Below are positions 1 through 64,000 of a stretch of DNA of 64,000 nucleotides, one piece after another; position 1 is the first letter of the stretch; every line of letters starts with the position of its first letter. The translations under genes and the position numbers were made by a program. The stretch is taken from NCBI GenBank assembly GCA_002840155.1, contig PGZH01000011.1, forward strand, positions 296,500 through 360,499, given 5' to 3'. The notes beneath the pieces were generated by a model. That model made no database searches. It was given only the letters and a program-made list of their open reading frames with translations, and was not told the origin of the DNA. The DNA comes from Gammaproteobacteria bacterium HGW-Gammaproteobacteria-13. GTDB taxonomy: Bacteria; Pseudomonadota; Gammaproteobacteria; Pseudomonadales; Pseudomonadaceae.

Positions 1-8
1 ATAGTCAT
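1..8 (-). other. possible start of the next gene downstream of the kinase, cut by the window edge
   Basis: On the minus strand an ATG at 6-8 follows an AAGGAA-like ribosome binding site about 49 nt after the kinase stop. The same-strand layout suggests the T6SS operon continues beyond the window. Only three codons are visible, so no product can be named. The ATG could be chance. Confidence 0.25.
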
Positions 9-56
9 TTCCTTGTTAAAAGATCATCCATTGATGCTGCTGTCCGCGTGCTGCGT

Positions 57-1052
57 TCAACTGCGCCGTAGCCAGCGCCGCCAGCCGCTGGGCGTGGGCT
101 GGCGAAATACCTCAAGCAGCTGCGCACAACTGATGCTGCGCTGCGCTTCATCGAACGCCAGCGCGGTGCGCAGGGCGGGCCAGCAATGCGCCGGTAACTG
201 CTCGGGGCGTTGCAGCTGTTTATCCAGCTCCATGGCCTTGGCCTGTTTGGCGCTCTGCCGGCTGAACGGGTGGCGACCACTGGCCAGCTCATACAGCACG
301 CACGCCAGGGCATAGACATCGGCGGCGGCGGTTAGCGGCGCACCGTCGAGCAATTCCAGGGCGGCGTAGCGCGGCGTCCAGGCGGTAAAGCGGTTGCGGC
401 ACAGGCGCGGCAGGCCAGGCAGCAGACCTTCCACGGGCTGGCCGAGACCATAATCGAACAGGCGCAGGCCGTCTTCGGCGAGCATCACATTGCTGGGTTT
501 CAGGTCGCCATGCAGCACGCCGAGGCTGTGCGAATAGCTCAGGGCGTCGAGCAGGGCGATGGCGATTTCCTGCAGCTCGCTCCAGGGCAGGCCCTCGGGG
601 CGTTCACTGAGCAGCTGATCAAGCGTCAGGCCCTTGAGCAGCTCCAGGGTGAGGAAGGCGCGCTGGCTCGATACATCCACCTCGAAGCCGAACAGGCGCA
701 CCACATGTGGATGATTGAGCCGCGCGGTGAGGGCGAACTCGCTGTACAGCAGCGAGTTGGCGTCCGGGTATTCGGCGAAGTCATCGCTGAGGGTTTTCAG
801 CGCGACATAGGGCTCGGGGTCACCGAACTGTTCGCGTAGCAGGTCACGGGCGCGATACACCGCGCCCATGCCGCCGACGCCGAGCAGACGCTCGATCTTG
901 TAGCGGCCGCCGAGCACTTCCGGCAGTTCGCTGAGTACTTCACGCGGGGCTTGCGTTGCCGGTTTGGCGGCAGTCGCAGCCAGGGCGAAGTAGGTCAGGT
1001 CGCTGGCCGGGCTGCTGGCCAGCGGCAGGTCGTCGAGCAGCTGTTCACTCAT
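57..1052 (-). CDS. stk1: T6SS-associated Ser/Thr protein kinase (Stk1/PpkA-like)
   Basis: This is a Hanks-type kinase of 331 aa. In T6SS loci such kinases phosphorylate the FHA protein or TssL to promote assembly. The kinase fold is visible: a glycine-rich loop GVGGMG at about residues 58-63, the ATP lysine K86 in ALK, a likely helix-C Glu at 105, the catalytic loop HGDLKPSN at 181-188 and a DYG metal-binding motif at 200-202. HGD replaces the usual HRD and DYG replaces DFG, but D183, N188 and D200 are kept, so activity is plausible. The HGD form suggests a kinase not controlled by activation-loop phosphorylation. The C-terminal end (WRRWLRRS) is basic, and no transmembrane helix or extracellular sensor is seen, unlike membrane PpkA. 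It lies 10 nt after the phosphatase gene, the same order as stp1-stk1 in P. aeruginosa HSI-II. Confidence 0.93.
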   Translation of the reverse strand: MSEQLLDDLPLASSPASDLTYFALAATAAKPATQAPREVLSELPEVLGGRYKIERLLGVGGMGAVYRARDLLREQFGDPEPYVALKTLSDDFAEYPDANSLLYSEFALTARLNHPHVVRLFGFEVDVSSQRAFLTLELLKGLTLDQLLSERPEGLPWSELQEIAIALLDALSYSHSLGVLHGDLKPSNVMLAEDGLRLFDYGLGQPVEGLLPGLPRLCRNRFTAWTPRYAALELLDGAPLTAAADVYALACVLYELASGRHPFSRQSAKQAKAMELDKQLQRPEQLPAHCWPALRTALAFDEAQRSISCAQLLEVFRQPTPSGWRRWLRRS

Positions 1053-1062
1053 CCGTGAGTCC

Positions 1063-1791
1063 TCATCGGCGGATCACCACCGCACTCAGGTTGTCCCGCG
1101 CCGGGCCGTCGAGGGCCTGCTGGAACAAACGATTCAGTGTCAGTTGCGGCGAAGGCAGATTAAGTGCGGCGCCGAGGTCGTCGACGGACACGCCTTGGTA
1201 CAGGCCATCGCTGCACAGCAGAAAGGCATCGCCGGGCAGCACATCGAGTTCAAGAATTTCCAGCTTCAGCTCATCACTGGCGCCGATGGCGCGGGTCAGG
1301 GCGTGCGCTGCCGGGTGCCGAGCAGCTTCGCTGGGACTGAGTTGCTGTTCATCGATCAGCTGCTGCAGCAGCGAGTGATCGCGGCTGAGCTGATACAGCC
1401 GACTGCCGCGCCACAGGTAGCAACGGCTGTCGCCGGCCCACACGCAGGCGGCGCGATCACCTTCGATCAACAGCGCCACTACCGTGCTGCCGATCACCGG
1501 GTCGGGATGGGCGGCGGTGACTGTCAGCTCCTGGCCCAGACGGCGGTTAAGCGAGTGCAGGCGTTTGCGCAGCTCATCCAGACGCTGCGGCAAATCGCCT
1601 GCGCTAGGCTCGGCCAGCTGCTCGACAATCAGGCGGCTGGCCAGGGCACCGTTCTGGTGCCCGCCCATGCCGTCGGCAACTACCCACAGGCCCTGTTCCG
1701 GCAGGGCCAGAAAGGCATCCTCGTTGCGCGTCCGCACCTTGCCGGTGTCGGTACGCGCAGCGCTGCGCCAGCGGTTGGCAACCTCCTGCAT
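1063..1791 (-). CDS. stp1: PP2C-type Ser/Thr phosphatase of the T6SS (Stp1/PppA-like)
   Basis: This 242-aa metal-dependent phosphatase would reverse phosphorylation by the neighbouring kinase and so turn the T6SS off. PP2C metal-binding motifs are in order: RNED near 22-25, DGMGGH with D40, AGDSR in the middle, DGL in the C-terminal third and ARDNLS close to the end. No extra domain or membrane segment is present. Its ATG overlaps the tssM stop by one base (TGATG), which implies translational coupling. The kinase gene follows directly, completing a kinase/phosphatase pair. Confidence 0.94.
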   Translation of the reverse strand: MQEVANRWRSAARTDTGKVRTRNEDAFLALPEQGLWVVADGMGGHQNGALASRLIVEQLAEPSAGDLPQRLDELRKRLHSLNRRLGQELTVTAAHPDPVIGSTVVALLIEGDRAACVWAGDSRCYLWRGSRLYQLSRDHSLLQQLIDEQQLSPSEAARHPAAHALTRAIGASDELKLEILELDVLPGDAFLLCSDGLYQGVSVDDLGAALNLPSPQLTLNRLFQQALDGPARDNLSAVVIRR

Positions 1792-4700
1792 CAGAGCGTG
1801 GCCGGCAGTTTGAAGCTGCGCAGCTGGTCCAGGTCAAACGGGTTCGGCGAGCGTTGGCTGTGCAACAGGTAGTTGGCGCGCAGGCCGCCGAGGTCGGCCT
1901 TGAGCATCAGCACGTCGCGGCCGCTGTGGTAGTCCACGCTCATCAGGTCGAGCAGGCGGAACAGCGACCAGGGGCCGGTGTTCTTCTCGATACCCACTTT
2001 GCGCCCACCAAGCTCTTCGACCACCAGGCTGGTGCGCCCTTCATTGGCTTCGGCCGGCCAGCTGAAGGCGGTCTGCACGATCGGCCCGTGGCGGTATTCC
2101 ATCTGCTGGTTGCCGAAGCGGAAATCGGCGCGGCCCAGGCTGGAATCCAGCGAGTAGGGTTCGAGCTTGAACAGCACTTTCGGCTCGTTGGGATTCTCGG
2201 CGAAGAAGCTGCGGCGGATGGTTTGGGTGTGACTCATCTGCAGCAGGAACTCGCGCGACAACGGCAGGCCACGGCCATCCACGCGGCGCAGTTGATACTG
2301 GCCGGCGGTGCCACTGACAAACGGCTTGAGGTAGTTGTCGAAGAAGCGCTCGGCAATCCCCTGAGCCTTGAAGAACTCGCGGAAGTCGGCAATCGCCACA
2401 TCGCTTTCGCTGTGTGCGCTGAACGGATAACGCTGCTTCAACGAGCCGTCGTAAGCGGCGTACAGCTCGCTCTTATAACGCTGATTGAGGTAGTGGTAGG
2501 CGTCGTTGAGCACCAGCATCCAGCTGTCTTCGGCGAGCAGACCAAGCCAGTTGCCGACCGGTTGCGGCAGGCGCGCGGCACTGCTGCGCACCTGGTTGAT
2601 CGCATCACGCTGGCCGCCCATACGCGCCTTGGCCAGTTCGAACGCGGCCTGCTCCGGCGCGCTGGCATGCGCCAGGCTGGCCAGTTGCAGTTGCAGGGCA
2701 TCCAGTGCCTGCAGGGTGTTGGCCAGTTCCGGGCCGGCACCGCCGTTTTCATCAAGCAGGCGGTGCAGCGGTTCGAAGCGACGTTCCAGGGTTTTCCGCG
2801 CGGTGTCCGGCAGGTTTTTCACCAGCGCTGCCTGCGCCTGTTCGGCGGCAGCACCGGCGAGCTTGGCGACTTTGCCCAGCTTGCCTTTAGCGCCTTGCAG
2901 CGCTTCGGCGGCAGCTCCGGCATCATCGGCGGCTTCGGCCAAGCCTTTGAAGCGGGTGTTGTCGCGCACTTCCACCAGCAGCTGCAGCAGTGGCGAGTTG
3001 GCGGAAGTCAGGCCAGCCAGCTGCAGGGCGCCCTGACCAGCGCTGCCGATTGGGTCCAGCGACAGCTGAGCGAGGGCTTCGCCCCAGTAGTTGGCGTAGT
3101 CGCGGAAGTACAGCTGCTCCATTTCCACCAGCAGACGGCTGAGGTCGCCGGCGCTCAGGGTGTCACCTTCGCCGAGTACCCAGTTGTCGCGCAGCAGGTC
3201 GCGCACCAGGTCGGCGCCTTTGGCGGTGAAGGTTTTCTGGTAGCCAACCTGGGTGTAGAAACCCGGAATGGCGTAGTCGCTGCCGGCGAAAAGCGCGGCT
3301 TGCGGGCCGAGCTTCTGGCTTAGGCGATAGTCCGGCAGGCTGCGCGCTTCTTCGCGAAGCATGCGGTAGACCACGTTGGCCAGCGATTCGCTGCGCAGAA
3401 TCTGCCGAGCCTGGGCCACCAGGGGCTCGTTCAGCGAGTAGGGGGCGAACGACTCGGACAGCAGGCGTTCGAAGTGCTCGTTTAGGCCGCGTTGACCGAC
3501 GCTGTTGCCGGCGTAACGCAGTGACCAGTCGGCCGCCAGCCACTCCTGCAGGAAGGCCTTGTCGCGGCGCTCCTCCAAGTTGAGCATCAGATAAGCACGC
3601 AGGCTGTTGAGCAGGCGCTCGCGGTCACCCAGGTTGGCGCGTACTTGCGCTTCCAGTTGGCGACCGACGCGGCTGAGCAGGAGGTTTTCCAGCTCGGCGC
3701 GGTAGGCCTGTTGCAGCGTCGGGTCGACTTTCTCGCCCTGGTACAGACCGCCGCGGTGCAGGTAGGACACATCACCCTTCGGCGGGAATACCTGGGTGGC
3801 GGCGTAGCTGTGATCCAGCGCCTTGAGGGTGCGCAGGGCATCGTCCTGAACGCCGAGGCTGTTGTGCTGCTGGGTCAGTTGCTGGGCGATGTCGCGCAAT
3901 TGTTCCAGGCGGCCGTGGTTACCGGAGAAGCCGCTAGCCCAGACCACACCGAATACCCCGAGTACCACCAGAGCGGTGGCGTACATGGCGCGCTGGCCCC
4001 AGTCGATACGGCGCACTTCTTTCTGGTCGAGGCCGGCCAGGTCGGCTTCGGGGAAGATCACCCGGCTGAGCAGGTGATTGATAAAACGTGCACGACCGCT
4101 GCGGAAGGTCGGCAGGGCGCTGCTGGACAGACCCAGGTTGCGGCCGATGCTGCTGGTGCTCGGGTCGAGCTGGTCGTTCAGCTCCGGTGCGCTGGTCAGG
4201 TAGAAACCGCGCAGCTGGCTGGCGCGCTGGTAGCGGTTGCCGCTGAAGGCCAGTTCGCTGAACAGGCACAGACGCTCACCGAGTAGGCCCAGCTGGTGCG
4301 GGAAATCGAGGATGCGGCCACGGCGCTGGGTGTCGCGCTCCTGGTGCATGCGCAGGATCACCTGGCTGTTGAGGCGGCGCAGCAGTTCTTCGAATTCCTG
4401 GCGGATCACCTGTACGTCGGTGGCGTTCTGGTCTTTGCGGAAGCTGGCGCCGAGTACCTGATCGCTTTCTTCGCGTGACAGCTGGTCGAAGAACTCATCG
4501 AAGCCGAGCACCTTGTCGGCCTTGCTCAGTACCAGGTACACCGGTACATCGGCACCCAGGCGCTGGTGAATATCCTGCAGGCGCTGACGGGTCTGGCGGG
4601 CGAGGTTTTCCAGTTCGATTTCGCTGCCGCCTTGCAGCTGCTCCACCGGGATGTTGACCAGTACACCGTTCAGCGGGCGGGCGCGGCGTTTGCGCAGCAG

Positions 4701-5330
4701 GCCCAGCAGGGTGTCCCAGGCGCGGCTGTCGATGGCTGGGTCGGGCTGAGTCAGGTAGCGCCCGGCGGTGTCGATCAGCACGGCGTGGTCGGCGAAATAC
4801 CAGTCGGCATAACGGGTGCCGGAAACGTCTTTGGTCAGGCGTTGCTGGTCACCGCGATTAAGCGGGAAATCCAGGCCGGAGAAATCCAGCAGGCTGGTCT
4901 TGCCGCTGCTCTGTGGGCCGAGCAGCAGGTACCAGGGCAGCTCGTTGCGCCATTTTTCGCTACGGCCGCGGTAGAGGCTGGAGCGCTTGAGGGTGTGCAG
5001 CGCCTGCTTGAAACGATTGCGCAGCTCAAGCTGCTCCTCGTTGATCAGGCCTTCGCGGCGCAGGCGTTCCTGGGCATCAGCGTCGTCTTCCTCTGCCTGC
5101 TTGCGGGCGGTGGCCTTCCAGCTGGCGAATACCATGGCCAGGCCCCAGATCAGGAACAGCAGGCTGATGCTCAGCAGGCGGCTGGTAGCCGATTCCCAGA
5201 ACTTGTAATCGTTGACCGCGAGCAGTGGGCCGACAAACCACACCAGCAGCGCCAGGACCAATACCAGACACAGGCTCCATACCCAGGTCTTGCGGAAAAA
5301 TGCGGCTAACTTGCCGAAAAAAGGCTTCAT
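1791..5330 (-). CDS. tssM: T6SS inner-membrane core protein TssM (IcmF)
   Basis: TssM is the large component of the TssJLM membrane complex. It spans the inner membrane and reaches across the periplasm to the lipoprotein TssJ. The 1179-aa product has two N-terminal hydrophobic helices (about 16-38 and 52-69), a cytoplasmic NTPase domain with Walker A GPQSSGKT at 138-145, and a third helix near 450 (MYATALVVLGVFGVVW) followed by a long periplasmic region. The length is normal for IcmF proteins, and the Walker A motif is intact, which is not true of all TssM proteins. It overlaps tssL by 4 nt (ATGA) and the phosphatase gene by 1 nt. Confidence 0.97.
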   Translation of the reverse strand: MKPFFGKLAAFFRKTWVWSLCLVLVLALLVWFVGPLLAVNDYKFWESATSRLLSISLLFLIWGLAMVFASWKATARKQAEEDDADAQERLRREGLINEEQLELRNRFKQALHTLKRSSLYRGRSEKWRNELPWYLLLGPQSSGKTSLLDFSGLDFPLNRGDQQRLTKDVSGTRYADWYFADHAVLIDTAGRYLTQPDPAIDSRAWDTLLGLLRKRRARPLNGVLVNIPVEQLQGGSEIELENLARQTRQRLQDIHQRLGADVPVYLVLSKADKVLGFDEFFDQLSREESDQVLGASFRKDQNATDVQVIRQEFEELLRRLNSQVILRMHQERDTQRRGRILDFPHQLGLLGERLCLFSELAFSGNRYQRASQLRGFYLTSAPELNDQLDPSTSSIGRNLGLSSSALPTFRSGRARFINHLLSRVIFPEADLAGLDQKEVRRIDWGQRAMYATALVVLGVFGVVWASGFSGNHGRLEQLRDIAQQLTQQHNSLGVQDDALRTLKALDHSYAATQVFPPKGDVSYLHRGGLYQGEKVDPTLQQAYRAELENLLLSRVGRQLEAQVRANLGDRERLLNSLRAYLMLNLEERRDKAFLQEWLAADWSLRYAGNSVGQRGLNEHFERLLSESFAPYSLNEPLVAQARQILRSESLANVVYRMLREEARSLPDYRLSQKLGPQAALFAGSDYAIPGFYTQVGYQKTFTAKGADLVRDLLRDNWVLGEGDTLSAGDLSRLLVEMEQLYFRDYANYWGEALAQLSLDPIGSAGQGALQLAGLTSANSPLLQLLVEVRDNTRFKGLAEAADDAGAAAEALQGAKGKLGKVAKLAGAAAEQAQAALVKNLPDTARKTLERRFEPLHRLLDENGGAGPELANTLQALDALQLQLASLAHASAPEQAAFELAKARMGGQRDAINQVRSSAARLPQPVGNWLGLLAEDSWMLVLNDAYHYLNQRYKSELYAAYDGSLKQRYPFSAHSESDVAIADFREFFKAQGIAERFFDNYLKPFVSGTAGQYQLRRVDGRGLPLSREFLLQMSHTQTIRRSFFAENPNEPKVLFKLEPYSLDSSLGRADFRFGNQQMEYRHGPIVQTAFSWPAEANEGRTSLVVEELGGRKVGIEKNTGPWSLFRLLDLMSVDYHSGRDVLMLKADLGGLRANYLLHSQRSPNPFDLDQLRSFKLPATL

Positions 5331-6208
5331 TTCAGATCATCCATGCTTACACCCGCAGACGGGTCGAGTTGCTCGTACGGCTGCAAAATAGTTTCGCGTT
5401 GCTCGCCCAGAACCCAGGCGAAACCGCCATACATCACCACCAGGCACACCAGAGTAAACAGCGCCACCAGCCACCACGGCACGATGCGCACCAGGCGCCG
5501 GCGGGTGTCTTTCAGGCCCTGCCAGTGCGGCGAAACCTCACGTGGTACGTCACCGCGCATCTGGCGGATCTGCCGATAGAGGCTGTCGCGCACGGCTTCC
5601 AGTTCGAGCATGCCGCGCGGCAGCACGCGGTACTTGCCCTCGAAACCGAGGGATAGGCACAGGTACATCAGTTCGAGCATCGGCAGGTGCTTGACCGGGT
5701 TGCGCGACAGGCGCTCGAGCAGCTGGAAGAACTTCTCGCCGCCGAAGGTCTCGTTGTGGAACGAGGACAGCAGGCTCATCTGCGACCATTCGCTCTCGTT
5801 GCCCCAAGGCGTGGTCACCACGGCCTCGTCGACCACAGTGCAAAGCACGTAACGTGCGGCCATCACCTGGCTGCTTTCCGCACCTTCATGCAGGGCGCGG
5901 TGCTCGAACAGCTTGATGGCGCTGGCCAGGCGCTGGTTCAGCGCATGCATGTCTTCGCTGTCGAAGCTGTGCTTGAGACGCACCACTTCAGAAAGCAGGT
6001 TGGCGGCGGCTGCGACCAGCGGGTTGAGGCTGATATTGAAGCTCTCGGCCGGGCGCAGGCGCGCGGCGTAGATCATGCGCTCTTCCAGCTGCTCGAATTT
6101 CGGCGGCGCGGCGAAGTCAGTCAGCGGGCTGTGCGCGGGGGCATCACCTTTGCGGTTGAGGATGACGGTTTTGTCGTCCTGGCCGTATTCCATTTCCTTG
6201 GTAGTCAT
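5327..6208 (-). CDS. tssL: T6SS inner-membrane protein TssL (DotU family)
   Basis: TssL partners TssM in the inner membrane and docks the baseplate from the cytoplasmic side. The 293-aa protein has a variable N-terminus, the helical DotU hook domain (about 40-235, with the conserved stretch around TPWGNESEW) and a single C-terminal transmembrane helix (about 245-268), leaving a short periplasmic tail. No OmpA-like peptidoglycan-binding domain is attached, so anchoring must come from elsewhere. The gene starts 2 nt after tssK and overlaps tssM by 4 nt. Confidence 0.96.
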   Translation of the reverse strand: MTTKEMEYGQDDKTVILNRKGDAPAHSPLTDFAAPPKFEQLEERMIYAARLRPAESFNISLNPLVAAAANLLSEVVRLKHSFDSEDMHALNQRLASAIKLFEHRALHEGAESSQVMAARYVLCTVVDEAVVTTPWGNESEWSQMSLLSSFHNETFGGEKFFQLLERLSRNPVKHLPMLELMYLCLSLGFEGKYRVLPRGMLELEAVRDSLYRQIRQMRGDVPREVSPHWQGLKDTRRRLVRIVPWWLVALFTLVCLVVMYGGFAWVLGEQRETILQPYEQLDPSAGVSMDDLK

Positions 6209-6210
6209 CG

Positions 6211-7542
6211 TCAGTTCCTGATCGCCCAGAATTTCATCTCAAGCCCGGAGAACTCGCCGGACACGTGGAAAGCGAAGCCGCCGGAGCGTTCCAGCTGCGC
6301 CAGTTCCTCGGAGCCCAGTTCCAGGGCGAAGTAGGTCTTGCCCGAGTGGAAGGGGATCTGCCGTGGCGCCACGGGCATCGGTTTGACCTTGATGCCTGGC
6401 AGGTGCAGGTTGACCAGCTGGCGAATCTGCTCCACCGGGCCGACCTTGAGGTGTGCCGGCAGGCGCTGGCGCAGTTCTTCCGAGTCGCACTGGGCACTGG
6501 CGGCGAGGACGAAGGTGGAGGTGGCGAGCAGCTTGTGGTCGTGCAGCGGCGACACCTGAATACCGTACTGACGCTGCTGCAGGAGCATCTCGATAGCGTG
6601 CTGTTCCAGCACCATCGACAGCACCTGGCGGATTGCATCCATCAGTTTGCGGAAGCTGGTGCCTTGGTCGCTGTGCAGGTAACGGCCTTCCAGGCGCGGG
6701 CGTTTGATCTCGCTGGAGAAGGTCGCCAGCTCACCGAGCAGGCCGAGTAATTCGCGGTAGATCTGCTCCGGATGTACCTGTTCGATGCCCAGGTAATGGC
6801 GCAGCACCGGCTCGAAGCGGTTGATCAGCTGCAGCATCATAAAGTCGCCGACTTCCGCACCGCCGACCTTGCCGGTGGCGCGAATACGTTCGGCAAGAAT
6901 GTCGCCACGGTGGGCGAGCATGCTGATCACTTCCTTGAGGCAGCTGAGCAGGTAGCCGGAGGCCTGGAAGTTGACGTAGGTCGGAATAAATTCCGGATCG
7001 ATGCTGATCACCCCATCCGGGGTGGTATCGAGTACGTCGCACAGCTGCAATTTGACGTAGGCCTGGTCGCTCTGTTGCTCGCCGAGCAGCAGACGGAAAT
7101 CCGGGCGGCCGCAGCTGACCTGGCTCGATGCGCTGTCGCCGGCGTTGGAGTCGGTGACTTCTTCATCGAAGGCGGTGAAGCGCGCCAGTACGTCCTGCTG
7201 CTCCGGGCGGCGGCTCTCGATATGGTTGCCGGTAACCAGGGGCAGAGCCAGGTACACCGGGGTGTTGCCGGTGTTTGGCGGCACGTCGAGGGCCAGCGGC
7301 TCGCGCTCGGCGCCAATGTCGAACAGGGTGCCATCGGGCAGAATGCCGCTGGCCTTGCTCACCACCAGCTTGCCCATATTGAGGAACTGGCGGTCGATCT
7401 CCAGCTCGAAAAAGCCCCAGGCGTAGCTGTCGAGTTTCTGCGTGCGGGTCTTCAGCTGGTAGTCGTAGTAACGGTCGTTCTGCTGGAAGTGCTGCGGGCG
7501 CAGCAGCATGCCTTCCTGCCAGACCACTTTATGCATGGCCAT
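6211..7542 (-). CDS. tssK: T6SS baseplate subunit TssK
   Basis: TssK connects the phage-like baseplate to the TssJLM membrane complex. The 443-aa product has the family's typical N-terminus (KVVWQEGMLLRPQHFQQND) and C-terminal domain (SGEFSGLEMKFWAIRN), and is the normal length. No signal peptide or membrane helix is seen, as expected for a cytoplasmic protein. It lies 3 nt after tssJ and 2 nt before tssL in one operon. Confidence 0.97.
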   Translation of the reverse strand: MAMHKVVWQEGMLLRPQHFQQNDRYYDYQLKTRTQKLDSYAWGFFELEIDRQFLNMGKLVVSKASGILPDGTLFDIGAEREPLALDVPPNTGNTPVYLALPLVTGNHIESRRPEQQDVLARFTAFDEEVTDSNAGDSASSQVSCGRPDFRLLLGEQQSDQAYVKLQLCDVLDTTPDGVISIDPEFIPTYVNFQASGYLLSCLKEVISMLAHRGDILAERIRATGKVGGAEVGDFMMLQLINRFEPVLRHYLGIEQVHPEQIYRELLGLLGELATFSSEIKRPRLEGRYLHSDQGTSFRKLMDAIRQVLSMVLEQHAIEMLLQQRQYGIQVSPLHDHKLLATSTFVLAASAQCDSEELRQRLPAHLKVGPVEQIRQLVNLHLPGIKVKPMPVAPRQIPFHSGKTYFALELGSEELAQLERSGGFAFHVSGEFSGLEMKFWAIRN

Positions 7543-7545
7543 GGC

Positions 7546-8037
7546 TTATTTCCCTTCCTTGTTGATGTCGTCCTGGGTCTTGATGCCCAGGGCATCAAGG
7601 GTCAGCACGCTGCTGTTGCGTTCCTGTTCCTGCAGCGGGATGACCACGCGCCAGTTGCTTTCCGGCAGGTCGCGGTAGGCCGCCAGCACGCCGACATAGC
7701 GGCTGCCGGGTTGTACCGAGAGCTTCATTTCGCGTTGCTCGCCCGGGCGCAGTTCCAGCTCTTCGAGCACCACCATGTCCGGTGATAGGGCTTCTTTCGG
7801 GCGTTGATAGAGCGAGAAGAAATCGGCGGTTTCAAATGCCACCGGGTGTTTCAGCTCGATCAGGCGCAGGACGATCGGCGAAGGGCGGCCATTGAGGTCC
7901 GGGTTGAGCTGGTCGCTGCCGTTGAGGGTCAGGTCGAGCTTGGTCATATCCGAATAGGGCGAAAGTGCCGCGCAGCCGGTCAGGCTGAGCAGGGCGGCCA
8001 ACAGGGCCAGGCAGGTGAAACGGTGCATGGAGATCAT
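7546..8037 (-). CDS. tssJ: T6SS outer-membrane lipoprotein TssJ
   Basis: TssJ anchors TssM to the outer membrane. The 163-aa product begins with a lipoprotein signal peptide ending in the lipobox LTGC. The mature part fits the TssJ beta-sandwich, including the segment LSVQPGSRYVGVLAAYRDL. There are two start options. The ATG at 8037 overlaps the FHA stop (ATGA), but its AAGG is too close. An ATG at 8028 (MHRFTCLALL) is 9 nt from AAGGA and gives a cleaner signal peptide. The shorter form may be correct. Confidence 0.94.
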   Translation of the reverse strand: MISMHRFTCLALLAALLSLTGCAALSPYSDMTKLDLTLNGSDQLNPDLNGRPSPIVLRLIELKHPVAFETADFFSLYQRPKEALSPDMVVLEELELRPGEQREMKLSVQPGSRYVGVLAAYRDLPESNWRVVIPLQEQERNSSVLTLDALGIKTQDDINKEGK

Positions 8038-9230
8038 CCTTGAACGTCGGTGTTGAGGGTGGCGATCAGGCGAACCTGTTCTTCGTAGGTGTTGGCGAAG
8101 TCGCGGGCGAACAGGCGGTCGCTCCAGTCGTCGTTCTGCTCCAGGGCACTGTGCAGGCGACGGTAGGCGCGCCAGCGGCTGCCGGCGGTGGCGATCAGTG
8201 GCTTGCGGCCTTCACGCTCGAAACGCAGGCTCAGCTGCTCCGGCGACAGTTGCTCGAACATGCCCTTGACCGCCGCGCGGCTGGCGGCGAGCAGCGCGAC
8301 CTGATGCGCTTGCAGGTCACGGAAGCTGCGGCTGATGGTCTGCTCGGCGCTCAGTTGCCCGGCCTTGCCTCCACGCAGCAGGGCGCTCAGCGCTTCACTG
8401 CTGTCGGCGGTGTGTTTGAGCGGGTTGTTGCCAGCGCTTTGCACGGTGGTCAGGGCCAGACGCAGTTCGTTCTTCAACTCGCTGCGGGTGCGCAGGCTTT
8501 GCTGCAGGCTGCCGATGCTCTGCTTGAGCAGCTTGGCGCTGTGAATGGCCAGGGCTTCGCGGGCATCGTCATCGAGATCATCCAGCTTGACCCCGAGGGC
8601 TTCGCCGAATTTTTCCCAGAAGGTAGGCGGCAGACGCACCGGTTCCGGCGCACGCTTGGGCTGCGGCTCAGGCGTTGGCATCACCAGCGCAGGCACCAGC
8701 AGGTTTTCTTCATCGATCTGCGCATAGTCGCGCTGCTGCGCCTGCACGTTATGCGGGCGCAGAATCGCCGTCAGGTCATCGACCTCGGCATACACGCGCT
8801 CCTGCTGGTCGATGGCGGTCAGCGGGTCGAGATCGAGAAAGGCATCGTCCGGAATGATGCTGCCGGCGGGCTGGGCACGGCCGATATCGCCGGCAAACAT
8901 GGCCGGGTCCTGAATCAGCCGCGCACGCAGCTCGAAATCGCCGAAGCAATACACGCTGCCATGCTCGATACGCTGGGCCTCGCCCTTGCGCAAGCTGGCG
9001 CCGCTGTCTTTCAGCTGGATGCCATTGCTGCTGGTGTCGGTCAGGTAGAAGGAGCCATTGCGATAGCTCACCTCGGCATGCCGGCTGGACAGTACACGCT
9101 TGCGATCCGGAATCACCCAGTCGCATTCCTCCGCCCGCCCAATAATGCCGCCGGCCTGCTTGAAGGTTTTGGTGGTCAATAGACCTGGCACGAACTGCTG
9201 TGCACTGACCACATCGAAGACCAGTTCCAT
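8034..9230 (-). CDS. fha: T6SS FHA-domain protein (Fha/TagH)
   Basis: FHA proteins bind phosphothreonine and relay the kinase signal that triggers T6SS assembly. The 398-aa protein has an N-terminal FHA domain (about 25-90) with the motifs GRAEECDW, RKRVLSSRHAEV and DTSSNG. An Asp/Glu/Pro-containing linker (about 120-200) follows, then a conserved C-terminal domain of the TagH type (about 200-395). It sits between the small lipoprotein gene and tssJ. The kinase and phosphatase that would act on this pathway are at the end of the same cluster. The start is supported by AAGGAG 8 nt before the ATG. Confidence 0.95.
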   Translation of the reverse strand: MELVFDVVSAQQFVPGLLTTKTFKQAGGIIGRAEECDWVIPDRKRVLSSRHAEVSYRNGSFYLTDTSSNGIQLKDSGASLRKGEAQRIEHGSVYCFGDFELRARLIQDPAMFAGDIGRAQPAGSIIPDDAFLDLDPLTAIDQQERVYAEVDDLTAILRPHNVQAQQRDYAQIDEENLLVPALVMPTPEPQPKRAPEPVRLPPTFWEKFGEALGVKLDDLDDDAREALAIHSAKLLKQSIGSLQQSLRTRSELKNELRLALTTVQSAGNNPLKHTADSSEALSALLRGGKAGQLSAEQTISRSFRDLQAHQVALLAASRAAVKGMFEQLSPEQLSLRFEREGRKPLIATAGSRWRAYRRLHSALEQNDDWSDRLFARDFANTYEEQVRLIATLNTDVQG

Positions 9231-9249
9231 GGTTGTTAACTCCTTGCGG

Positions 9250-9384
9250 TCAGTTGCCGCGTTTCACTGCTTGCGGTTCGCCGAGGGGGCGATATTCGTC
9301 ATCGTTGAACTTGTAATTGCCGCTGCAGGCGGTGAGGCATAGAGCCAGGGCGAGCAGGGTGGTTGGCCAGAGACGTTTCAGCAT
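9250..9384 (-). CDS. 44-aa lipoprotein next to the T6SS fha gene
   Basis: Read directly from the minus strand: an ATG at 9384 preceded by AAGGAG (7-8 nt spacing) and a stop at 9250-9252. The product is 44 aa, with a short hydrophobic signal ending in the lipobox LTAC (lipidated Cys20). The mature part is about 24 residues, polar, with a DDEY segment. It lies 19 nt upstream of fha in the same direction, so it is probably co-transcribed with the fha-tssJKLM block. I recall similar very small lipoproteins at this place in other pseudomonad T6SS loci but know of no assigned function. Confidence 0.8.
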   Translation of the reverse strand: MLKRLWPTTLLALALCLTACSGNYKFNDDEYRPLGEPQAVKRGN

Positions 9385-9438
9385 TAGGTGCTCCTTGTAT
9401 TTGTGAGGCAGAACATGAGCAGTGGTTGGGTAATCAAT

Positions 9439-10176
9439 TCAGAGCGCCGTATGCAGTGGCAGCAGGTCGCGATCTGCAAGGCTGACTTCGATGGCGTTGG
9501 CCGCCTCAACATGTGCTGGGTTGCGTACGTCGAAGACCGCATCGCAAACGCTGGCGATCAGCGTGCCCAGCTGTGTTTCTGCGTACGAGACAGGGAAGAT
9601 GCCGGCGCTATCCGGGAGTGCGTCTTCTGCAATGATTTTCGGTAAGTACAGAATCCAGCCAGCCCCCAGGCGGTCCTTGAAGGCCTGGTGCATGGCGAAA
9701 TAGCGGGCAGGCCCAATGGAGGCCATGCTCACAGGCCAGGGCCATGTGCTGATCAGCTCACGTAGTAGTTCAATCAGCGCCTCAAGCCGATCAAGGCTAG
9801 GCAGTGATTTAGTCTGCAATGTCAGGGTGCAAGGTGAGCCGGATAAGGTCGAGAGGGTCAGGTCGAAAGCAGCGGCGCCCTCTTTCTCCCGCCCGCTCCA
9901 GACGCCCAGGCTGCGCCAGTTACCTACCAGTGCATCGGGTGAGTCTTTTTCGGCCTGTAAGGCGGCGTCTAACAGTGCTTGGGAGGCGCCGCTTGGCTCG
10001 AATGCTTGCAGGGCTATTGACGCCTGTGGCGTATTCGCTGGTGGATACCACTGATGCGCTGGCAATCCATAACGTTTCAGCAGTTGCGTCACCTGCCAAA
10101 GGGCATCGGCATGCTCCTGGGCAGTGGGTAGTGAGGTAGTCAGGCGAAAAGCCAGCGATAGGTTGATACTGCTCAT
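9439..10176 (-). CDS. Imm52-family immunity protein (TsiT-like)
   Basis: This 245-aa cytoplasmic protein has no signal peptide. It matches my recollection of the Imm52 family through its start (MSSINLSLAFRL), the central GVWSGRE...FDLTLSTLSG region and the tail ANAIEVSLADRDLLP. Imm52 proteins such as P. aeruginosa TsiT neutralise T6SS nuclease effectors of the Tox-REase-5 type. The ATG at 10176 is chosen because it aligns with the family N-terminus and overlaps the upstream ORF stop as ATGA. A longer in-frame start at 10269 is unlikely. No Tox-REase-5 effector is encoded next to it, so it appears orphaned. Confidence 0.8.
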   Translation of the reverse strand: MSSINLSLAFRLTTSLPTAQEHADALWQVTQLLKRYGLPAHQWYPPANTPQASIALQAFEPSGASQALLDAALQAEKDSPDALVGNWRSLGVWSGREKEGAAAFDLTLSTLSGSPCTLTLQTKSLPSLDRLEALIELLRELISTWPWPVSMASIGPARYFAMHQAFKDRLGAGWILYLPKIIAEDALPDSAGIFPVSYAETQLGTLIASVCDAVFDVRNPAHVEAANAIEVSLADRDLLPLHTAL

Positions 10177-10481
10177 GGCTGCAAGAAGGTCCGAATAATG
10201 GGGGCGAAAACCCGGAAACGACTGTTGAACCGGGCCCTCAGGACAGCTAAAGCTTTTTGACAGGCGCACGTAAAAGCCGCTGGCCCTGTATAGGGCTGGC
10301 GAGTGAGCACAGGTCGAGTGGGGTTGTCGCTGGGCATAGGCTTCCTGCCTGTCAGGTGTACATTCCGTGTCAAATGGCGGCTATTTTCAGGGAGCCAGCT
10401 TGGCCTGTCGTTGACGTTGTCCACGCTATGAGCAGTGTTTGAACCCAAAGGCGAAATGAACAAAAACCAGAGCGCGTACAT
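10173..10481 (-). CDS. unassigned 102-aa ORF between the two immunity types
   Basis: The ORF starts with an ATG placed exactly as the start of the second DUF2931 gene is (the same TAAGCC or GTAC-ATG context just past a DUF2931 stop). It ends in an ATGA overlap with the Imm52 gene, so it fills the operon slot between them. The N-terminus (MYALWFLFIS) is hydrophobic but lacks a lipobox Cys. The rest is basic and Pro/Arg-rich, without a recognised domain. It may be the degenerate remainder of a third DUF2931 copy, a lost effector, or non-coding. The real translation start is uncertain. Confidence 0.35.
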   Translation of the reverse strand: MYALWFLFISPLGSNTAHSVDNVNDRPSWLPENSRHLTRNVHLTGRKPMPSDNPTRPVLTRQPYTGPAAFTCACQKALAVLRARFNSRFRVFAPIIRTFLQP

Positions 10482-10618
10482 GGCTTACCAGCTTCCATAG
10501 GGAATGCCGAACTTCTTGATATAGGCTTCTGCTTCTGGGCTGGGAGGGTAAGCATATTGGCCATTATTGTTCCCCATATCGGGGCCATCTTTACTGATCT
10601 TCCCTTCAAAACGGCCGA
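10479..10618 (-). repeat. 3' repeat of the DUF2931 tandem duplication, copy 1
   Basis: About 140 bp covering the 3' end of the second DUF2931 gene plus the following start codon. It matches the interval 645 bp away with only a handful of substitutions, whereas the upstream parts of the two genes have diverged. This points to tandem duplication followed by local homogenisation. Confidence 0.85.
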
Positions 10619-11126
10619 GTTCGATGGACTTCAGGCAGCCACCGGTCAACCAAACCTTGGCGATGCCGCCGGGAGCTAGAATGATGTCGAAGGTACTTAG
10701 GTACGCAATCTTTGTGGGTCTAGGCTCCTTGCGTGAGCAGTCTGCGACTTCCTGAGGTTTGAGCATCTCTTCTCGCACCCACAGCGGAATATTGATGCGT
10801 ACGTTGTAGGTCTGCGGCTCAGCCAGCGATTGCCAACGCACAAAGATAAACTCCGGCAAATCGACCCCAGAAATTGACTTCCCCCCTCCTCCTCCTACCC
10901 TTTTTGGCCAGCCCACAGGGTTGCCTGTATAAGATACCCTGCCGCTATGCACGCGCTCGAACACCAAGCCGCGGCGATCAATGACATCCACGCTTTCTAC
11001 CCAGACCTCCATGTGACTGGGGGCACCCAGGCCGATATTCCAACTGCTATACGGCAGATCTGGCCGTCCCTGACAGTTGGTACAGCCAGTGAGAGTTAGG
11101 GCTATTAAAATCCAGAGCGGTTTCAT
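10485..11126 (-). CDS. DUF2931 lipoprotein, second tandem copy (putative Tle1 immunity)
   Basis: The 213-aa product carries a lipoprotein signal (MKPLWILIALTLTGC, lipobox LTGC) and is expected to be periplasmic and membrane-anchored. Its body is DUF2931-like: a central DLPEFIFVRWQSL...PQTYNVRINIP block and a conserved tail from GRFEGKIS to the end. DUF2931 lipoproteins accompany DUF2235 (Tle1-type) lipase effectors, so immunity to the adjacent VgrG-lipase is inferred. The last 43 residues are identical to those of the upstream copy, while the middle differs. It starts 3 nt after that copy. Confidence 0.82.
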   Translation of the reverse strand: MKPLWILIALTLTGCTNCQGRPDLPYSSWNIGLGAPSHMEVWVESVDVIDRRGLVFERVHSGRVSYTGNPVGWPKRVGGGGGKSISGVDLPEFIFVRWQSLAEPQTYNVRINIPLWVREEMLKPQEVADCSRKEPRPTKIAYLSTFDIILAPGGIAKVWLTGGCLKSIELGRFEGKISKDGPDMGNNNGQYAYPPSPEAEAYIKKFGIPYGSW

Positions 11127-11263
11127 GGCTTACCAGCTTCCATAAGGAATGCCGAACTTCTTGATATAGGCTTCTGCTTCTGGGCTGGGAGGGTAGGCAT
11201 ATTGGCCATTGTTGTTCCCCATATCGGGGCCATCTTTACTGATCTTTCCTTCAAAGCGGCCGA
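11124..11263 (-). repeat. 3' repeat of the DUF2931 tandem duplication, copy 2
   Basis: Partner of the repeat at 10479-10618. It contains the 3' end of the first DUF2931 gene and the ATG of the second. Differences are scattered and mostly silent, so the encoded 43-residue tails stay identical. Confidence 0.85.
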
Positions 11264-11801
11264 TCTCTACTGGATCCAGGCAAGGGCCTTGCAACCATAC
11301 TTTGGCAATACCACCGGGGGCTAAGCCGATGGTTATGTGATCGCTATAGCCAAAGCTGGGTAGATTCTTGCCCCAGTCGCTTTTCCACCGACAGACAGGT
11401 TGTTCTTTGGTGACCATCCGTTGTCGTACCCACTGGGGAATATTGATCCGGACGTTGTAGGTTTGCGGTTCAATCAAGGATTGCCAGCGCACAAAGATGA
11501 ATTCGGGCAGATCAATACCCGGCATGCCTTTTGATTTACCTGCACCCACACGCTCGAGTGATGGCCAAGCAGGATTTCCAGCATTGTTTGCTGGGCTTCT
11601 CATCGCCACGTTGCCGCCATGGACGCGCTCGAATACCAGGCCGCGTTGATCAATGACATCCACGCTTTCCACCCAGGCTTCCATATAGTTGGGAGCAAGT
11701 AGCCCGATACTCCAAGCGTCATAGGGCAGCTTGGGTTGACCACTGGCGCAGCCGCTTAGGAAAAGCGCGGTCAGCCATAACAGCATTGCTGGCAGTTTCA
11801 T
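11130..11801 (-). CDS. DUF2931 lipoprotein, first copy (putative Tle1 immunity)
   Basis: A 223-aa lipoprotein with signal MKLPAMLLWLTALFLSGC (lipobox LSGC) followed by a DUF2931-type periplasmic domain. Its ATG overlaps the vgrG-lipase stop by 4 nt, the arrangement expected of a cognate immunity gene. A phospholipase acting in the periplasm would be blocked there by an exported lipoprotein. Compared with the second copy it has an insertion around residues 68-85 and another near 140-150. Immunity is inferred from family and position. Confidence 0.86.
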   Translation of the reverse strand: MKLPAMLLWLTALFLSGCASGQPKLPYDAWSIGLLAPNYMEAWVESVDVIDQRGLVFERVHGGNVAMRSPANNAGNPAWPSLERVGAGKSKGMPGIDLPEFIFVRWQSLIEPQTYNVRINIPQWVRQRMVTKEQPVCRWKSDWGKNLPSFGYSDHITIGLAPGGIAKVWLQGPCLDPVEIGRFEGKISKDGPDMGNNNGQYAYPPSPEAEAYIKKFGIPYGSW

Positions 11802-14800
11802 TCTGGATAGCCTTTTTGCGGTTTATTGGAATAGACCGCACGGCGGTTTTCCGCGGGCTTGTTGATTAGCAGACCTTTGCTTGGCGTCCAGTGTGCGGAC
11901 AGATGGATATAGCGGGCGTGCAGATGACGTTCTTCTTCAGTAGATAAGCGTTCCATTGCGCCTTGAGCGTGGGCCATTATTTTTTCCGCAATAGCTTGCA
12001 AGTCATCAGGAATGGCAACTGTGCTGGTATTGGGAACTGGTTTGAAAGGAACCCCATTTTGCGCAGCCAACTCACGCATAACGCGTAGATAGACTCGCGA
12101 TAGCTCACCCCGCACTGTGCGGGTGATGGCCGCTGCAATCATAGCCCTTTGGGTTTGCGAGTTTTCGTTGGCGCGGCCGGGTACTGTAATGAACCATTTA
12201 GCGGGTTTAATTTCGCCCTCTCCGGGCAGGCCGCGTTGCTCCATCAAGCCAATAGCTTCTTGGGTTTCCCGCCAGGCCCGGCTGCGCTCCAGCGGCTGGG
12301 CAGGAGTTACCAGGGTTGCGCGTGGGCGGCTGATCAGCAGCTTTTCGGTCATGCTGTTGCGGTAACCACCGCCTATATCGGAGTGCACCCCAGGTAGGCT
12401 TATTTCCTGATGCTGCGGTGCCACGCTGTTGAGCGCAAAGTTAAGGCGCATTTCATCACGGGCAGCCAGTTGTACAACCTTGCGCGCACAACCGGCGGGC
12501 AGGTACAGGTTTACCCCTGGGTTGTATTCGTTGGCCGGACTCAGGTCGCCGCGCGCCGGGTTAACAATCGCGGCCACCGTATCGAACAGGCCGATAAAGT
12601 TGATGCTGGTGCGTTCTTCCCAGTTGAATCCTGCTACAACGCCAGGGGTCTGGGGGTTGAGTATGGTGGCTAGCAGGCCACCGCTAGGCTTGAGCAACTC
12701 GTTGGCAAAATGGCGGGCGGCTGCGGCACCCCGGCTGAACCCGAAGATATCGAACTCAATATTGCGAATTTGCAGGTCGGGGTTGTTGCTTACGATGTCC
12801 AGCAGTTTTTGTTGAATTTTTTCAGGGCTTTGCTCTACTCGAGCGACTACGCCTGTATCACCTAGGCCAGTACCTTGGCTGATAAGTGAGTCAGATTCGG
12901 TACTACTGGTACCTATACCTTCTAGATAGATACTCAGATAAGCGGATTTGGCCTCAGCGGGTAAGGCCTCTTCACTGTCATCCTGATAAAGCTCATAAAG
13001 CAACGCCACATTACTGGCGCCATTGCCATAGCTGCTATCCGGGGTTTTCTCGAATACACCCGCCGCATTGTTGTCGCGATAACCATGAATTGCGCAGTAG
13101 TTGATGGTCTCCCGCAATGCAGGTTCATCCAGCAGTTGTAGGTCGTCACGACGGCACTGTTCGGTGACAGCGGAGTTCGCCAGGTTATTGCCGGTGCCAT
13201 CAAAGAACACGCCGATACGCAGGGTAATGCCTACGGGCGTTTCTTCTTCCAGCTCCTCTTCTTCCTCTTCCTCCTCCAGCGTATCGACCAGCTTAAGTGG
13301 TTTCGGTGGTGGTACTAAGGTGTTGGCAGCGGGGCCTTTAAGCAGGTCACCTGCCAGGGCTATCGCTGCAGCAGCAGGGGTGATGGCGGGCAATATGTTG
13401 ATCCCCGAACCCTTACCCGGCGTACCCCCCGAATTGATCTTGATCGTCGCGCCGCTGAGCGTGACGCCGCCCGGATCAAGCTTGAGAAAGCTGCCACCGC
13501 CGCTGGCGGTGAGTTCCATGCCGGCGTCGATCACCACTTTGTTGCCGGCGTAGTAGTGGATTTCGTTGCCGGCCTCGACGAACTGGCCGACGCCGACTTT
13601 CACATGCTGGGTCGCGCCGACGGTGAGGTGGTCGTTGCTGCGCGCTTCCACTTTGCGGTCGGCGTGGGTGGTGCGGTGTTCTTCGGTGAGAAACTGGCTG
13701 TAGCTGTTGGCTTCGACCGTGTCGTGGCGTTCGTGGCCGATGCGGATTTTCTGGTCGTGCTCGATGTTTTCGTCCCAGTCGCGCTGGGCGTGCAGGTAGA
13801 TCTGTTCGGCGCCTTTTTTGTCTTCGATGCGCAGCTCGTTGTAGCCGCCACCGCCTGGGCTGCTCAGGGTTTTGAACAGGCTGCGGGTTTTGTTCGCTGG
13901 CAGCGCGTAGGGCACGACGTGGGCGGCGTGGTACAGGCAACCGGTAACCAGCGGCTGATCGGGATCACCTTCGAGGAAGGTCACCAGCACTTCCATGCCG
14001 ATGCGCGGGATGGCGATAGCGCCGTAGCCATCGCCGGCCCAGCTGGAGGAAACGCGCAACCAGCAGCTGGTCTTATCGTCTGCCTGGCCTTCGCGGTCCC
14101 AGTGAAACTGCACTTTGACCCGACCGTATTGGTCGCAGTGGATCTCTTCACCCGCGGGGCCGGTGACCACGGCAGTCTGGCTGCCGAGCACCTTGGGTTT
14201 CGGGTGCTTCAGTGCTGGGCGATGCAGCACATCCCAGGGTGTGGCGCTAAAGCGGTTGCGGTAACCCTGCTGGAAGCCGTCACTGACCTGGGTGTGGCTG
14301 GTGACGGACTCTTCCAGCACCTGCGGCTGTTTGCCTTCATGGCTGATTTCCGTCAGCAGCCAGAGCTGGTTCCAGTCATCACGCGGATGCGCGCTGAGGT
14401 TGAGGAAGTGGCCGCTGACCAGCAGTGGCTGATCGCTTTCACCGCTGGCCAATTCGTAGTCGCTGCGGTGGCGTTCCAGGTTGCGCTTGGCCAGGTGCTT
14501 GCCGCGCTCGCGCTCGACAAAACGACCGGGGTAGTCGTAGTCCTCAAGGTCGGGCTGGAACTCGCTGTTGAAGGCGGCTTCCATTAGCAATTTGGGCTTT
14601 TCGAAGTTGTAGTCGCGGCGGGTGACGCGGTTGCTGCGGGTTTCCAGGCGCAGGGCGAAGCGCTTGATCACTGGCTCGTCGGCAACCAGGCCGCTGTCCT
14701 GCTGGTACGCGGTGGGCGCCAGCTTGGGGAACACCGTCTGATCATCGCCGAAGACCAGCACATGGCCTTGTTCGCTGTGCTGGAAGTGGTAGTGAATGCC

Positions 14801-15910
14801 TTCTTCCTCGCACAGGCGCTGAATAAAGTGCAGGTCGCTTTCGTCGTACTGCACGCAGTATTCGCGCGTCGGGTAGACGCTGGGGCCGAACTGAAATTTG
14901 TAGGCATTGCTCTGAATGCCGTGCTCTTCGAGCACCTGGCTGATGATTTTTTCCACGCTCAGGTGCTGGAAAATCCGCTGATTGAAGCTGTGCGCCAGGT
15001 ACGCCAGTTGCGGGCGCAGGGTGATGTGGTAACGGGTCATGCGCTTGCCGGAATCACCCTGGGCGACGCGGTAGACCAGGCCATGCACCCCTCCGCCGTC
15101 TTGGGTAAAGGCAAGAAATGCAGGTTGGTGCAGCAGGCTTTCCAGATCGAGATCGGGGCGCTCGCTGATCAGCTCCAACTCGAACACGAACGGCTGGCTG
15201 ATGGCTTCACGGCCGGTAAATTCGAGCACCTGCAGATCGTGGCTGAGGCCATCAATCGCCAGGGTGAAGCGGTTAGGCGCCAGGCTTGTGGCAAGGTTGG
15301 CGGCGTTGCCAGTCAAGGCGCGAACGACTGCAGAGGCTGATACCGCACTGCTTCCGGAGTTGGAGGCGACCGCTGCAACCGATGTTGGCGGCGTCACGGC
15401 CGGAGCAATATGCGTTTCGGGCTTGGGGTGAAAGAGAAAATTACGGCAAAACACACAGTGGATCTCGTCGTACTGCAGGCCGTTCTTGCTCAATTCATTG
15501 AAAACATCGCTCAGGGCAATGGTGCTGTTCTGCAGTAGCAGAGTCGGGGTTTTGCGGTTGCGCACGGTGAGGATGTCGACCCCTTCGAGCTTGGCACCAT
15601 AGGCAATGCTCGAGTACTGGTCGTCGCTGTATTTGGAAACCAAATAGTTGCGGGTGGTCGTACCCGGCCCCTTGCGCTCGTGCACCTCAACTTCGCCGCG
15701 CATCACATTGCCCAGCCCAGGGTCTTGCAGGGTCTTGCCATCCGGTCCGTAGAACACCAGCGAGCTGTTAGCAGGCACGGACAGGTGCATGCCTGGCACA
15801 TAGGCACCGTGGCTGGTGATGATCAATTTCTTGCTCGGTTGTCCTGGCGCTTTTTGGAACAGGTAGAAGTGTTCGCCAAGCGCAGTTGCATTCGCTGGAG
15901 TAGGTTTCAC
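11798..15910 (-). CDS. vgrG: VgrG spike with N-terminal Stv-like domain and C-terminal Tle1-type lipase
   Basis: A 1370-aa evolved VgrG. Residues 1-170 form an extra N-terminal domain (LIITSHGAYVPG, then LVFYGPDG) that resembles, from memory, the Stv putative-adhesin domain. An Ala/Ser-rich linker (about 170-210) follows. The gp27-like spike base starts near 215, then come the gp5 OB-fold (DQYGRVKVQFHWD) and the needle repeats. A run of acidic residues (about 880-892) leads into a DUF2235 alpha/beta-hydrolase (about 893-1370). That domain carries FFDGTGNN, a GFSRG nucleophile elbow with S1059, a downstream Asp in GLFDT and a His in PGVHSDIGGG, so it should be a phospholipase (Tle1 type). The start is GTG with TAGGAG 8 nt upstream, overlapping the stop of a small leader ORF. 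Immunity candidates follow directly. Confidence 0.93.
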   Translation of the reverse strand: MKPTPANATALGEHFYLFQKAPGQPSKKLIITSHGAYVPGMHLSVPANSSLVFYGPDGKTLQDPGLGNVMRGEVEVHERKGPGTTTRNYLVSKYSDDQYSSIAYGAKLEGVDILTVRNRKTPTLLLQNSTIALSDVFNELSKNGLQYDEIHCVFCRNFLFHPKPETHIAPAVTPPTSVAAVASNSGSSAVSASAVVRALTGNAANLATSLAPNRFTLAIDGLSHDLQVLEFTGREAISQPFVFELELISERPDLDLESLLHQPAFLAFTQDGGGVHGLVYRVAQGDSGKRMTRYHITLRPQLAYLAHSFNQRIFQHLSVEKIISQVLEEHGIQSNAYKFQFGPSVYPTREYCVQYDESDLHFIQRLCEEEGIHYHFQHSEQGHVLVFGDDQTVFPKLAPTAYQQDSGLVADEPVIKRFALRLETRSNRVTRRDYNFEKPKLLMEAAFNSEFQPDLEDYDYPGRFVERERGKHLAKRNLERHRSDYELASGESDQPLLVSGHFLNLSAHPRDDWNQLWLLTEISHEGKQPQVLEESVTSHTQVSDGFQQGYRNRFSATPWDVLHRPALKHPKPKVLGSQTAVVTGPAGEEIHCDQYGRVKVQFHWDREGQADDKTSCWLRVSSSWAGDGYGAIAIPRIGMEVLVTFLEGDPDQPLVTGCLYHAAHVVPYALPANKTRSLFKTLSSPGGGGYNELRIEDKKGAEQIYLHAQRDWDENIEHDQKIRIGHERHDTVEANSYSQFLTEEHRTTHADRKVEARSNDHLTVGATQHVKVGVGQFVEAGNEIHYYAGNKVVIDAGMELTASGGGSFLKLDPGGVTLSGATIKINSGGTPGKGSGINILPAITPAAAAIALAGDLLKGPAANTLVPPPKPLKLVDTLEEEEEEEELEEETPVGITLRIGVFFDGTGNNLANSAVTEQCRRDDLQLLDEPALRETINYCAIHGYRDNNAAGVFEKTPDSSYGNGASNVALLYELYQDDSEEALPAEAKSAYLSIYLEGIGTSSTESDSLISQGTGLGDTGVVARVEQSPEKIQQKLLDIVSNNPDLQIRNIEFDIFGFSRGAAAARHFANELLKPSGGLLATILNPQTPGVVAGFNWEERTSINFIGLFDTVAAIVNPARGDLSPANEYNPGVNLYLPAGCARKVVQLAARDEMRLNFALNSVAPQHQEISLPGVHSDIGGGYRNSMTEKLLISRPRATLVTPAQPLERSRAWRETQEAIGLMEQRGLPGEGEIKPAKWFITVPGRANENSQTQRAMIAAAITRTVRGELSRVYLRVMRELAAQNGVPFKPVPNTSTVAIPDDLQAIAEKIMAHAQGAMERLSTEEERHLHARYIHLSAHWTPSKGLLINKPAENRRAVYSNKPQKGYPE

Positions 15911-15996
15911 GCGAAGACTCCTACATGGCCACGTTGCGGCTGGACAAGCACAGCGCTGAGGGGATTGACGTAACTCTGATTGGCGGCGTTGAACAT
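15907..15996 (-). CDS. 29-aa leader ORF translationally coupled to vgrG
   Basis: On the minus strand an ATG at 15996 has a strong AAGGAG 7 nt upstream and opens a 29-codon frame (starting MFNAANQSYVNPLS). It ends in TGA overlapping the vgrG GTG start (GTGA). The position, strong ribosome binding site and overlap suggest real translation feeding ribosomes into vgrG. No known family is recognised. It could also be the remnant N-terminus of a lost gene. Confidence 0.5.
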   Translation of the reverse strand: MFNAANQSYVNPLSAVLVQPQRGHVGVFA

Positions 15997-16013
15997 GCTC
16001 TTCTCCTTAAGCC

Positions 16014-17525
<1,512 letters not shown>

Positions 17526-17535
17526 CAGCGACACG

Positions 17536-20151
17536 TTAAGCGAACTCACAAACCACCGTCCCTTCGCCGTCCAGGGTGGCGTGTACGCGTTGCAGGCTTT
17601 CGCCACTGGCCATGGCGTCGAGCAGGCGGTCGACCACCAGCGGTTGCAGGTGCTGGTCGATCAGGTGATCGATCAGGCGCGCGCCGCTGTCGCTGTGGCT
17701 GCAACGCTCGGCGAGGTTTTCCAGCAGCGCCGGGCAATGGCTGAACTGCAGCTGACGGCGTTGCAGACGTTCGCCGAAACGCGCGAGTTTGAGACCGACC
17801 AGCTCGTTGAGTACCTCGCCATTGATCGGGTAATACGGCACCACACGCATGCGGCCGAGCAGCGCCGGTTTGAAGTGCTGGGTCAGGGTCGGGCGAATCG
17901 CTTGCTCAAGGTCTTCCGCATCCGGGCGCTGGCCGCCCTGGCAGAGGCTGGCGATACGCTCGCTGGCCAGGTTGCTGGTCATCAGGATCAGGCAATTGCG
18001 GAAGTTGATCTCGCGCCCTTCGCCGTCGTTGGCCACGCCCTTGTCGAAGATCTGATAGAAGACGTTCATCACGTCTGGATCGGCTTTTTCCACTTCATCG
18101 AGCAGCACCACCGAATAGGGCTTCTGCCGCACGGCTTCGGTGAGCATGCCGCCTTCGCCATAGCCGACGTAGCCGGGTGGTGCGCCGATCAGGCGGGAAA
18201 CGCTGTGCTTCTCCTGGAACTCGGACATGTTGATGGTGGTGAGGAAGCGCTCACCGCCGTACAGCAGATCGGCCAGGGCCAGTGCGGTTTCGGTTTTACC
18301 GACGCCGCTGGGGCCGACCAGCAGAAACACGCCGACTGGCGCATCGGCGCGATTAAGGCCGGCGGCGGTGGCGCGCATGGAGCGGTCCAGCGCGGCGATG
18401 GCTTGCGCCTGGCCGCGTACGCGCAGGCCGAGGTCGCGGGCGAAGGTCAGCACCTTGCTGTTGTGTTCGCGGGCCAGCTGGCTCAGCGGCACGCCGGTCC
18501 AGTGGCTGATCACTTCGGCCACCAGGCGCGGGCAGACTTCAAAACTGACCAGGCGCTCATTCACCTGAGCGCTGGCCAGCTCGGCTTGCACGGCGCGCAG
18601 TTCGCCTTCCAGTTGCTCCAGCTGCACGGCCTGGCCGTCGCTGTTCTCGGCTTCGGCTTCGCTAGGGTTCTGCCGCAGGCTGGCGCACTGCTTGCGCAAT
18701 TCCAGCAAGCGTTCGGCCAGTTCGCGCTGCACCGCCCAACGGGTTTCGATCTGCTCCAGTTCGGCGCGGGCCTGGCTCAGGCGTGCTTCGAGTTGGTCGA
18801 GGATTTCACTGTCGATGTTCAGGCCGGCTTCCATATCGCGGCCCATGGCCTCGCTCTGCCGCTCACCTTCGGCGATTTCGCCGCGCAGGCGCTCCAGCGC
18901 TTCTGGGGCTGCGGCCAGGCTGATACGTACACGGGCGCAGGCGGTGTCGAGTACATCGACGGCTTTGTCCGGCAGCTGGCGGCCAGCCAGGTAGCGCGCA
19001 GAGAGCTCGGCGGCAGCGACCACGGCGTCGTCACGCAGGTAGATGCCGTGGCTTTTCTCGTAAACAGGCGCCAGGCCGCGGAGGATGGTTACGGCTTCAT
19101 CGACTGTCGGCTCATGCAGCTGTACTGGTTGGAAGCGCCGGGCCAGGGCCGGGTCTTTCTCAAAGTACTTCTTGTATTCGCTCCAGGTGGTGGCGGCGAT
19201 GGTGCGCAGCTCGCCACGCGCCAGGGCGGGTTTGAGCAGGTTAGCCGCGTCACCGCTGCCGGCCTGGCCGCCGGCACCGATCAGGGTGTGGGCTTCATCG
19301 ATAAACAGAATGATCGGCTTGGGCGAACCCTTCACTTCATCAATCACGCCCTGCAGGCGGCGTTCGAATTCGCCTTTGACGCTGGCGCCGGCTTGCAGCA
19401 GGCCGAGGTCCAAGCACAGTAGTTCGACACCCTTGAGCGCGGCCGGCACTTCACCGGCGGCGATGCGCAGGGCCAGGCCTTCGACGATGGCCGTTTTACC
19501 AACACCGGCTTCGCCAACCACGATCGGGTTGCTTTTGCGGCGGCGGGCGAGGATATCGATCATTTGGCGAATCGCGCCATCGCGGCACAGCACCGGGTCG
19601 AGCTTGCCGTCACGGGCTTGCTGGGTGAAGTTGTGGGTAAAGCGCGAAAGGTTTGATTCGCCACCGGCTGCGGGTTTACCTGCGGCGGTTTGCGGCTGCT
19701 GGGCCATGGCGAATTCGCGCAGGCGCTCGGCATTCAGCTTGGCCAGCAGTGGCTGATAGTGGCTGCCGGCGTAGCGCATCGGATTGCGCAGCAGGGCGAG
19801 GATCAGCGCGGCTTCATCGACCTGGCTCTGGCCGAGTTCCAGGCTGGCAACCAGCAGGGCGTCCTGCAGCCATTGCACCAGTTCGGTGGCAAATACCGGG
19901 TTGCGCGATTCGCTGTGTTCGCCGCGCGGTTGCAGGGCGCGGGCCAGCTCGCCGGCGTCCACTTCGGCATCCTGCAGGGCGCGAGGCAGCAAGCCTTCGG
20001 GGCGCTCAAGCAGGCCGAGCAACAGGTCTTCCACCAGAATCTTGCTGCCGCCGCGCACTACGCAACGCTCGGCAGCGGTTTCCAGGTCTTGTTTGCTGGC
20101 CGCGTCGAGGGCTTGCACCAGTTGCTGTAAATCGACGTTGATCATTTCCAT
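17536..20151 (-). CDS. clpV: T6SS sheath-recycling AAA+ ATPase ClpV (TssH)
   Basis: ClpV disassembles the contracted TssBC sheath. The 871-aa product has an N-terminal Clp repeat domain (about 1-145), a first AAA+ module with Walker A GEAGVGKTA (about 207-215), a coiled-coil middle domain (about 410-530) and a second AAA+ module with GPSGVGKTE. The C-terminal Clp D2 small domain ends the protein. The length and architecture are normal for ClpV. It lies 5 nt after tssG and 10 nt before sfa. Confidence 0.97.
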   Translation of the reverse strand: MEMINVDLQQLVQALDAASKQDLETAAERCVVRGGSKILVEDLLLGLLERPEGLLPRALQDAEVDAGELARALQPRGEHSESRNPVFATELVQWLQDALLVASLELGQSQVDEAALILALLRNPMRYAGSHYQPLLAKLNAERLREFAMAQQPQTAAGKPAAGGESNLSRFTHNFTQQARDGKLDPVLCRDGAIRQMIDILARRRKSNPIVVGEAGVGKTAIVEGLALRIAAGEVPAALKGVELLCLDLGLLQAGASVKGEFERRLQGVIDEVKGSPKPIILFIDEAHTLIGAGGQAGSGDAANLLKPALARGELRTIAATTWSEYKKYFEKDPALARRFQPVQLHEPTVDEAVTILRGLAPVYEKSHGIYLRDDAVVAAAELSARYLAGRQLPDKAVDVLDTACARVRISLAAAPEALERLRGEIAEGERQSEAMGRDMEAGLNIDSEILDQLEARLSQARAELEQIETRWAVQRELAERLLELRKQCASLRQNPSEAEAENSDGQAVQLEQLEGELRAVQAELASAQVNERLVSFEVCPRLVAEVISHWTGVPLSQLAREHNSKVLTFARDLGLRVRGQAQAIAALDRSMRATAAGLNRADAPVGVFLLVGPSGVGKTETALALADLLYGGERFLTTINMSEFQEKHSVSRLIGAPPGYVGYGEGGMLTEAVRQKPYSVVLLDEVEKADPDVMNVFYQIFDKGVANDGEGREINFRNCLILMTSNLASERIASLCQGGQRPDAEDLEQAIRPTLTQHFKPALLGRMRVVPYYPINGEVLNELVGLKLARFGERLQRRQLQFSHCPALLENLAERCSHSDSGARLIDHLIDQHLQPLVVDRLLDAMASGESLQRVHATLDGEGTVVCEFA

Positions 20152-20156
20152 CTTCC

Positions 20157-21164
20157 TTAATGAGCTTTGCTGCCGAGGGTGACCACGCCGTCGGCGTTGT
20201 CACGCCCCAGCCAAGTGGTCCAGCCCAGCAGGCAGGGGTTGTCTGCGCCGAGGCGCAATTCGCGTATTTCGTCCTGGCGCAGTTCCAGGCGGATGTCGTA
20301 ATCCAGTGGGTCGCGCAGGGTGAAGCGCACCAGCGCGCAGAGCGGTTGGTAGCCGCTGCCGATGGGTAGAAATTCATGGAAGCGATCCCAGTTCAGCTGG
20401 CGTACATGGATGCGGAACTTGCCGCCGCGGTCACGCACGAACTCGCCGAGCACCAGGCTTTCACCCAGCTGGCTGTTGGCCAGACCGAGGCGGTTGCGCT
20501 GCTCGCCGAGGATTTCCACCTGGCGCTCCAGGCACTGTTCGATATGCAGGTCGGCGTGCTTGAAGTAGTAGCGCAGCACCGACTCGATCAGCGCCGCCGA
20601 GTGGGCGCGCAGGCTGAGCAGGCCGAGGTAGGGCAGCAGGCGTTTCCAGTTCAGCTCGGAGGCGCTGCGAATGGTTTCGCCGCCCAGGCCGATCAGGGCA
20701 AACAGGTGCGCGGAGAACGGGTCGACCGCGCCGCTCTGGAAGCGTGTGTGGTAGCGGTATTTCTGCCAGGTCGGCAGCAGCAGACGCTGCAGGCGGTTGT
20801 TGAACAGGTCGAGGAAATCCCGGGTCGGGTTGCCATCTTCGCTGTCGCCCAGCGCCTGCTCGCCATAGAACGCCGGCAGCGGCGAGCCGGCACCGAACAG
20901 GCTGACCAGGTTGATGCGCAGGCGTGCACGCAGTTCGCCGTGCTCTTCGAAGAATTGCACGCGATCAATATCGCTACCGGGGAACCCCATGCTCGGGTTG
21001 GCCTGCAGTTCCAGTCGCTGATACAGCGCCTCCTCATCCAGCTCAGGATGGGCAGCCTGCAAGCGTTCCAGCACCAGCTGCACACCCTGGAACAGGCTGT
21101 ACTCGCGGATGCCCCGGCTAAGCCGGTTTAGAGCAGGGGCTGTAGCCCCATGCGCGGCGTCCAT
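20157..21164 (-). CDS. tssG: T6SS baseplate subunit TssG
   Basis: TssG forms the baseplate wedge with TssF, TssE and TssK. The 335-aa product is of normal length, with the family core around GFPGSDI...LVSLFGAGSPLPAFY (about 60-120). It overlaps the tssF 3' end by 37 nt in another frame. The ATG at 21164 (MDAAHG) is kept because it fits the P. aeruginosa HSI-II homologue as I recall it. It lies 5 nt before clpV. Confidence 0.96.
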   Translation of the reverse strand: MDAAHGATAPALNRLSRGIREYSLFQGVQLVLERLQAAHPELDEEALYQRLELQANPSMGFPGSDIDRVQFFEEHGELRARLRINLVSLFGAGSPLPAFYGEQALGDSEDGNPTRDFLDLFNNRLQRLLLPTWQKYRYHTRFQSGAVDPFSAHLFALIGLGGETIRSASELNWKRLLPYLGLLSLRAHSAALIESVLRYYFKHADLHIEQCLERQVEILGEQRNRLGLANSQLGESLVLGEFVRDRGGKFRIHVRQLNWDRFHEFLPIGSGYQPLCALVRFTLRDPLDYDIRLELRQDEIRELRLGADNPCLLGWTTWLGRDNADGVVTLGSKAH

Positions 21165-22918
21165 TGGTACACCTCTCCCTGTGTGCTCTGTACGCGCAGC
21201 TCGTGGTACGAGTTCAAGCTGGCATACAGGGCGAAAAATTCATTGAGTACGGTGGCGAAGAGGAACAGGTCACCCTCGCCGACATAACCCTCGGGGTTGA
21301 TCGTCAATTGCGTGCGCACACCGCGTACCGGCAGGCCGCGGTGCAGGCGGTCGACGTGCTGGTGGCTGATGCTTTTCAGGCCGTCGAGCAGGCGCTTGCT
21401 GACCTTCTCAGCGTGCTGGTCGTAGTAGCGCGGCAGGTCGTAGGTTTCGAGGATCACCTTGAGCGCGTCGACGTTGGCCAGCGACAGGTAGTTCAGCGAC
21501 ATATTGCTGATCAGCTTCCAGAGGAAGTCGCGGTGCAGCGGCGGCGCATAGCTCGGCGTGACCGCGCTGATATTGCGGAAGGTGAGGAACTCCGGGGTGT
21601 CCTCGCAGGGCATGCAGATATCACCGAGGCCCAGCTGGCGCGGCAGATTCTGGTTGGTGCAGGTCAGCTCGATGGACAGCGTTTCGTGCTGGTCAAGGTT
21701 GCGCAGGCCGAAACTCAGGTAGGTCTCCAGGCCGTCGCCGAGCAGCGAAGGTTGCTGGCGCACGCTGTAGTGCGGGCGCGCCAGGGGCACATCGAAGCTG
21801 GCGTCGTGCTCGAAGGATTCGAACGGCACGTACTCTTCATAGCCCTTGCCGCCGGGCTTCCAGCCGGTGACGCGATCCACCGAGAACACCCCGCAATGCT
21901 CGGAGTCCAGTTCCGAAGGCAACAGCAGGTATTGGTCCTGTTTGCCGTCGAGGCGAATCGGGATGGCGTCGTGGGCGAACAGGTTGACCACCGGCGTGCA
22001 ATACAGCCGCACGTTATCCAGGGTCGGGCGGATACGTTGCACGCCGGCCTTGTGGATATCGAAACGCAGCTCGATGCCGCGCGCCTGCTTGAGCACGTCT
22101 TCGGGCACGCGCTTGATCACATCCAGGCCGAGTAGGTCGACAAACAGGAACTTGTCCTGGAAGGCGAAGTATTCCTGCAGGTAGCGGTACCCGCGGAAAG
22201 TGTTCAGCGGGTAGGGAATCAGCGCCTGATCTTCGGCAAAACCCACAGGTTGAACATTGCTGGCGGGCAGCTGCAGCGGCAGCAATGGGCGCTCATCAGC
22301 GCCCTGTAAGGGCTTGCCGGCCGCATTCAGCAGCACCAGTTGCACACCGCCGAGATGGCGCAACAGGCTTAGGTACAGCAGCTGGCTGATATAACGCTCG
22401 CCGGAAAGGTGCAGACGCAACTGCTTGAGGTCGAGATCACCCAGATGGCCATCGGCACTCATCGCCAGGCGCAGGCTGAGCAGCGCACCATCACCCTTGA
22501 CCGAGTAATCCAGGCCATTCAGCGCCAGTGGCAGCACTTCGGTGGCAAAGGCGGTGCGGAAGCGGCAGGTCACGCCCTGGATCGGCTTGGATTCCACCGG
22601 CGTATGGCGTGGCACCAGCAAGGCACCACCCGGCCGCTTGAGTGGGTCGAACTGCAGCATGCTGAACGCCGGCAGCGGGCGCATATAGTTCGGCCACAGC
22701 AAGTGCATCAGCGAGTGAGTCAGCTCCGGCAGCTCGTCATCGAGCTTCTGCCGCAAGCGCCCAGTCAGAAAGGCGAAGCCTTCCAGCAGCCGCTCGACAT
22801 CCGGGTCGCGCCCGCTCTGCCCAAGAAACGGCGCCAACGCCGGGCTGCGCTCGGCAAAACGCTTGCCGAGTTGGCGCAGGGCGGTGAGTTCGCTCTGGTA
22901 GTAGTGGTTAAAAGACAT
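21128..22918 (-). CDS. tssF: T6SS baseplate subunit TssF
   Basis: TssF is the main baseplate wedge protein. The 596-aa product shows the diagnostic start MSFNHYYQSELTALRQLGKRFAERSP and the early block GRDPDVERLLEGFAFLTGRLRQKLDDELPE, and is of full length. The gene lies between the PAAR gene (30 nt upstream) and tssG, with which it overlaps by 37 nt. Confidence 0.97.
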   Translation of the reverse strand: MSFNHYYQSELTALRQLGKRFAERSPALAPFLGQSGRDPDVERLLEGFAFLTGRLRQKLDDELPELTHSLMHLLWPNYMRPLPAFSMLQFDPLKRPGGALLVPRHTPVESKPIQGVTCRFRTAFATEVLPLALNGLDYSVKGDGALLSLRLAMSADGHLGDLDLKQLRLHLSGERYISQLLYLSLLRHLGGVQLVLLNAAGKPLQGADERPLLPLQLPASNVQPVGFAEDQALIPYPLNTFRGYRYLQEYFAFQDKFLFVDLLGLDVIKRVPEDVLKQARGIELRFDIHKAGVQRIRPTLDNVRLYCTPVVNLFAHDAIPIRLDGKQDQYLLLPSELDSEHCGVFSVDRVTGWKPGGKGYEEYVPFESFEHDASFDVPLARPHYSVRQQPSLLGDGLETYLSFGLRNLDQHETLSIELTCTNQNLPRQLGLGDICMPCEDTPEFLTFRNISAVTPSYAPPLHRDFLWKLISNMSLNYLSLANVDALKVILETYDLPRYYDQHAEKVSKRLLDGLKSISHQHVDRLHRGLPVRGVRTQLTINPEGYVGEGDLFLFATVLNEFFALYASLNSYHELRVQSTQGEVYQWTPRMGLQPLL

Positions 22919-22948
22919 TCAGCAGTTCGTCCTTGTGGCTGTGTCGGC

Positions 22949-23224
22949 TCAGCCGCCAATCAGCACGGTGCCAGAACCGGCGATCACCGGGTTGCCATGG
23001 CTGCCCACGGTGCCGAGTACGGTGGCGGGCTTGTTGTTGATCAGCACGGTGGGAATGACTGCGCTGGCCAGGGCGCTGCCGCAGCCGGTGGGGTCGCCCA
23101 TACGGGCGGCGGGCAGGTTGTCGAACAGCACGTCGGGGGAGCCGGCGACAATCGGGTTGGTGCCGTGGCCGGGGATCGGGCAGGCGGTTGGGTCGCTGAC
23201 GCGGGCTGCGGGTTTACCGGACAT
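22949..23224 (-). CDS. PAAR-repeat spike-tip protein
   Basis: A 91-aa stand-alone PAAR protein that would sharpen the VgrG tip and can carry effectors. PAAR-type motifs are visible: PAARVSDPT at the start, PAARMGDPTGCG in the middle, and a C-terminal GSHGNPVIAGSGTVLIGG. Cys and His residues (C15, H20, H76) suit the metal-binding apex. No toxin extension is attached. It lies in the structural operon, 9 nt after tssE and 30 nt before tssF, so it is probably the general tip protein of this system. Confidence 0.93.
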   Translation of the reverse strand: MSGKPAARVSDPTACPIPGHGTNPIVAGSPDVLFDNLPAARMGDPTGCGSALASAVIPTVLINNKPATVLGTVGSHGNPVIAGSGTVLIGG

Positions 23225-23233
23225 GGGCTCTCC

Positions 23234-23641
23234 TTAATTGACCTTGACCTGTCCGCTGCCATCCAGGCGCGCGGAGAAACTGACTTGGCGTTTAAAGCCG
23301 TCCACTTCCAGCAGGCCTTCGATGGCAAAGGCCAGGCTTAGCGGGTTGTTGTCGCGGGGCAGGGAAATCACCCGCACGTCGCTTAAACGCGGTTCGTACG
23401 CTTCGATAAAGCGTTCGATGGCGATACGCGCCTGCTGCAGCGAATCGTGCAGCGACAGGCGCATATCGTTGAGATCGGGCAACCCGTAGTCGGGCAGCGT
23501 TTGCACGCTGCCCGCCCGGGTGCTGAGCATTTTCGCCAGGTGGGTAGCCACCGACGCCATGGCGGCGACCTCGCGGCTCCAGCCAGCGCGCTGGCTGGCT
23601 TCACCGCCGAGGCGTTCGAATAGGCTTCCGTAACCTGACAT
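23234..23641 (-). CDS. tssE: T6SS baseplate subunit TssE (gp25-like)
   Basis: TssE is the phage gp25-like protein that starts sheath polymerisation. At 135 aa it shows the family pattern: an N-terminal SLFERL, a middle LPDYGLPDLNDM segment and the ERFIEAYEPRL..VRVI motif near residue 85. The gene lies 8 nt after tssC and 9 nt before the PAAR gene. Confidence 0.95.
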   Translation of the reverse strand: MSGYGSLFERLGGEASQRAGWSREVAAMASVATHLAKMLSTRAGSVQTLPDYGLPDLNDMRLSLHDSLQQARIAIERFIEAYEPRLSDVRVISLPRDNNPLSLAFAIEGLLEVDGFKRQVSFSARLDGSGQVKVN

Positions 23642-23649
23642 AAGGATGC

Positions 23650-25125
23650 TTATTCCTTGTCCAGCTTGCCGACGAGCGACAGGGTGAAATCGGCACCCAT
23701 GTACTTGAAGTGCGGGCGCACGTTGAGGCTGACGCGGTACCAGCCCGGCTCACCATCAACATCACTGACGATCACCTGAGCGGCGCGCAGCGGACGACGG
23801 CTACGCACTTCGGAGCTCGGGTTTTCCTGGTCGGCAACGAACTGGCGGATCCACTTGTTGAGCTCCAGTTCCAGGTCGGTGCGCTCTTTCCAGGCGCCGA
23901 TCTGCTCGCGCTGCAGCACTTTCAGGTAGTGGGCCAGACGGTTGATGATGAACATGTACGGCAGCTGGGTGCCGAGCTTGTAGTTCAGTTCAGCGGTCTT
24001 GCCTTCTTCGCTGATGCCGAAGAACTTTGGCTTCTGCGCCGAGTTGGCGGAGAAGAACGCGGCGTTGTCGCTGCCTTTGCGCATGGTCAGGGCGATAAAG
24101 CCTTCTTCGGCCAGCTCGTATTCACGACGGTCGGAGACCAGCACTTCGGTCGGGATCTTGGTTTCGATTTCGCCCATGCTTTCGAAGTGGTGCAGCGGCA
24201 GGTCTTCTACCGCGCCACCGCTCTGCGGGCCGATGATGTTCGGGCACCAGCGGAACTTGGCGAAGCTGTCGGTCAGCTTGGAAGCAAAGGTGTAGGCGGT
24301 GTTGCCCCACAGGTAATGCTCGTGGCTGTTGGCGACGTTCTCTTTGTAGACGAAGGTCTTCACCGGGTTGTCTTCCGGATCGTACGGGTTGCGCAGGAGG
24401 AAGCGCGGTACGGTCAGGCCGACATAGCGAGCATCTTCCTGCTCGCGGAAGCTCTGCCATTTGGCGAATTGTGGGCCTTCGAAGTGATCTTTCAGATCCT
24501 TCAGGTCCGGCAGGCCGGTGAAGCTTTCCAGGCCGAAGAATTTCGGACCGGCAGCGGCGATAAACGGTGCGTGCGACATGCTGGCGACGCTGGCAACGTA
24601 TTGCAGGGTCTTGACGTCCGGTGCGCTCGGGTCGAAGAAGTAGTTGGCGATCAGCGCGCCGACCGGCTGGCCACCGAACTGGCCGTATTCGGCGGTGTAG
24701 ATGTGCTTGTACAGGCCGGATTGAGTGATTTCCGGGCTGTCTTCGAAGTCATCGAGCAGATCCTGCTTGGAGGCGTTGATGATCTCCAGCTTGATGTTTT
24801 CGCGGAAGTTGGTGCGATCCACCAGCAGCTTGAGGCCGCGCCAGGAGGATTCCAGCGCCTGGAATTCGGCGTTGTGGAGGATTTCGTCCATCTGCCGACT
24901 GAGCTTGGCGTCGATCTCCGCGATCATGCGATCGACCATGGCCTTTTTCACGGGCTCATTTTCGTTCTGCGGCTTCAGCAACTCTTCGATAAAGGCCGAC
25001 ACGCCACGCTTGGCGATGTCATAGGCTTCGTCGTCCGGAGTCAGTTTGGTCTCGGCAATGATGCGGTCGAGGATGCCGAGGTCGGCGGCGCTGCGACCGC
25101 TTTCTACTGCTGCACTAGTGCTCAT
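23650..25125 (-). CDS. tssC: T6SS contractile sheath large subunit TssC
   Basis: TssC with TssB builds the contractile sheath. The 491-aa product has family hallmarks: VDRMIAEIDAKLSRQMDEILHNAEFQALESSWRGL near 65-100, the block around ADFTLSLVGKLDKE at the C-terminus and MSHAPFIAAAGPKFFGL in the middle. It is of normal length and follows tssB after a 24-nt gap with a GGAAG-type ribosome binding site. Confidence 0.98.
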   Translation of the reverse strand: MSTSAAVESGRSAADLGILDRIIAETKLTPDDEAYDIAKRGVSAFIEELLKPQNENEPVKKAMVDRMIAEIDAKLSRQMDEILHNAEFQALESSWRGLKLLVDRTNFRENIKLEIINASKQDLLDDFEDSPEITQSGLYKHIYTAEYGQFGGQPVGALIANYFFDPSAPDVKTLQYVASVASMSHAPFIAAAGPKFFGLESFTGLPDLKDLKDHFEGPQFAKWQSFREQEDARYVGLTVPRFLLRNPYDPEDNPVKTFVYKENVANSHEHYLWGNTAYTFASKLTDSFAKFRWCPNIIGPQSGGAVEDLPLHHFESMGEIETKIPTEVLVSDRREYELAEEGFIALTMRKGSDNAAFFSANSAQKPKFFGISEEGKTAELNYKLGTQLPYMFIINRLAHYLKVLQREQIGAWKERTDLELELNKWIRQFVADQENPSSEVRSRRPLRAAQVIVSDVDGEPGWYRVSLNVRPHFKYMGADFTLSLVGKLDKE

Positions 25126-25149
25126 GAATTAGCTTCCTTGTTAATTGAA

Positions 25150-25656
25150 TCAGGAGTCCAGCTTGCCTTGGGCAGCCAGGCCGAGTTCGCCGAGTACTCG
25201 GTCACGCGAGTCGTCGTCAGCCAGCACGCTTTCGATTGCCTTGCGGAAGGCCGGGGCGTTGCCCAGTGGACCTTTCAGAGCAACCAGGGCGTCGCGCAGT
25301 TCCATTAGTTTTTTCAGCTCAGGGACCTGGTCGACCACATTGGCCGGGTTGAAATCCTTCATCGAGTTGATGCGCAGCTGCACCGCCATGTCGTCGCCTT
25401 CGGCGTCGTCTTGCAGGCGATTAGGCACGGCGAAGGTCAGGTTGAGTTCCTGCTTGGCCAGCACTTCGTCGAAGCTGTTTTTGTCGATGCTGATCGGCTT
25501 GCGGTCTTCGATCTTGCGATCGTCGGCGCGTTGGGTGAAGTCACCCAGAACCATCAGTTTCAGTGGCAGTTCGATCTCTTCCTGAGCACCGCCGGTGGCG
25601 GGTTTGAAAGTGACGTTGATGCGTTCCTTGGGGGCTACCGAGCCTTCTTTGGCCAT
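25150..25656 (-). CDS. tssB: T6SS contractile sheath small subunit TssB
   Basis: TssB pairs with TssC to form sheath protomers, and its C-terminal region is normally the ClpV-recognised or TssC-binding part. The 168-aa product shows the conserved VAPKERINVTFKP start and the PLKLMVLGDFTQR block. The ATG at 25656 (MAKEGS) is preferred, with GGAG 7 nt upstream. The ATG two codons earlier at 25662 is almost touching that GGAG. The gene begins 33 nt after tssA. Confidence 0.97.
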   Translation of the reverse strand: MAKEGSVAPKERINVTFKPATGGAQEEIELPLKLMVLGDFTQRADDRKIEDRKPISIDKNSFDEVLAKQELNLTFAVPNRLQDDAEGDDMAVQLRINSMKDFNPANVVDQVPELKKLMELRDALVALKGPLGNAPAFRKAIESVLADDDSRDRVLGELGLAAQGKLDS

Positions 25657-25689
25657 GGTCATTCTCCGTTACGGTTATGGCCCGAGGGC

Positions 25690-27252
25690 CTAGTCCAGTA
25701 CCACTTCAAGATCGAGGTGGCACAACCTGCGGTAGATCTCTTCCTTGCTTTCACGTACCGCGTGGTTCTGCGGCAACAGCTCACAACAGCTGTGCAGCAT
25801 GCGCAGTACGTCCAGGGCGAGATCGGGTTCCCAGTCGCCGAGGCCGGTGGCCTGTAGCGTCTGGTCGAGCGATTCGAGTTGGGTTTTGGCCAGTTCGTAT
25901 TTCTTTGCGCTGTAGCACAGGCGCGCCAGGGTCAGCTGCCAGAAGAAGCGTTCGCGGCCGCCGCGCGCCTTGGCCAGGCCGAGCTTGAGTTGCTGCACGG
26001 CGGATTTCAGGCCGTCCTTGCGCAGCTTGGGCAGGGTTTCCTGCAGGGCGATATCCCAGGCCGGCAGTGCGTTGCCGTCGTTGGCTACGGGGGTGTTGTC
26101 GCTGACCGGGGCCTGCACATGCGGCATTACGTGGGAGCTGAGCCAGGCGCGGGTCTGTGCATCGGCGAAGGCGCTGCCGTCGTGGAAGCGCAGTTCTTCC
26201 AGGCCGCTCATGCGCTGCATAAACAGTGCGAGCTGGATTTCTACTTCACGCATCGCCTGCTCGGCGTCCAGCTCATGCAGGCACTGCCAGACCAGATGCT
26301 GGCCGTCGAGCCAGAACGGCGCGCGGGCGATGCTGGCTTCCAGGTCGACCAGCAGATCGGCGTATTGGCCGTTCTGGTAGCGCTCCTGATAGCTGGCCAG
26401 CTTGTCCGCCGGCAGGCCGCGCAGTGCGGTGATCTGTTCGGCATTGCGTTCCGGCAGGCTGTCGATGGGTAGCCAGAGCAGGGTGCGCGCCAGGCGCAGG
26501 GCGCGCAGGTCGCTGGCTTTCTGCTTGAGCCAATAAGCGCAGAGCGGGCGGGCCTGGTCTTGCAGGCTACGCAGGCTCTTGTGTGCTTCCTTTTCGCTTT
26601 CCACCGGCGCGCCGGGGGTGAGCATCTGGCTGGCAGCCTGCTTGACCTGGGCAATCGCCGCACCGACCGAGCCGGGCTCTGGCTGACCCTGGCTGGCGCG
26701 CTTGACCAGCTCATCCAGACGACGGCACAGCGGCAGCAGCAGCGGTGCATCTTCGCCCAGATGTTCGGCCAGGCAGGCTTCCAGGGCGCGCAGTTGTTCG
26801 GCCAGGCTGCGGAACAGCGCCAGTTGCTCGCCAATCGGTACGTGCTCGGCCAGCGCCTGTTCCAGGCGTGGAATCAGCCAGCTGATGGCGGCGGCGCGGG
26901 TGCGCGGTTTGCGGGGGTGCAGCTCGACCCAGTGATTGAGGCACAGGTAGTGCAGCAGGCTGAAACCGGCTTGCAGGCCGGGGAAGGATTCGCGCTGGTA
27001 AAGCCCCCAGATCAGCCAGGCGGCGACGCGCAAATCCTTGGAGTGGCCGCTAAGCAGTATCTCGCTGTTTTCGCGGACTTTTTGCCAGTCAATCGCCGCC
27101 GTTTCGTGCAGCGCCGTGGCCTTGCCCAGCTCATTTTCGAGAACTTCGTATTCGCTGGAATAACGCACGTCATTACCGGCAAAGTTCCCTTCATTAATAG
27201 GAAGTTTGGCCAGCTCTAAATAATGAGCAGTGAGTTTGTTTGAATAGGTCAT
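25690..27252 (-). CDS. tssA: T6SS assembly protein TssA
   Basis: TssA organises baseplate priming and sheath growth. The 520-aa product has an N-terminal ImpA-related domain (about 10-120, with the characteristic DLRVAAWLIWGLYQRESFPGL) and a long C-terminal VasJ-type region ending in a domain with FWQLTLARLCYSAKKYELAKTQLESLD. The size fits the long TssA class. It is the first gene of the minus-strand cluster, so the cluster promoter should lie in the roughly 470 bp upstream. Confidence 0.93.
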   Translation of the reverse strand: MTYSNKLTAHYLELAKLPINEGNFAGNDVRYSSEYEVLENELGKATALHETAAIDWQKVRENSEILLSGHSKDLRVAAWLIWGLYQRESFPGLQAGFSLLHYLCLNHWVELHPRKPRTRAAAISWLIPRLEQALAEHVPIGEQLALFRSLAEQLRALEACLAEHLGEDAPLLLPLCRRLDELVKRASQGQPEPGSVGAAIAQVKQAASQMLTPGAPVESEKEAHKSLRSLQDQARPLCAYWLKQKASDLRALRLARTLLWLPIDSLPERNAEQITALRGLPADKLASYQERYQNGQYADLLVDLEASIARAPFWLDGQHLVWQCLHELDAEQAMREVEIQLALFMQRMSGLEELRFHDGSAFADAQTRAWLSSHVMPHVQAPVSDNTPVANDGNALPAWDIALQETLPKLRKDGLKSAVQQLKLGLAKARGGRERFFWQLTLARLCYSAKKYELAKTQLESLDQTLQATGLGDWEPDLALDVLRMLHSCCELLPQNHAVRESKEEIYRRLCHLDLEVVLD

Positions 27253-27329
27253 TCCATGACTCGATTATCGCTGCGGGTAACTTTGAAGAAGCAGGTGGTG
27301 CTTCTGAATACCATCTTGCCGCGCTGTGG

Positions 27330-27373
27330 GTGCGCAAGAAGTTGCGCACTTAAATGTGCAACAAGTTGCGCAC
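27330..27373. promoter_or_regulatory. tandem inverted repeats upstream of tssA, candidate T6SS operator
   Basis: Four half-sites of the form TTGCGCAC or its complement lie within 44 bp, 78-121 bp before the tssA start. 27330-27349 is a palindrome with arms GTGCGCAA and TTGCGCAC around GAAG. 27356-27373 repeats it imperfectly, and the inner half-sites also pair with each other. The position suits an enhancer for the cluster's own Sfa activator, but no convincing sigma-54 promoter was found nearby. The remaining DNA, 27253-27329 and 27374-27660, is comparatively AT-rich and holds no gene that I can support. Confidence 0.5.
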
Positions 27374-27671
27374 GTCCTAGTGAGGTGGGCATCCTAGCCC
27401 CATGAAGAGTGTCGGACAACCGTTGAAAGTGTGAAATATGTAACAGTGAGCGATATTCGACGATTAATAACTGGAACGATAGTTCCTAAAAATTGTGAGT
27501 ATTTCGTCACAATAAGACGGGTCTGAAAAGTTATGTAGGGATATGGCTCTATATATGTAAGTAATTGCTTACTGGCAAATTAGTGGCACGTCACAAAAGT
27601 TGTCTGGTTGCTGCAAGTTAGTGTGATGCAGTGCAGGTTTTGCCGGATTGGTCTGTGACGGCTGCGCTGCG

Positions 27672-27693
27672 GCCGAGCCCGACCGGGCTCGGC
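27672..27693 (-). terminator. hairpin after the mutarotase gene
   Basis: Perfect 9-bp arms (GCCGAGCCC and GGGCTCGGC) around a 4-nt loop, 28 nt beyond the mutarotase stop. There is no U-tract, so it may act as an mRNA 3' stabiliser or a weak terminator. Confidence 0.45.
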
Positions 27694-27720
27694 GCGGGGA
27701 AGGGATGAACCGTTGGTCGG

Positions 27721-28626
27721 TTAAGCGCTGCTGGGTTCAGCCCAGAGGCTCACATCGAGCTGGTGCTGCTCACCCGCCGCCAGCACGCGGATGTCGTCCA
27801 GCACATTGGCGTGTTCGATACACAGCATGCCGGGCCAGGCGTCGGCGGCGAATTGTGAGAGGCGTTGCGCCTTGTCGGTCCAGGGGTTCCACAGCACGGC
27901 CGAATTCGAGCCACTGCTGTGCAGCTGGATGCGCCGCCGCCAGGCACGGTCGAGGATGCTCAGCTGCGCCGGGGTATCGAGGTAGATACGGTCGGTCTCG
28001 CCGCTGAACTGCAGTAGGCCGTCCTGCTGGCGTTGCTGCCAGTCTTCCAGGGTTTCGATATAGCGGCAGCCGTGCAGGCCTTCGACTGCGACGTGGCGGA
28101 TATCACTGACGGCAAAATAGCTGTGCAGCGCCTGGCTGATCGCCAGCGGCGTGTCGTCCAGGTTGCGGCTGCTTAGCTGGATATGCAGGCGCTCATCCAG
28201 GCGAATGCTCAAGCGCAGTTCGGCGGCGTGGGGCCAGTCGGCCAGGGGCTGGCTGGCGCTGTTGTAGATGAACTCCAGGTGGATGCCGTCATCGCGGCTG
28301 TCGATGCCTTGCAGCTGCCAGTCGAGGTTGCGCACCAGGCCGTGGGCGGGCGCAGCGGCAGGCTGTAGATGCATGGCCTGCACTGCCGGCGGGTTGCGTT
28401 GCAGGCTGCCGAACCAGGGCCAGCACACCGGCACGCCGCCGCGCACGCCCTGACCGCGCTTGTAGGCCGCTTGCTCGCTGAGCCAGATCAGCGGCGGTTG
28501 ATCATCCGCCTGGTAGCTGAGGATTTGCGCGCCTTGCTGGCTGATCAGTAGTTCATAGGCGCCATAGCGCGCGCGCCAGCAGGTCAGCTCGTCCAGTTCA
28601 AGGCGTTCAACATGGGATCTGGCCAT
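27721..28626 (-). CDS. D-hexose-6-phosphate mutarotase (YeaD-like aldose epimerase)
   Basis: The 301-aa protein belongs to the galactose-mutarotase fold and most closely to the YeaD group, which interconverts the anomers of glucose-6-phosphate. Visible features are GGVPVCWPWFG (about 83-93), the active-site HG of AHGLVRNLDW (about 114-123), QALHSYFAVSD (about 185-195) and the C-terminal MLCIEHANV with the catalytic Glu. It is cytoplasmic. It stands alone between the T6SS promoter region and the TRAP transporter and does not look functionally tied to either. Confidence 0.9.
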   Translation of the reverse strand: MARSHVERLELDELTCWRARYGAYELLISQQGAQILSYQADDQPPLIWLSEQAAYKRGQGVRGGVPVCWPWFGSLQRNPPAVQAMHLQPAAAPAHGLVRNLDWQLQGIDSRDDGIHLEFIYNSASQPLADWPHAAELRLSIRLDERLHIQLSSRNLDDTPLAISQALHSYFAVSDIRHVAVEGLHGCRYIETLEDWQQRQQDGLLQFSGETDRIYLDTPAQLSILDRAWRRRIQLHSSGSNSAVLWNPWTDKAQRLSQFAADAWPGMLCIEHANVLDDIRVLAAGEQHQLDVSLWAEPSSA

Positions 28627-28686
28627 CGGCGTACTCGTAGAAGGAAGAATAAAGAAGGCTATTGGAGCCCAGCTTGCGCGCAGAAA

Positions 28687-28713
28687 GCAAAACGCCCGTC
28701 AGGGACGGGCGTT
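28687..28713 (-). terminator. Rho-independent terminator of the TRAP permease genes
   Basis: 10-bp arms (AACGCCCGTC and GACGGGCGTT) with a 3-nt loop, followed on the minus strand by TTTTGC, 19 nt past the large-permease stop. It separates the transporter genes from the mutarotase gene. Confidence 0.85.
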
Positions 28714-28731
28714 CTGTGGCTGGAGCCAGGC

Positions 28732-30108
28732 TTACTTGCCGTAAACCTGCTCCGGCAACCAGGTGATCAGCCCCGGGAACTGGTAGGCAATCACCAGCAG
28801 CAGGATCTGGATCAGGATAAACGGCACCACGCCTTTATAGATGGTGCTGGTAGGCACCGACGCCGGGGTGACCCCGCGCAGGTAGAACAGCGCGAAGCCA
28901 AACGGCGGGGTGAGGAAGGAGGTCTGCAGGTTCAGCGCGATCATCACGCCCAGCCACACCGGGTCCAATCCCATGGCCAGCAATACCGGGCCGACAATCG
29001 GCACCACCACGAAGGTGATCTCGATAAAGTCGAGGATAAAGCCGAGCAGGAAGATCACCACCATCACCAGGAAGAACGCGCCAAGCACGCCGCCGGGCAA
29101 CTGGGCAAAGATGTCCTCGATCATCGCTTCGCCGCCAAAGCCGCGGAACACCAGGGAGAACAGCGAGGCGCCGATCAGGATGAGGAACACCATGGCGCTG
29201 ATTTCGGTGGTGCCGTAGGCCACTTGGCGCAGCTGGCCGAAGTTCAGCTTGCCCTTGTAGAAGGCCAGCAGCATCGCGCCGAGGGCGCCGAGTGCAGCGG
29301 CTTCGGTCGGGGTGGCGTAGCCGGCGAGGATCGAGCCGAGTACCGCGCCGATCAACAGCAGCGGCGGCACCAGGGCGTTGATCAGCTTGCCCCATTCGAT
29401 TGGGCCCAGCTCTTCCTGCGGCAGGGCCGGCAGTTTCTTCGGTTGCAGGATCGCCACGCCGATGATGTAGAGGATATACATGCCCACCAGCATCAAACCG
29501 GGGATCAGCGCACCGACGAACAGGTCACCGACCGAGACGGTCTTCGGCGAGAAGATGCCCATCTTCAGCTGCGCCTGTTGGTAGGCGCTGGACATCACGT
29601 CGCCCAGCAGCACCAGCACGATGGACGGCGGGATGATCTGCCCCAAGGTGCCGGTGGCGGCCAGGGTGCCGGTAGCAATCGCCGGGTCATAACCGCGGCG
29701 CAGCATGGTTGGCAGGGCCAGCAGGCCCATGGTCACCACGGTGGCACCAACGATACCGGTGGATGCCGCCAGCAGCGCGCCGACCACACACACGGAAATC
29801 GCCAGGCCGCCGCGCAGGGTGCCGAACAGCCGCGACATGGATTCGAGCAGGTCTTCGGCAACCCTGGACTTCTCCAGCATCACCCCCATAAACACGAACA
29901 GCGGCACCGCCAGCATGGTCTGGTTGTTCATGATGCCGAACAGGCGGTTGGGCAGGGCGCTCAGGTAGCCGCCATCGAAGGTGCCGGTGAGGATGCCAAT
30001 GCCGGCAAACAGCAGCGATACACCGCCCAGGGTGAAGGCCACCGGGTAGCCGGCCATCAGGGCCGCGCAGATGCTGATAAACAGCAGAATCGCCATCAAC
30101 TCAGCCAT
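28732..30108 (-). CDS. TRAP transporter large permease (DctM family)
   Basis: This is the large membrane subunit of a tripartite ATP-independent periplasmic transporter, which uses an ion gradient to take up organic acids caught by the binding protein. The 458-aa product is almost entirely hydrophobic, with about a dozen helices and the DctM signatures GYPVAFTLGG (about 20-29) and IIPPSIVLVLLGDVMSSAY. Its start overlaps the small-permease gene by 8 nt. A terminator follows. The substrate is most likely a 2-oxo or C4 acid, judged from the binding protein. Confidence 0.95.
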   Translation of the reverse strand: MAELMAILLFISICAALMAGYPVAFTLGGVSLLFAGIGILTGTFDGGYLSALPNRLFGIMNNQTMLAVPLFVFMGVMLEKSRVAEDLLESMSRLFGTLRGGLAISVCVVGALLAASTGIVGATVVTMGLLALPTMLRRGYDPAIATGTLAATGTLGQIIPPSIVLVLLGDVMSSAYQQAQLKMGIFSPKTVSVGDLFVGALIPGLMLVGMYILYIIGVAILQPKKLPALPQEELGPIEWGKLINALVPPLLLIGAVLGSILAGYATPTEAAALGALGAMLLAFYKGKLNFGQLRQVAYGTTEISAMVFLILIGASLFSLVFRGFGGEAMIEDIFAQLPGGVLGAFFLVMVVIFLLGFILDFIEITFVVVPIVGPVLLAMGLDPVWLGVMIALNLQTSFLTPPFGFALFYLRGVTPASVPTSTIYKGVVPFILIQILLLVIAYQFPGLITWLPEQVYGK

Positions 30109-30646
30109 GCTTCACCTCCACGGCTGGCATGCGGCCGGTGAGGATATTGGCGAATTTGATCAAGTCGGAGATTCCTTGTAATACCAGGCTGACCACCAGC
30201 ACCAGGATGATGCTCTTCTGCAGGTAGACGAATTTCAGCCCGCCGGACTCGCTGGAACCTTCCAGGGTCGACCAGGAATTACTCACGTAATCCCAGCTGG
30301 CCCAACCGAGGAACAGGCACACCGGCAGCAGAAATAGCAGGGTGCCGAGGCTGTCGACCAGGGCTTTACGTTTGGCGCTGAACTTCTGGTAGAAGATGTC
30401 GACGCGCACATGGCCGTTGCATTGCAACACCCAGGCGGCGGCGCCCATAAATACCAGGGCGTGGCTGTACAGCACGGCTTCCTGCAGGGCGGTGGCGCCG
30501 ATGCCGAAACCGTAACGCAGGACCACCACGATGGCGGTGCCAAGCACCAGAAACAGGGTCAGCCAGGCGCAGGCCTTGCCGAAATGGGCGTTGAATGAAT
30601 CGATCAGACGGGCAAGGCCGAGCAGCAGAGGAGGTTTATCGGACAT
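30101..30646 (-). CDS. TRAP transporter small permease (DctQ family)
   Basis: The 181-aa small permease has four predicted helices (about 27-47, 60-77, 95-118 and 145-165). A conserved DctQ loop reads VRVDIFYQKFS after the second helix. It partners DctM in the membrane. Its start lies 196 bp from the divergently transcribed binding-protein gene, so the two units share an intergenic control region. Confidence 0.94.
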   Translation of the reverse strand: MSDKPPLLLGLARLIDSFNAHFGKACAWLTLFLVLGTAIVVVLRYGFGIGATALQEAVLYSHALVFMGAAAWVLQCNGHVRVDIFYQKFSAKRKALVDSLGTLLFLLPVCLFLGWASWDYVSNSWSTLEGSSESGGLKFVYLQKSIILVLVVSLVLQGISDLIKFANILTGRMPAVEVKHG

Positions 30647-30727
30647 TATGAGTCCTTATGGTTATGGGCTTTGTGGGCAGGCAGGCCGGCGATTCTAGGC
30701 AGGCCTGTACGCGTGCGGCAATGGCAC

Positions 30728-30743
30728 TACAACTTTAGTCGTA
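30728..30743. promoter_or_regulatory. dyad in the divergent TRAP intergenic region
   Basis: TACAAC-TTTA-GTCGTA, with 5 of 6 positions paired, lies 82 nt before the permease start and 100 nt before the binding-protein start. Its midway position suggests one regulator for both transcripts. I recall ACGACTTT-type sites for CrbR/ErdR regulators at carboxylate-use genes of pseudomonads, but this assignment is a guess. No clear -35/-10 pair was identified. Confidence 0.35.
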
Positions 30744-30842
30744 TCCGCTAGGCTTGAGAGTCACTTACCCCTATGTTACTCAGGCGCGGTGGGTCCGCAG
30801 TGATCCTGTGGTCAGACCACTACAACAATAAAGGAGCTTTGC

Positions 30843-31943
30843 ATGAAACGTCGTCAAATTCTCGCAGCAGCAGGCGTAGGCCTTGCAGCCACGGCACTGG
30901 CCGGTTGCAAACAAGAAGCTGAAACCGCTGGTAAGCCCCAAGAAGGCGCGAGCAGCCAAACCTTCAACTGGAAAATGGTCACCTCCTGGCCGAAGAACTT
31001 CCCCGGCGTAGGCGTCGGTGCCGAGCGCTTCGCCAAGCTGGTTGAGGAAATGAGTAACGGCCGCTTGAAGGTCAAGGTCTACGCCGCTGGCGAGCTGGTG
31101 CCGGCGCTGGAAGTATTCGATGCAGTGAGCCGCGGCACCGCCGAAATGGGCCACGGTGCGCCTTACTACTGGAAGGGCAAAGTGCCGGCCGCGCAGTTCT
31201 TCTGCGCCCTGCCGTTTGGCCCCAACGCCCAGGAAATGAATGCCTGGCTGCACAAAGGCGGCGGCATGCAGCTGTGGGAAGAAACCTACAAACCGTTCGG
31301 CGTACTGCCGATGGCCTGCGGCGCGACTGGCGTGCAGACCGCCGGTTGGTTCAACAAGGAAATCAACGGCGTTGATGACTTCAAGGGCCTGAAGATGCGT
31401 ACCCCAGGCCTGGGCGGCGAAGTGCTGACCAAAATGGGCGGCACCGTGGTCAACATGCCGGCTGGTGAAATCTTCACCGCGCTGCAAACCGGCGCCATCG
31501 ACGCCACCGAGTGGATCGGCCCATACAACGACCAGGCCCTGGGTCTGCACAAAGCCGCCAAGTACTACTACACCCCGGGCTGGCAAGAGCCGAACGTGAC
31601 CTTCGAACTGGACGTCAACATCAAGGCCTGGGAAACCCTGCCGGCCGATCTGCAGGCCATCGTCCGCGCTGCCGCGCGTGATGTGAACGGCGACATGCTC
31701 GACGACTACAACGCGAAGAACATGGAAGCTTTGGAGCAGCTCAAGGGCGAGGGCGTGGAAGTACGCCGTCTACCGGACGAAGTGCTGGCCAAGCTTAAGG
31801 AAGTGGCCGCCGAAGTGGTCGACGCCAGCGCCGCCGCCGATCCGGTAGCGAGCAAGGTGTGGGCGCAGCAGAAGGCTTATCTGCAGCGTCTGTACGAATA
31901 CGCCGAGCTGAACGAGAAGGACATCTACAACATCCGCGGCTGA
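30843..31943 (+). CDS. TRAP transporter substrate-binding protein (DctP, TakP-like)
   Basis: The 366-aa periplasmic receptor captures the transported acid. The N-terminus MKRRQILAAAGVGLAATALAGC resembles a Tat signal but lacks the twin-Arg FLK core. It ends in a lipobox LAGC, so it may be a lipoprotein rather than a free periplasmic protein. The DctP hallmark FKGLKMRTPG (about 180-189) contains the substrate-clamping Arg. The sequence FNWKMVTSWPKNFPGVG and TALQTGAIDATEWIGPYND resembles the 2-keto-acid-binding TakP group. It is divergent from its permeases, with AAGGAG upstream of the ATG. Confidence 0.93.
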   Translation: MKRRQILAAAGVGLAATALAGCKQEAETAGKPQEGASSQTFNWKMVTSWPKNFPGVGVGAERFAKLVEEMSNGRLKVKVYAAGELVPALEVFDAVSRGTAEMGHGAPYYWKGKVPAAQFFCALPFGPNAQEMNAWLHKGGGMQLWEETYKPFGVLPMACGATGVQTAGWFNKEINGVDDFKGLKMRTPGLGGEVLTKMGGTVVNMPAGEIFTALQTGAIDATEWIGPYNDQALGLHKAAKYYYTPGWQEPNVTFELDVNIKAWETLPADLQAIVRAAARDVNGDMLDDYNAKNMEALEQLKGEGVEVRRLPDEVLAKLKEVAAEVVDASAAADPVASKVWAQQKAYLQRLYEYAELNEKDIYNIRG

Positions 31944-31948
31944 TACTT

Positions 31949-31973
31949 AGCTCGTAGAGCCTGTCTACGAGCT
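31949..31973 (+). terminator. hairpin just after the TRAP binding-protein gene
   Basis: 10-bp perfect arms (AGCTCGTAGA and TCTACGAGCT) with a 5-nt loop start 6 nt after the stop codon. No U-tract follows. It borders an interspersed repeat and may be part of it. Confidence 0.5.
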
Positions 31974-32085
31974 CGCGAGCTAGAGCCAGACAAGGCAAAA
32001 GCAGCCGAGGAAGCGGAGTTTACATGTTGTAAATGAGCATTCCGAGGCTGTTTTTAACGCTGGATGGCCGACGCGCAGCAGATCG
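31974..32085. repeat. interspersed intergenic repeat, copy A
   Basis: About 110 bp that matches, in inverted orientation, the element at 48047-48243. Shared blocks include the CGATCTGCTGCGCGTCGG end, GTTAAAAACAG, ATGCTCATTTACA, GTAAACTCCGCTT and CTAGCTCGCGAG. No ORF is present. It looks like a mobile or recombinogenic repeat family of the genome rather than a gene. Confidence 0.8.
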
Positions 32086-32107
32086 TAAACAGGTTTTTAG
32101 CGCACAG

Positions 32108-32137
32108 CAAAACGCCGGCTCTTGAGCCGGCGTTTTT
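32108..32137. terminator. bidirectional Rho-independent terminator
   Basis: GCCGGCTC-TT-GAGCCGGC with an A-run on the left and a T-run on the right, so it works on both strands. It ends the minus-strand small exported protein gene and any plus-strand read-through from the TRAP gene. Confidence 0.88.
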
Positions 32138-32148
32138 GTTGCTGCAGC

Positions 32149-32421
32149 TTACTTCTTCAGCAGTTGCAGGTAGTCCTTGAGCGACTGCTCGTCGGCGGCT
32201 TTGACGGTCATGCCGTTCGGGCCGGTACCGATTTCGGTGAACTGCTTGGCTGGTTCGCCATGCTCTTTGAAGTCTTTCAGCTCTTGTGAGTCCTCACGGA
32301 ATACCCACAGACGGCCGTCTTCAACTTCAGTGACGAAGCCCGGCTTGTTGAATTCAGATGCAGCAACGGAACCTGCGAACAGGCTGGCCAGCAGCATGGC
32401 GCTCAGGGTTATTTTCTTCAT
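32149..32421 (-). CDS. small exported protein of unknown function
   Basis: The 90-aa product begins at MKKITLSAMLL, with a clear signal peptide cut after SVAAS or nearby. The mature part is about 67 residues and acidic-basic mixed. It has a VEDGRLWVF block and a C-terminal SLKDYLQLLKK, with no Cys and no lipobox. The ATG at 32421 is preferred because the ten codons before it would spoil the signal peptide. It stands alone, with a terminator downstream. A periplasmic location is inferred, and no family function is known to me. Confidence 0.8.
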   Translation of the reverse strand: MKKITLSAMLLASLFAGSVAASEFNKPGFVTEVEDGRLWVFREDSQELKDFKEHGEPAKQFTEIGTGPNGMTVKAADEQSLKDYLQLLKK

Positions 32422-32558
32422 GGCTATTCCTGCGTAGTGGGTTGAGAACAACGCAGAAACTAAAAGCCCGGTATGACGGAAAAGTTACAGATTTGAATAT
32501 ACGCTTTGGCAAATGTATCCGGATTTTTCCGGGCCAAGTGCCAGGGTGCCATCAGCTC

Positions 32559-32643
32559 GTAGGATGGGCGCGGGCCGCGCAGGTGCTAACCCATCAGCGC
32601 AATTGTCATGGGACCACGACTGGTGGGCTGCCGCCCATCCTAC
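32559..32643. repeat. GTAGGATGGG-type inverted repeat, copy 1
   Basis: Terminal inverted arms GTAGGATGGGCG and CGCCCATCCTAC enclose about 60 bp, enough for a long hairpin. The right arm supplies the TAG stop of the thioesterase gene. It belongs to the same family as 42452-42522 and 47031-47102. Confidence 0.8.
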
Positions 32644-33041
32644 CGCCGTGCCGGCACCGGGCGGGTGCGGCCGCTGCCGTCGATGGCGACAAACACGAAC
32701 ACCGCCTCGGTGACCTTGCGCCATTCGCTGGACAGTGGATCGTCGCTCCACACTTCAACCAGCATCTGGATCGAGCTGCGGCCCACTTCCACGGTTTGCG
32801 TATAGAAGGACAGTTGCGCGCCTACCGCTACCGGCACCAGAAAGGCCATGCGGTCGATGGCCACGGTGGCTACACGGCCACCGGCGACTTTGCTGGCCAT
32901 GGCGGTGCCGGCCAGGTCCATCTGCGATACCAGCCAGCCGCCGTAGATATCGCCAAAACCGTTGGTTTCACGCGGCAGCGCGGTGATCTGCAAAGCCAGG
33001 TCGCCTTGCGGGATGGGGTCTTCCTGTTCGAAATCGTGCAT
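32640..33041 (-). CDS. acyl-CoA thioesterase (YciA-like, hotdog fold)
   Basis: The 133-aa hotdog-fold protein hydrolyses acyl-CoA esters to free CoA. The family block NGFGDIYGGWLVSQMDLAG (about 27-45) carries the catalytic Asp and helix start. It is followed by VATVAIDRMAFLVPVAVG and EVWSDDP. It is cytoplasmic and typical in length. The stop codon lies inside the right arm of a GTAGGATGGG-type repeat, so the C-terminus (TRPVPARR) may have been reshaped by repeat insertion. Confidence 0.92.
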   Translation of the reverse strand: MHDFEQEDPIPQGDLALQITALPRETNGFGDIYGGWLVSQMDLAGTAMASKVAGGRVATVAIDRMAFLVPVAVGAQLSFYTQTVEVGRSSIQMLVEVWSDDPLSSEWRKVTEAVFVFVAIDGSGRTRPVPARR

Positions 33042-33266
33042 CGGATAGGCTCGCGGCGCGGTTGTTGTTATTGGCGCGGTGCGGGGCTTGGCGGTGGCGG
33101 CGAGTCAGGCTCTGCGGCTATCGCGGGTCGGCCCAGCAGGCCCGCGGGAGTGCGGGCGCAGCGAGTATAGCGACTCGGCAGTCGCAGGGCGACCATGGCA
33201 CTTGGCCGCCTGGGCCTGGCACCTCGGTTCATCGACTGCAGCAAAACATTGGCTGCGTTCATCTAA

Positions 33267-33295
33267 CTGTCACATTGCTTACATACAGTCGTCAT
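33267..33295 (+). promoter_or_regulatory. Pho box upstream of pstS
   Basis: Three 7-mers at exact 11-bp steps (CTGTCAC, CTTACAT, TCGTCAT) lie 58 bp before the pstS ATG, matching the PhoB-binding direct-repeat pattern. Phosphate-starvation induction is expected. The rest of 33042-33352 contains no gene that I can support. Confidence 0.85.
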
Positions 33296-33352
33296 GCGGC
33301 CTACAGATACTTGGCCCCGTTCAATCCAACACTTGTTTTCCAGGAGTAAGGC

Positions 33353-34324
33353 ATGAAACTTAAGCGTTTGATGGCGGCCATGACTTTTGTCGCCGCTGGC
33401 GTGGCTACCGCCACTGCGGTTGCTGCTGTCGATCCGGCTCTGCCGAGCTACACCAAGACCTCCGGCGTATCGGGCAACCTGTCCAGCGTCGGTTCCGACT
33501 CCCTGGCCAACCTGATGACTCTGTGGGCTGAAGAGTTCAAAAAGGAATACCCGAACGTCAACATCCAGATCCAGGCCGCCGGCTCGAGCACCGCGCCGCC
33601 CGCTCTGACTGAAGGCACCGCCAGCATGGGCCCGATGAGCCGTGCGATGAAGGATGCCGAGATCCAGGCGTTCGAAGAGAAATACGGCTACAAGCCGACT
33701 GCCGTACCGGTGGCCATCGACGCCCTGGCGGTATTCGTACACAAAGACAACCCGATCAAGTCCCTGGACATGGCTCAGGTTGACGCGATCTTCTCCAGCA
33801 CCCGTCTGTGCGGTGGCGCTACCGATATCAAAACCTGGGGCGATGTTGGCCTGACCGGTGAGTGGGCGGCCAAGCCGATCCAGCTGTTCGGTCGTAACTC
33901 GGTATCCGGCACCTACGGTTACTTCAAAGAAGAAGCTCTGTGCAAAGGCGACTTCAAGGCTAACGTCAACGAGCAGCCAGGTTCGGCTTCCGTGGTGCAG
34001 TCGATCTCCAGCACCATCAACGCCATCGGTTACTCGGGCATCGGCTACAAAACTTCCAGCGTGAAGACTGTGCCGCTGTCGAAGAAAGGCGGCGAAGCCT
34101 TTGACGCCAACGAAGAAAACGCCCTGGCTGGCAAGTTCCCGCTGGCTCGCTTCTTCTACGTTTACGTCAACAAGGCGCCGAACAAGCCGCTGAGCCCGCT
34201 GGACGCCGAGTTCGTCAAGCTGGTGCTGTCCAAGCAAGGTCAGGAAGTGGTCGTGAAAGACGGCTACATCCCGCTGCCAAGCAAAGTGGCTGCGAAAACC
34301 CTGAAGGAACTGGGCCTGGAGTAA
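33353..34324 (+). CDS. pstS: phosphate-binding periplasmic protein PstS
   Basis: PstS captures inorganic phosphate for the PstCAB importer. The 323-aa product has a Sec signal peptide ([25 protein letters not shown]). The mature part shows the PBP-like pattern with phosphate-ligand motifs: GSDSLANL, the AGSSTAP turn and [12 protein letters not shown]. Two Cys in the mature part (near 156 and 196) could form a disulfide. A Pho box lies upstream and a hairpin plus a second Pho box downstream, so pstS can be expressed apart from pstCAB. Confidence 0.97.
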
Positions 34325-34358
34325 TCCTGGTACAGGCAAGGACGCCTAAGTAAGTCGC

Positions 34359-34390
34359 ACGCCCGCCTCCGTTTACGACAGGTGGGCGTT
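34359..34390 (+). terminator. terminator-like hairpin after pstS
   Basis: ACGCCCGCC pairs with GGTGGGCGT (one G-U) around a 12-14 nt loop and is followed by TTGCTTT. It lies 35 nt past the pstS stop and just before the second Pho box. Confidence 0.55.
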
Positions 34391-34393
34391 GCT

Positions 34394-34422
34394 TTGTCAA
34401 AGCGCTGTAACTTTTCTGTCAC
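34394..34422 (+). promoter_or_regulatory. Pho box upstream of pstC
   Basis: TTGTCAA, CTGTAAC and CTGTCAC follow each other at 11-bp steps, 83 bp before pstC. This gives the permease genes their own PhoB-dependent promoter in addition to the one of pstS. Confidence 0.8.
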
Positions 34423-34504
34423 ATAGGGCGGCTAGAGTTAGCGCCTCGTATAGCGACAGAAATCACTATGGCGCGCTCATGGCTGCGCAGAGACGCTCTT
34501 ACCT

Positions 34505-36790
34505 ATGAATGACTTGGCTAGTGAAACCATGACCGCCACATCGAAATCCCTCGGGCTGGACTTCAACACCCCGGCCCTGCAGCGCAAGCGGCGTATCCGC
34601 GCGCTGAAAGATCGTTTCGCCCGCTGGGCGGTATCCGTCGGTGGTATGGCCGTACTCGGCGCCATCACCCTGATCTTCTTCTACCTGGCTTATGTGGTTA
34701 TGCCGATGTTCCAGGGCGCCAGCATGGACAGCCGCAAGCCGGTGCAGGTCGCCTGGCTGAATGAAGCCGCTGCGCCGCTGCTGCTGACCCTGGAAGAACA
34801 GAACCAGATGGGCATGCGCCTGGATCAGAGCGGTAAGGTGCAGTTCTTCGATGCGAAGAAGATGCAGCCGCTGAGCAGCGTGCAGCTGCCGATTCCGGCC
34901 GATGCACGGATTGTTGCAGTTGGCACAGATGAGCCGGGTAGCAACCGCGTTGCCCTGGGTCTGTCCAACGGCCAGGTGCTGGTGTTCCAGCATGTCTACA
35001 AGATCACCTACCCGAACGATGTAAAGACCATCGCGCCAAGCATCGACTACCCCTTCGGCGAGGCGCCGATTGAGCTCGATGCCCAAGGTCGTGAGCTTGA
35101 CCACGTCGGCCTTAGCCTGAACCGCGGCACGCTGATGCTGGCGGGCTCCACCGGCACTGAGCTGCATGTGGTGAGCCTGGGCCGCGAAGAGAACATGATG
35201 ACTGGCGAGGTGAGCCTTAGCGAAGAGCGTATCGTTCTGCCGCAGATCGCCGAGCCGATCAAGGCGCTGATTATCGACCCGCGCCACCTGTGGCTGTATG
35301 TGGTCAATGGCCGTGCGACTGCCGATGTCTTCGATATGCGCAGCAAAAGCCTGAATGGTCGCTACAAGCTGCTGGAAGATGGCAAGCTGGAAGTCAGCAA
35401 CGCCACCTCGCTGCTCGGTGGTATCTCGCTGATGATCGGCGACACCAGCGGCGGCATTAGCCAGTGGTTTATGGTGCGTCAGGAAGACGGCAAGGCCTCG
35501 CTGACCTCGATCCGCAGCTTCCAGCTGGCTGACAGCCCAATTGTGCAAATTCTCCCGGAAGAGCGCCGCAAGGGCTTCTTCGCCATGGATGCCAAGGGCA
35601 ACCTGGGTATCTTCCACAGCACTGCGCACCGCACCCTGCTGGTTGAACCTGTTGCTGAAGGCCAGGCCCTGGCTGCTCTGTCGCCGCGCGCCAACCGCGT
35701 GCTGGTGGAGAGCGACGGCCAGCTGCAGCGTTTCCTGGTCGACAACCCGCACCCGGAAATTTCCTGGAGTTCGCTGTGGGGCAAGGTCTGGTACGAGAAC
35801 TATGACGCGCCTGGCCACGTCTGGCAGTCCACCTCTGCCAGCACTGACAACGAACCCAAACTGAGCCTCGCGCCGCTGGCCTTCGGTACCCTGAAAGCGG
35901 CGTTCTACGCTATGCTTCTGGCTGCGCCGCTGGCTATCGCTGCCGCCCTCTACACCGCCTACTTTATGGCCCCGGCGCTGCGCCGCAAGGTCAAGCCGGT
36001 GATTGAGCTGATGGAAGCGCTGCCAACGGTGATCCTCGGCTTCTTCGCCGGCCTGTTCCTCGCGCCTTATGTGGAGGGTCATCTGCCGGGCATCTTCAGC
36101 CTGCTGCTGTTTACCCCAATCGGCATTCTGCTGGCCGGTTACCTGTGGAGCCGCCTGCCGGAGTCGATCCGCCTGAGCGTGCCGGACGGCTGGGAGTCGG
36201 CGATGCTGATCCCGGTGATCCTGCTGGTCGGCTATGTCTCGCTGGCCATGAGCGGCCATGTCGAGAACTGGCTGTTCGACGGCAATATGCGCATGTGGCT
36301 GAGCAATGATCTGGGCATTCCGTTCGACCAGCGCAACGCCCTGGTGGTCGGCCTGGCCATGGGCTTTGCGGTGATCCCGACCATCTACTCGATTGCCGAA
36401 GACGCCGTGTTCAGCGTGCCGAAGAGCCTGACCTTCGGTTCCCTGGCACTCGGTGCCACGCCGTGGCAGACCCTGACCCGCGTGGTGATTCTCACCGCCA
36501 GCCCAGGCATCTTCTCGGCGGTGATGATCGGCATGGGTCGCGCCGTTGGCGAAACCATGATCGTGCTGATGGCCACCGGCAACACCGCGATTATGGACAT
36601 GAACATCTTCGAAGGCTTGCGCACTCTGGCCGCCAACGTGGCGGTGGAAATGCCCGAATCGGAAGTCGGTGGTACCCACTACCGCGTGCTGTTCCTCTCG
36701 GCGCTGGTGCTGCTCGGCTTCACCTTTGTCATGAACACCCTGGCGGAGCTGGTGCGCCAGCGTCTGCGCGTCAAGTACGCCTCGCTCTAA
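34505..36790 (+). CDS. pstC: phosphate ABC transporter permease PstC (long form)
   Basis: PstC is one of the two membrane subunits of the high-affinity phosphate importer. The 761-aa product is far longer than the roughly 320-aa E. coli protein. After the first helix (about 44-65) it carries a large non-membrane region (about 70-440), and the permease domain occupies the C-terminal third. That domain has the EAA-type loop (SLTFGSLALGATPWQT) near 645. Long PstC proteins are normal in pseudomonads. No good ribosome binding site is visible before the ATG. pstA follows after 15 nt. Confidence 0.95.
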   Translation: MNDLASETMTATSKSLGLDFNTPALQRKRRIRALKDRFARWAVSVGGMAVLGAITLIFFYLAYVVMPMFQGASMDSRKPVQVAWLNEAAAPLLLTLEEQNQMGMRLDQSGKVQFFDAKKMQPLSSVQLPIPADARIVAVGTDEPGSNRVALGLSNGQVLVFQHVYKITYPNDVKTIAPSIDYPFGEAPIELDAQGRELDHVGLSLNRGTLMLAGSTGTELHVVSLGREENMMTGEVSLSEERIVLPQIAEPIKALIIDPRHLWLYVVNGRATADVFDMRSKSLNGRYKLLEDGKLEVSNATSLLGGISLMIGDTSGGISQWFMVRQEDGKASLTSIRSFQLADSPIVQILPEERRKGFFAMDAKGNLGIFHSTAHRTLLVEPVAEGQALAALSPRANRVLVESDGQLQRFLVDNPHPEISWSSLWGKVWYENYDAPGHVWQSTSASTDNEPKLSLAPLAFGTLKAAFYAMLLAAPLAIAAALYTAYFMAPALRRKVKPVIELMEALPTVILGFFAGLFLAPYVEGHLPGIFSLLLFTPIGILLAGYLWSRLPESIRLSVPDGWESAMLIPVILLVGYVSLAMSGHVENWLFDGNMRMWLSNDLGIPFDQRNALVVGLAMGFAVIPTIYSIAEDAVFSVPKSLTFGSLALGATPWQTLTRVVILTASPGIFSAVMIGMGRAVGETMIVLMATGNTAIMDMNIFEGLRTLAANVAVEMPESEVGGTHYRVLFLSALVLLGFTFVMNTLAELVRQRLRVKYASL

Positions 36791-36805
36791 GGCTTGGGAA
36801 GGTAT

Positions 36806-38482
36806 ATGTCCGTGAAACAGAACAACCTGAAAACCTGGTTCAAGAGCGGTACCCCGTGGATCTGGATGAATGCCGGCGCGGTGTCGATCGCCGTGATCAT
36901 GACCCTGGGTCTGATGATGGTGATCGCCGTGCGCGGCCTCGGCCACTTCTGGCCGGCGGATATCGTTGAGGCCCACTACCAGATCCCTGGTCAGGAAGCC
37001 AAGGTGATGGCCGGTGAGATCACCCAGATCGAAGAAGTGCCGCGTGCCCGTCTGGCGGCTTCCGGCTTGCCGGTGGACGTCAACGGCGGCGAGTTTATGA
37101 CCCGCGAGCTGTTCAAGGTGGGTAACCGCGACGTGTATGGCGCGGACTTCACCTGGGTGGTCGGCGAATGGCTGAGCGACCTGCGCACCCCGGAAAACCT
37201 CACGGCGCTGGAGCGCCGCGAGTGGGGCAACTTCTACGGCTACCTGGTCAACGTCAAGGAAGCCGGTGAACTGGTTGCCGAAGGCGATGCCAGCTGGCCA
37301 GTGCTGCTGGAACGCATCGAGCGTGTCGAGCAGCTGCACAAGCAACTGGTGCGCCTGGAGAAGAAAGACATCGGCCGGATCAACGCCGGGCTTGAGCGCA
37401 TTCGTCTGAAAACCCGCAAGCTGGAGCTGCAGGGCAAACTGGACGAAGTCGCCCAGGCTGAGCTGGACGCCGAGCGCGCGCAGTGGGATGCCGAGTACAA
37501 GGTGCTGGAGACCGAGCTGATCGCCCTCAACCAGGCGTTCAACCGCGACAGCGCCACGCTGAAGACCGCTGATGGCCGCGAAGTGACCATCAGCCTGGGC
37601 AAGGTGGTACGGGCCTTCCAGCCGAATGCCATGGGCCTGGGTGACAAGCTCGGCTTCTACTTCGCCAAGCTGTGGGAATTCGTCAGCGACGACCCGCGTG
37701 AAGCCAACACCGAAGGCGGTATTTTCCCGGCGATTTTCGGCACCGTGATGATGACCCTGATCATGGCCGTGATCGTCACCCCGTTCGGCGTGGTCGCAGC
37801 CATCTACCTGCGCGAATACGCCAAGCAGGGCCCGCTGACCCGGGTGATCCGCATCGCGGTAAACAACCTGGCGGGCGTCCCGGCCATCGTTTACGGGGTA
37901 TTCGGCCTGGGCTTCTTCGTCTATGTGCTGGGTGGCTCGCTCGACCGCATGTTCTTCCCGGAAGCTGCGCCGGCGCCGACCTTCGGTACGCCGGGCCTGC
38001 TCTGGGCCTCGCTGACCCTGGCGATTCTCACCCTGCCGGTGGTGATCGTGGCCACCGAAGAAGGTCTAGCACGGATTCCCCGCGCCGTGCGTGAAGGCTC
38101 TCTGGCCCTCGGCGCGACCAAGGTGGAAACCCTCTGGCGCGTGGTGCTGCCAATGGCCAGCCCGGCGATGATGACCGGCCTGATCCTCGCCGTGGCCCGC
38201 GCCGCAGGCGAAGTGGCGCCGCTGATGCTGGTGGGCGTGGTCAAGCTGGCGCCGAGTCTGCCGGTGGATGGCAACTACCCGTATCTGCATCTTGATCAGA
38301 AGATCATGCACCTGGGCTTCCACATCTACGACGTCGGCTTCCAGAGCCCCAATGTCGAGGCCGCGCGGCCGCTGGTATATGCCACTGCGCTGCTGCTGGT
38401 GCTGGTCATCGTGGTGCTGAACATGGCGGCGGTTTATATCCGCAACCACCTGCGCGAGAAGTACAAGGCGCTGGATCACTAA
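36806..38482 (+). CDS. pstA: phosphate ABC transporter permease PstA (long form)
   Basis: PstA pairs with PstC in the inner membrane. The 558-aa product has a first helix (about 20-45), then a hydrophilic, partly coiled-coil insert (about 60-270, rich in Glu/Arg/Leu around 160-235), then the permease domain with the EAA loop (EGSLALGATKVETLWRV). The start is set at the ATG at 36806 (MSVKQNN), which has GGAAGG just upstream. The slightly longer frame from 36794 lacks one. Confidence 0.95.
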   Translation: MSVKQNNLKTWFKSGTPWIWMNAGAVSIAVIMTLGLMMVIAVRGLGHFWPADIVEAHYQIPGQEAKVMAGEITQIEEVPRARLAASGLPVDVNGGEFMTRELFKVGNRDVYGADFTWVVGEWLSDLRTPENLTALERREWGNFYGYLVNVKEAGELVAEGDASWPVLLERIERVEQLHKQLVRLEKKDIGRINAGLERIRLKTRKLELQGKLDEVAQAELDAERAQWDAEYKVLETELIALNQAFNRDSATLKTADGREVTISLGKVVRAFQPNAMGLGDKLGFYFAKLWEFVSDDPREANTEGGIFPAIFGTVMMTLIMAVIVTPFGVVAAIYLREYAKQGPLTRVIRIAVNNLAGVPAIVYGVFGLGFFVYVLGGSLDRMFFPEAAPAPTFGTPGLLWASLTLAILTLPVVIVATEEGLARIPRAVREGSLALGATKVETLWRVVLPMASPAMMTGLILAVARAAGEVAPLMLVGVVKLAPSLPVDGNYPYLHLDQKIMHLGFHIYDVGFQSPNVEAARPLVYATALLLVLVIVVLNMAAVYIRNHLREKYKALDH

Positions 38483-38489
38483 TCATCGC

Positions 38490-38511
38490 GCCGTGGCCTG
38501 CTGGCCGCGGC
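38490..38511 (+). other. hairpin between pstA and pstB
   Basis: GCCGTGGCC and GGCCGCGGC pair (one G-U) around TGCT, 8 nt after the pstA stop. It lacks a U-tract, so it may protect the upstream mRNA or set the pstB ratio rather than end transcription. Confidence 0.35.
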
Positions 38512-38545
38512 GGCTTAACGAATTTGTTAGCGTAGGGAGCATCCC

Positions 38546-39379
38546 ATGCAGCACGAAGCACATACACACGGTATCGACATGGCGGCCCTCGGCCGCGACC
38601 GCCAGGGCCTGAGCATGGCCAACGAGCGCGTGGCCATCGACGTGCCGGGTCTGAACCTGTACTACGGCGAGAAGCAGGCGCTGTTCGACGTCAAGATGAG
38701 CATTCCCAACCAGCGCGTAACGGCCTTTATCGGCCCGTCCGGTTGCGGCAAGTCGACCCTGCTGCGCACCTTCAACCGGATGAATGATCTGGTCGACGGT
38801 TGCCGCGTAGAAGGCGAAATCAACCTCGACGGCACCAACATCTACCGCAAAGGCGAAGATGTCGCCGAGCTGCGTCGTCGTGTCGGCATGGTGTTCCAGA
38901 AGCCCAACCCGTTCCCCAAGAGCATCTACGAGAACGTGGTGTACGGCCTGCGCATCCAGGGCATCAACCAGAAGCGCGTGCTCGATGAAGCCGTGGAATG
39001 GGCACTGAAAAGCGCGGCGCTGTGGGATGAGGTCAAAGACCGCCTGCATGACTCGGCACTCGGCCTCTCCGGTGGTCAACAACAGCGTCTGGTGATCGCC
39101 CGTACCGTGGCGGTACAGCCAGAAGTGCTGCTGCTCGACGAACCCTGCTCGGCGCTTGACCCGATCTCCACGCTGAAAGTCGAAGAGCTGATCTACGAAC
39201 TGAAATCCAAGTACACCATCGTCATCGTTACCCACAACATGCAGCAGGCGGCGCGGGTCTCGGATTACACGGCGTTTATGTACATGGGCAAACTGATCGA
39301 GTTCGGTGATACCGATACGCTGTTCACCAACCCGGACAAGAAGCAGACTGAAGACTACATCACCGGTCGTTACGGCTAA
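38546..39379 (+). CDS. pstB: phosphate ABC transporter ATP-binding protein PstB
   Basis: PstB powers phosphate import and takes part with PhoU and PhoR in signalling phosphate sufficiency. The 277-aa protein has Walker [10 protein letters not shown] (about 63-71), the Q-loop [10 protein letters not shown], signature LSGGQQQR and Walker [13 protein letters not shown], all intact. A His-containing N-terminal extension (about 30 residues, MQHEAHTHG) precedes the ABC core. Its stop codon lies in the left arm of a long imperfect palindrome. Confidence 0.97.
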
Positions 39380-39481
39380 GGCCATGGCAAATACTCCCTG
39401 GCTTTGTCGGGCGCGCTTGCCGTACTACTCGTACTGTCAGCGCGCGCCCTCCGCGCCAGCGAGCATTTTCCAAGGGCCTTA
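39377..39481. repeat. long imperfect palindrome between pstB and phoU
   Basis: TAAGGCC at the left and GGCCTTA at the right end enclose further pairing blocks (GCAAATACTCCCTGGC against GCCAGCGAGCATTTTCC, and GGGCGCGC against GCGCGCCC). The element is about 105 bp. It begins with the pstB stop codon itself. It resembles genome-wide intergenic repeats of pseudomonads and could attenuate read-through into phoU. Confidence 0.7.
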
Positions 39482-39556
39482 GTGCTGAAATTCAACGTGT
39501 AGGGTGCGCCGTGCGCACCATGGCCACCCAAGCCGGCAGCATTCGCGGAGCGAACC

Positions 39557-40288
39557 ATGATCAACAAAGAAAACCTTACCCAGCATATCTCCCAGCAATT
39601 CAACGTCGAGCTGGAGGAGGTGCGCAGCCACCTGCTGGCCATGGGCGGCCTGGTCGAGAAGCAGGTCAACGACGCGGTTACCGCACTGATCGACGCCGAC
39701 TCCGGCCTGGCTCAGCAAGTGCGCGAGATCGATGACCAGATCAACCAGATGGAGCGCAATATCGACGAAGAGTGCGTACGCATTCTTGCCCGTCGTCAGC
39801 CGGCGGCCTCCGACCTGCGTTTGATCATCAGCATCTCCAAGTCGGTCATCGATCTTGAGCGCATCGGCGACGAAGCCACCAAGATCGCCAAGCGCGCGAT
39901 CCTGCTGTGCGAAGAAGGTGAAGCGCCGCGCGGTTATGTGGAAGTGCGGCATATCGGTGATCAGGTACGCCGGATGGTGCAGGAAGCGCTGGACGCTTTC
40001 GCCCGTTTCGACGCCGACCTGGCGCTGTCGGTGGCGCAGTACGACAAGACCGTCGACCGCGAATACAAGACCGCACTGCGTGAGCTGGTGACCTTCATGA
40101 TGGAAGACCCGCGCTCGATCTCACGCGTGCTCAACATCATCTGGGCTCTGCGTTCGCTGGAGCGCATCGGCGACCACGCGCGCAATATCGCCGAACTGGT
40201 GATCTATCTGGTACGCGGCACCGACGTCAAACACATCGGCCTGACCCGTATGCAGGAAGAAGTGCAGGGCACCAACAAGGGCAACTGA
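39557..40288 (+). CDS. phoU: phosphate signalling regulator PhoU
   Basis: PhoU links the Pst importer to the PhoR sensor and keeps the Pho regulon off in high phosphate. The 243-aa protein has two three-helix-bundle repeats, each with the metal-binding pattern: ERIGDEATKIAKRA (about 100-113) and ERIGDHARNIAEL (about 200-212). It is of normal length. It starts 177 nt after pstB beyond the palindrome, so its level may be uncoupled from the transporter. Confidence 0.97.
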   Translation: MINKENLTQHISQQFNVELEEVRSHLLAMGGLVEKQVNDAVTALIDADSGLAQQVREIDDQINQMERNIDEECVRILARRQPAASDLRLIISISKSVIDLERIGDEATKIAKRAILLCEEGEAPRGYVEVRHIGDQVRRMVQEALDAFARFDADLALSVAQYDKTVDREYKTALRELVTFMMEDPRSISRVLNIIWALRSLERIGDHARNIAELVIYLVRGTDVKHIGLTRMQEEVQGTNKGN

Positions 40289-40433
40289 GTCGGCTGTTGC
40301 GGGCGGCGTTGACGCGCTGCCCGTGCGGCTCTACATGGCCAGGATGCACCTGATCGCGACATATGGTGCATTTCGGTTGGCCTTTGGCCAGTAGCCGTGA
40401 CTATGCTTAAGGCCATCAGAACAGGAGTGGCCG

Positions 40434-41345
40434 ATGAGCAAAGTCAGCGTGCTGGTAGTGGACGACGCAACCTTTATCCGCGATTTGGTGAAGAAGGGTT
40501 TGCGCGACCACTTTCCAGGCATCCAGATCGAGGAAGCCGTCAACGGGCGCAAAGCCCTGCAGATGCTGACGCGCCAGCCGGTTGACCTGATTCTCTGTGA
40601 CTGGGAAATGCCGGAGATGTCCGGTCTGGAACTGCTCACCTGGTGCCGCGAACAAGAAGCCCTGAAGATCGTGCCGTTTATCATGGTCACCAGCCGCGGT
40701 GACAAAGAGAACGTGGTGCAGGCGATCCAGGCCGGCGTTTCCGACTTTATCGGCAAGCCCTTTTCCAACGAACAACTGATCACCAAGGTGAAAAAGGCCC
40801 TCAGCCGTGCCGGCAAATTGCAGGCGCTGATGTCCAGCGCGCCGCCAAAAATGCTCAGCAGCGGTGCCTTCGCCAACGATTCGCTGTCCGCCTTGACCGG
40901 CGGCAAGGCCGATGTAGTCAAACCCGCAGCAGGGCCGGCCGTGCAAGCTGCGGCGGCCTTTGCCGGCAAACCTGCCGCCAAAGCCCCTGCCGCCAGCGCG
41001 CCTAGCGGTCGCGGGCAAGGCCAGTTGCGGTTGCCTGGCGGCGCCACCATGTCCTGCGTGATCAAGGCGCTTAGCCTCAAGGAAGCGCTGCTGGTGGTCA
41101 AACGCACCGAGGTACTGCCGCAGGTGCTGGAAAGCGCGGTGCTCGATCTAGAACAGGGCGAGGCGGCGGAAACCGCACGGCTCAACGGCTATCTGCATGC
41201 CGTCGCGGCGTTTGAGCCAAAACCCGACAGCGAGTGGCTGCAACTGACCTTCAGGTTCGTCGACCGCGACCCGCAGAAGCTCGACTACATCTCCCGGCTG
41301 ATCGCTCGCGGCACCGCGCAGAAACATTTCAGCCCCGGCGCGTAG
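40434..41345 (+). CDS. CheY-like response regulator with a C-terminal PilZ-like domain
   Basis: The 303-aa protein has a receiver domain (about 1-122) with the acidic pocket DD at 10-11, phospho-acceptor D56 in CDWEMPEMSG, and K108 in GKPF. An Ala/Pro-rich linker (about 140-195) precedes a C-terminal domain (about 198-300) whose LTFRFVDRDPQKLDYISRLIARG end resembles PilZ-related domains. A classical RxxxR c-di-GMP motif is not obvious. It has no DNA-binding domain and no partner kinase nearby, so an adaptor or effector role is inferred. P. aeruginosa has a response regulator gene at this place next to phoU. Confidence 0.85.
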   Translation: MSKVSVLVVDDATFIRDLVKKGLRDHFPGIQIEEAVNGRKALQMLTRQPVDLILCDWEMPEMSGLELLTWCREQEALKIVPFIMVTSRGDKENVVQAIQAGVSDFIGKPFSNEQLITKVKKALSRAGKLQALMSSAPPKMLSSGAFANDSLSALTGGKADVVKPAAGPAVQAAAAFAGKPAAKAPAASAPSGRGQGQLRLPGGATMSCVIKALSLKEALLVVKRTEVLPQVLESAVLDLEQGEAAETARLNGYLHAVAAFEPKPDSEWLQLTFRFVDRDPQKLDYISRLIARGTAQKHFSPGA

Positions 41346-41547
41346 GGCGACGCTGCGCTTAGCGCCAACCTCCCCGCAATGTGTTGCACGCAGGCGAAGT
41401 CCGGACGCCATCCGGGAAAACTGGCGGCTTATGCCGACCGGTGGCGGTGAGCCGGTTCACAGCCTGACCCTTGGTGCCTCGCACGGTGGCGGTAGCGCTG
41501 CTAATCTCAATGGTCCGGACACAGCACATCATAAGATCCGAGTCGTT

Positions 41548-42444
41548 ATGCTAGGGCGTTTGATACTTCTCTGCAGTTTGTTGACCTTTGCCGGCCAGGC
41601 AGCGGCGTTGACTATTTATAAGTACACCGATGCCAACGGCGTGGTCACCTATACCGACCAGGCCGCGCCCGGTGCGCAGGTGTTCGTGTTTCGCGACCGC
41701 ATGGTTGAGCGCCTGGACAACCAGGTAAAGCTGGAAACCAAGAAGCACGAAGCCGGTGAAACCCTGCTGGTGCGTAACGACCTGCACGCCCCAGTGCAGA
41801 TCGAACTGCGCCTGGAAGGCACGGACAACGTCACCGGCGTGCCGAACAAGCCGATCAGCTGGGTGCTGCCGCCGCGCAGCAATATCCGTCTGGCCACCCT
41901 GGCCCCGCGCGATGCCAGCAAACCCATGCGTTACACCCCCAAGCTGCGCTACGCCATGGGCGATCCGCGCCTGCTGCCGACGCAGAAGAGCTACCCGCTG
42001 CCGTGGCGCGGCGGCCCGTTCCGCCTGACCCAGGGCGCCAACGGCAAGTACAGCCACTTCACCCCGAAAGGCCGTTACGCCATGGATATCGCCATGCCCG
42101 AAGGCACGCCGATTGTCGCGGCCCGCAGCGGCATTGTGGTGAAAACCGAGAATCAGCAGAGTGGCCGCGGCAACAACCCGGCCGGCAACTATGTGCGCAT
42201 CCTGCATGACGACGGCACCATGGGCGTCTACCTGCACCTGATGAAGGGCTCGGTGGCGGTCAGCGAAGGCAGCCGCGTGCGCGCCGGCAGCCTGCTTGCG
42301 CGCTCCGGCAATACCGGTAATAGCACCGGCCCGCACCTGCACTTTGTGGTGCAGCGCAATGTCGGCCTGGCGCTGGAATCGATCCCCTTTAACTTCGCCC
42401 AGCCGGTCAACAGCCTGCCTAACTTTGCCGTTGGCGGCGAGTAA
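41548..42444 (+). CDS. exported M23-family peptidase with an N-terminal DUF4124 domain
   Basis: The 298-aa product starts at the ATG at 41548, giving a signal peptide (MLGRLILLCSLLTFAGQAAA). A DUF4124-like segment (LTIYKYTDANGVVTYTDQ) is followed by a C-terminal LytM/M23 domain with HLHF. In the first zinc motif the position normally held by His (HxxxD) is Arg in GRYAMD. Activity may therefore depend on another residue, or the domain may be regulatory. A periplasmic cell-wall role is inferred. It is followed at once by a GTAGGATGGG-type repeat. Confidence 0.85.
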   Translation: MLGRLILLCSLLTFAGQAAALTIYKYTDANGVVTYTDQAAPGAQVFVFRDRMVERLDNQVKLETKKHEAGETLLVRNDLHAPVQIELRLEGTDNVTGVPNKPISWVLPPRSNIRLATLAPRDASKPMRYTPKLRYAMGDPRLLPTQKSYPLPWRGGPFRLTQGANGKYSHFTPKGRYAMDIAMPEGTPIVAARSGIVVKTENQQSGRGNNPAGNYVRILHDDGTMGVYLHLMKGSVAVSEGSRVRAGSLLARSGNTGNSTGPHLHFVVQRNVGLALESIPFNFAQPVNSLPNFAVGGE

Positions 42445-42451
42445 CCAAGCC

Positions 42452-42522
42452 GTAGGATGGGTTGAGCTTGCGATACCCATCGCTCCGAAATGATGGGTAT
42501 CGCTCCGCTCAACCCATCCTAC
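42452..42522. repeat. GTAGGATGGG-type inverted repeat, copy 2
   Basis: Arms GTAGGATGGGTTGAG and CTCAACCCATCCTAC are perfect over 15 bp. Inner arms (GCGATACCCATC and GATGGGTATCGC) pair as well, giving a strong cruciform. It sits between convergent genes and may terminate both. Confidence 0.88.
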
Positions 42523-42538
42523 AAGGCGGCGAGGATAC

Positions 42539-43879
42539 TCAATCGAGCTTTAGCACCTTGGCCAGCACGATCTTCGGGCCTTTCATCTTCTTGACGATGA
42601 TGCGTAGGCCGTCGACTTCCAGCACTTCCTCTTCCTCGGGCATGCGCTTGAGGGTTTCGTAGATCAGCCCGGCGAGGGTTTCCGCTTCGACGTGATCGAG
42701 GTCGACGCCGAGCAGGCGCTCGACCTTGGCCAATGGCGTGTCGCCGCGTACCAGTAGCTTGCCTGGCTGATAGGCGAGGATGCCGCGTTCGGCCTTGCGG
42801 TGTTCGTCCTGAATATCGCCGACCAGGGCTTCCAGCACGTCTTCCATGGTCAGGTAGCCGATCACCTTGCCGTCGGCTTCTTCGACCAGGGCGAAGTGCG
42901 AGCCGCCGATGCGGAACTGTTCCAGCAGGGTGGACAGCGGCATATGCCGGCCGACGCGCTCAATCGGGTGCATCAGCTCGGCCAGTTTCAGCGCCGAGGG
43001 CAGCATTTCCAGCAAGGAGAGGTGCAGCAGCAGGTCCTTGATATGTAGCACGCCGACATACTCGCCGCTGCTGTCGTCGTAGATCGGGTAGCGGCTGTAC
43101 TTGTGCCGGCGGAATACGCTGAACACTTCATCCAGGGCCGCCGCCAGCGGCAGGGACACCAGGTCCTCGCGGGAGTTGGCCCAGTCCACCACTTCCAGTT
43201 CGCCCAGTTCCACGGCCGAGGCCAGTACGCGCATGTCCTGGTCGCTGGGGTCGCTGGCGCGGCTGGAATGCAGGATCAGTTTGAGTTCGTCGCGGCTGTA
43301 GTGGTGCTCATGGTGCGGCCCAGGCTCGCCCTGGCCAGCCACGCGCAGAATGGCGTTGGCACTGGCGTTGAGCAGGAAAATCGCCGGGTACATGGCCCAG
43401 TAGAACAGGTACAGCGGCGCGGCCGTCCACAGCGACAGCAGCTCGGGTTTGCGGATGGCCCAGGATTTGGGTGCCAGCTCGCCGACCACGATATGCAGGT
43501 AGGAAATGATCGCGAAGGCGGTAAAGAAGGCGATGCCATGTATCAGCTTCGGCGACTCGATGCCGATAGCCGCCAGCAGCGGTTCGAGCAGGTGGGCGAA
43601 GGCCGGTTCGCCGACCCAGCCGAGGCCGAGGGAGGCCAGGGTGATACCCAGCTGGCAGGCTGAGAGGTAGGCGTCGAGCTGGTTGTGTACGGTGCGCAGG
43701 ATATGCCCGCGCCAGCCATTTTTTTCCGCCAGGGCGTCGACCTTGGTGGCGCGCAGTTTGACGATGGCAAATTCGGCAGCAACGAAGAAACCGTTGAGCA
43801 GTACCAGAAACAGGGCGAAGAGGACGAGGCCGAAATCGGCGAAATAGTTGCTGGCGACGTAACTCGTGGAGGGGTCCAT
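42539..43879 (-). CDS. CNNM/CorC-type membrane protein with CBS pair (hemolysin family)
   Basis: The 446-aa product has an N-terminal DUF21 (CNNM) domain with three to four helices (about 15-190), a CBS-domain pair (about 215-345) and a C-terminal CorC_HlyC domain (about 360-440). Family members are linked with divalent-cation efflux or tolerance. The older name hemolysin is misleading. It is convergent with the M23-family gene and in the same direction as phoR, 69 nt from it. Confidence 0.92.
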   Translation of the reverse strand: MDPSTSYVASNYFADFGLVLFALFLVLLNGFFVAAEFAIVKLRATKVDALAEKNGWRGHILRTVHNQLDAYLSACQLGITLASLGLGWVGEPAFAHLLEPLLAAIGIESPKLIHGIAFFTAFAIISYLHIVVGELAPKSWAIRKPELLSLWTAAPLYLFYWAMYPAIFLLNASANAILRVAGQGEPGPHHEHHYSRDELKLILHSSRASDPSDQDMRVLASAVELGELEVVDWANSREDLVSLPLAAALDEVFSVFRRHKYSRYPIYDDSSGEYVGVLHIKDLLLHLSLLEMLPSALKLAELMHPIERVGRHMPLSTLLEQFRIGGSHFALVEEADGKVIGYLTMEDVLEALVGDIQDEHRKAERGILAYQPGKLLVRGDTPLAKVERLLGVDLDHVEAETLAGLIYETLKRMPEEEEVLEVDGLRIIVKKMKGPKIVLAKVLKLD

Positions 43880-43948
43880 AAAGGGTTCGGGTAGTGGATG
43901 ACCGCTAAAGGGTGGGGGCTGATAGCCGGCTTTGCAAGTAGAGCGCGG

Positions 43949-45274
43949 TTACTGGCCGCGCCGTACTACCTGCAGCGCGGGGAAGTGGCAGGTGAAGGTG
44001 CTGCCCTTGCCCAGTTTGCTGACGATATCCAGCCGCGCGCGGTGGCGCAGCAGTACGTGTTTGACGATGGCCAGGCCCAGGCCGGTGCCGCCGGTGTTGC
44101 TGGCGCGGCTGGAGTCGACCCGGTAGAAGCGCTCGGTCAGGCGCGGCAGATGTTTGGCCTCAATGCCCAGGCCGCTGTCCTGCACGCTGAGGTGCGCGCC
44201 CTGCTCATCGCCCCACCAGCGCACATGAATCTCGCCTTCGTCCGGGGTGTATTTCACCGCATTGAACACCAGGTTGGAGAAGGCGCTGCGCAGCTCGGTT
44301 TCGCTGCCCTTGAGCTTGAGGTGCGGATCGGCTTCCAGGCTGATGCGGTGATGACGCTCGCCGGACAGCGCCTGGGCATCGTTCTTGATGCTCAGCAGCA
44401 GCAGATCGACGGCCACCGGCTGGTTGTCCGAGGGGTAGTCGGTGGCCTCCAGCTTGGCTAGCAAGAGCAGGTCATTCAGCAGGTTCTGCATGCGTCCGCC
44501 TTGCTGCTGCATTTGCTGCAGAGCGCGCAGCCAGCGTGGGTTAACGTCCTCGACGTTATCCAGCAGGGTTTCCAGGTAGCCGGCGATCACCGTCAGCGGG
44601 GTGCGCAGTTCGTGGGAGACGTTGGCGACGAAGTCCTTGCGCATCTGTTCCAGCTGATACAGGCGGGTGATGTCGCGCACCAGCATCAGGTGCTCACGGT
44701 TGCCGTACTGGGTGATATGGAATTGCAGGCGCAGGCGGTCGCTGATCGGTGAGGGCAGCTCCAGCGGCTCGTTGTAATTGTGGTTCTCGAAATATTCGAT
44801 AAAGCGCGGGTCGCGCACCAGGTTGGTGATCTGCTGGCCGCTGTCCTGCGGGGTTTTCAGGCCCAGGAGTTTCTCCGCGGCGATGTTCCACCATTCCAGG
44901 TTGCCGTCGCGGTCGAGCATGATCACCGCATCTTTCAGCGCGGCGGTGGACTCCTGCACGCGGTCGATTACCGCCTGCAGGCGGCCACGGACTTTCTGGT
45001 CGCGACGCTGCAGGTGATAGATGCTGTCGAATACTTCGCCCCACAGGCCGTAGCCATCGGGCGGCGCTTCGTCACCCTGGCGGGTGCGCAGCCATTTGTG
45101 CAGACGCAGCAGTTGTTGCAAGTGCCAGCCAAGGTAGCCGGCCAGGCCGAGGAGTAGGGTCCAGGCGTATTCGCCGGTGATCAGCCCGAGCAGCAGGCAG
45201 GCACCGACCAGCAGCAACAAGCGACGTATCAGGGGGCCGCGCCAGTCTTGATTCAATTCAAACTCATCCGCCAA
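43949..45274 (-). CDS. phoR: phosphate sensor histidine kinase PhoR
   Basis: PhoR phosphorylates PhoB when phosphate is short. The 441-aa product has two N-terminal membrane helices (about 17-33 and 38-55), a linker, a PAS domain (about 100-205), a HisKA domain with H221 in NVSHELRTPL and an HATPase_c domain with the N, G1 and G2 boxes (NLVFNAVKYT, DSGLGI, GTGLGLAIV). The periplasmic loop is minimal, which fits sensing through PstB/PhoU rather than direct ligand binding. It follows phoB after 38 nt. Confidence 0.97.
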   Translation of the reverse strand: MADEFELNQDWRGPLIRRLLLLVGACLLLGLITGEYAWTLLLGLAGYLGWHLQQLLRLHKWLRTRQGDEAPPDGYGLWGEVFDSIYHLQRRDQKVRGRLQAVIDRVQESTAALKDAVIMLDRDGNLEWWNIAAEKLLGLKTPQDSGQQITNLVRDPRFIEYFENHNYNEPLELPSPISDRLRLQFHITQYGNREHLMLVRDITRLYQLEQMRKDFVANVSHELRTPLTVIAGYLETLLDNVEDVNPRWLRALQQMQQQGGRMQNLLNDLLLLAKLEATDYPSDNQPVAVDLLLLSIKNDAQALSGERHHRISLEADPHLKLKGSETELRSAFSNLVFNAVKYTPDEGEIHVRWWGDEQGAHLSVQDSGLGIEAKHLPRLTERFYRVDSSRASNTGGTGLGLAIVKHVLLRHRARLDIVSKLGKGSTFTCHFPALQVVRRGQ

Positions 45275-45312
45275 TCAATCCTTGTTTGCCGGGCATCATG
45301 CCGATGCGCGGC

Positions 45313-46002
45313 CTAGCTCTTGGTGGAGAAACGGTAACCCGTGCCGCGTACAGTCTGCACCAGATTCTCGTAGACCTCGCCAAGGGCTTTGCGCAGGCGG
45401 CGGATATGCACGTCGACGGTACGCTCTTCGACATACACGTTGCCGCCCCAGACCTGATCCAGCAACTGGCCACGGGTGTAGGCGCGCTCCTGGTGCGTCA
45501 TAAAGAACTGCAGCAGGCGGTATTCGGTGGGGCCCATCTCGGCCGGTTTGCCGTCGATGGTCACGCGGTGGCTGATTGGGTCGAGCAGCAGGCCGCCGAC
45601 TTCGATCGGTCCTTCGCTGTCGGTCGGGCCGGCACGGCGCAGCACGGCCTTGAGGCGGGCGACCAGTTCGCGCGGCGAGAACGGCTTGGTGATGTAGTCG
45701 TCGGCGCCGACTTCCAGGCCCTGGATCTTGTTGTCCTCTTCGCCCTTGGCGGTGAGCATGATGATCGGGATGTCGCCGGTCAGCTCATCGCGCTTGAGGC
45801 GTCGCGCCAGTTCGATGCCGCTGGTGCCGGGGAGCATCCAGTCGAGCAGGATCAGATCAGGTTTACGGTCGACGATGATGGCGTGCGCCTGCTGGGTATT
45901 CTCCGCTTCCAGGCACTCGTAGCCGGCCATTTCCAGGGCCACGGCGATCATTTCACGGATCGGTGCTTCGTCATCGACGATCAGGATGTTCTTGCCAACC
46001 AT
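45313..46002 (-). CDS. phoB: phosphate response regulator PhoB
   Basis: PhoB activates the pst genes and its own operon. The 229-aa product has a receiver domain with D10, D11, phospho-acceptor D54 and K105, and an OmpR-type winged-helix domain (about 130-226, ending [12 protein letters not shown]). A Pho box lies 43-71 bp upstream of its start, indicating autoregulation. Confidence 0.98.
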
Positions 46003-46044
46003 GGGTCAAGCCTCGGGTCATCTCGCTGTAATGGGCTGCATTAG

Positions 46045-46073
46045 ATAACGGAATTATTGCAGCGATATGACAG
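46045..46073 (-). promoter_or_regulatory. Pho box upstream of phoB
   Basis: Read on the minus strand: CTGTCAT, CTGCAAT and CCGTTAT at exact 11-bp steps, ending 43 bp before the phoB ATG. The first repeat matches the consensus perfectly. Confidence 0.85.
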
Positions 46074-46093
46074 GCGCGCGGCAAAGCTTCTTT

Positions 46094-46987
46094 CTAGCCG
46101 CGCAAGGCGTAGTCCAGCACCAGGCCGATAAAGATCGCCAAACCCGCCCAATGGTTGTGCAGAAAGGCATTGAAGCAGGCCATCGGCTTGCGATTGCGGG
46201 TTTTGTGGAACTCCCAGGCAAAGCAGCCGGCGGCCACCAGCAGGCCGAGGTGGAAGTACAGGCCCAGCTCGAAGCGCGCCGCCGCCAGCAGCAGGCAGAG
46301 CAGCGCCAGCCCCTGGAGGATGACGATAATCAGGCGGTCGGCATCGCCAAACAGAATGGCGGTAGAGCGCACGCCGATCTTCAGGTCGTCTTCGCGGTCG
46401 GCCATGGCGTAGTAAGTGTCGTAGGCCACGGTCCAGAGCAGGTTGGCGATATACAGCAGCCAGGCTTCCGGCGGCAGATTGCCGGTTTCGGCGGTAAACG
46501 CCATCGGCATGCCCCAGGAAAACGCCGCACCGAGCACCACCTGCGGGTAGAAGGTGTAGCGCTTCATAAAGGGGTAGCAGGCGGCCAGAGCCAGGCCGCC
46601 GAACGACAGCCAGATGGTGGTGGCGTTGGTAAACAGCACCAGCACAAAGCTCAGCGCCACCAGCACGGCGAACAGGATCAGCGCCTCGCGTGGTTGGATC
46701 TTGCCGCTGGCCAGCGGGCGGGCTTTGGTGCGGCTGACGTGGCCGTCGAAGTTGCGGTCGGCGTAATCGTTGATCACGCAGCCGGCGGCGCGCATCAGCA
46801 ACACGCCAACCACGAAGATAAACAGGTTTTTCGCGCTCGGTACGCCCTCGGCCGCTACCCACAAGGCCCACAGCGTTGGCCACAGCAGCAGGTAGATGCC
46901 GATGGGCTTGTCCAGGCGCATCAGCTGGATAAAGTCCCAGGCGCGCGGGTGCAGGCGGTTGAGTGAGTGCAGCAGGCGGGTATACAT
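46094..46987 (-). CDS. ubiA: 4-hydroxybenzoate polyprenyltransferase UbiA
   Basis: UbiA attaches the polyprenyl chain to 4-hydroxybenzoate in ubiquinone synthesis. The 297-aa membrane protein has about eight helices and both Asp-rich motifs: NDYADRNFD (about 71-79) and [12 protein letters not shown] (about 195-206). The start is the ATG at 46987, because GGAG stands 9 nt before it. A frame starting five codons earlier includes that site. It follows ubiC, its substrate supplier. Confidence 0.97.
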
Positions 46988-47030
46988 CGAGCGCGTCTCC
47001 ATGCGAGGTGCGGCTGATTATACGGACGGC

Positions 47031-47102
47031 GTAGGGTGGATCACGCTTTATCGATCCACCAGGGTGGCTGCAAGGTAGATGTAAAAACGACATCCACCCT
47101 AC
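47031..47102. repeat. GTAGGATGGG-type inverted repeat, copy 3
   Basis: Arms GTAGGGTGGA and TCCACCCTAC are perfect over 10 bp, with internal matches (GATCCACC and AGGGTGG). It fills the ubiC-ubiA gap. Its right arm provides the TAG stop codon of ubiC. Confidence 0.78.
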
Positions 47103-47653
47103 GGCGTGTCGAGCTCGGCGGCCTGCCAGAATTCGGGGAGGAACACCTCGGCCACCAGCACCCCCAGCGCACCACGGCTAAAGCACGACCTGCGTGCCCA
47201 CAGGCGCTCGCTGCAGGCTTCCGCTGGCAGCCACTGCGCTGGGTAGCGGCATACCTGCAGTTCGCCACGGTCAAAGGCGCGGTCACTGAACAGCAACTCA
47301 CCTAGCGAGCGGCTGCCGAGTTGGTCCAGCGCCAGGCCCGAGCCTTCCAGTACGCTGCGTGCCGCTACGCTGCGGGCGAATACCCAGGGCTGGCCGTGGC
47401 CGCGCAGGTACACCTCGCGCACCCAGCCCTGGCTGCCGTTGACCACGCCCAGTGCGCTGCATTCATCGCTGCGCAGGCGCTGCCAGCCTTCCTGTAGCGG
47501 GGTGACGCTGAAGCCATCGGCCGACAGGGCGGTCAGCCGGCGCGTCAGCGAATCCTCATTGAATAGCCAGTCGCGCACCGCAGCAGTGGGCGCAGGGTGC
47601 AGTTGGCTGGCAGTCAGCCAGCGCGGCGGGTGGGCTAGGGTGGCGTGGGGCAC
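47099..47653 (-). CDS. ubiC: chorismate pyruvate-lyase UbiC
   Basis: UbiC makes 4-hydroxybenzoate and pyruvate from chorismate, the first step committed to ubiquinone. The 184-aa product shows the family residues: Arg in WVREVYL (about 77-83), the RSLGELLF loop (about 114-121) and the C-terminal Glu in AEVFLPEFW. The last residues (ELDTP) run into an inverted repeat whose arm supplies the stop codon. The ubiA gene lies 112 nt further on. Confidence 0.93.
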   Translation of the reverse strand: MPHATLAHPPRWLTASQLHPAPTAAVRDWLFNEDSLTRRLTALSADGFSVTPLQEGWQRLRSDECSALGVVNGSQGWVREVYLRGHGQPWVFARSVAARSVLEGSGLALDQLGSRSLGELLFSDRAFDRGELQVCRYPAQWLPAEACSERLWARRSCFSRGALGVLVAEVFLPEFWQAAELDTP

Positions 47654-47868
47654 GAGCAGGTTTCACCGTAAGCAGAGGCGCGCGAGTCTAACATGGCCCT
47701 TGCGCCCGGACAGGTGGCGCAAGGCGCGGCGATTGGCCGCTACATCGGGCAGAACCCGACTTTGGTTGGCCCCGATGACGGGCTATTCATCGCCCGGCGG
47801 CTTGGCGCACCTGCACATATACGGTAGTTTCCCCGGCGCAATAGCCGTGTGATCCGCCTGAGGTAGTT

Positions 47869-48036
47869 ATGAAGAAGTGGCAATGTGTGGTCTGTGGACT
47901 GATTTACGACGAGAGCCAAGGCTGGCCTGATGAAGGCATCGCCGCTGGCACGCTCTGGCAGGATGTCCCGGAAGACTGGCTGTGCCCCGACTGTGGCGTG
48001 GGTAAGCTGGATTTTGAAATGATCGAAATCGGCTAA
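47869..48036 (+). CDS. rubA1: rubredoxin, first copy
   Basis: A 55-aa one-iron electron carrier, read directly from the sequence. It has the two Cys pairs of the Fe(SCys)4 site, CVVCG (C6, C9) and CPDCG (C39, C42), and the typical WQCVVCGLIYDE start. It belongs to the short AlkG-like or RubA class that shuttles electrons from rubredoxin reductase. No alkane hydroxylase gene is present in the window. AGGTAG precedes the ATG. Confidence 0.95.
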   Translation: MKKWQCVVCGLIYDESQGWPDEGIAAGTLWQDVPEDWLCPDCGVGKLDFEMIEIG

Positions 48037-48046
48037 TAACCGTCTC

Positions 48047-48243
48047 CGATCTGCTGCGCGTCGGCGCTGCTGCGTTAAAAACAGGCTCAGCAAGCCGCTT
48101 GCGGCTAACGCGCTTCAGCGCGGCCCGAAGGGCGAGTGAAACGAGTAATGCTCATTTACAGCCGTAAACTCCGCTTACTCGCCTGTTTTGACCAGCCGGA
48201 GGCTGTTACTACGTAGCGCCTTGCATCGCTCTAGCTCGCGAGA
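48047..48243. repeat. interspersed intergenic repeat, copy B
   Basis: About 197 bp between the two rubredoxin genes, homologous in inverse orientation to 31974-32085. Copy B has an additional roughly 55-bp segment (after AAACAGGCTCAGC, containing small GC-rich hairpins) that copy A lacks. The remaining gap up to 48359 shows nothing coding. This repeat explains why the twin rubredoxin genes are unusually far apart. Confidence 0.8.
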
Positions 48244-48359
48244 TCTGAAGCAGTTTCTAAGTCCAGGCTGCTCGAGGCGGCAACCCAAGGGTCGCCGTTT
48301 TGTTTAGCGAGTGCGCATACTGAATACCCCGAACGAGCTGAATAAGCGCCGAGGTGGCT

Positions 48360-48527
48360 ATGCGTAAGTGGCAGTGTGTGGTGTGCGGTTTTATCTATGA
48401 CGAAGCCCTCGGTCTGCCCGAGGAAGGCATCGCCCCTGGCACGGCCTGGGAAGATATTCCCGCCGATTGGCTGTGCCCCGATTGCGGCGTCGGCAAGCTG
48501 GATTTCGAGATGATCGAGATCGCCTGA
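48360..48527 (+). CDS. rubA2: rubredoxin, second copy
   Basis: A 55-aa rubredoxin with CVVCG (C6, C9) and CPDCG (C39, C42). About three quarters of its residues equal those of the first copy, and the last 16 are nearly identical ([10 protein letters not shown]), so the pair arose by duplication. GAGGTGGCT lies before the ATG. Rubredoxin reductase follows 63 nt downstream, so this copy is the likely partner in one transcript. Confidence 0.95.
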
Positions 48528-48590
48528 GCCGCGTTAGCCCTGAAATCTATTACGGCCGCCGCAGTGCGCGGCCTGTGTGAGGAATGCAGC

Positions 48591-49739
48591 ATGAGCGCAC
48601 CTGTCGTCATCGTCGGCACCGGCCTGGCCGGCTACAACCTGGCCCGTGAGTTTCGCAAGCTGGACAGCGAAACCCCGCTGCTGCTGATCACTGCCGACGA
48701 CGGTCGCTCGTATTCCAAGCCGATGCTGTCCACCGGCTTTGCCAAGAACAAGGACGCCGATGGCCTGAGCATGGCCGAGCCGGGCGCCATGGCCGAACAG
48801 CTCAAGGCGGAAGTGCGCACCCACACCCGCATCAGCGGCATCGATGCGGGCCACAAGCAGCTGTGGATCGGCGAAGAAGCCGTGCCCTATCGCGACCTGG
48901 TACTGGCCTGGGGCGCCGAGGTGATTCGTGTGCCGGTCGAAGGTGATGCCGATGATGCGATCTTCTCGATCAATGACCTGGAAGACTACGCACGCTTTCG
49001 CACGGCTGCTGCCGGCAAGCAGCGCGTCCTGCTGCTGGGCGCCGGGCTGATCGGTTGTGAGTTTGCCAATGACCTGAGCCTGGGTGGCTATCAGGTCGAG
49101 CTGGTCGCACCCTGCGAACAGGTGATGCCAGGCTTGCTGCATCCGGCTGCCGCCGCTGCAGTTCAAGCCGGCCTGGAAGGGCTGGGCGCGCGTTTTCACC
49201 TCGGCCCGGTGTTGGCCAGCCTGAATCACCAAGGCGATGCGTTGGAAGCGCATTTGTCCGACGGCACGCTGATTGAGTGTGACCTGGTGCTGTCTGCCGT
49301 GGGGCTGCGTCCGCGTATCGAGCTGGCGGCTGCGGCCGGGCTGGCGGTCAATCGTGGGGTGGTGGTCGACCGACAGCTGCGCACCTCCCACGCCAATATC
49401 TACGCCCTGGGTGACTGCGCCGAGGTTGATGGGATCAACCTGCTCTACGTCATGCCGCTGATGACCAGCGCCCGTGCCCTGGCGCAAACCCTGGCCGGCA
49501 CGCCGACGGCGGTGAGCTACGGGCCGATGCCGGTCACGGTAAAAACCCCGGTCTGCCCGCTGGTGGTCTCGCCGCCACCACGCGGCCTGCAAGGCGAGTG
49601 GAGTGTGGAGGGCAGCGGCGCCGATATCAAGGCGCTGTGCCATGACAGCAGTGGCGCGCTACTCGGTTATGCCCTCACCGGTACGGCCGTGCAGGATAAA
49701 TTGGCCCTGAATAAGCTGCTGCCTGCGCTTTTGGCCTGA
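48591..49739 (+). CDS. rubB: rubredoxin-NAD(+) reductase
   Basis: A 382-aa FAD flavoprotein that reduces rubredoxin with NADH. The N-terminal FAD-binding GTGLAG (about 9-14) and the NAD-binding [12 protein letters not shown] (about 151-162) are visible. The FAD motif [10 protein letters not shown] (about 268-277) and a C-terminal rubredoxin-binding domain complete it. The start at the ATG at 48591 has GAGGAA 7-8 nt upstream, and the nine-codon longer frame is not needed. It is grouped with rubA1 and rubA2 as in P. aeruginosa. Confidence 0.95.
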
Positions 49740-49925
49740 ATGGCGGACGTTCTGTCGGATATGCCACAAAATTGCCTGGTTTAACTGTCGGACAAGACTG
49801 GCGCAGGGCCCAATGGCATGCCATCCTCCCTCAGTCTGCCGCAGCCTAGAGCTGTTGCGGCGCCTTGGTATCTGCTCGCGCAGAGCAGCCCGGACACAAC
49901 AACAAAAAACCGTAAAGAGGCATTT

Positions 49926-50198
49926 ATGCGTAAACCGGAACTCGCCGCCGCTATCGCCGATAAGGCGGATCTGACTAAAGATCAGGCAAACCGTGTACTT
50001 AACGCGGTACTCGAAGAAATCACCAACGCACTGAACCGCAAGGACAGCGTCACTCTGGTGGGCTTCGGTACTTTCGTGCAACGCCATCGCGGTGCTCGCA
50101 CCGGTAAAAACCCGCAAACCGGCGAGCCGGTAAAGATCAAGGCCAGCAACACCGTCGCCTTCAAACCGGGCAAGTCCCTGAAAGATGCTGTAAATTAA
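49926..50198 (+). CDS. hupA: HU-family DNA-binding protein
   Basis: A 90-aa nucleoid protein. The HU signature is present: GFGTFVQRHRGARTGKNPQTGEPVKIKA (about 46-73) with the DNA-intercalating Pro in the NPQTG arm tip, and a C-terminal AFKPGKSLKDAVN. AAAGAGG stands 6 nt before the ATG. It is the last backbone gene before the integrated island, and its 3' flank probably contains the insertion site. Confidence 0.95.
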   Translation: MRKPELAAAIADKADLTKDQANRVLNAVLEEITNALNRKDSVTLVGFGTFVQRHRGARTGKNPQTGEPVKIKASNTVAFKPGKSLKDAVN

Positions 50199-50205
50199 AC
50201 ACAGA

Positions 50206-50411
50206 GCGTTTCATTTTCTGTGGATAAGTTCTGCAAAGCCCCGTAATTCGGGGCTTTGCGCTATCCGAGGTAAGTGAAATTATCGAAACGGTGTTTCATT
50301 AAATACTCAAAAGAAAAAGTGATCGCATTGAAGCAGTAGCGTTTCATTATTGACGCCCATTTAGCCTGTCTATAGGCTTCCGTGCTCGTGAAAAAAGCGC
50401 GGTGTTTCATT
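50206..50411 (+). repeat. four direct repeats GYGTTTCATT at the island edge
   Basis: Copies at 50206-50215 (GCG), 50291-50300 (GTG), 50339-50348 (GCG) and 50402-50411 (GTG) alternate in their second base. The last one contains the GTG start codon of the first recombinase. The second copy also forms a small dyad, GAAAC-GGT-GTTTC. The location suggests recombinase arm-binding sites or an autoregulatory operator. The host/island junction probably lies within this interval. No other copy was found to the right. Confidence 0.6.
50233..50259 (+). terminator. hairpin terminator of the HU gene
   Basis: Perfect 11-bp arms, GCAAAGCCCCG and CGGGGCTTTGC, with a 5-nt loop 35 nt after the stop. The flanks are short of U, but the stem is strong. 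Because it looks like a host terminator, the island probably starts to the right of it. Confidence 0.75.
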
Positions 50412-51628
50412 TGAAGAATTCAGTCTTTTCGCTCACTACCGTCGTCTTCGATAAATTGGGCGGTATAAAACTAAAGCTAGTAACTGAAAGTAGTCAGGTT
50501 GATATATTTGCCGGCGCGTATGCTTTGCAACGATTCGACAATGGTTCGAAGCCAAATACCATACGAGTTGATCAGAGCTCAATTCTGATCCTGTATCGGT
50601 TCTGTGAAATTCAAAAAATAGATTTGATTGAGCGCATCGCAAATCTTAATCCGCTTACTATCGGTGAAATTGAGTCTTTCTCATCGTATTGCGGCTTTGC
50701 TCAACAGAGCGGCGAGCAGGTTAATCCGAATTGGTATGGTGCCCGCATGCGAGGTGCTAAAAAATTTATAGATTACCTGTGGCTGTTCTATGAGGGACGG
50801 TGCGCTCGAAACTTAGAGCAACTCAAAATTGCTAAGCGTTCGTATGAGAGGATGACTGCCGGCTTCAAGTTGTATATGAAAGCCCCTTACAGGGGCGATG
50901 AAAAAGACAGGGTCGGCCTTACTCCTGCACTTCAGGCTAAATTCATTGCAATTATTGACCCTGATGAGAGCAATAATTTAAATCCTTGGAAGATTTATAA
51001 GGTGCGATGGAGAAATTATATTCTCCTGCTTCTATTGATGTTGGGCGGAAATCGTAAAGGTGAGACGTTGTTGTTGAAGCTGAACAATTTCCAGCTTACA
51101 GGAATGCGAAAGTATTACGACATCGTCAAGAACAAAGATGTGATTGATTATCCTCGCGCTGAGTCCCCCTCAGTTAAAACACTCGGCCGGCAGGTGGTGT
51201 TGCATGATCAACTGGCCGCATTAGTTGAACACTACATTGTGAATGTCAGAAAAGAATTCATCGGCTGGCAGTCAACAAGCTATGTCTTCCTGTCTTACCG
51301 GGATGGGCGTCCTCTTTCAGTGCAGACTCCTAATTCAATCCTGAATGAACTTATAAAACAATATCCAGAATTTGTGGGTCTTCTCAGCCCCCATCGCCTT
51401 CGCAATACGTTTCATGATCTTTTGAATCAGGCACTGGATAGAAAATTTAAGGGTGAAAGTGGTTTAAGTCGTAAGGTTTTAAAAGCACCTATTCAGGAGG
51501 CGGCAGGCGGTTGGGCTAAGAATAGTAATATGCCTGAGCATTATGCTAAAGGATCGATACAAGCCAAAGTAGCTGAGTTACAAGCCCTACTCCAGCAAGA
51601 AGCCCTTAAGCCACAACTGGTTGATTAA
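50402..51628 (+). CDS. tyrosine recombinase/integrase, first of three
   Basis: A 408-aa site-specific recombinase. The catalytic set is present: R218 in GGNRKGE, H331 and R334 in HRLRNT, W371 in GGWAKN, H380 and nucleophile Y381 in EHYAKG. The N-terminal half is a DNA-binding core-type region without a known family name. The start is the GTG at 50402, which lies inside the fourth GYGTTTCATT repeat. No strong ribosome binding site is visible. The gene is clearly more AT-rich than the HU side. Its stop abuts the ATG of the next gene (TAAATG). Confidence 0.88.
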   Translation: MFHLKNSVFSLTTVVFDKLGGIKLKLVTESSQVDIFAGAYALQRFDNGSKPNTIRVDQSSILILYRFCEIQKIDLIERIANLNPLTIGEIESFSSYCGFAQQSGEQVNPNWYGARMRGAKKFIDYLWLFYEGRCARNLEQLKIAKRSYERMTAGFKLYMKAPYRGDEKDRVGLTPALQAKFIAIIDPDESNNLNPWKIYKVRWRNYILLLLLMLGGNRKGETLLLKLNNFQLTGMRKYYDIVKNKDVIDYPRAESPSVKTLGRQVVLHDQLAALVEHYIVNVRKEFIGWQSTSYVFLSYRDGRPLSVQTPNSILNELIKQYPEFVGLLSPHRLRNTFHDLLNQALDRKFKGESGLSRKVLKAPIQEAAGGWAKNSNMPEHYAKGSIQAKVAELQALLQQEALKPQLVD

Positions 51629-53233
51629 ATGAAAGAACTCCATAGTCAGAGGGTGTTGTCCGGCAACGATGAACTTTCAGATTTTTTGCCGGGAGGCACT
51701 TTTGTAAAAAGTCGATTGGGCTATGACATCGAATTATTTGATGAGTATGGTGGCTTTCGGTCTGCAATAAAACTGCCGGATGATACGGGTGAGTTTGTTT
51801 ATCTTACATCACAGTATCTTAATCTGTTGGATTTTGAGTTAAGTGAGATTGCGAGGAGTTATCTAAGATATATCTTGGAGAGATATCATGCTTCAACTGT
51901 TAGAATTAAATATAAGTTTCTTGATTTGTTTGCCCGTGAGATGTCCAAAGGAGTTCATATCAACGACTTCTTGGAAAATATTTCTGTGCTTGAAAATAAA
52001 GAAAAGGCAGCATATATCTCTGCTTGTAAGGAATTTTTGAAGTTTCTATTGCTTTGCGGCTATGAAGATCTTTCACTTGAAGTGTATGAGGATTTCCATA
52101 AACTTCGAAATTATTCAGGTAAAGAAAATGCCTATTTAGCTCTATTTGTAATGGATGATGCCAGAGGGCCATTTACTAGAGAGGAAGTTTCCGTACTGTC
52201 AGGTCAGGTTAATAACCAGGCACTTCCGTTGGAATTTCGCTTGGTGTTAGATCTGTGTTTGTGTTTTGGGTTGAGACCAATACAAATTTCTTTATTGAAA
52301 AGAAAAGATTTTATTAAAGATAGTAGGAGCGGATTGTATTATCTTAACGTGCCGCGCGTGAAGCAAGATTCGCGCAATCGGCGAGTTCAATTCAGCTCTC
52401 GAATACTCACGGAAAGAACTGCAAGTCTTATTCAGTCTTACATAGATTCTGCAAAAAATCCCGATGGTATTGATCCTGCAGAGCTACCACTTTTTATTAA
52501 CTCAAAATCGATAAATTTAGAACGAGACGGAAATACCTTAGGAAGTCACTACTGGGAAGATGCAGAGCGGTTGTCAAGTGACTATTTCTCAGATGAGTCA
52601 AAGCGGGCCATACTCTACCAAAAGTCGAGTGGCAAAATTAATTATATCCTTTGGGGAAATGAACATAGGCTGCCATTTTCCCCTCGTACCGGAAAGAAAT
52701 TCAGTTTGTGTGCATATAGATTTCGTTACACGGTTGGCACGCAAGCAGTAATGTCCGGTTGTTCGCCAGAAGAGCTTGCCGATTTACTCGATCACAATGA
52801 TACGAATAGCATTAAACACTACTTCAGATTCACTCATGAAATGTGGGAGATTCTAGAAAATGCTACGTTGAGTCGCATTGAACAGAAGCAATTCACAGCT
52901 GCTTGGATGAGAGAAGGTGACCTTGTAAATAATATATATAGTCACGTATGTGAACCAAGAAATTTCAATGTCATAGGAAAGTGTGCGTCTCAATCTATAT
53001 GCTTCGAGGAGCCGGCGGTATCTTGCTATTCGTGTGACAGATTTTGTCCTAATAAAGATGTTGTAGCACATGAAAGTGCTTTGGAGGGTTTGGTAGAGCG
53101 AAAAGATCGCTTGCTAACCGTCAGCACCGCTAATGTAGTTTCAGTTATAGACCAGGCCATAGCTGGTTGCCGTGCTGCAATCGCCTACTCTGAAGGGCAG
53201 GACGTGGTTCTAATTAATGTGAAGGAAGTCTGA
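51629..53233 (+). CDS. tyrosine recombinase-like protein with a C-terminal Cys cluster, second of three (GmtY/TnpA-like?)
   Basis: The 534-aa product has the R1 motif GLRPIQISLL in the middle, a box-II motif YRFRYT (Tyr where His is usual) and LADLLDHNDTNSIKHY with nucleophile Y398. Beyond the catalytic Tyr come five Cys (452, 458, 466, 469, 473) in a zinc-ribbon-like arrangement, then about 60 more residues. The gene begins directly after the first recombinase stop and abuts the third. It is AT-rich. The role is inferred as a co-recombinase for excision and integration of the island. Confidence 0.82.
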   Translation: MKELHSQRVLSGNDELSDFLPGGTFVKSRLGYDIELFDEYGGFRSAIKLPDDTGEFVYLTSQYLNLLDFELSEIARSYLRYILERYHASTVRIKYKFLDLFAREMSKGVHINDFLENISVLENKEKAAYISACKEFLKFLLLCGYEDLSLEVYEDFHKLRNYSGKENAYLALFVMDDARGPFTREEVSVLSGQVNNQALPLEFRLVLDLCLCFGLRPIQISLLKRKDFIKDSRSGLYYLNVPRVKQDSRNRRVQFSSRILTERTASLIQSYIDSAKNPDGIDPAELPLFINSKSINLERDGNTLGSHYWEDAERLSSDYFSDESKRAILYQKSSGKINYILWGNEHRLPFSPRTGKKFSLCAYRFRYTVGTQAVMSGCSPEELADLLDHNDTNSIKHYFRFTHEMWEILENATLSRIEQKQFTAAWMREGDLVNNIYSHVCEPRNFNVIGKCASQSICFEEPAVSCYSCDRFCPNKDVVAHESALEGLVERKDRLLTVSTANVVSVIDQAIAGCRAAIAYSEGQDVVLINVKEV

Positions 53234-55891
53234 GTGCAAAATATAATGGCACAGGATATTTTGCATGAGGAGCTTCGGATTAAGCTAAACCGCCTTGCCA
53301 GCAAAGCCGAGGAGAGATTCTCAAAACTCAGTTGTTTCAATGGGTCAAAGTGGGAGGATCTCTCCTGGTTATATAACGGAAGGCATAATGTTTATTTGCT
53401 GGCTCGCGGAGAAACTAATGCAGAGTTAATGCTACTTAATAAGGTCTTCTTGGTAAGTTATCTCTGGGACAGAAGGGCGGACCACAAGGTGGTATCAGCT
53501 GGTCGCGTTATGGACTTATCGGCTGCGGTAAAGTATATGGCTGCTCAGGGTGTTGTTAACCTTAGAGGGCTTGATCAATCTTCCTACATGACAACGTTTA
53601 AATATATTCAAACACGCTATAAATCACCTGCTAGTGCATGTAGATCGCTAAATTATTTTATCAGATTCATCTTTAATTCTTCCTTGACCGTTAGCAATTT
53701 TGACCTCATCGGTACGCAGGATCTTCAAGAGAAAGATAAGTATGGCCGTGTTGCCCTTGGAGATAAACTGCCGCTTCCAGAATTGGTCAAAGCAATCATA
53801 GCGTTGAAGTGGGCAGTGCAAGACCAGTGGGATGGCAGCTTTCGTGCTCAGATGGATATGTTGTCGGTTCTGACTCAGGCATTTCAATATGGATTAGGCC
53901 TAAGAATCGGGGAGGTTCTGCGGTTACCTAAGAACTGCTTAGTTACAATAAACAGTGAGTTATATTGTCGAGTATGGACAGAAAAAGGTGCGGAGCCAAT
54001 CGCCAGGTATGTCCCTACTATCTGGAGAGCCGCCCTCTGTGAAGCGGTTCTCCGAATTGATGCCATCTGCGAACCCTACAGAAAAAGGGCTTTGAGCATT
54101 GAAGATGGTTCCTATGCCGAGACTCTCGATTATCGCTTTCAGGGAAGAACAGAAGCAATTGATCGGCATATTGAGTCTACCCTAAACTGTCTATCTAAGA
54201 AAATAGAGTCTAATGTTTCAGCGTCTGAAAGACAGTTGCGCCTCCTGAAGTATCTGCCGGATGAAGAACTTGTTGAGCTCAAGAATTTGCGTGAGTACTT
54301 ACCATTTGCCTCGAATTCGCACGACTCTACTTCACTCCTTAAATTCTACAAAAAAAACGGATTTAAGATAACTTCAAAATCACTCGGAAAGGTAAAGTGC
54401 GTTTATTATGTACGAGGATCTGATGTTAAGCAGCGACTTGCTCAATTGATAGAGTTTCGCCGCAATATTGTTTTATATTCTGAGTTTTTTGAGGTGCTCC
54501 ATAAACGACCACCTGCAGGAAGTCGGTCTAAGGATGTACACGCTCTAAAAGATAGGTTGCAGTCGCAAAGCCTGGCTTCTTTGGAAGCCTTTGTCTTGAC
54601 GGGGGAGTCGTGTCTTTATGGTGCGAGGATAGTATATCTTAGTCGTGACGATGCAGTTGCCGCAATAAGAAATATTGTCAGTGGTGGGTATGATTATCGC
54701 GCTTACATTCCGATATTAGATGCTGAGGAACTTTATCCAGAGCTGTTCAACCAGAAGACCATGACCTACATTGCTAATGCAAATGCGGCTGGGTTCTACT
54801 CGTTTCTTAGAGTCTCGGAAGAACGAATCAATTTTTATAGGCCAGTCGCGAAAAGCAATAGAGTTAAGCATTCTGCCGTATCTGGGTTCTTGGTTGAACA
54901 GGCCAGCATTAAAAGTGCCGTTGTAGATGCTTTTGTATCAGTTAATACAAAAGTTAAGTCAGAACTAATCCAGGGAATTAAAGAGGAACTTCTAGCGGAT
55001 GGAGTAGAGATTGGTTCGGCTACATTTGGGATAAATCAAAAAGTCTCTGATTATTTATTTGTTGTCCCAAGCAATCTTGGCGGTGTGTATAACGAACACA
55101 TTCCATCTATCCTTGGCTATTTTTCTGTTCTATATGCGATAAAACCAGCTAAGCAGGGGCAGTCAGCGTTTGTCCGTTACGGTGTTGTAGCCAATGAAGA
55201 GATTGTAAGTACGTTTCAGACCCACAAGGGACGACATTGGCAAACTAATTCACTTTTTCGGGCGGGCTTGGCTGCAAGTATTGTGAATAAGTGGATGGGA
55301 AGATCTGATAGTCAAGGTGATCATTACGATCATCAGACTGCTAAAGAACGTGCTGAGAAAGTCGGTGAGCTTATGCTCTCTGAGCAGTCCCGCTTTATTG
55401 GTGATCTGGCGAATAAGGTCAAGGCTTGGACTGACAATGATATTCCGACCCAGAATGTGCAGACCTTTTTGACTGATATGCTGCAAACCGTACATTACGG
55501 TCCGCTTGGGCATTGTTTTCGTGATATTAATTTGAAGCCCTGCGAATTTCATCTGAAGTGTCTGACCGGCAATTCAGGAAAAGGCTGTAGAGAGTTCGTT
55601 GTAGATCTTTTAGATCCAGTTCAAATAAAGCAAGTCGAGTCAGAGCGTAATAGATCAGAAATTGAGTTGGCGCGGCTTTTTGAAGCCTTGAATAGACCCG
55701 GTATCCCGGTAGAGTCTGTTGAAATGCATATCGAACATCAAATGGCGATTTTTAGAAATGCTTCTTATATTTTAGATAATTCTGAGGTGGTGCTTAACGA
55801 AATTCAAGTTGAAAAGAGTAAGGACTATCAGCCATTTAGGACCAATGGCTCTGTTCCAAGCGACTGTGTATTCCAATGTGGAGTAGCTTGA
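53234..55891 (+). CDS. large tyrosine recombinase-like protein, third of three (GmtZ/TnpB-like?)
   Basis: The 885-aa product is very long for a recombinase, but it keeps a plausible catalytic set: R224 in GLGLRIGEV, H664 and R667 in HKGRHW, W687 in WMGRSD and H697-Y698 in GDHYDHQ. The large gap between R224 and H664 holds an insert of more than 300 residues of unknown function. A Cys cluster follows the Tyr (HCFRDINLKPCEFHLKC, then a further Cys). It starts with GTG, directly after the previous stop. The trio of adjoining recombinases implies that they act together. It might also be catalytically silent and architectural. Confidence 0.75.
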   Translation: MQNIMAQDILHEELRIKLNRLASKAEERFSKLSCFNGSKWEDLSWLYNGRHNVYLLARGETNAELMLLNKVFLVSYLWDRRADHKVVSAGRVMDLSAAVKYMAAQGVVNLRGLDQSSYMTTFKYIQTRYKSPASACRSLNYFIRFIFNSSLTVSNFDLIGTQDLQEKDKYGRVALGDKLPLPELVKAIIALKWAVQDQWDGSFRAQMDMLSVLTQAFQYGLGLRIGEVLRLPKNCLVTINSELYCRVWTEKGAEPIARYVPTIWRAALCEAVLRIDAICEPYRKRALSIEDGSYAETLDYRFQGRTEAIDRHIESTLNCLSKKIESNVSASERQLRLLKYLPDEELVELKNLREYLPFASNSHDSTSLLKFYKKNGFKITSKSLGKVKCVYYVRGSDVKQRLAQLIEFRRNIVLYSEFFEVLHKRPPAGSRSKDVHALKDRLQSQSLASLEAFVLTGESCLYGARIVYLSRDDAVAAIRNIVSGGYDYRAYIPILDAEELYPELFNQKTMTYIANANAAGFYSFLRVSEERINFYRPVAKSNRVKHSAVSGFLVEQASIKSAVVDAFVSVNTKVKSELIQGIKEELLADGVEIGSATFGINQKVSDYLFVVPSNLGGVYNEHIPSILGYFSVLYAIKPAKQGQSAFVRYGVVANEEIVSTFQTHKGRHWQTNSLFRAGLAASIVNKWMGRSDSQGDHYDHQTAKERAEKVGELMLSEQSRFIGDLANKVKAWTDNDIPTQNVQTFLTDMLQTVHYGPLGHCFRDINLKPCEFHLKCLTGNSGKGCREFVVDLLDPVQIKQVESERNRSEIELARLFEALNRPGIPVESVEMHIEHQMAIFRNASYILDNSEVVLNEIQVEKSKDYQPFRTNGSVPSDCVFQCGVA

Positions 55892-55893
55892 TT

Positions 55894-56349
55894 GTGACTA
55901 CGTCTACTGAGCAATGGGGTAAAGCTTTTTCGGTATTGCAACAATTTGAAAGACAGCTGATAGATCCTTCAAACTTTGGGTGGAAGTATATTACCGATAA
56001 GTCTGGTGTATCTAAGCCGACCCTTTGGCGAAACAAGGAATTTGAAAAAGAGTTTCAACGTATTAAGGAAGTTGTCAAAAGTTATGCTCGTGGTGAGAAA
56101 CAGTTCGATCAAGAGGTTTCACTGAAAGCGGCCAGAGATCGTGATCGAGATCACCAGATCGAGGTGCTCAAGGCACAGGTCCAGGAGTTGACGAAGCAAT
56201 TAAATAGGGAGCGCGAAAGACTCATATACGCCTCTATGATTGCTCGCCGTAAGAATATCGATCCTGCGGAATTCTTAGATGAGAGCCCAGTGTTTCGTAA
56301 GCCTGCCAAAGGCGGCTCGGTGGTCAAGCTGCCATCAAAGGGGCACTAG
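55894..56349 (+). CDS. small coiled-coil accessory protein of the recombinase module (GmtX/TnpC-like?)
   Basis: The GTG at 55894 with GGAG 10 nt upstream gives 151 aa. An ATG at 55876 overlapping the previous gene is the alternative. The N-terminal part (about 20-60) contains a possible helix-turn-helix (YITDKSGVSKPTLWRNKEF). A charged coiled coil (about 85-120, DRDHQIEVLKAQVQELTK) follows, then a basic tail. Small coiled-coil proteins accompany the paired recombinases of Tn554 (TnpC) and similar modules, so an orientation or accessory role is inferred. No downstream terminator is visible. Confidence 0.75.
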   Translation: MTTSTEQWGKAFSVLQQFERQLIDPSNFGWKYITDKSGVSKPTLWRNKEFEKEFQRIKEVVKSYARGEKQFDQEVSLKAARDRDRDHQIEVLKAQVQELTKQLNRERERLIYASMIARRKNIDPAEFLDESPVFRKPAKGGSVVKLPSKGH

Positions 56350-56503
56350 CCAAGTCGGGTGCCATCATCTGGCTTTGTACTGGCATTTAAGGCCAAATAG
56401 CTCTTGCTGTACTTTTGCTCCGCGGCCAGCCCCTCAATGCCACCCTGTCCTCGAAACCGATGGGGTTGAGCTTCTCATCTCGGTCGATGCGGCGCATAAC
56501 TAA

Positions 56504-56764
56504 CTACTTGGCGTTGGCGGAGAGATAGAGTTCCGGCACCGCAATTCCCGCCGCCCTTGCCGCGGACATACAACGGTACTCGTTTACCGCCAACCTCGAT
56601 AACTCCTCCTGGCCGCCCTTGATGATCAGGCCAGAGGTTTTCGAGGCGAGACCTGGCACATAGCAGGCTGCCAACCACATAAGTAACCCGAAAATACTGG
56701 CCACAATCGGCGGAGGTATCCTGTTTTCCAGTGTTCGCATAAAAGTGCTCGATAACGCAGCCAC
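56504..56764 (-). pseudogene. fusion of gene fragments: methyltransferase N-terminus plus HipA-like kinase piece
   Basis: The open frame reads like two unrelated remnants joined. Residues 9-40 (MRTLENRIPPPIVASIFGLL) resemble the first helix of isoprenylcysteine-type membrane methyltransferases. Residues 43-86 (IKGGQEELSRLAVNEYRCM...AGIAVPELYLS) resemble the N-lobe of HipA kinases. Neither is complete. The piece lies between the recombinase module and the dsb genes and marks a deletion scar. 56350-56503 holds nothing else that I can identify. Confidence 0.6.
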
Positions 56765-56787
56765 AGCGTTTGCGCCAGTCGCTATGT

Positions 56788-57432
56788 TTAGCGTACTTTT
56801 TGCAGTTCGCTCTGCACTAGTTCTAGCAGCGGCTCCGGGCCGAACTTCGTCAGCAGCGTGCCGTTGACGAAGAAAGTTGGCGTGCCTTGAATCCCCACTT
56901 TCTTAACGTCCGCTGCGTCTTTAGCCAGGATGTCGTCGATAGCCGGCGAGTTCATCGTGGCGCGGGCCTTCTCGACATCCAGGCCAACTGCTGCTGCGGC
57001 TTCCCAGGCCTTCTGCGCTTTCGCGTCGTCATGCCACAGCGGCTGGGCCTCCAGCACGGCTGCTAGCACAGGCTCGTAAAGCCCCTGCATTCGCGCCGTC
57101 TCCAGCAGGCGCACGGCCTCTTCTGAACCTTTGTGGAACAACACATAGCGCACGACCAGACGCACGTCCTGTGGGTACTGCGCCATGATTTGCTTTACGT
57201 AGGGGAAGAACGCCCGGCAGCTTTCGCACGATGGGTCGAAGAACTCGACGATGGTGACCGGCGCCTTGATTGGCCCAAGGGTTGGCGAGTGGAAACGTAC
57301 CAACGAACTGCTCGCCTGGGTGACTGCTTGAGTCTCCTGAGGTGCTGAAAAACGCTGATAGAGCACTGCCGCAGCGATAAAGCCGGCAATGGTTACAGCG
57401 CTGATGGTCAGTACGATGGCACGTCTATTCAT
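56788..57432 (-). CDS. DsbA-family periplasmic thiol oxidoreductase
   Basis: The 214-aa product has an N-terminal membrane anchor (about 7-26), then a DsbA-like thioredoxin fold with the active site C69-E-S-C72 in DPSCESCRAFF and a cis-Pro near 186 in GIQGTPTFFVNG. A helical insert lies between. It probably faces the periplasm and forms or handles disulfides. It overlaps the dsbB-like gene by 4 nt, so the two form an oxidant/oxidase pair. Such pairs are common cargo beside metal-resistance genes, where they may protect thiols during metal stress. Confidence 0.88.
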   Translation of the reverse strand: MNRRAIVLTISAVTIAGFIAAAVLYQRFSAPQETQAVTQASSSLVRFHSPTLGPIKAPVTIVEFFDPSCESCRAFFPYVKQIMAQYPQDVRLVVRYVLFHKGSEEAVRLLETARMQGLYEPVLAAVLEAQPLWHDDAKAQKAWEAAAAVGLDVEKARATMNSPAIDDILAKDAADVKKVGIQGTPTFFVNGTLLTKFGPEPLLELVQSELQKVR

Positions 57433-57866
57433 ACAAGGGTTCTCCGGCGAATCAGGGCAAGAAGCAAGACGATGGCGGTGAAAGCCGCCAGGGAAAGCAG
57501 CGGCAGCGGCACGCTACCAAAGATCAGCATATCGGCCCCGGAACAGGAGGTTCCGGCGCTACACGGCTTGAGGTTTTCTGGAAGTATGCCCATGAACAGC
57601 AGGGAGTGATACAGGGCGATTGCCCAACCGATAACGGCCAGGGGCAAGGCGTAAAGCCAAACGGCGAAGTCCGCGCGATAACAGGCGACCGTCAGCATTA
57701 CCCCCAAAGGAAACATGAAGATGCGCTGGAACCAGCACAGCACGCATGGGGTTTTGCCCATGACTTCACCGATAAACAAGGCGGCTAGGGTTGCGGCCAC
57801 AGCCAGCAACCACACAGAGAGCAGCAAACCCCAGGGGTTAGCGGAGGGGTGACTCTGGCTTCTCAT
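57429..57866 (-). CDS. dsbB: DsbB-family quinone-linked disulfide oxidase
   Basis: The 145-aa inner-membrane protein has four helices, the first periplasmic pair CVLC (about 41-44) and the second pair in CSAGTSC (about 102-108). It would pass electrons from its DsbA partner to quinone. The size and topology are those of DsbB. It starts 6 nt after a Cys-rich micro-ORF and overlaps the dsbA-like gene, so all three may share the cadR transcript. Confidence 0.87.
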   Translation of the reverse strand: MRSQSHPSANPWGLLLSVWLLAVAATLAALFIGEVMGKTPCVLCWFQRIFMFPLGVMLTVACYRADFAVWLYALPLAVIGWAIALYHSLLFMGILPENLKPCSAGTSCSGADMLIFGSVPLPLLSLAAFTAIVLLLALIRRRTLV

Positions 57867-57872
57867 CGTTAT

Positions 57873-57992
57873 TTACTCGCCATTTTCCTTAAATAGGGAT
57901 GGCACGTTAGCGGGCCCGCAGCAGCTGTCGATTGGCTTTGTGTTACAGCATGCGTCCTGCACAGGAACCGGTCGATTCGCTTGGCGTTGCAA
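57873..57992 (-). CDS. Cys-rich micro-ORF upstream of dsbB, function unknown
   Basis: A 39-codon frame with a possible TTG start at 57992. It carries two CC pairs (DACCN and DSCCG) and continues upstream in frame with a further CCAC before a TGA at 58026-58028. The stop lies 6 nt before the dsbB ATG. The Cys spacing suggests thiol-metal binding. The start is uncertain, and it may be the 3' half of a frameshifted gene together with 58009-58131. Confidence 0.35.
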   Translation of the reverse strand: MQRQANRPVPVQDACCNTKPIDSCCGPANVPSLFKENGE

Positions 57993-58008
57993 CCAGCAGG
58001 CACAGCAA

Positions 58009-58131
58009 CTATCGAGCTGGGCGGTTCATCTTGATGACGAAGCTCCCATTAAGGCTGGGGCTGGCAACTACAACGTGAATCGCGCCGGGGGTTTGTAAAT
58101 ACTTTCCGCGCTCTTCTAAGGCGATGGTCAA
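58009..58131 (-). CDS. 40-codon ORF directly after cadR, possibly the 5' half of a broken Cys-rich gene
   Basis: A TTG start overlaps the cadR TGA (TTGA). The frame contains a coding-like stretch (GAIHVVVASPSLNGSFVIKM) and stops at 58009-58011. A single-base shift near 58015 would join it to the Cys-rich frame at 57873-57992, giving roughly 80 aa. No family is recognised. The whole 57867-58127 interval otherwise holds nothing. Confidence 0.3.
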   Translation of the reverse strand: MTIALEERGKYLQTPGAIHVVVASPSLNGSFVIKMNRPAR

Positions 58132-58580
58132 TGACGGTGGCTTTTCCCAACATGGGTGTGCCCGTCATCCGGAAGCGCATTGACTCCGCCAGTGGTGTTC
58201 AGGCGCTGGAGGATTCCGCACTCGTCTACGCCCCGCTCAGAAGCGCAGCGGTGGCGCAACTCAACCAGCTGTTTTTGCAGCGCCAACAGGCTGGTCACGC
58301 GTGCTTGCACATGCTCAATGTGCTCATCCACTAAGCTATTTACACCCTCACAGTTTTCCTCTGGCCGATCCATCAGCGCCAGCAAACTTCTGATCTCGTC
58401 CAGGGTCATGTCCAGCGTTCGGCAGTTGCGAATGAACGTAAGCCGCTCAAGGTGCTCACTGCTGTACAGGCGGTAGTTACCCTCGCTGCGAGCCGGAGCC
58501 GGCAACAGCCCCTCGCGCTCGTAATAGCGAACCGTTTCAACCTGGCAATCGGCAAGCTTGGCCAGCTCTCCAATTTTCAT
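58128..58580 (-). CDS. cadR: MerR-family Cd/Pb/Zn-responsive regulator CadR
   Basis: The 150-aa activator has an N-terminal winged-helix domain (MKIGELAKLADCQVETVRYYEREGLL), a long dimerisation helix and a metal site with C77, C112 and C121 (C77, C112 and C119 in the P. putida protein as I recall). A His-rich tail (HTHVGKSHRH) completes it. The start is the ATG at 58580, because the ten codons before it are not family-like. It is transcribed divergently from cadA across an 82-bp gap that holds its operator. Confidence 0.94.
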   Translation of the reverse strand: MKIGELAKLADCQVETVRYYEREGLLPAPARSEGNYRLYSSEHLERLTFIRNCRTLDMTLDEIRSLLALMDRPEENCEGVNSLVDEHIEHVQARVTSLLALQKQLVELRHRCASERGVDECGILQRLNTTGGVNALPDDGHTHVGKSHRH

Positions 58581-58602
58581 GAAATACCTCTTCGACAAAC
58601 GC

Positions 58603-58626
58603 TTGACCATGTAGTGGCTTCAGGGT
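58603..58626 (+). promoter_or_regulatory. CadR operator and cadA promoter
   Basis: TTGACC at 58603-58608 fits a -35 box. The dyad 58606-58626 has outer arms ACC and GGT and inner TGTAGTGGCTTCA, close to the MerR/CadR type in which Tyr-recombinase-like symmetry is absent and ACCCTGTAG is the usual left arm. The spacer up to a -10 (TTCACT or CACTCT) is 19-21 bp, long as in MerR-regulated promoters. The exact -10 is uncertain. Confidence 0.75.
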
Positions 58627-58662
58627 GTTCACTCTGCATAACTGATCAATGAGGATACCCCC

Positions 58663-60911
58663 ATGGCTGGCTGCTGCAGTGATGAACACAAACCTGAAGC
58701 GGTTTCAAATGATGTCTGCTGTGACCCCAATGAGGCAATTAAGTGCTCCTCCGCTACAGCCTCAACGGTAAATGCCGTAGCTGGCTCCAGGCTCAGCAGC
58801 TTTCGCATTGCGCAAATGGACTGCCCTACCGAACAGTCGCTGATTCAGGACAAGCTGAGCAAGCTCGCAGGCGTAGATAAGCTCGACTTCAACCTGATCA
58901 AACGGATTCTTGGGGTATGGCACAACTTGCCGTCGACCGCCCCCATCGAGGAGGCGATCTTGTCCCTGGGAATGCAGGCAGAACCGCTCTCTGCTGAAGG
59001 GCAAGCCCGCATCAAAATTGAACAGATGGACTGCCCAACGGAAGAAAAGCTGATCCGCGACAAGCTCTCCTCAGTGCCCGGCATCAGCGCGCTGGAGTTC
59101 AACCTGCTGCAACGCGTACTGACGTTTAGCCACACAGCAGAAGCATTGCCAGCAGCACTGGCCGCGATTCGCGACCTTGGTTTCACGCCAGTGGTTGAGG
59201 ATTCAGCAACAGCAAATGAAGAAGCGCAAGGAACCCCGCGCAAGAAAGCCTGGTGGCCCTTGGCGCTCTCGGGCGTGGCCGCCGTATCGGCGGAAGTGAT
59301 CCACTTTGCCGAGCTTGCGCCAGATTGGGCTGTGGCTGGCGTGGCGCTGCTCGCCATTCTGCTGTGCGGCCTAACGACCTATAAAAAGGGCTGGATCGCG
59401 CTGAAGAACCGCAACCTGAACATCAATGCGCTGATGAGTATCGCGGTGACCGGTGCGGTGCTGATTGGGCAATAGCAGAACTGATCGAAGCGAAGTCATT
59501 GGATCGGGCTCGCAATGCCATCCGCGGCCTGATGGATCTGACGCCGGAGCGCGCCACGGTGCAGCAGATCGATGGCACATGGCTTGAAGTTGACGTTAAA
59601 ACTATCGCCGTAGGCGCATTGGTCAGGGTAAGACCGGGCGAACGAATCGGTCTCGACGGCGAGGTGACGTCCGGCAACTCCACCATCAACCAAGCGCCCA
59701 TCACGGGGGAAAGCCTGCCCGTAGAGAAAACCATTGGCGACCCGGTTTTTGCAGGAACCATCAACGAAGCCGGCTCCCTGGAATACCGCGTCCTAGCCGC
59801 CGCTGCCAACACCACGCTGGCACGTATCATTCACGCGGTCGAAGAGGCGCAGGGTTCACGTGCGCCGACCCAGCGCTTTGTCGATCAATTCGCCAAGGTA
59901 TACACCCCTGTCGTATTCCTATTCGCCCTAGCTATCGCCATTGTGCCGCCACTCTTCATGGCCGAGCCCTGGTACGACTGGATCTACCGTGCTTTGGTGC
60001 TGCTGGTGGTCGCCTGCCCTTGCGCCTTGGTCATATCGACGCCCGTCACCATTGTCAGTGGCCTGGCAGCGGCGGCGCGTAAAGGCATTCTGGTCAAAGG
60101 CGGCGTCTATCTGGAAATCGGTGGCAAGCTTGGCTTCCTGGCACTCGACAAAACCGGAACCATTACTCATGGCAAGCCGGTACAGACCGATTACATGCCG
60201 TTGGTTGAACAGGATTCAGAACTCTACCGTACTCATGCTGCCAGCCTCGCCAGTCGCTCTGACCACCCGGTTTCGCAGGCAATAGCCAAGCATGCCACTG
60301 AGAATGGCCTGACGTTTGCTGCCGTTGAGGGATTCGAAGCCCTGCCGGGTCGAGGTGTTCGAGGCACCATCGAAGGCATAGATTTCCACCTGGGTAACCA
60401 CCGCCTGGTGGAAGAGCTTGGCCTCTGCTCACCCGAGCTGGAAGCGACGCTGGAGCGTCTCGAACGCCAAGGTAAAACAGTGGTGGTGCTGTGCAATCCG
60501 CAGCGTGCCATTGCCCTGTTCGCCGTTGCCGATACCGTCAAGGACTCCAGCCGCCAGGCAATTGAGGAGCTTCACGCGCTTGGCGTGAAGACCACAATGC
60601 TGACCGGCGATAACCCGCACACCGCAGATGCGATTGCACAGCAGGTAGGCATCGACGAGGCACGCGGCAACCTTCTGCCAGTCGACAAATTGCAGGCCAT
60701 TGAAGCATTGCAGGCGCGCGGCTACGTTGTAGGGATGGTCGGCGATGGCATCAACGATGCGCCGGCGCTGGCGAAGTCTGAAATCGGTTTCGCCATGGCC
60801 GCCGCCGGCACGGACACGGCCATCGAAACTGCGGATGTGGCCTTGATGGATGACGACCTGCGCAAGATCCCGGCCTTCATCCGCCTGTCTCAACAGGGGT
60901 TGGAGGATTGA
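58663..60911 (+). pseudogene. cadA: cadA, P-type Cd/Zn/Pb ATPase, frameshifted and truncated
   Basis: The first part (58663-59475) encodes a Cys-rich N-terminus (GCCSDEH, DVCCDP), two MDCPTE metal-binding domains (about 47-110 and 120-180) and the first helices. It stops at LIGQ. The second part (from about 59476, frame +2) resumes at AELIEAKSLDRARN. It keeps the TGES loop, CPC in ACPCALVIS, DKTGT and GDGINDAPAL. By comparison with the intact family, about 13 codons (WPEAAMVMVLFTI) are missing at the junction, a roughly 37-bp deletion that shifts the frame. The protein also ends at AFIRLSQQGLED, lacking about 70 C-terminal residues with the last helices. It should be non-functional. Confidence 0.88.
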
Positions 60912-60913
60912 AG

Positions 60914-61261
60914 ATGAAAGCAGCATTGCAACTCGCAATTGAACAAGCCTTTCAGCAGGCCCGGCAGGCCATGCAGGAACAGCGCAGTACAGATGCCTTT
61001 CAATGGCTGGAGCGCGCGCACATCCTGACTCAGCGCCAACCTTTGCTGCATGCCAGGTCACACTGGCTGATGCTCACGCTCGGCTGGCAAATTGGCGATT
61101 ATCGCGAGGTGGCGGGGCAAATACCGCGCATTGTCGCGGCCCTGCTGTTTTCCAGAATTTGGGTGCCCATCGGCAATACCGGCCGCTCGAGGATCAGTGC
61201 TTTCGCGCCCATGCCCATCTCTCAGGAGTTGCAGCGACTTCTCCAAGGAGGAGAACAATGA
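60914..61261 (+). CDS. DUF3703 family protein of the metal-resistance operon
   Basis: The 115-aa product shows the DUF3703 pattern: ALQLAIEQAFQQARQAM at the start, a FQWLERAHILTQRQPLLHARSHWLML core (about 32-57) and a GNTGRSRISAFAPMPI end. The family lies in heavy-metal operons next to cadA or pbr genes, with no proven function. The start at the ATG at 60914 has GGAGG 7 nt upstream. It begins just past the cadA stop and overlaps lspA (ATGA). A cytoplasmic location is inferred. Confidence 0.85.
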   Translation: MKAALQLAIEQAFQQARQAMQEQRSTDAFQWLERAHILTQRQPLLHARSHWLMLTLGWQIGDYREVAGQIPRIVAALLFSRIWVPIGNTGRSRISAFAPMPISQELQRLLQGGEQ

Positions 61262-61770
61262 AGTCACTTCCTGGAGTGACACACTTTATCGCTCCCTGGC
61301 GTTGGTGGACGCTAGCGCTGGCCATTGCCTCGGCCGACCAAGCGCTCAAGAGCGCAATTGCGGGGGCGCTACCGGTCGGCAGCGTCATTCCGCTGGCCCC
61401 GTTCTTCAATCTGGTTCATTTCTGGAATACCGGTGCAGCGTTCAGCTTCCTGGCTGACGCGGGTGGTTGGCAGCGTTACTTTTTCAGCGTCATCGCCTTG
61501 GTCGTTTCGGTGGTGCTGGCTCTGATATTGCGTAAACCCAGAGCCAACAGCGAAGCCCTAGGCTATAGCCTCATCTTAGGCGGTGCCGTTGGCAATCTGA
61601 TTGATCGAGCCTCGCAAGGCCATGTGATCGACTACCTGGATTTTTACTGGCAGTCCTGGCATTGGCCTGCGTTTAACCTGGCGGATATCGGTATCGTCGG
61701 TGGTGCGACCATGTTGATCCTGAGCAGCTTACTGAACCCGAATGAGGAAACCGGCCGAGCCAGAGAATGA
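61258..61770 (+). CDS. lspA: signal peptidase II (LspA/PbrC-like) in the metal operon
   Basis: A 170-aa membrane aspartic protease that removes lipoprotein signal peptides. It has four helices, GNLIDR (about 113-117) and the catalytic Asp pair D125 (GHVID) and D143 (FNLAD). It is probably an extra copy of the housekeeping enzyme, since such copies are typical of lead/cadmium operons (PbrBC type). GGAGGAGAAC precedes the ATG. It overlaps both neighbours by 4 nt, so it is co-transcribed from the cadA promoter. Confidence 0.92.
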   Translation: MKSLPGVTHFIAPWRWWTLALAIASADQALKSAIAGALPVGSVIPLAPFFNLVHFWNTGAAFSFLADAGGWQRYFFSVIALVVSVVLALILRKPRANSEALGYSLILGGAVGNLIDRASQGHVIDYLDFYWQSWHWPAFNLADIGIVGGATMLILSSLLNPNEETGRARE

Positions 61771-62513
61771 AAGACTTGCCCTCAACAGGCGCGGTGCGCT
61801 GGGCAGGCCATGCCTGGGTGGGGCCCGGCATCGGCATCTTTCATGGCCGTGCCGGCCACCAGGATTGGCACCACCATCAGGCACATCAGATCTCAGCGGG
61901 TCTCGATTCACCTGTATTGGTTGAAACGCCGCTGGGCATTCAAACAGGATCGGCCGTCTTCATCCCGGCCGGCTTGCCGCATCGGCTCAGCGCCAACCGA
62001 GTGCTATCGATCTATCTGGATGCAGTGTCCGATGAGGCGCGTGCTTTGTGTGGCAGCGAAACAGCGCGGGTGATTGAGATCGCGCCGGGGGATATCACGC
62101 CGATTATCGAGGCGCTACGTGAGCCAGGGCACACTGCACTTCAGGTAAGAGCGGGGGTGCGCCAATCACTGCAACTTTCCGATCCGCCGCCTTCAGATCC
62201 TCGTTTGACCACTGTGGTTGAGGCGCTGCGTAGTGGCCAAATGGGACGCGACGAAATGGCCGCGTTGGTGCATTTATCCCCCTCACGGTTTTCCCACTGG
62301 TTTGTAGAGCAAACCGGCCTGCCGCTGCGCAGCTATGCGAAATGGTTGCGTCTCACGCAGGCCCTGCAATATGTGGCCAAAGGTGTACGACTAACCGAAG
62401 CAGCTCATGCAGCGGGCTTTTCTGACTCGGCGCATTTCTCCCGGACATTCCGGACGCTGCTGGGCATCGATCCTTCTTCCGCACTGGCTGAGGTCGATCT
62501 TCAGGAGTCATAG
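61767..62513 (+). CDS. AraC-family regulator with an N-terminal cupin-like domain
   Basis: The 248-aa protein has an N-terminal ligand-type region with a His cluster (DWHHHQAHQIS, about 33-43) that could bind metal, and a C-terminal AraC double helix-turn-helix (about 145-240). The latter contains MAALVHLSPSRFSHWFVEQTG and LTEAAHAAGFSDSAHFSRTFR. It overlaps lspA by 4 nt, so it belongs to the same transcript. Its target may be the desaturase-like gene 69 nt further on. The His cluster is unusual and suggests metal sensing, which is only inferred. Confidence 0.85.
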   Translation: MKDLPSTGAVRWAGHAWVGPGIGIFHGRAGHQDWHHHQAHQISAGLDSPVLVETPLGIQTGSAVFIPAGLPHRLSANRVLSIYLDAVSDEARALCGSETARVIEIAPGDITPIIEALREPGHTALQVRAGVRQSLQLSDPPPSDPRLTTVVEALRSGQMGRDEMAALVHLSPSRFSHWFVEQTGLPLRSYAKWLRLTQALQYVAKGVRLTEAAHAAGFSDSAHFSRTFRTLLGIDPSSALAEVDLQES

Positions 62514-62581
62514 CTCTTTCGTTCAAGCCGAAAGCGGGTCTCCCCACATACAGTCATGGCTCCCTACCCAGGAGCTGAGCG

Positions 62582-63451
62582 ATGCCTATTTTCCTGCGAT
62601 TCCCCCTACGCTGGCTGAGCTATCCACTTGTGTTTGGTGGCTGTGCCGCCTTCATGCTCTGGGCGCTGTACGCGGGAGTGCCGTATTGGCCCACCACACC
62701 GGTAGTCGCCGCGGTGGGTCTGTTAAGCGTCGCGGGGTTAGAGCGCATCCAGCCTTTTCGCGAAGCCTGGCTTGAGGATCATCAAGACACCGCGACCGAC
62801 CTACTGCACATGCTGGTGAATCTCTCCGTCATCCAGTTCACCGCTGAAATCCTGGCCAGGCTGGGCGATGCAGTGCCAGCTACGGTTCGTCTCTTCCCAG
62901 TCGAGAGCCCACTTTGGCTGCAACTGCTGCTGGTCGCCGCCGTGCTCGATCTGAGCCTGTATGCCATGCATCGTATCAGCCACCATGTACCCTGGCTGTG
63001 GCGTTTTCACATGATTCATCACAGCGCCGAGCGGCTGTACTGGATCAACGGGGAGCGCCGACACCCCTTGCACGCCGCACTCATGGCCGGTCCGGGGCTG
63101 GTGATTCTGCTCGCATCAGGTGCTCCATCCGCAGTGGTTGCTACCTGGTTTGGCATTTTGACCGTGCACTTGGCGTTCCAGCATGCAAACCTGGACTACC
63201 GACTGGGATGGCTGCGCCACATCATCGGGGTTGCTGAAATTCATCGCTGGCATCACAAGCGCGACTTTGCGGATGCCCAGGTTAACTTCGGAGAGTTTCT
63301 GATGGTGTGGGATCGACTGTTTGGCACGTTCTACGACAGCGCAGGGAAGCTGGGAGAGGCAGAGGTTGGATTGCATGAAAAGGACTATCCCAAAGACTAC
63401 CTTGGACAGTTGACCGAACCCTTTGGGCGAGACCTTACAAGCCAAGGCTAA
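62582..63451 (+). CDS. sterol desaturase/fatty-acid hydroxylase-like membrane protein
   Basis: The 289-aa di-iron membrane oxygenase family member has several helices (about 10-30, 40-60, 75-95, 110-130) and the His boxes HRISHH (about 129-134), HMIHH (about 143-147) and HRWHH (about 222-226), in the order of the family. It should hydroxylate or desaturate a lipid in the inner membrane. It is the last gene seen of the metal island and may be controlled by the AraC protein before it. The substrate is unknown. A link to membrane adaptation under metal stress is speculative. Confidence 0.85.
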   Translation: MPIFLRFPLRWLSYPLVFGGCAAFMLWALYAGVPYWPTTPVVAAVGLLSVAGLERIQPFREAWLEDHQDTATDLLHMLVNLSVIQFTAEILARLGDAVPATVRLFPVESPLWLQLLLVAAVLDLSLYAMHRISHHVPWLWRFHMIHHSAERLYWINGERRHPLHAALMAGPGLVILLASGAPSAVVATWFGILTVHLAFQHANLDYRLGWLRHIIGVAEIHRWHHKRDFADAQVNFGEFLMVWDRLFGTFYDSAGKLGEAEVGLHEKDYPKDYLGQLTEPFGRDLTSQG

Positions 63452-63918
63452 CGGATTCTCTTGCGAAGGGCTGCCGCTAGGTGCAACACGATGCCCCTAG
63501 TGAGTGGCTCTGGCTAGCTGATGAAAGCGCGCGCCCGTTGAGCCGATGCCACCCAACGTAAGCTCGCTCGCCCGCAACCAATGTGAGCCCAAGGCTATGC
63601 CAGTCGCAGTTAATCTGAGCTGGAGATCGCATCGATTGCGAGCTCGGCCGAACTCAAACGCGAGCTGATTCAACTACTGGTTCATGGCTCGAAACCATCA
63701 GCAGAGTGGTGCACAACCACTGGAATGGGCGACTCATATCCTCTGGAGCAAGTGGCCCATTTCACTGCAATACATAGCGTTGCAGTGAGCTGATCGCCTC
63801 TCTAGCGAATGACCTGGGCCAACCCAAGCTGGGCGCTCTCACGGCCTATACGCCGTTTTTGTTGAAAACCTGCACTTAAATGTCGCTTTAAGACAACTTT
63901 TATTGCCGCCTTGTGAAG
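63452..63918. other. non-coding interval at the right of the island
   Basis: About 470 bp with no gene I can support. A frame at roughly 63625-63792 (LEIASIASSAELKRELIQLL) is open for some 55 codons but has no start with a ribosome binding site. It may be decayed coding DNA. The last 80 bp are AT-rich and lead into a probable promoter. Confidence 0.4.
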
Positions 63919-63934
63919 ATTACAGAATTGTAAT
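63919..63934 (+). promoter_or_regulatory. copper-type two-component operator (cop-box-like)
   Basis: ATTACA-GAAT-TGTAAT, with perfect 6-bp arms, lies within an AT-rich promoter-like stretch. Two TATCTTCA/CATCTTCA-like direct repeats follow at about 63942-63961. The dyad resembles CopR/CusR-type boxes of copper operons. The regulated gene would start outside the window. Confidence 0.5.
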
Positions 63935-64000
63935 TTTCCAATCATCTTCAAGTTATCTTCAGCTTGCAAGGATAGGGCTCAGCTCCCCAAAGGCGCAGAG

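Follow-up and report, generated by a model that had tools for sequence, protein, structure and literature searches.

A probable GInt in the 3' end of an HU gene and its relatives on chromosomes and a conjugative plasmid

The Gamma-Mobile-Trio (GmtXYZ) is a multi-gene recombination module that comes with island cargo. The GInts, or Genomic Islands with three Integrases, were described by Bardaji et al. (PMC5385486), who report that imperfect direct repeats 10-17 nt long flank the islands and name an ABC transporter gene, ssb and a ribonucleotide reductase gene as targets. Excision as a circle and a need for all four genes also belong to the description of GInts. Strand-biased circularizing integrative elements (SEs; PMC10214605, PMC9345347) have the core gene order intA-tfp-intB-srap, and SE protein clusters are reported as separate from GInt clusters (PMC10214605). 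For SE-6945, six bases of the donor were demonstrated to end up at attR, the donor-tag rule (PMC9345347).

The locus considered here lies in a window of 64,000 nucleotides, the whole stretch of DNA that was analysed, from Gammaproteobacteria bacterium HGW-Gammaproteobacteria-13. Four genes in this window are very probably ginABCD, the recombination operon of a GInt whose specific insertion site is the 3' end of an HU gene; the assignment rests on the operon itself, on ssb as a site and on the homologous operons found there.

The ginABCD operon

All four genes are on the plus strand. GinA (50402-51628, 408 aa) and GinB (51629-53233, 534 aa) are tyrosine recombinases with R218, K259, H331, R334, W371 and Y381 in the former and R216, K245, R366, H389 and Y398 in the latter, which has Tyr363 where the first His is usual. 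GinC (53234-55891, 885 aa) has a tyrosine-recombinase fold with R224, K251, H664, R667, R690 and Y698, and ginD (55876-56349, 157 aa) overlaps ginC by 16 bp. The first-pass annotation had described recombinase-like genes of 408, 534 and 885 aa plus a small helical protein, packed without gaps and AT-rich, and had discerned a catalytic Tyr in each recombinase. All four ORFs were confirmed, G+C is 0.426 over 50184-56349 vs 0.626 over 40001-50178, upstream of the operon (43% vs 63%), and the candidate catalytic Tyr is aligned in 10/10 rows for GinA Y381, 9/9 for GinB Y398 and 10/10 for GinC Y698. Only GinA passes the curated cut-off of Pfam Phage_integrase (28.4 bits, cut-off 27.1), GinB and GinC scoring below it at 20.8 and 14.8 bits. 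The predicted structure of GinD, which has a mean pLDDT of 84.5, is a helix-turn-helix followed by an extended coiled-coil helix; its Pfam and NCBIfam matches fell under the cut-offs, resembled coiled-coil noise and were set aside. PADLOC gave just one weak match, of 12 bits.

The same annotation had taken the set for an under-described system with a fourth gene as its novelty. Both points were mistaken because the GInt-defining operon has exactly these genes: the operon matches GInts, which were named in 2017, and a recombinase trio with a small helical protein is what defines it (PMC5385486). The broader picture, a multi-recombinase integration module at HU with metal-related cargo and a polymorphic site, stood.

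Homologous operons were surveyed in 80 loci collected by a pattern that included the HxxR motif. Sixty-six operons were found in 65 of the 80 loci scanned, one locus having two, and the remaining 15 had no complete operon by our rule, being cut at contig ends or having split or short genes; among these is P. marincola L133, where ginB is two ORFs. The A, B and C genes were in tandem in 13/13 distant loci fetched. Within 1.5 kb upstream of the 66 operons, ssb, a published GInt target (PMC5385486), was present in 30 and HU in 4; neither was seen at 32, 5 of which begin at most 400 bp from a contig end. GinC matches occurred in 24 plasmid records, and 10 of the 15 GInts inspected among these were at neither HU nor ssb. 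Alignment A6 leaves out the wrong ORFs L160 and L175 and the near-duplicate L194.

GinC has been described as lacking catalytic residues (PMC10214605) and is said to miss the first Arg (PMC5385486). In the window, its catalytic domain is interrupted by a long insert, and four Cys (761, 770, 776 and 785) are conserved. The series R-K-HxxR-R-Y is kept in 42/42 aligned homologues. In alignment A4 the invariance of H664 and R667 is partly built in because the locus pattern contained HxxR; R224, K251, R690 and Y698 lie outside the search pattern, and all six residues are present in an alignment of 10 rows found without the pattern (A1). The published view of a GinC devoid of catalytic residues is testable by single-residue changes.

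Target gene, element ends and cargo

The target HU gene (49926-50198, plus strand, 90 aa from ATG) was delimited by its HU protein match, the empty site of a relative (G014) and comparison with attR. From 50186 onwards its 3' end belongs to the element, which restores the peptide of the native tail unchanged (DAVN-stop). Comparison of the ends places the six-base attL core, GAAAGA, at 50180-50185 and the part of the GInt within the window at 50186-64000 (plus strand, 13,815 bp), the window end being a contig end; the right end is on C4, another contig of this genome, where the element continues for at least 23.8 kb. The location at HU proposed earlier was right and the ORF positions were correct; the left end, inside the last HU codons, is earlier than had been given, at 50186.

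The element borders show imperfect direct repeats like those of GInts, attL (TGAAAGATGCTGTAAATTAA) and attR (TGAAAGATGCGGTCAACTAA) being identical at 17/20 positions. The AT-rich short 3' end typical of GInts is present as well: G+C in the last 100 bp before attR is 29% in the window genome and 33% in three relatives, and over the last 200 bp it is 41.5-44% in the window genome and relatives. At the left end, GTTTCATT occurs in four exact plus-strand copies (50208, 50293, 50341 and 50404; span 50208-50411), the last of which overlaps the start of ginA. A Markov-1 simulation gave a mean of 0.01 copies and a maximum of 2 in 20,000 runs, and these copies are candidate recombinase-binding sites. 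Between them, TTATCCACA on the minus strand (50219-50227) is a perfect match to the DnaA-box consensus; the sequence is the same in 8/8 aligned left ends of the window's clade, and such a box is found in 7/64 GInt left regions, 5 of the 7 belonging to this clade. Inspection also revealed a hairpin directly 3' of the HU stop (50234-50258, plus strand). It is possible that this hairpin replaces the HU terminator; it is without a T run, and a terminator scan made no call there.

The operon adjoins the target gene at one end and cargo begins where ginD ends, as in P. peli. The cargo in the window (56350-64000) encodes DsbA-like and DsbB-like proteins, a MerR regulator, a heavy-metal P-type ATPase (two ORFs), LspA, an AraC regulator and a fatty-acid-hydroxylase family protein, in agreement with the metal cargo noted previously.

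Islands at HU and their six-base cores

Nine islands, the window's included, are in HU genes, one of them on a 504-kb conjugative Pseudomonas plasmid; in 6/9 the two ends lie on different contigs. Lack of site polymorphism among relatives had been named as grounds for rejecting a mobile element; the HU site is empty in relatives (e.g., G014), and a sister of the 504-kb plasmid also has an empty HU site. The plasmid island is 99.6-99.85% identical, over the ~12.1 kb compared, to one in the chromosomal HU gene of G084, so that near-identical copies occupy HU genes of two kinds and are found in more than one host. As judged by sequence comparison, the window's clade takes HU genes of both chromosomes and a conjugative plasmid. 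The island is more similar than the left flank in 5/6 pairs, the contrary case being P. indica (gin region 75.1%, flank 79.5%). In a literature search that covered listed titles and abstract openings, and in which HU is unsearchable as a term, none named a GInt at an HU gene. The words 'histone', 'hupA', 'hupB' and 'nucleoid' are absent from the main text of PMC5385486, as are 'histone' and 'hupB' from PMC10214605. In the texts covered, no mention of HU among the targets of GInts was found; the supplementary tables may hold such a case.

One MAG C1 contig (G090 C29) was considered as an excised circle and rejected, as its branch bases are at odds with a circular form. Its ends lie at att and it has 141-bp exact overlaps with its neighbours C4 and C18; its left end also overlaps, by 141 bp, contig C5, where another HU gene is located. 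Two HU sites thus seem to be occupied, either within a single genome or in two organisms binned together from a metagenome. A search for a second right flank found none, C5 showed no clear kinship to plasmids, and among five relatives there was no long match to it beside HU.

We propose that GinA, GinB and probably GinC would break and rejoin DNA at both ends of the element, the left one with its GTTTCATT copies and the AT-rich right one, and that GinD, by analogy with TnpC or Srap, may aid recombination as a DNA-binding coiled-coil protein. Excision or copying would give a circle with six bases of the old site; upon integration into a new HU gene, those bases would end up at attR, and the element would swap the HU tail for its own.

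The attR core differs from the attL core in 5/9 HU islands, which is in line with the donor-tag rule of SE-6945. In P. peli DSM 17833, an environmental carrier, attL has GAAAGA and attR TAAAGA. The cores are equal in the other four, the window's included, so there is no tag there. An alternative, doubtful to us yet deserving some weight, is that the attR differences reflect ordinary heteroduplex repair or mutation and record no donor. Bardaji et al. attributed GInt attI variants to 6-nt staggered cuts and repair (PMC5385486), and the differences amount to just 1-2 of six bases. However, attL of the plasmid island matches the bases of the empty sister, attR does not, and the bases just past attR are the host's. 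This plasmid copy is the one case in which a foreign core at attR is proven against an empty site, and the cores of the near-identical G084 copy are its mirror image. On the other side, the core CAAGGA is also present in 2/24 readable chromosomal HU genes. These patterns suggest hopping of HU islands between plasmid and chromosome. As for the window island itself, one could argue that it has become fixed and lost its mobility in this genome, given that a ~140-bp repeat landed directly beside attR and the heavy-metal ATPase is divided between two ORFs. We consider that unlikely, as none of the four gin genes is interrupted and the identity to MAG C17 is 99.98% in the gin region, against 95.5-97.2% in the left flank.

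Since HU genes are used on both chromosomes and a conjugative plasmid, an HU gene on a plasmid could plausibly carry these islands from cell to cell. We tentatively suggest, with slightly less than even confidence, that HU GInts are chromosome-plasmid shuttles that use a gene family found on chromosomes and conjugative plasmids alike, as other GInts use ssb, and dock at plasmid HU genes on the way into new cells; that the six foreign bases at attR record the last donor; and that GinC, far from being an inactive DNA-binding relative, is the third recombinase with a catalytic set. The discoverers of GInts were unable to demonstrate transfer between cells and suggested transformation or transduction (PMC5385486); the near-identical chromosomal and plasmid copies with mirror-image cores make a plasmid-docking route directly testable.

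Comparison with known systems

The first-pass annotation had likened the layout to Tn554 tnpABC and to the Gamma-Mobile-Trio module. The Tn554 family shares the use of more than one recombinase and of a small protein, TnpC, and it has a six-base tag (PMC10214605), but by description it has three genes and is without a large third recombinase-fold protein, in contrast to the four genes and 885-aa third product here. Gamma-Mobile-Trio islands themselves are described in PMC12039261; no NCBIfam match at E<=1 was named Gamma-Mobile-Trio, GmtX, GmtY or GmtZ, in a library that may or may not include such models.

The SEs are closer. They too have four core genes, encoding two plain recombinases, a large recombinase-fold protein and a small coiled-coil protein, and they are known on a conjugative plasmid and on chromosomes; SEs have six donor bases at attR, a pattern that the HU islands may share (PMC10214605, PMC9345347). 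It is nevertheless highly improbable that the window element belongs to the SEs: the odd large protein is second in the SE order and third here, as in GInts, and the element's relatives are at ssb, a target named for GInts (PMC5385486).

With the GInts it shares the ginABCD order, a first gene adjoining the target, cargo past ginD, an AT-rich right end, short imperfect direct repeats and horizontal transfer between species (PMC5385486). It differs in targeting the HU 3' end, in the apparently SE-like tag pattern at the right-end cores of HU islands, and in a GinC that keeps Arg-Lys-His-Arg-Arg-Tyr, unlike the GinC of PMC5385486, described as without the first Arg.

A GInt operon beside the HU gene

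The first-pass annotation described four ORFs at the HU gene (49926..50198, plus strand), and its positions for them (408, 534, 885 and 157 aa; here ginA, ginB, ginC and ginD) proved correct, all four lying on the plus strand and abutting or overlapping. Their AT-richness was likewise borne out, with a G+C content of 42.6% at 50184-56349 versus 62.6% at 40001-50178. Genomic Islands with three Integrases (GInts) are defined by an operon, ginABCD, that encodes three proteins resembling tyrosine recombinases plus one small helical protein; integration and excision require all four products, and the operon is followed by cargo and then an AT-rich 3' end, the whole being flanked by imperfect direct repeats (PMC5385486). 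The window set has the same gene order and the same kinds of product. Because order and products match ginABCD, and many homologous operons lie near ssb, a published GInt site (6 of 11 GInts analysed across species in PMC5385486), the window operon is classed, on sequence grounds, as a GInt. HU is not named as a GInt target in the portions of the GInt literature searched.

GinC (885 aa) was searched against 298 genomes of the genus; 42 gave matches at E<=0.001 and five reached >=70% identity, one of the five with a contig-end fragment. The ginA-ginB-ginC tandem was present in all 13 distant loci fetched, with a short ginA in L113. GTDB species genomes were also scanned; of 80 named loci examined, 65 contain a complete A-B-C operon, 66 operons in all. 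In the 1.5 kb upstream, ssb was seen for 30 of these operons, an HU gene for 4 and neither for 32; a small ORF follows ginC in 63. GInt operons or GinC relatives also occur in records titled as Alphaproteobacteria and Acidobacteria (loci L151, L160, L171, L180, L227, L234, L236, L157, L165 and L175); PMC10214605 reports none in Alphaproteobacteria.

The structure model of GinD (mean pLDDT 84.5) has a helix-turn-helix followed by a 50-residue helix, and we infer that GinD may be a coiled-coil dimer that binds DNA and aids the recombinases. Low identity between GinD and TnpC, the small protein of Tn554, is stated in PMC5385486, which does not show the comparison itself.

Element ends, relatives and cargo

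The element begins at 50186, inside the HU 3' end, and its left end (attL) reads CT-GAAAGA-TGCTGTAAATTAA. The window end coincides with the end of its contig, C22. The HU right flank of G014, a relative with an empty site, was located in the window genome on a separate contig, C4, where the right end (attR) reads GGGTTATT-GAAAGA-TGCGGTCAACTAA and is followed by a ~140-bp repeat with inverted ends and then the flank. The element thus re-supplies the HU tail (DAVN and stop) using other codons. The ~140-bp repeat has CTAA on either side (C4, about 246.65-246.8 kb, locus L065), and similar copies are numerous in P. peli and genome G084. When the HU region was used as query against 57 genomes, it matched the window genome and 42 others, and in those 42 no match extended past position 503 of the query (roughly at the HU stop), short hairpin hits aside. 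The hairpin sits after the HU stop. The left end holds four exact copies of GTTTCATT, and a perfect DnaA-box consensus is found there in 8 of 8 aligned members; the box is characteristic of the HU-targeting clade, not of GInts in general.

An entire 53.8-kb element lies within one contig of P. peli DSM 17833 at the same HU site, and in MAG C1_concoct.bin.126 (MAG C1) the element is a 70.2-kb contig bounded by att. Further islands at HU were found in P. marincola, P. indica, MAG C24, MAG C17 and G084. Nucleotide identity to the window, computed separately for the gin region and left flank, was higher for the island in five of six pairs: 99.98% versus 95.5-97.2% (MAG C17), 99.77% versus 95.6% (MAG C24), 98.1% versus 90.7-92.4% (P. 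peli), 99.16% versus 79% (MAG C1) and 88.5% versus 76.3% (P. marincola). The direction is reversed in P. indica (75.1% versus 79.5%). The prevailing pattern is as between-species transfer would give.

Several members show peculiarities of their own. Overlapping contigs link the MAG C1 island to another, distinct HU gene (L086, L211; contig C5 of that MAG), which would mean that either one genome has both sites occupied or the bin mixes two organisms. The P. marincola copy may be inactive because ginB is split over two ORFs (L133, 8395-10000). Sequence beyond the P. indica attR (L245) resembles a GInt left end (TTTTTCTGTGAACATGAAAAGCCCC...) and is perhaps the remnant of a second element.

The two known pieces of the window-genome element (on C22 and C4) total 37.6 kb, a lower bound on its length, since C9 and the two ends of C23 also match the central part of the P. 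peli element. Both ends of C23 (333 kb) match P. peli island pieces, which may reflect rearrangement or shared repeats. Window cargo comprises DsbA-like and DsbB-like proteins, a MerR regulator, a heavy-metal P-type ATPase, LspA, an AraC regulator and a fatty-acid-hydroxylase family protein. The ATPase frame looks interrupted because the gene is split into ORFs of 270 and 470 aa (58663-60911), beside the MerR-family regulator and LspA. C4 carries a helicase, fatty-acid hydroxylase, AraC regulator, CusS-like sensor, response regulator, two cupredoxin-family proteins, two metal P-type ATPases, NicO, TraX, and VTT, AAA and DUF6088 proteins.

A plasmid copy at a plasmid HU gene

Megablast of the window gin region against 72,556 plasmid records gave one match, NZ_CP047312.1, a 504-kb plasmid of P. 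putida YC-AE1 typed as conjugative, and a repeat search with the plasmid's own operon again gave one record. The operon stands 3' of a plasmid HU gene that shares only short nucleotide similarity with the chromosomal HU of G084. Where comparable, the plasmid element (~32.5 kb) and that of G084 are 99.61% (1,539 bp) and 99.64% (1,923 bp) identical on the left and 99.85% (8,634 bp) on the right, the similarity stopping at att. The plasmid HU locus is present in 114 plasmid records; p12969-DIM, the single sister fetched, has an empty site, where the left-hand and right-hand matches share 14 bp at the HU 3' end. This comparative evidence suggests hopping between plasmid and chromosomal HU genes, which is not reported for GInts in the portions of the literature searched.

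GinC matched 24 plasmid records by tblastn. Among the 15 inspected, ssb lies upstream in four (E. coli IncY plasmid, S. marcescens pPM120-2, P. aeruginosa pTROUS1 and Paraburkholderia sp. D15, the last with a group II intron in between), HU in one and neither in 10. Docking at plasmid copies of a chromosomal target is therefore seen in some GInts, but not in the majority of the plasmid cases inspected. The GInt cargo of P. aeruginosa plasmid NZ_CP133756.1 (L229) includes Qat anti-phage genes, and this plasmid also bears the plasmid HU locus.

Six-base cores and comparison with known elements

The attL/attR cores are GAAAGA/GAAAGA in the window genome and MAGs C24, C17 and C1, GAAAGA/TAAAGA in P. 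peli, CAAAGA/GAAAGA in P. marincola, GAAAGA/CAAGGA in G084 and P. indica, and CAAGGA/GAAAGA in the YC-AE1 plasmid; the two ends lie on different or overlapping contigs in the window genome, the three MAGs, P. marincola and G084. The empty sister plasmid has CAAGGA, so the plasmid attL core is the host's and the attR core is foreign, and the bases just past attR are again the host's. The G084 cores mirror those of the plasmid; a host empty site for comparison is available for the plasmid alone. Chromosomal HU genes of 29 relatives have GAAAGA (14), GAAGGA (4), CAAAGA (3), CAAGGA (2) or AAAAGA (1), five falling outside the core pattern used. From these frequencies, the kind of donor, plasmid or chromosome, is suggested by the cores, not proven.

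Two published schemes allow such foreign cores. In SE-6945, a strand-biased circularizing integrative element (SE), the six bases at the right end of a new site derive from the donor's left side (PMC9345347); in GInts, attI variants have been ascribed to 6-nt staggered cuts and heteroduplex repair (PMC5385486). The SE rule would place foreign cores at attR, matching the sole judgeable case, the plasmid. The window element is a known kind of mobile island, at a target gene, HU, that is not named in the literature searched.
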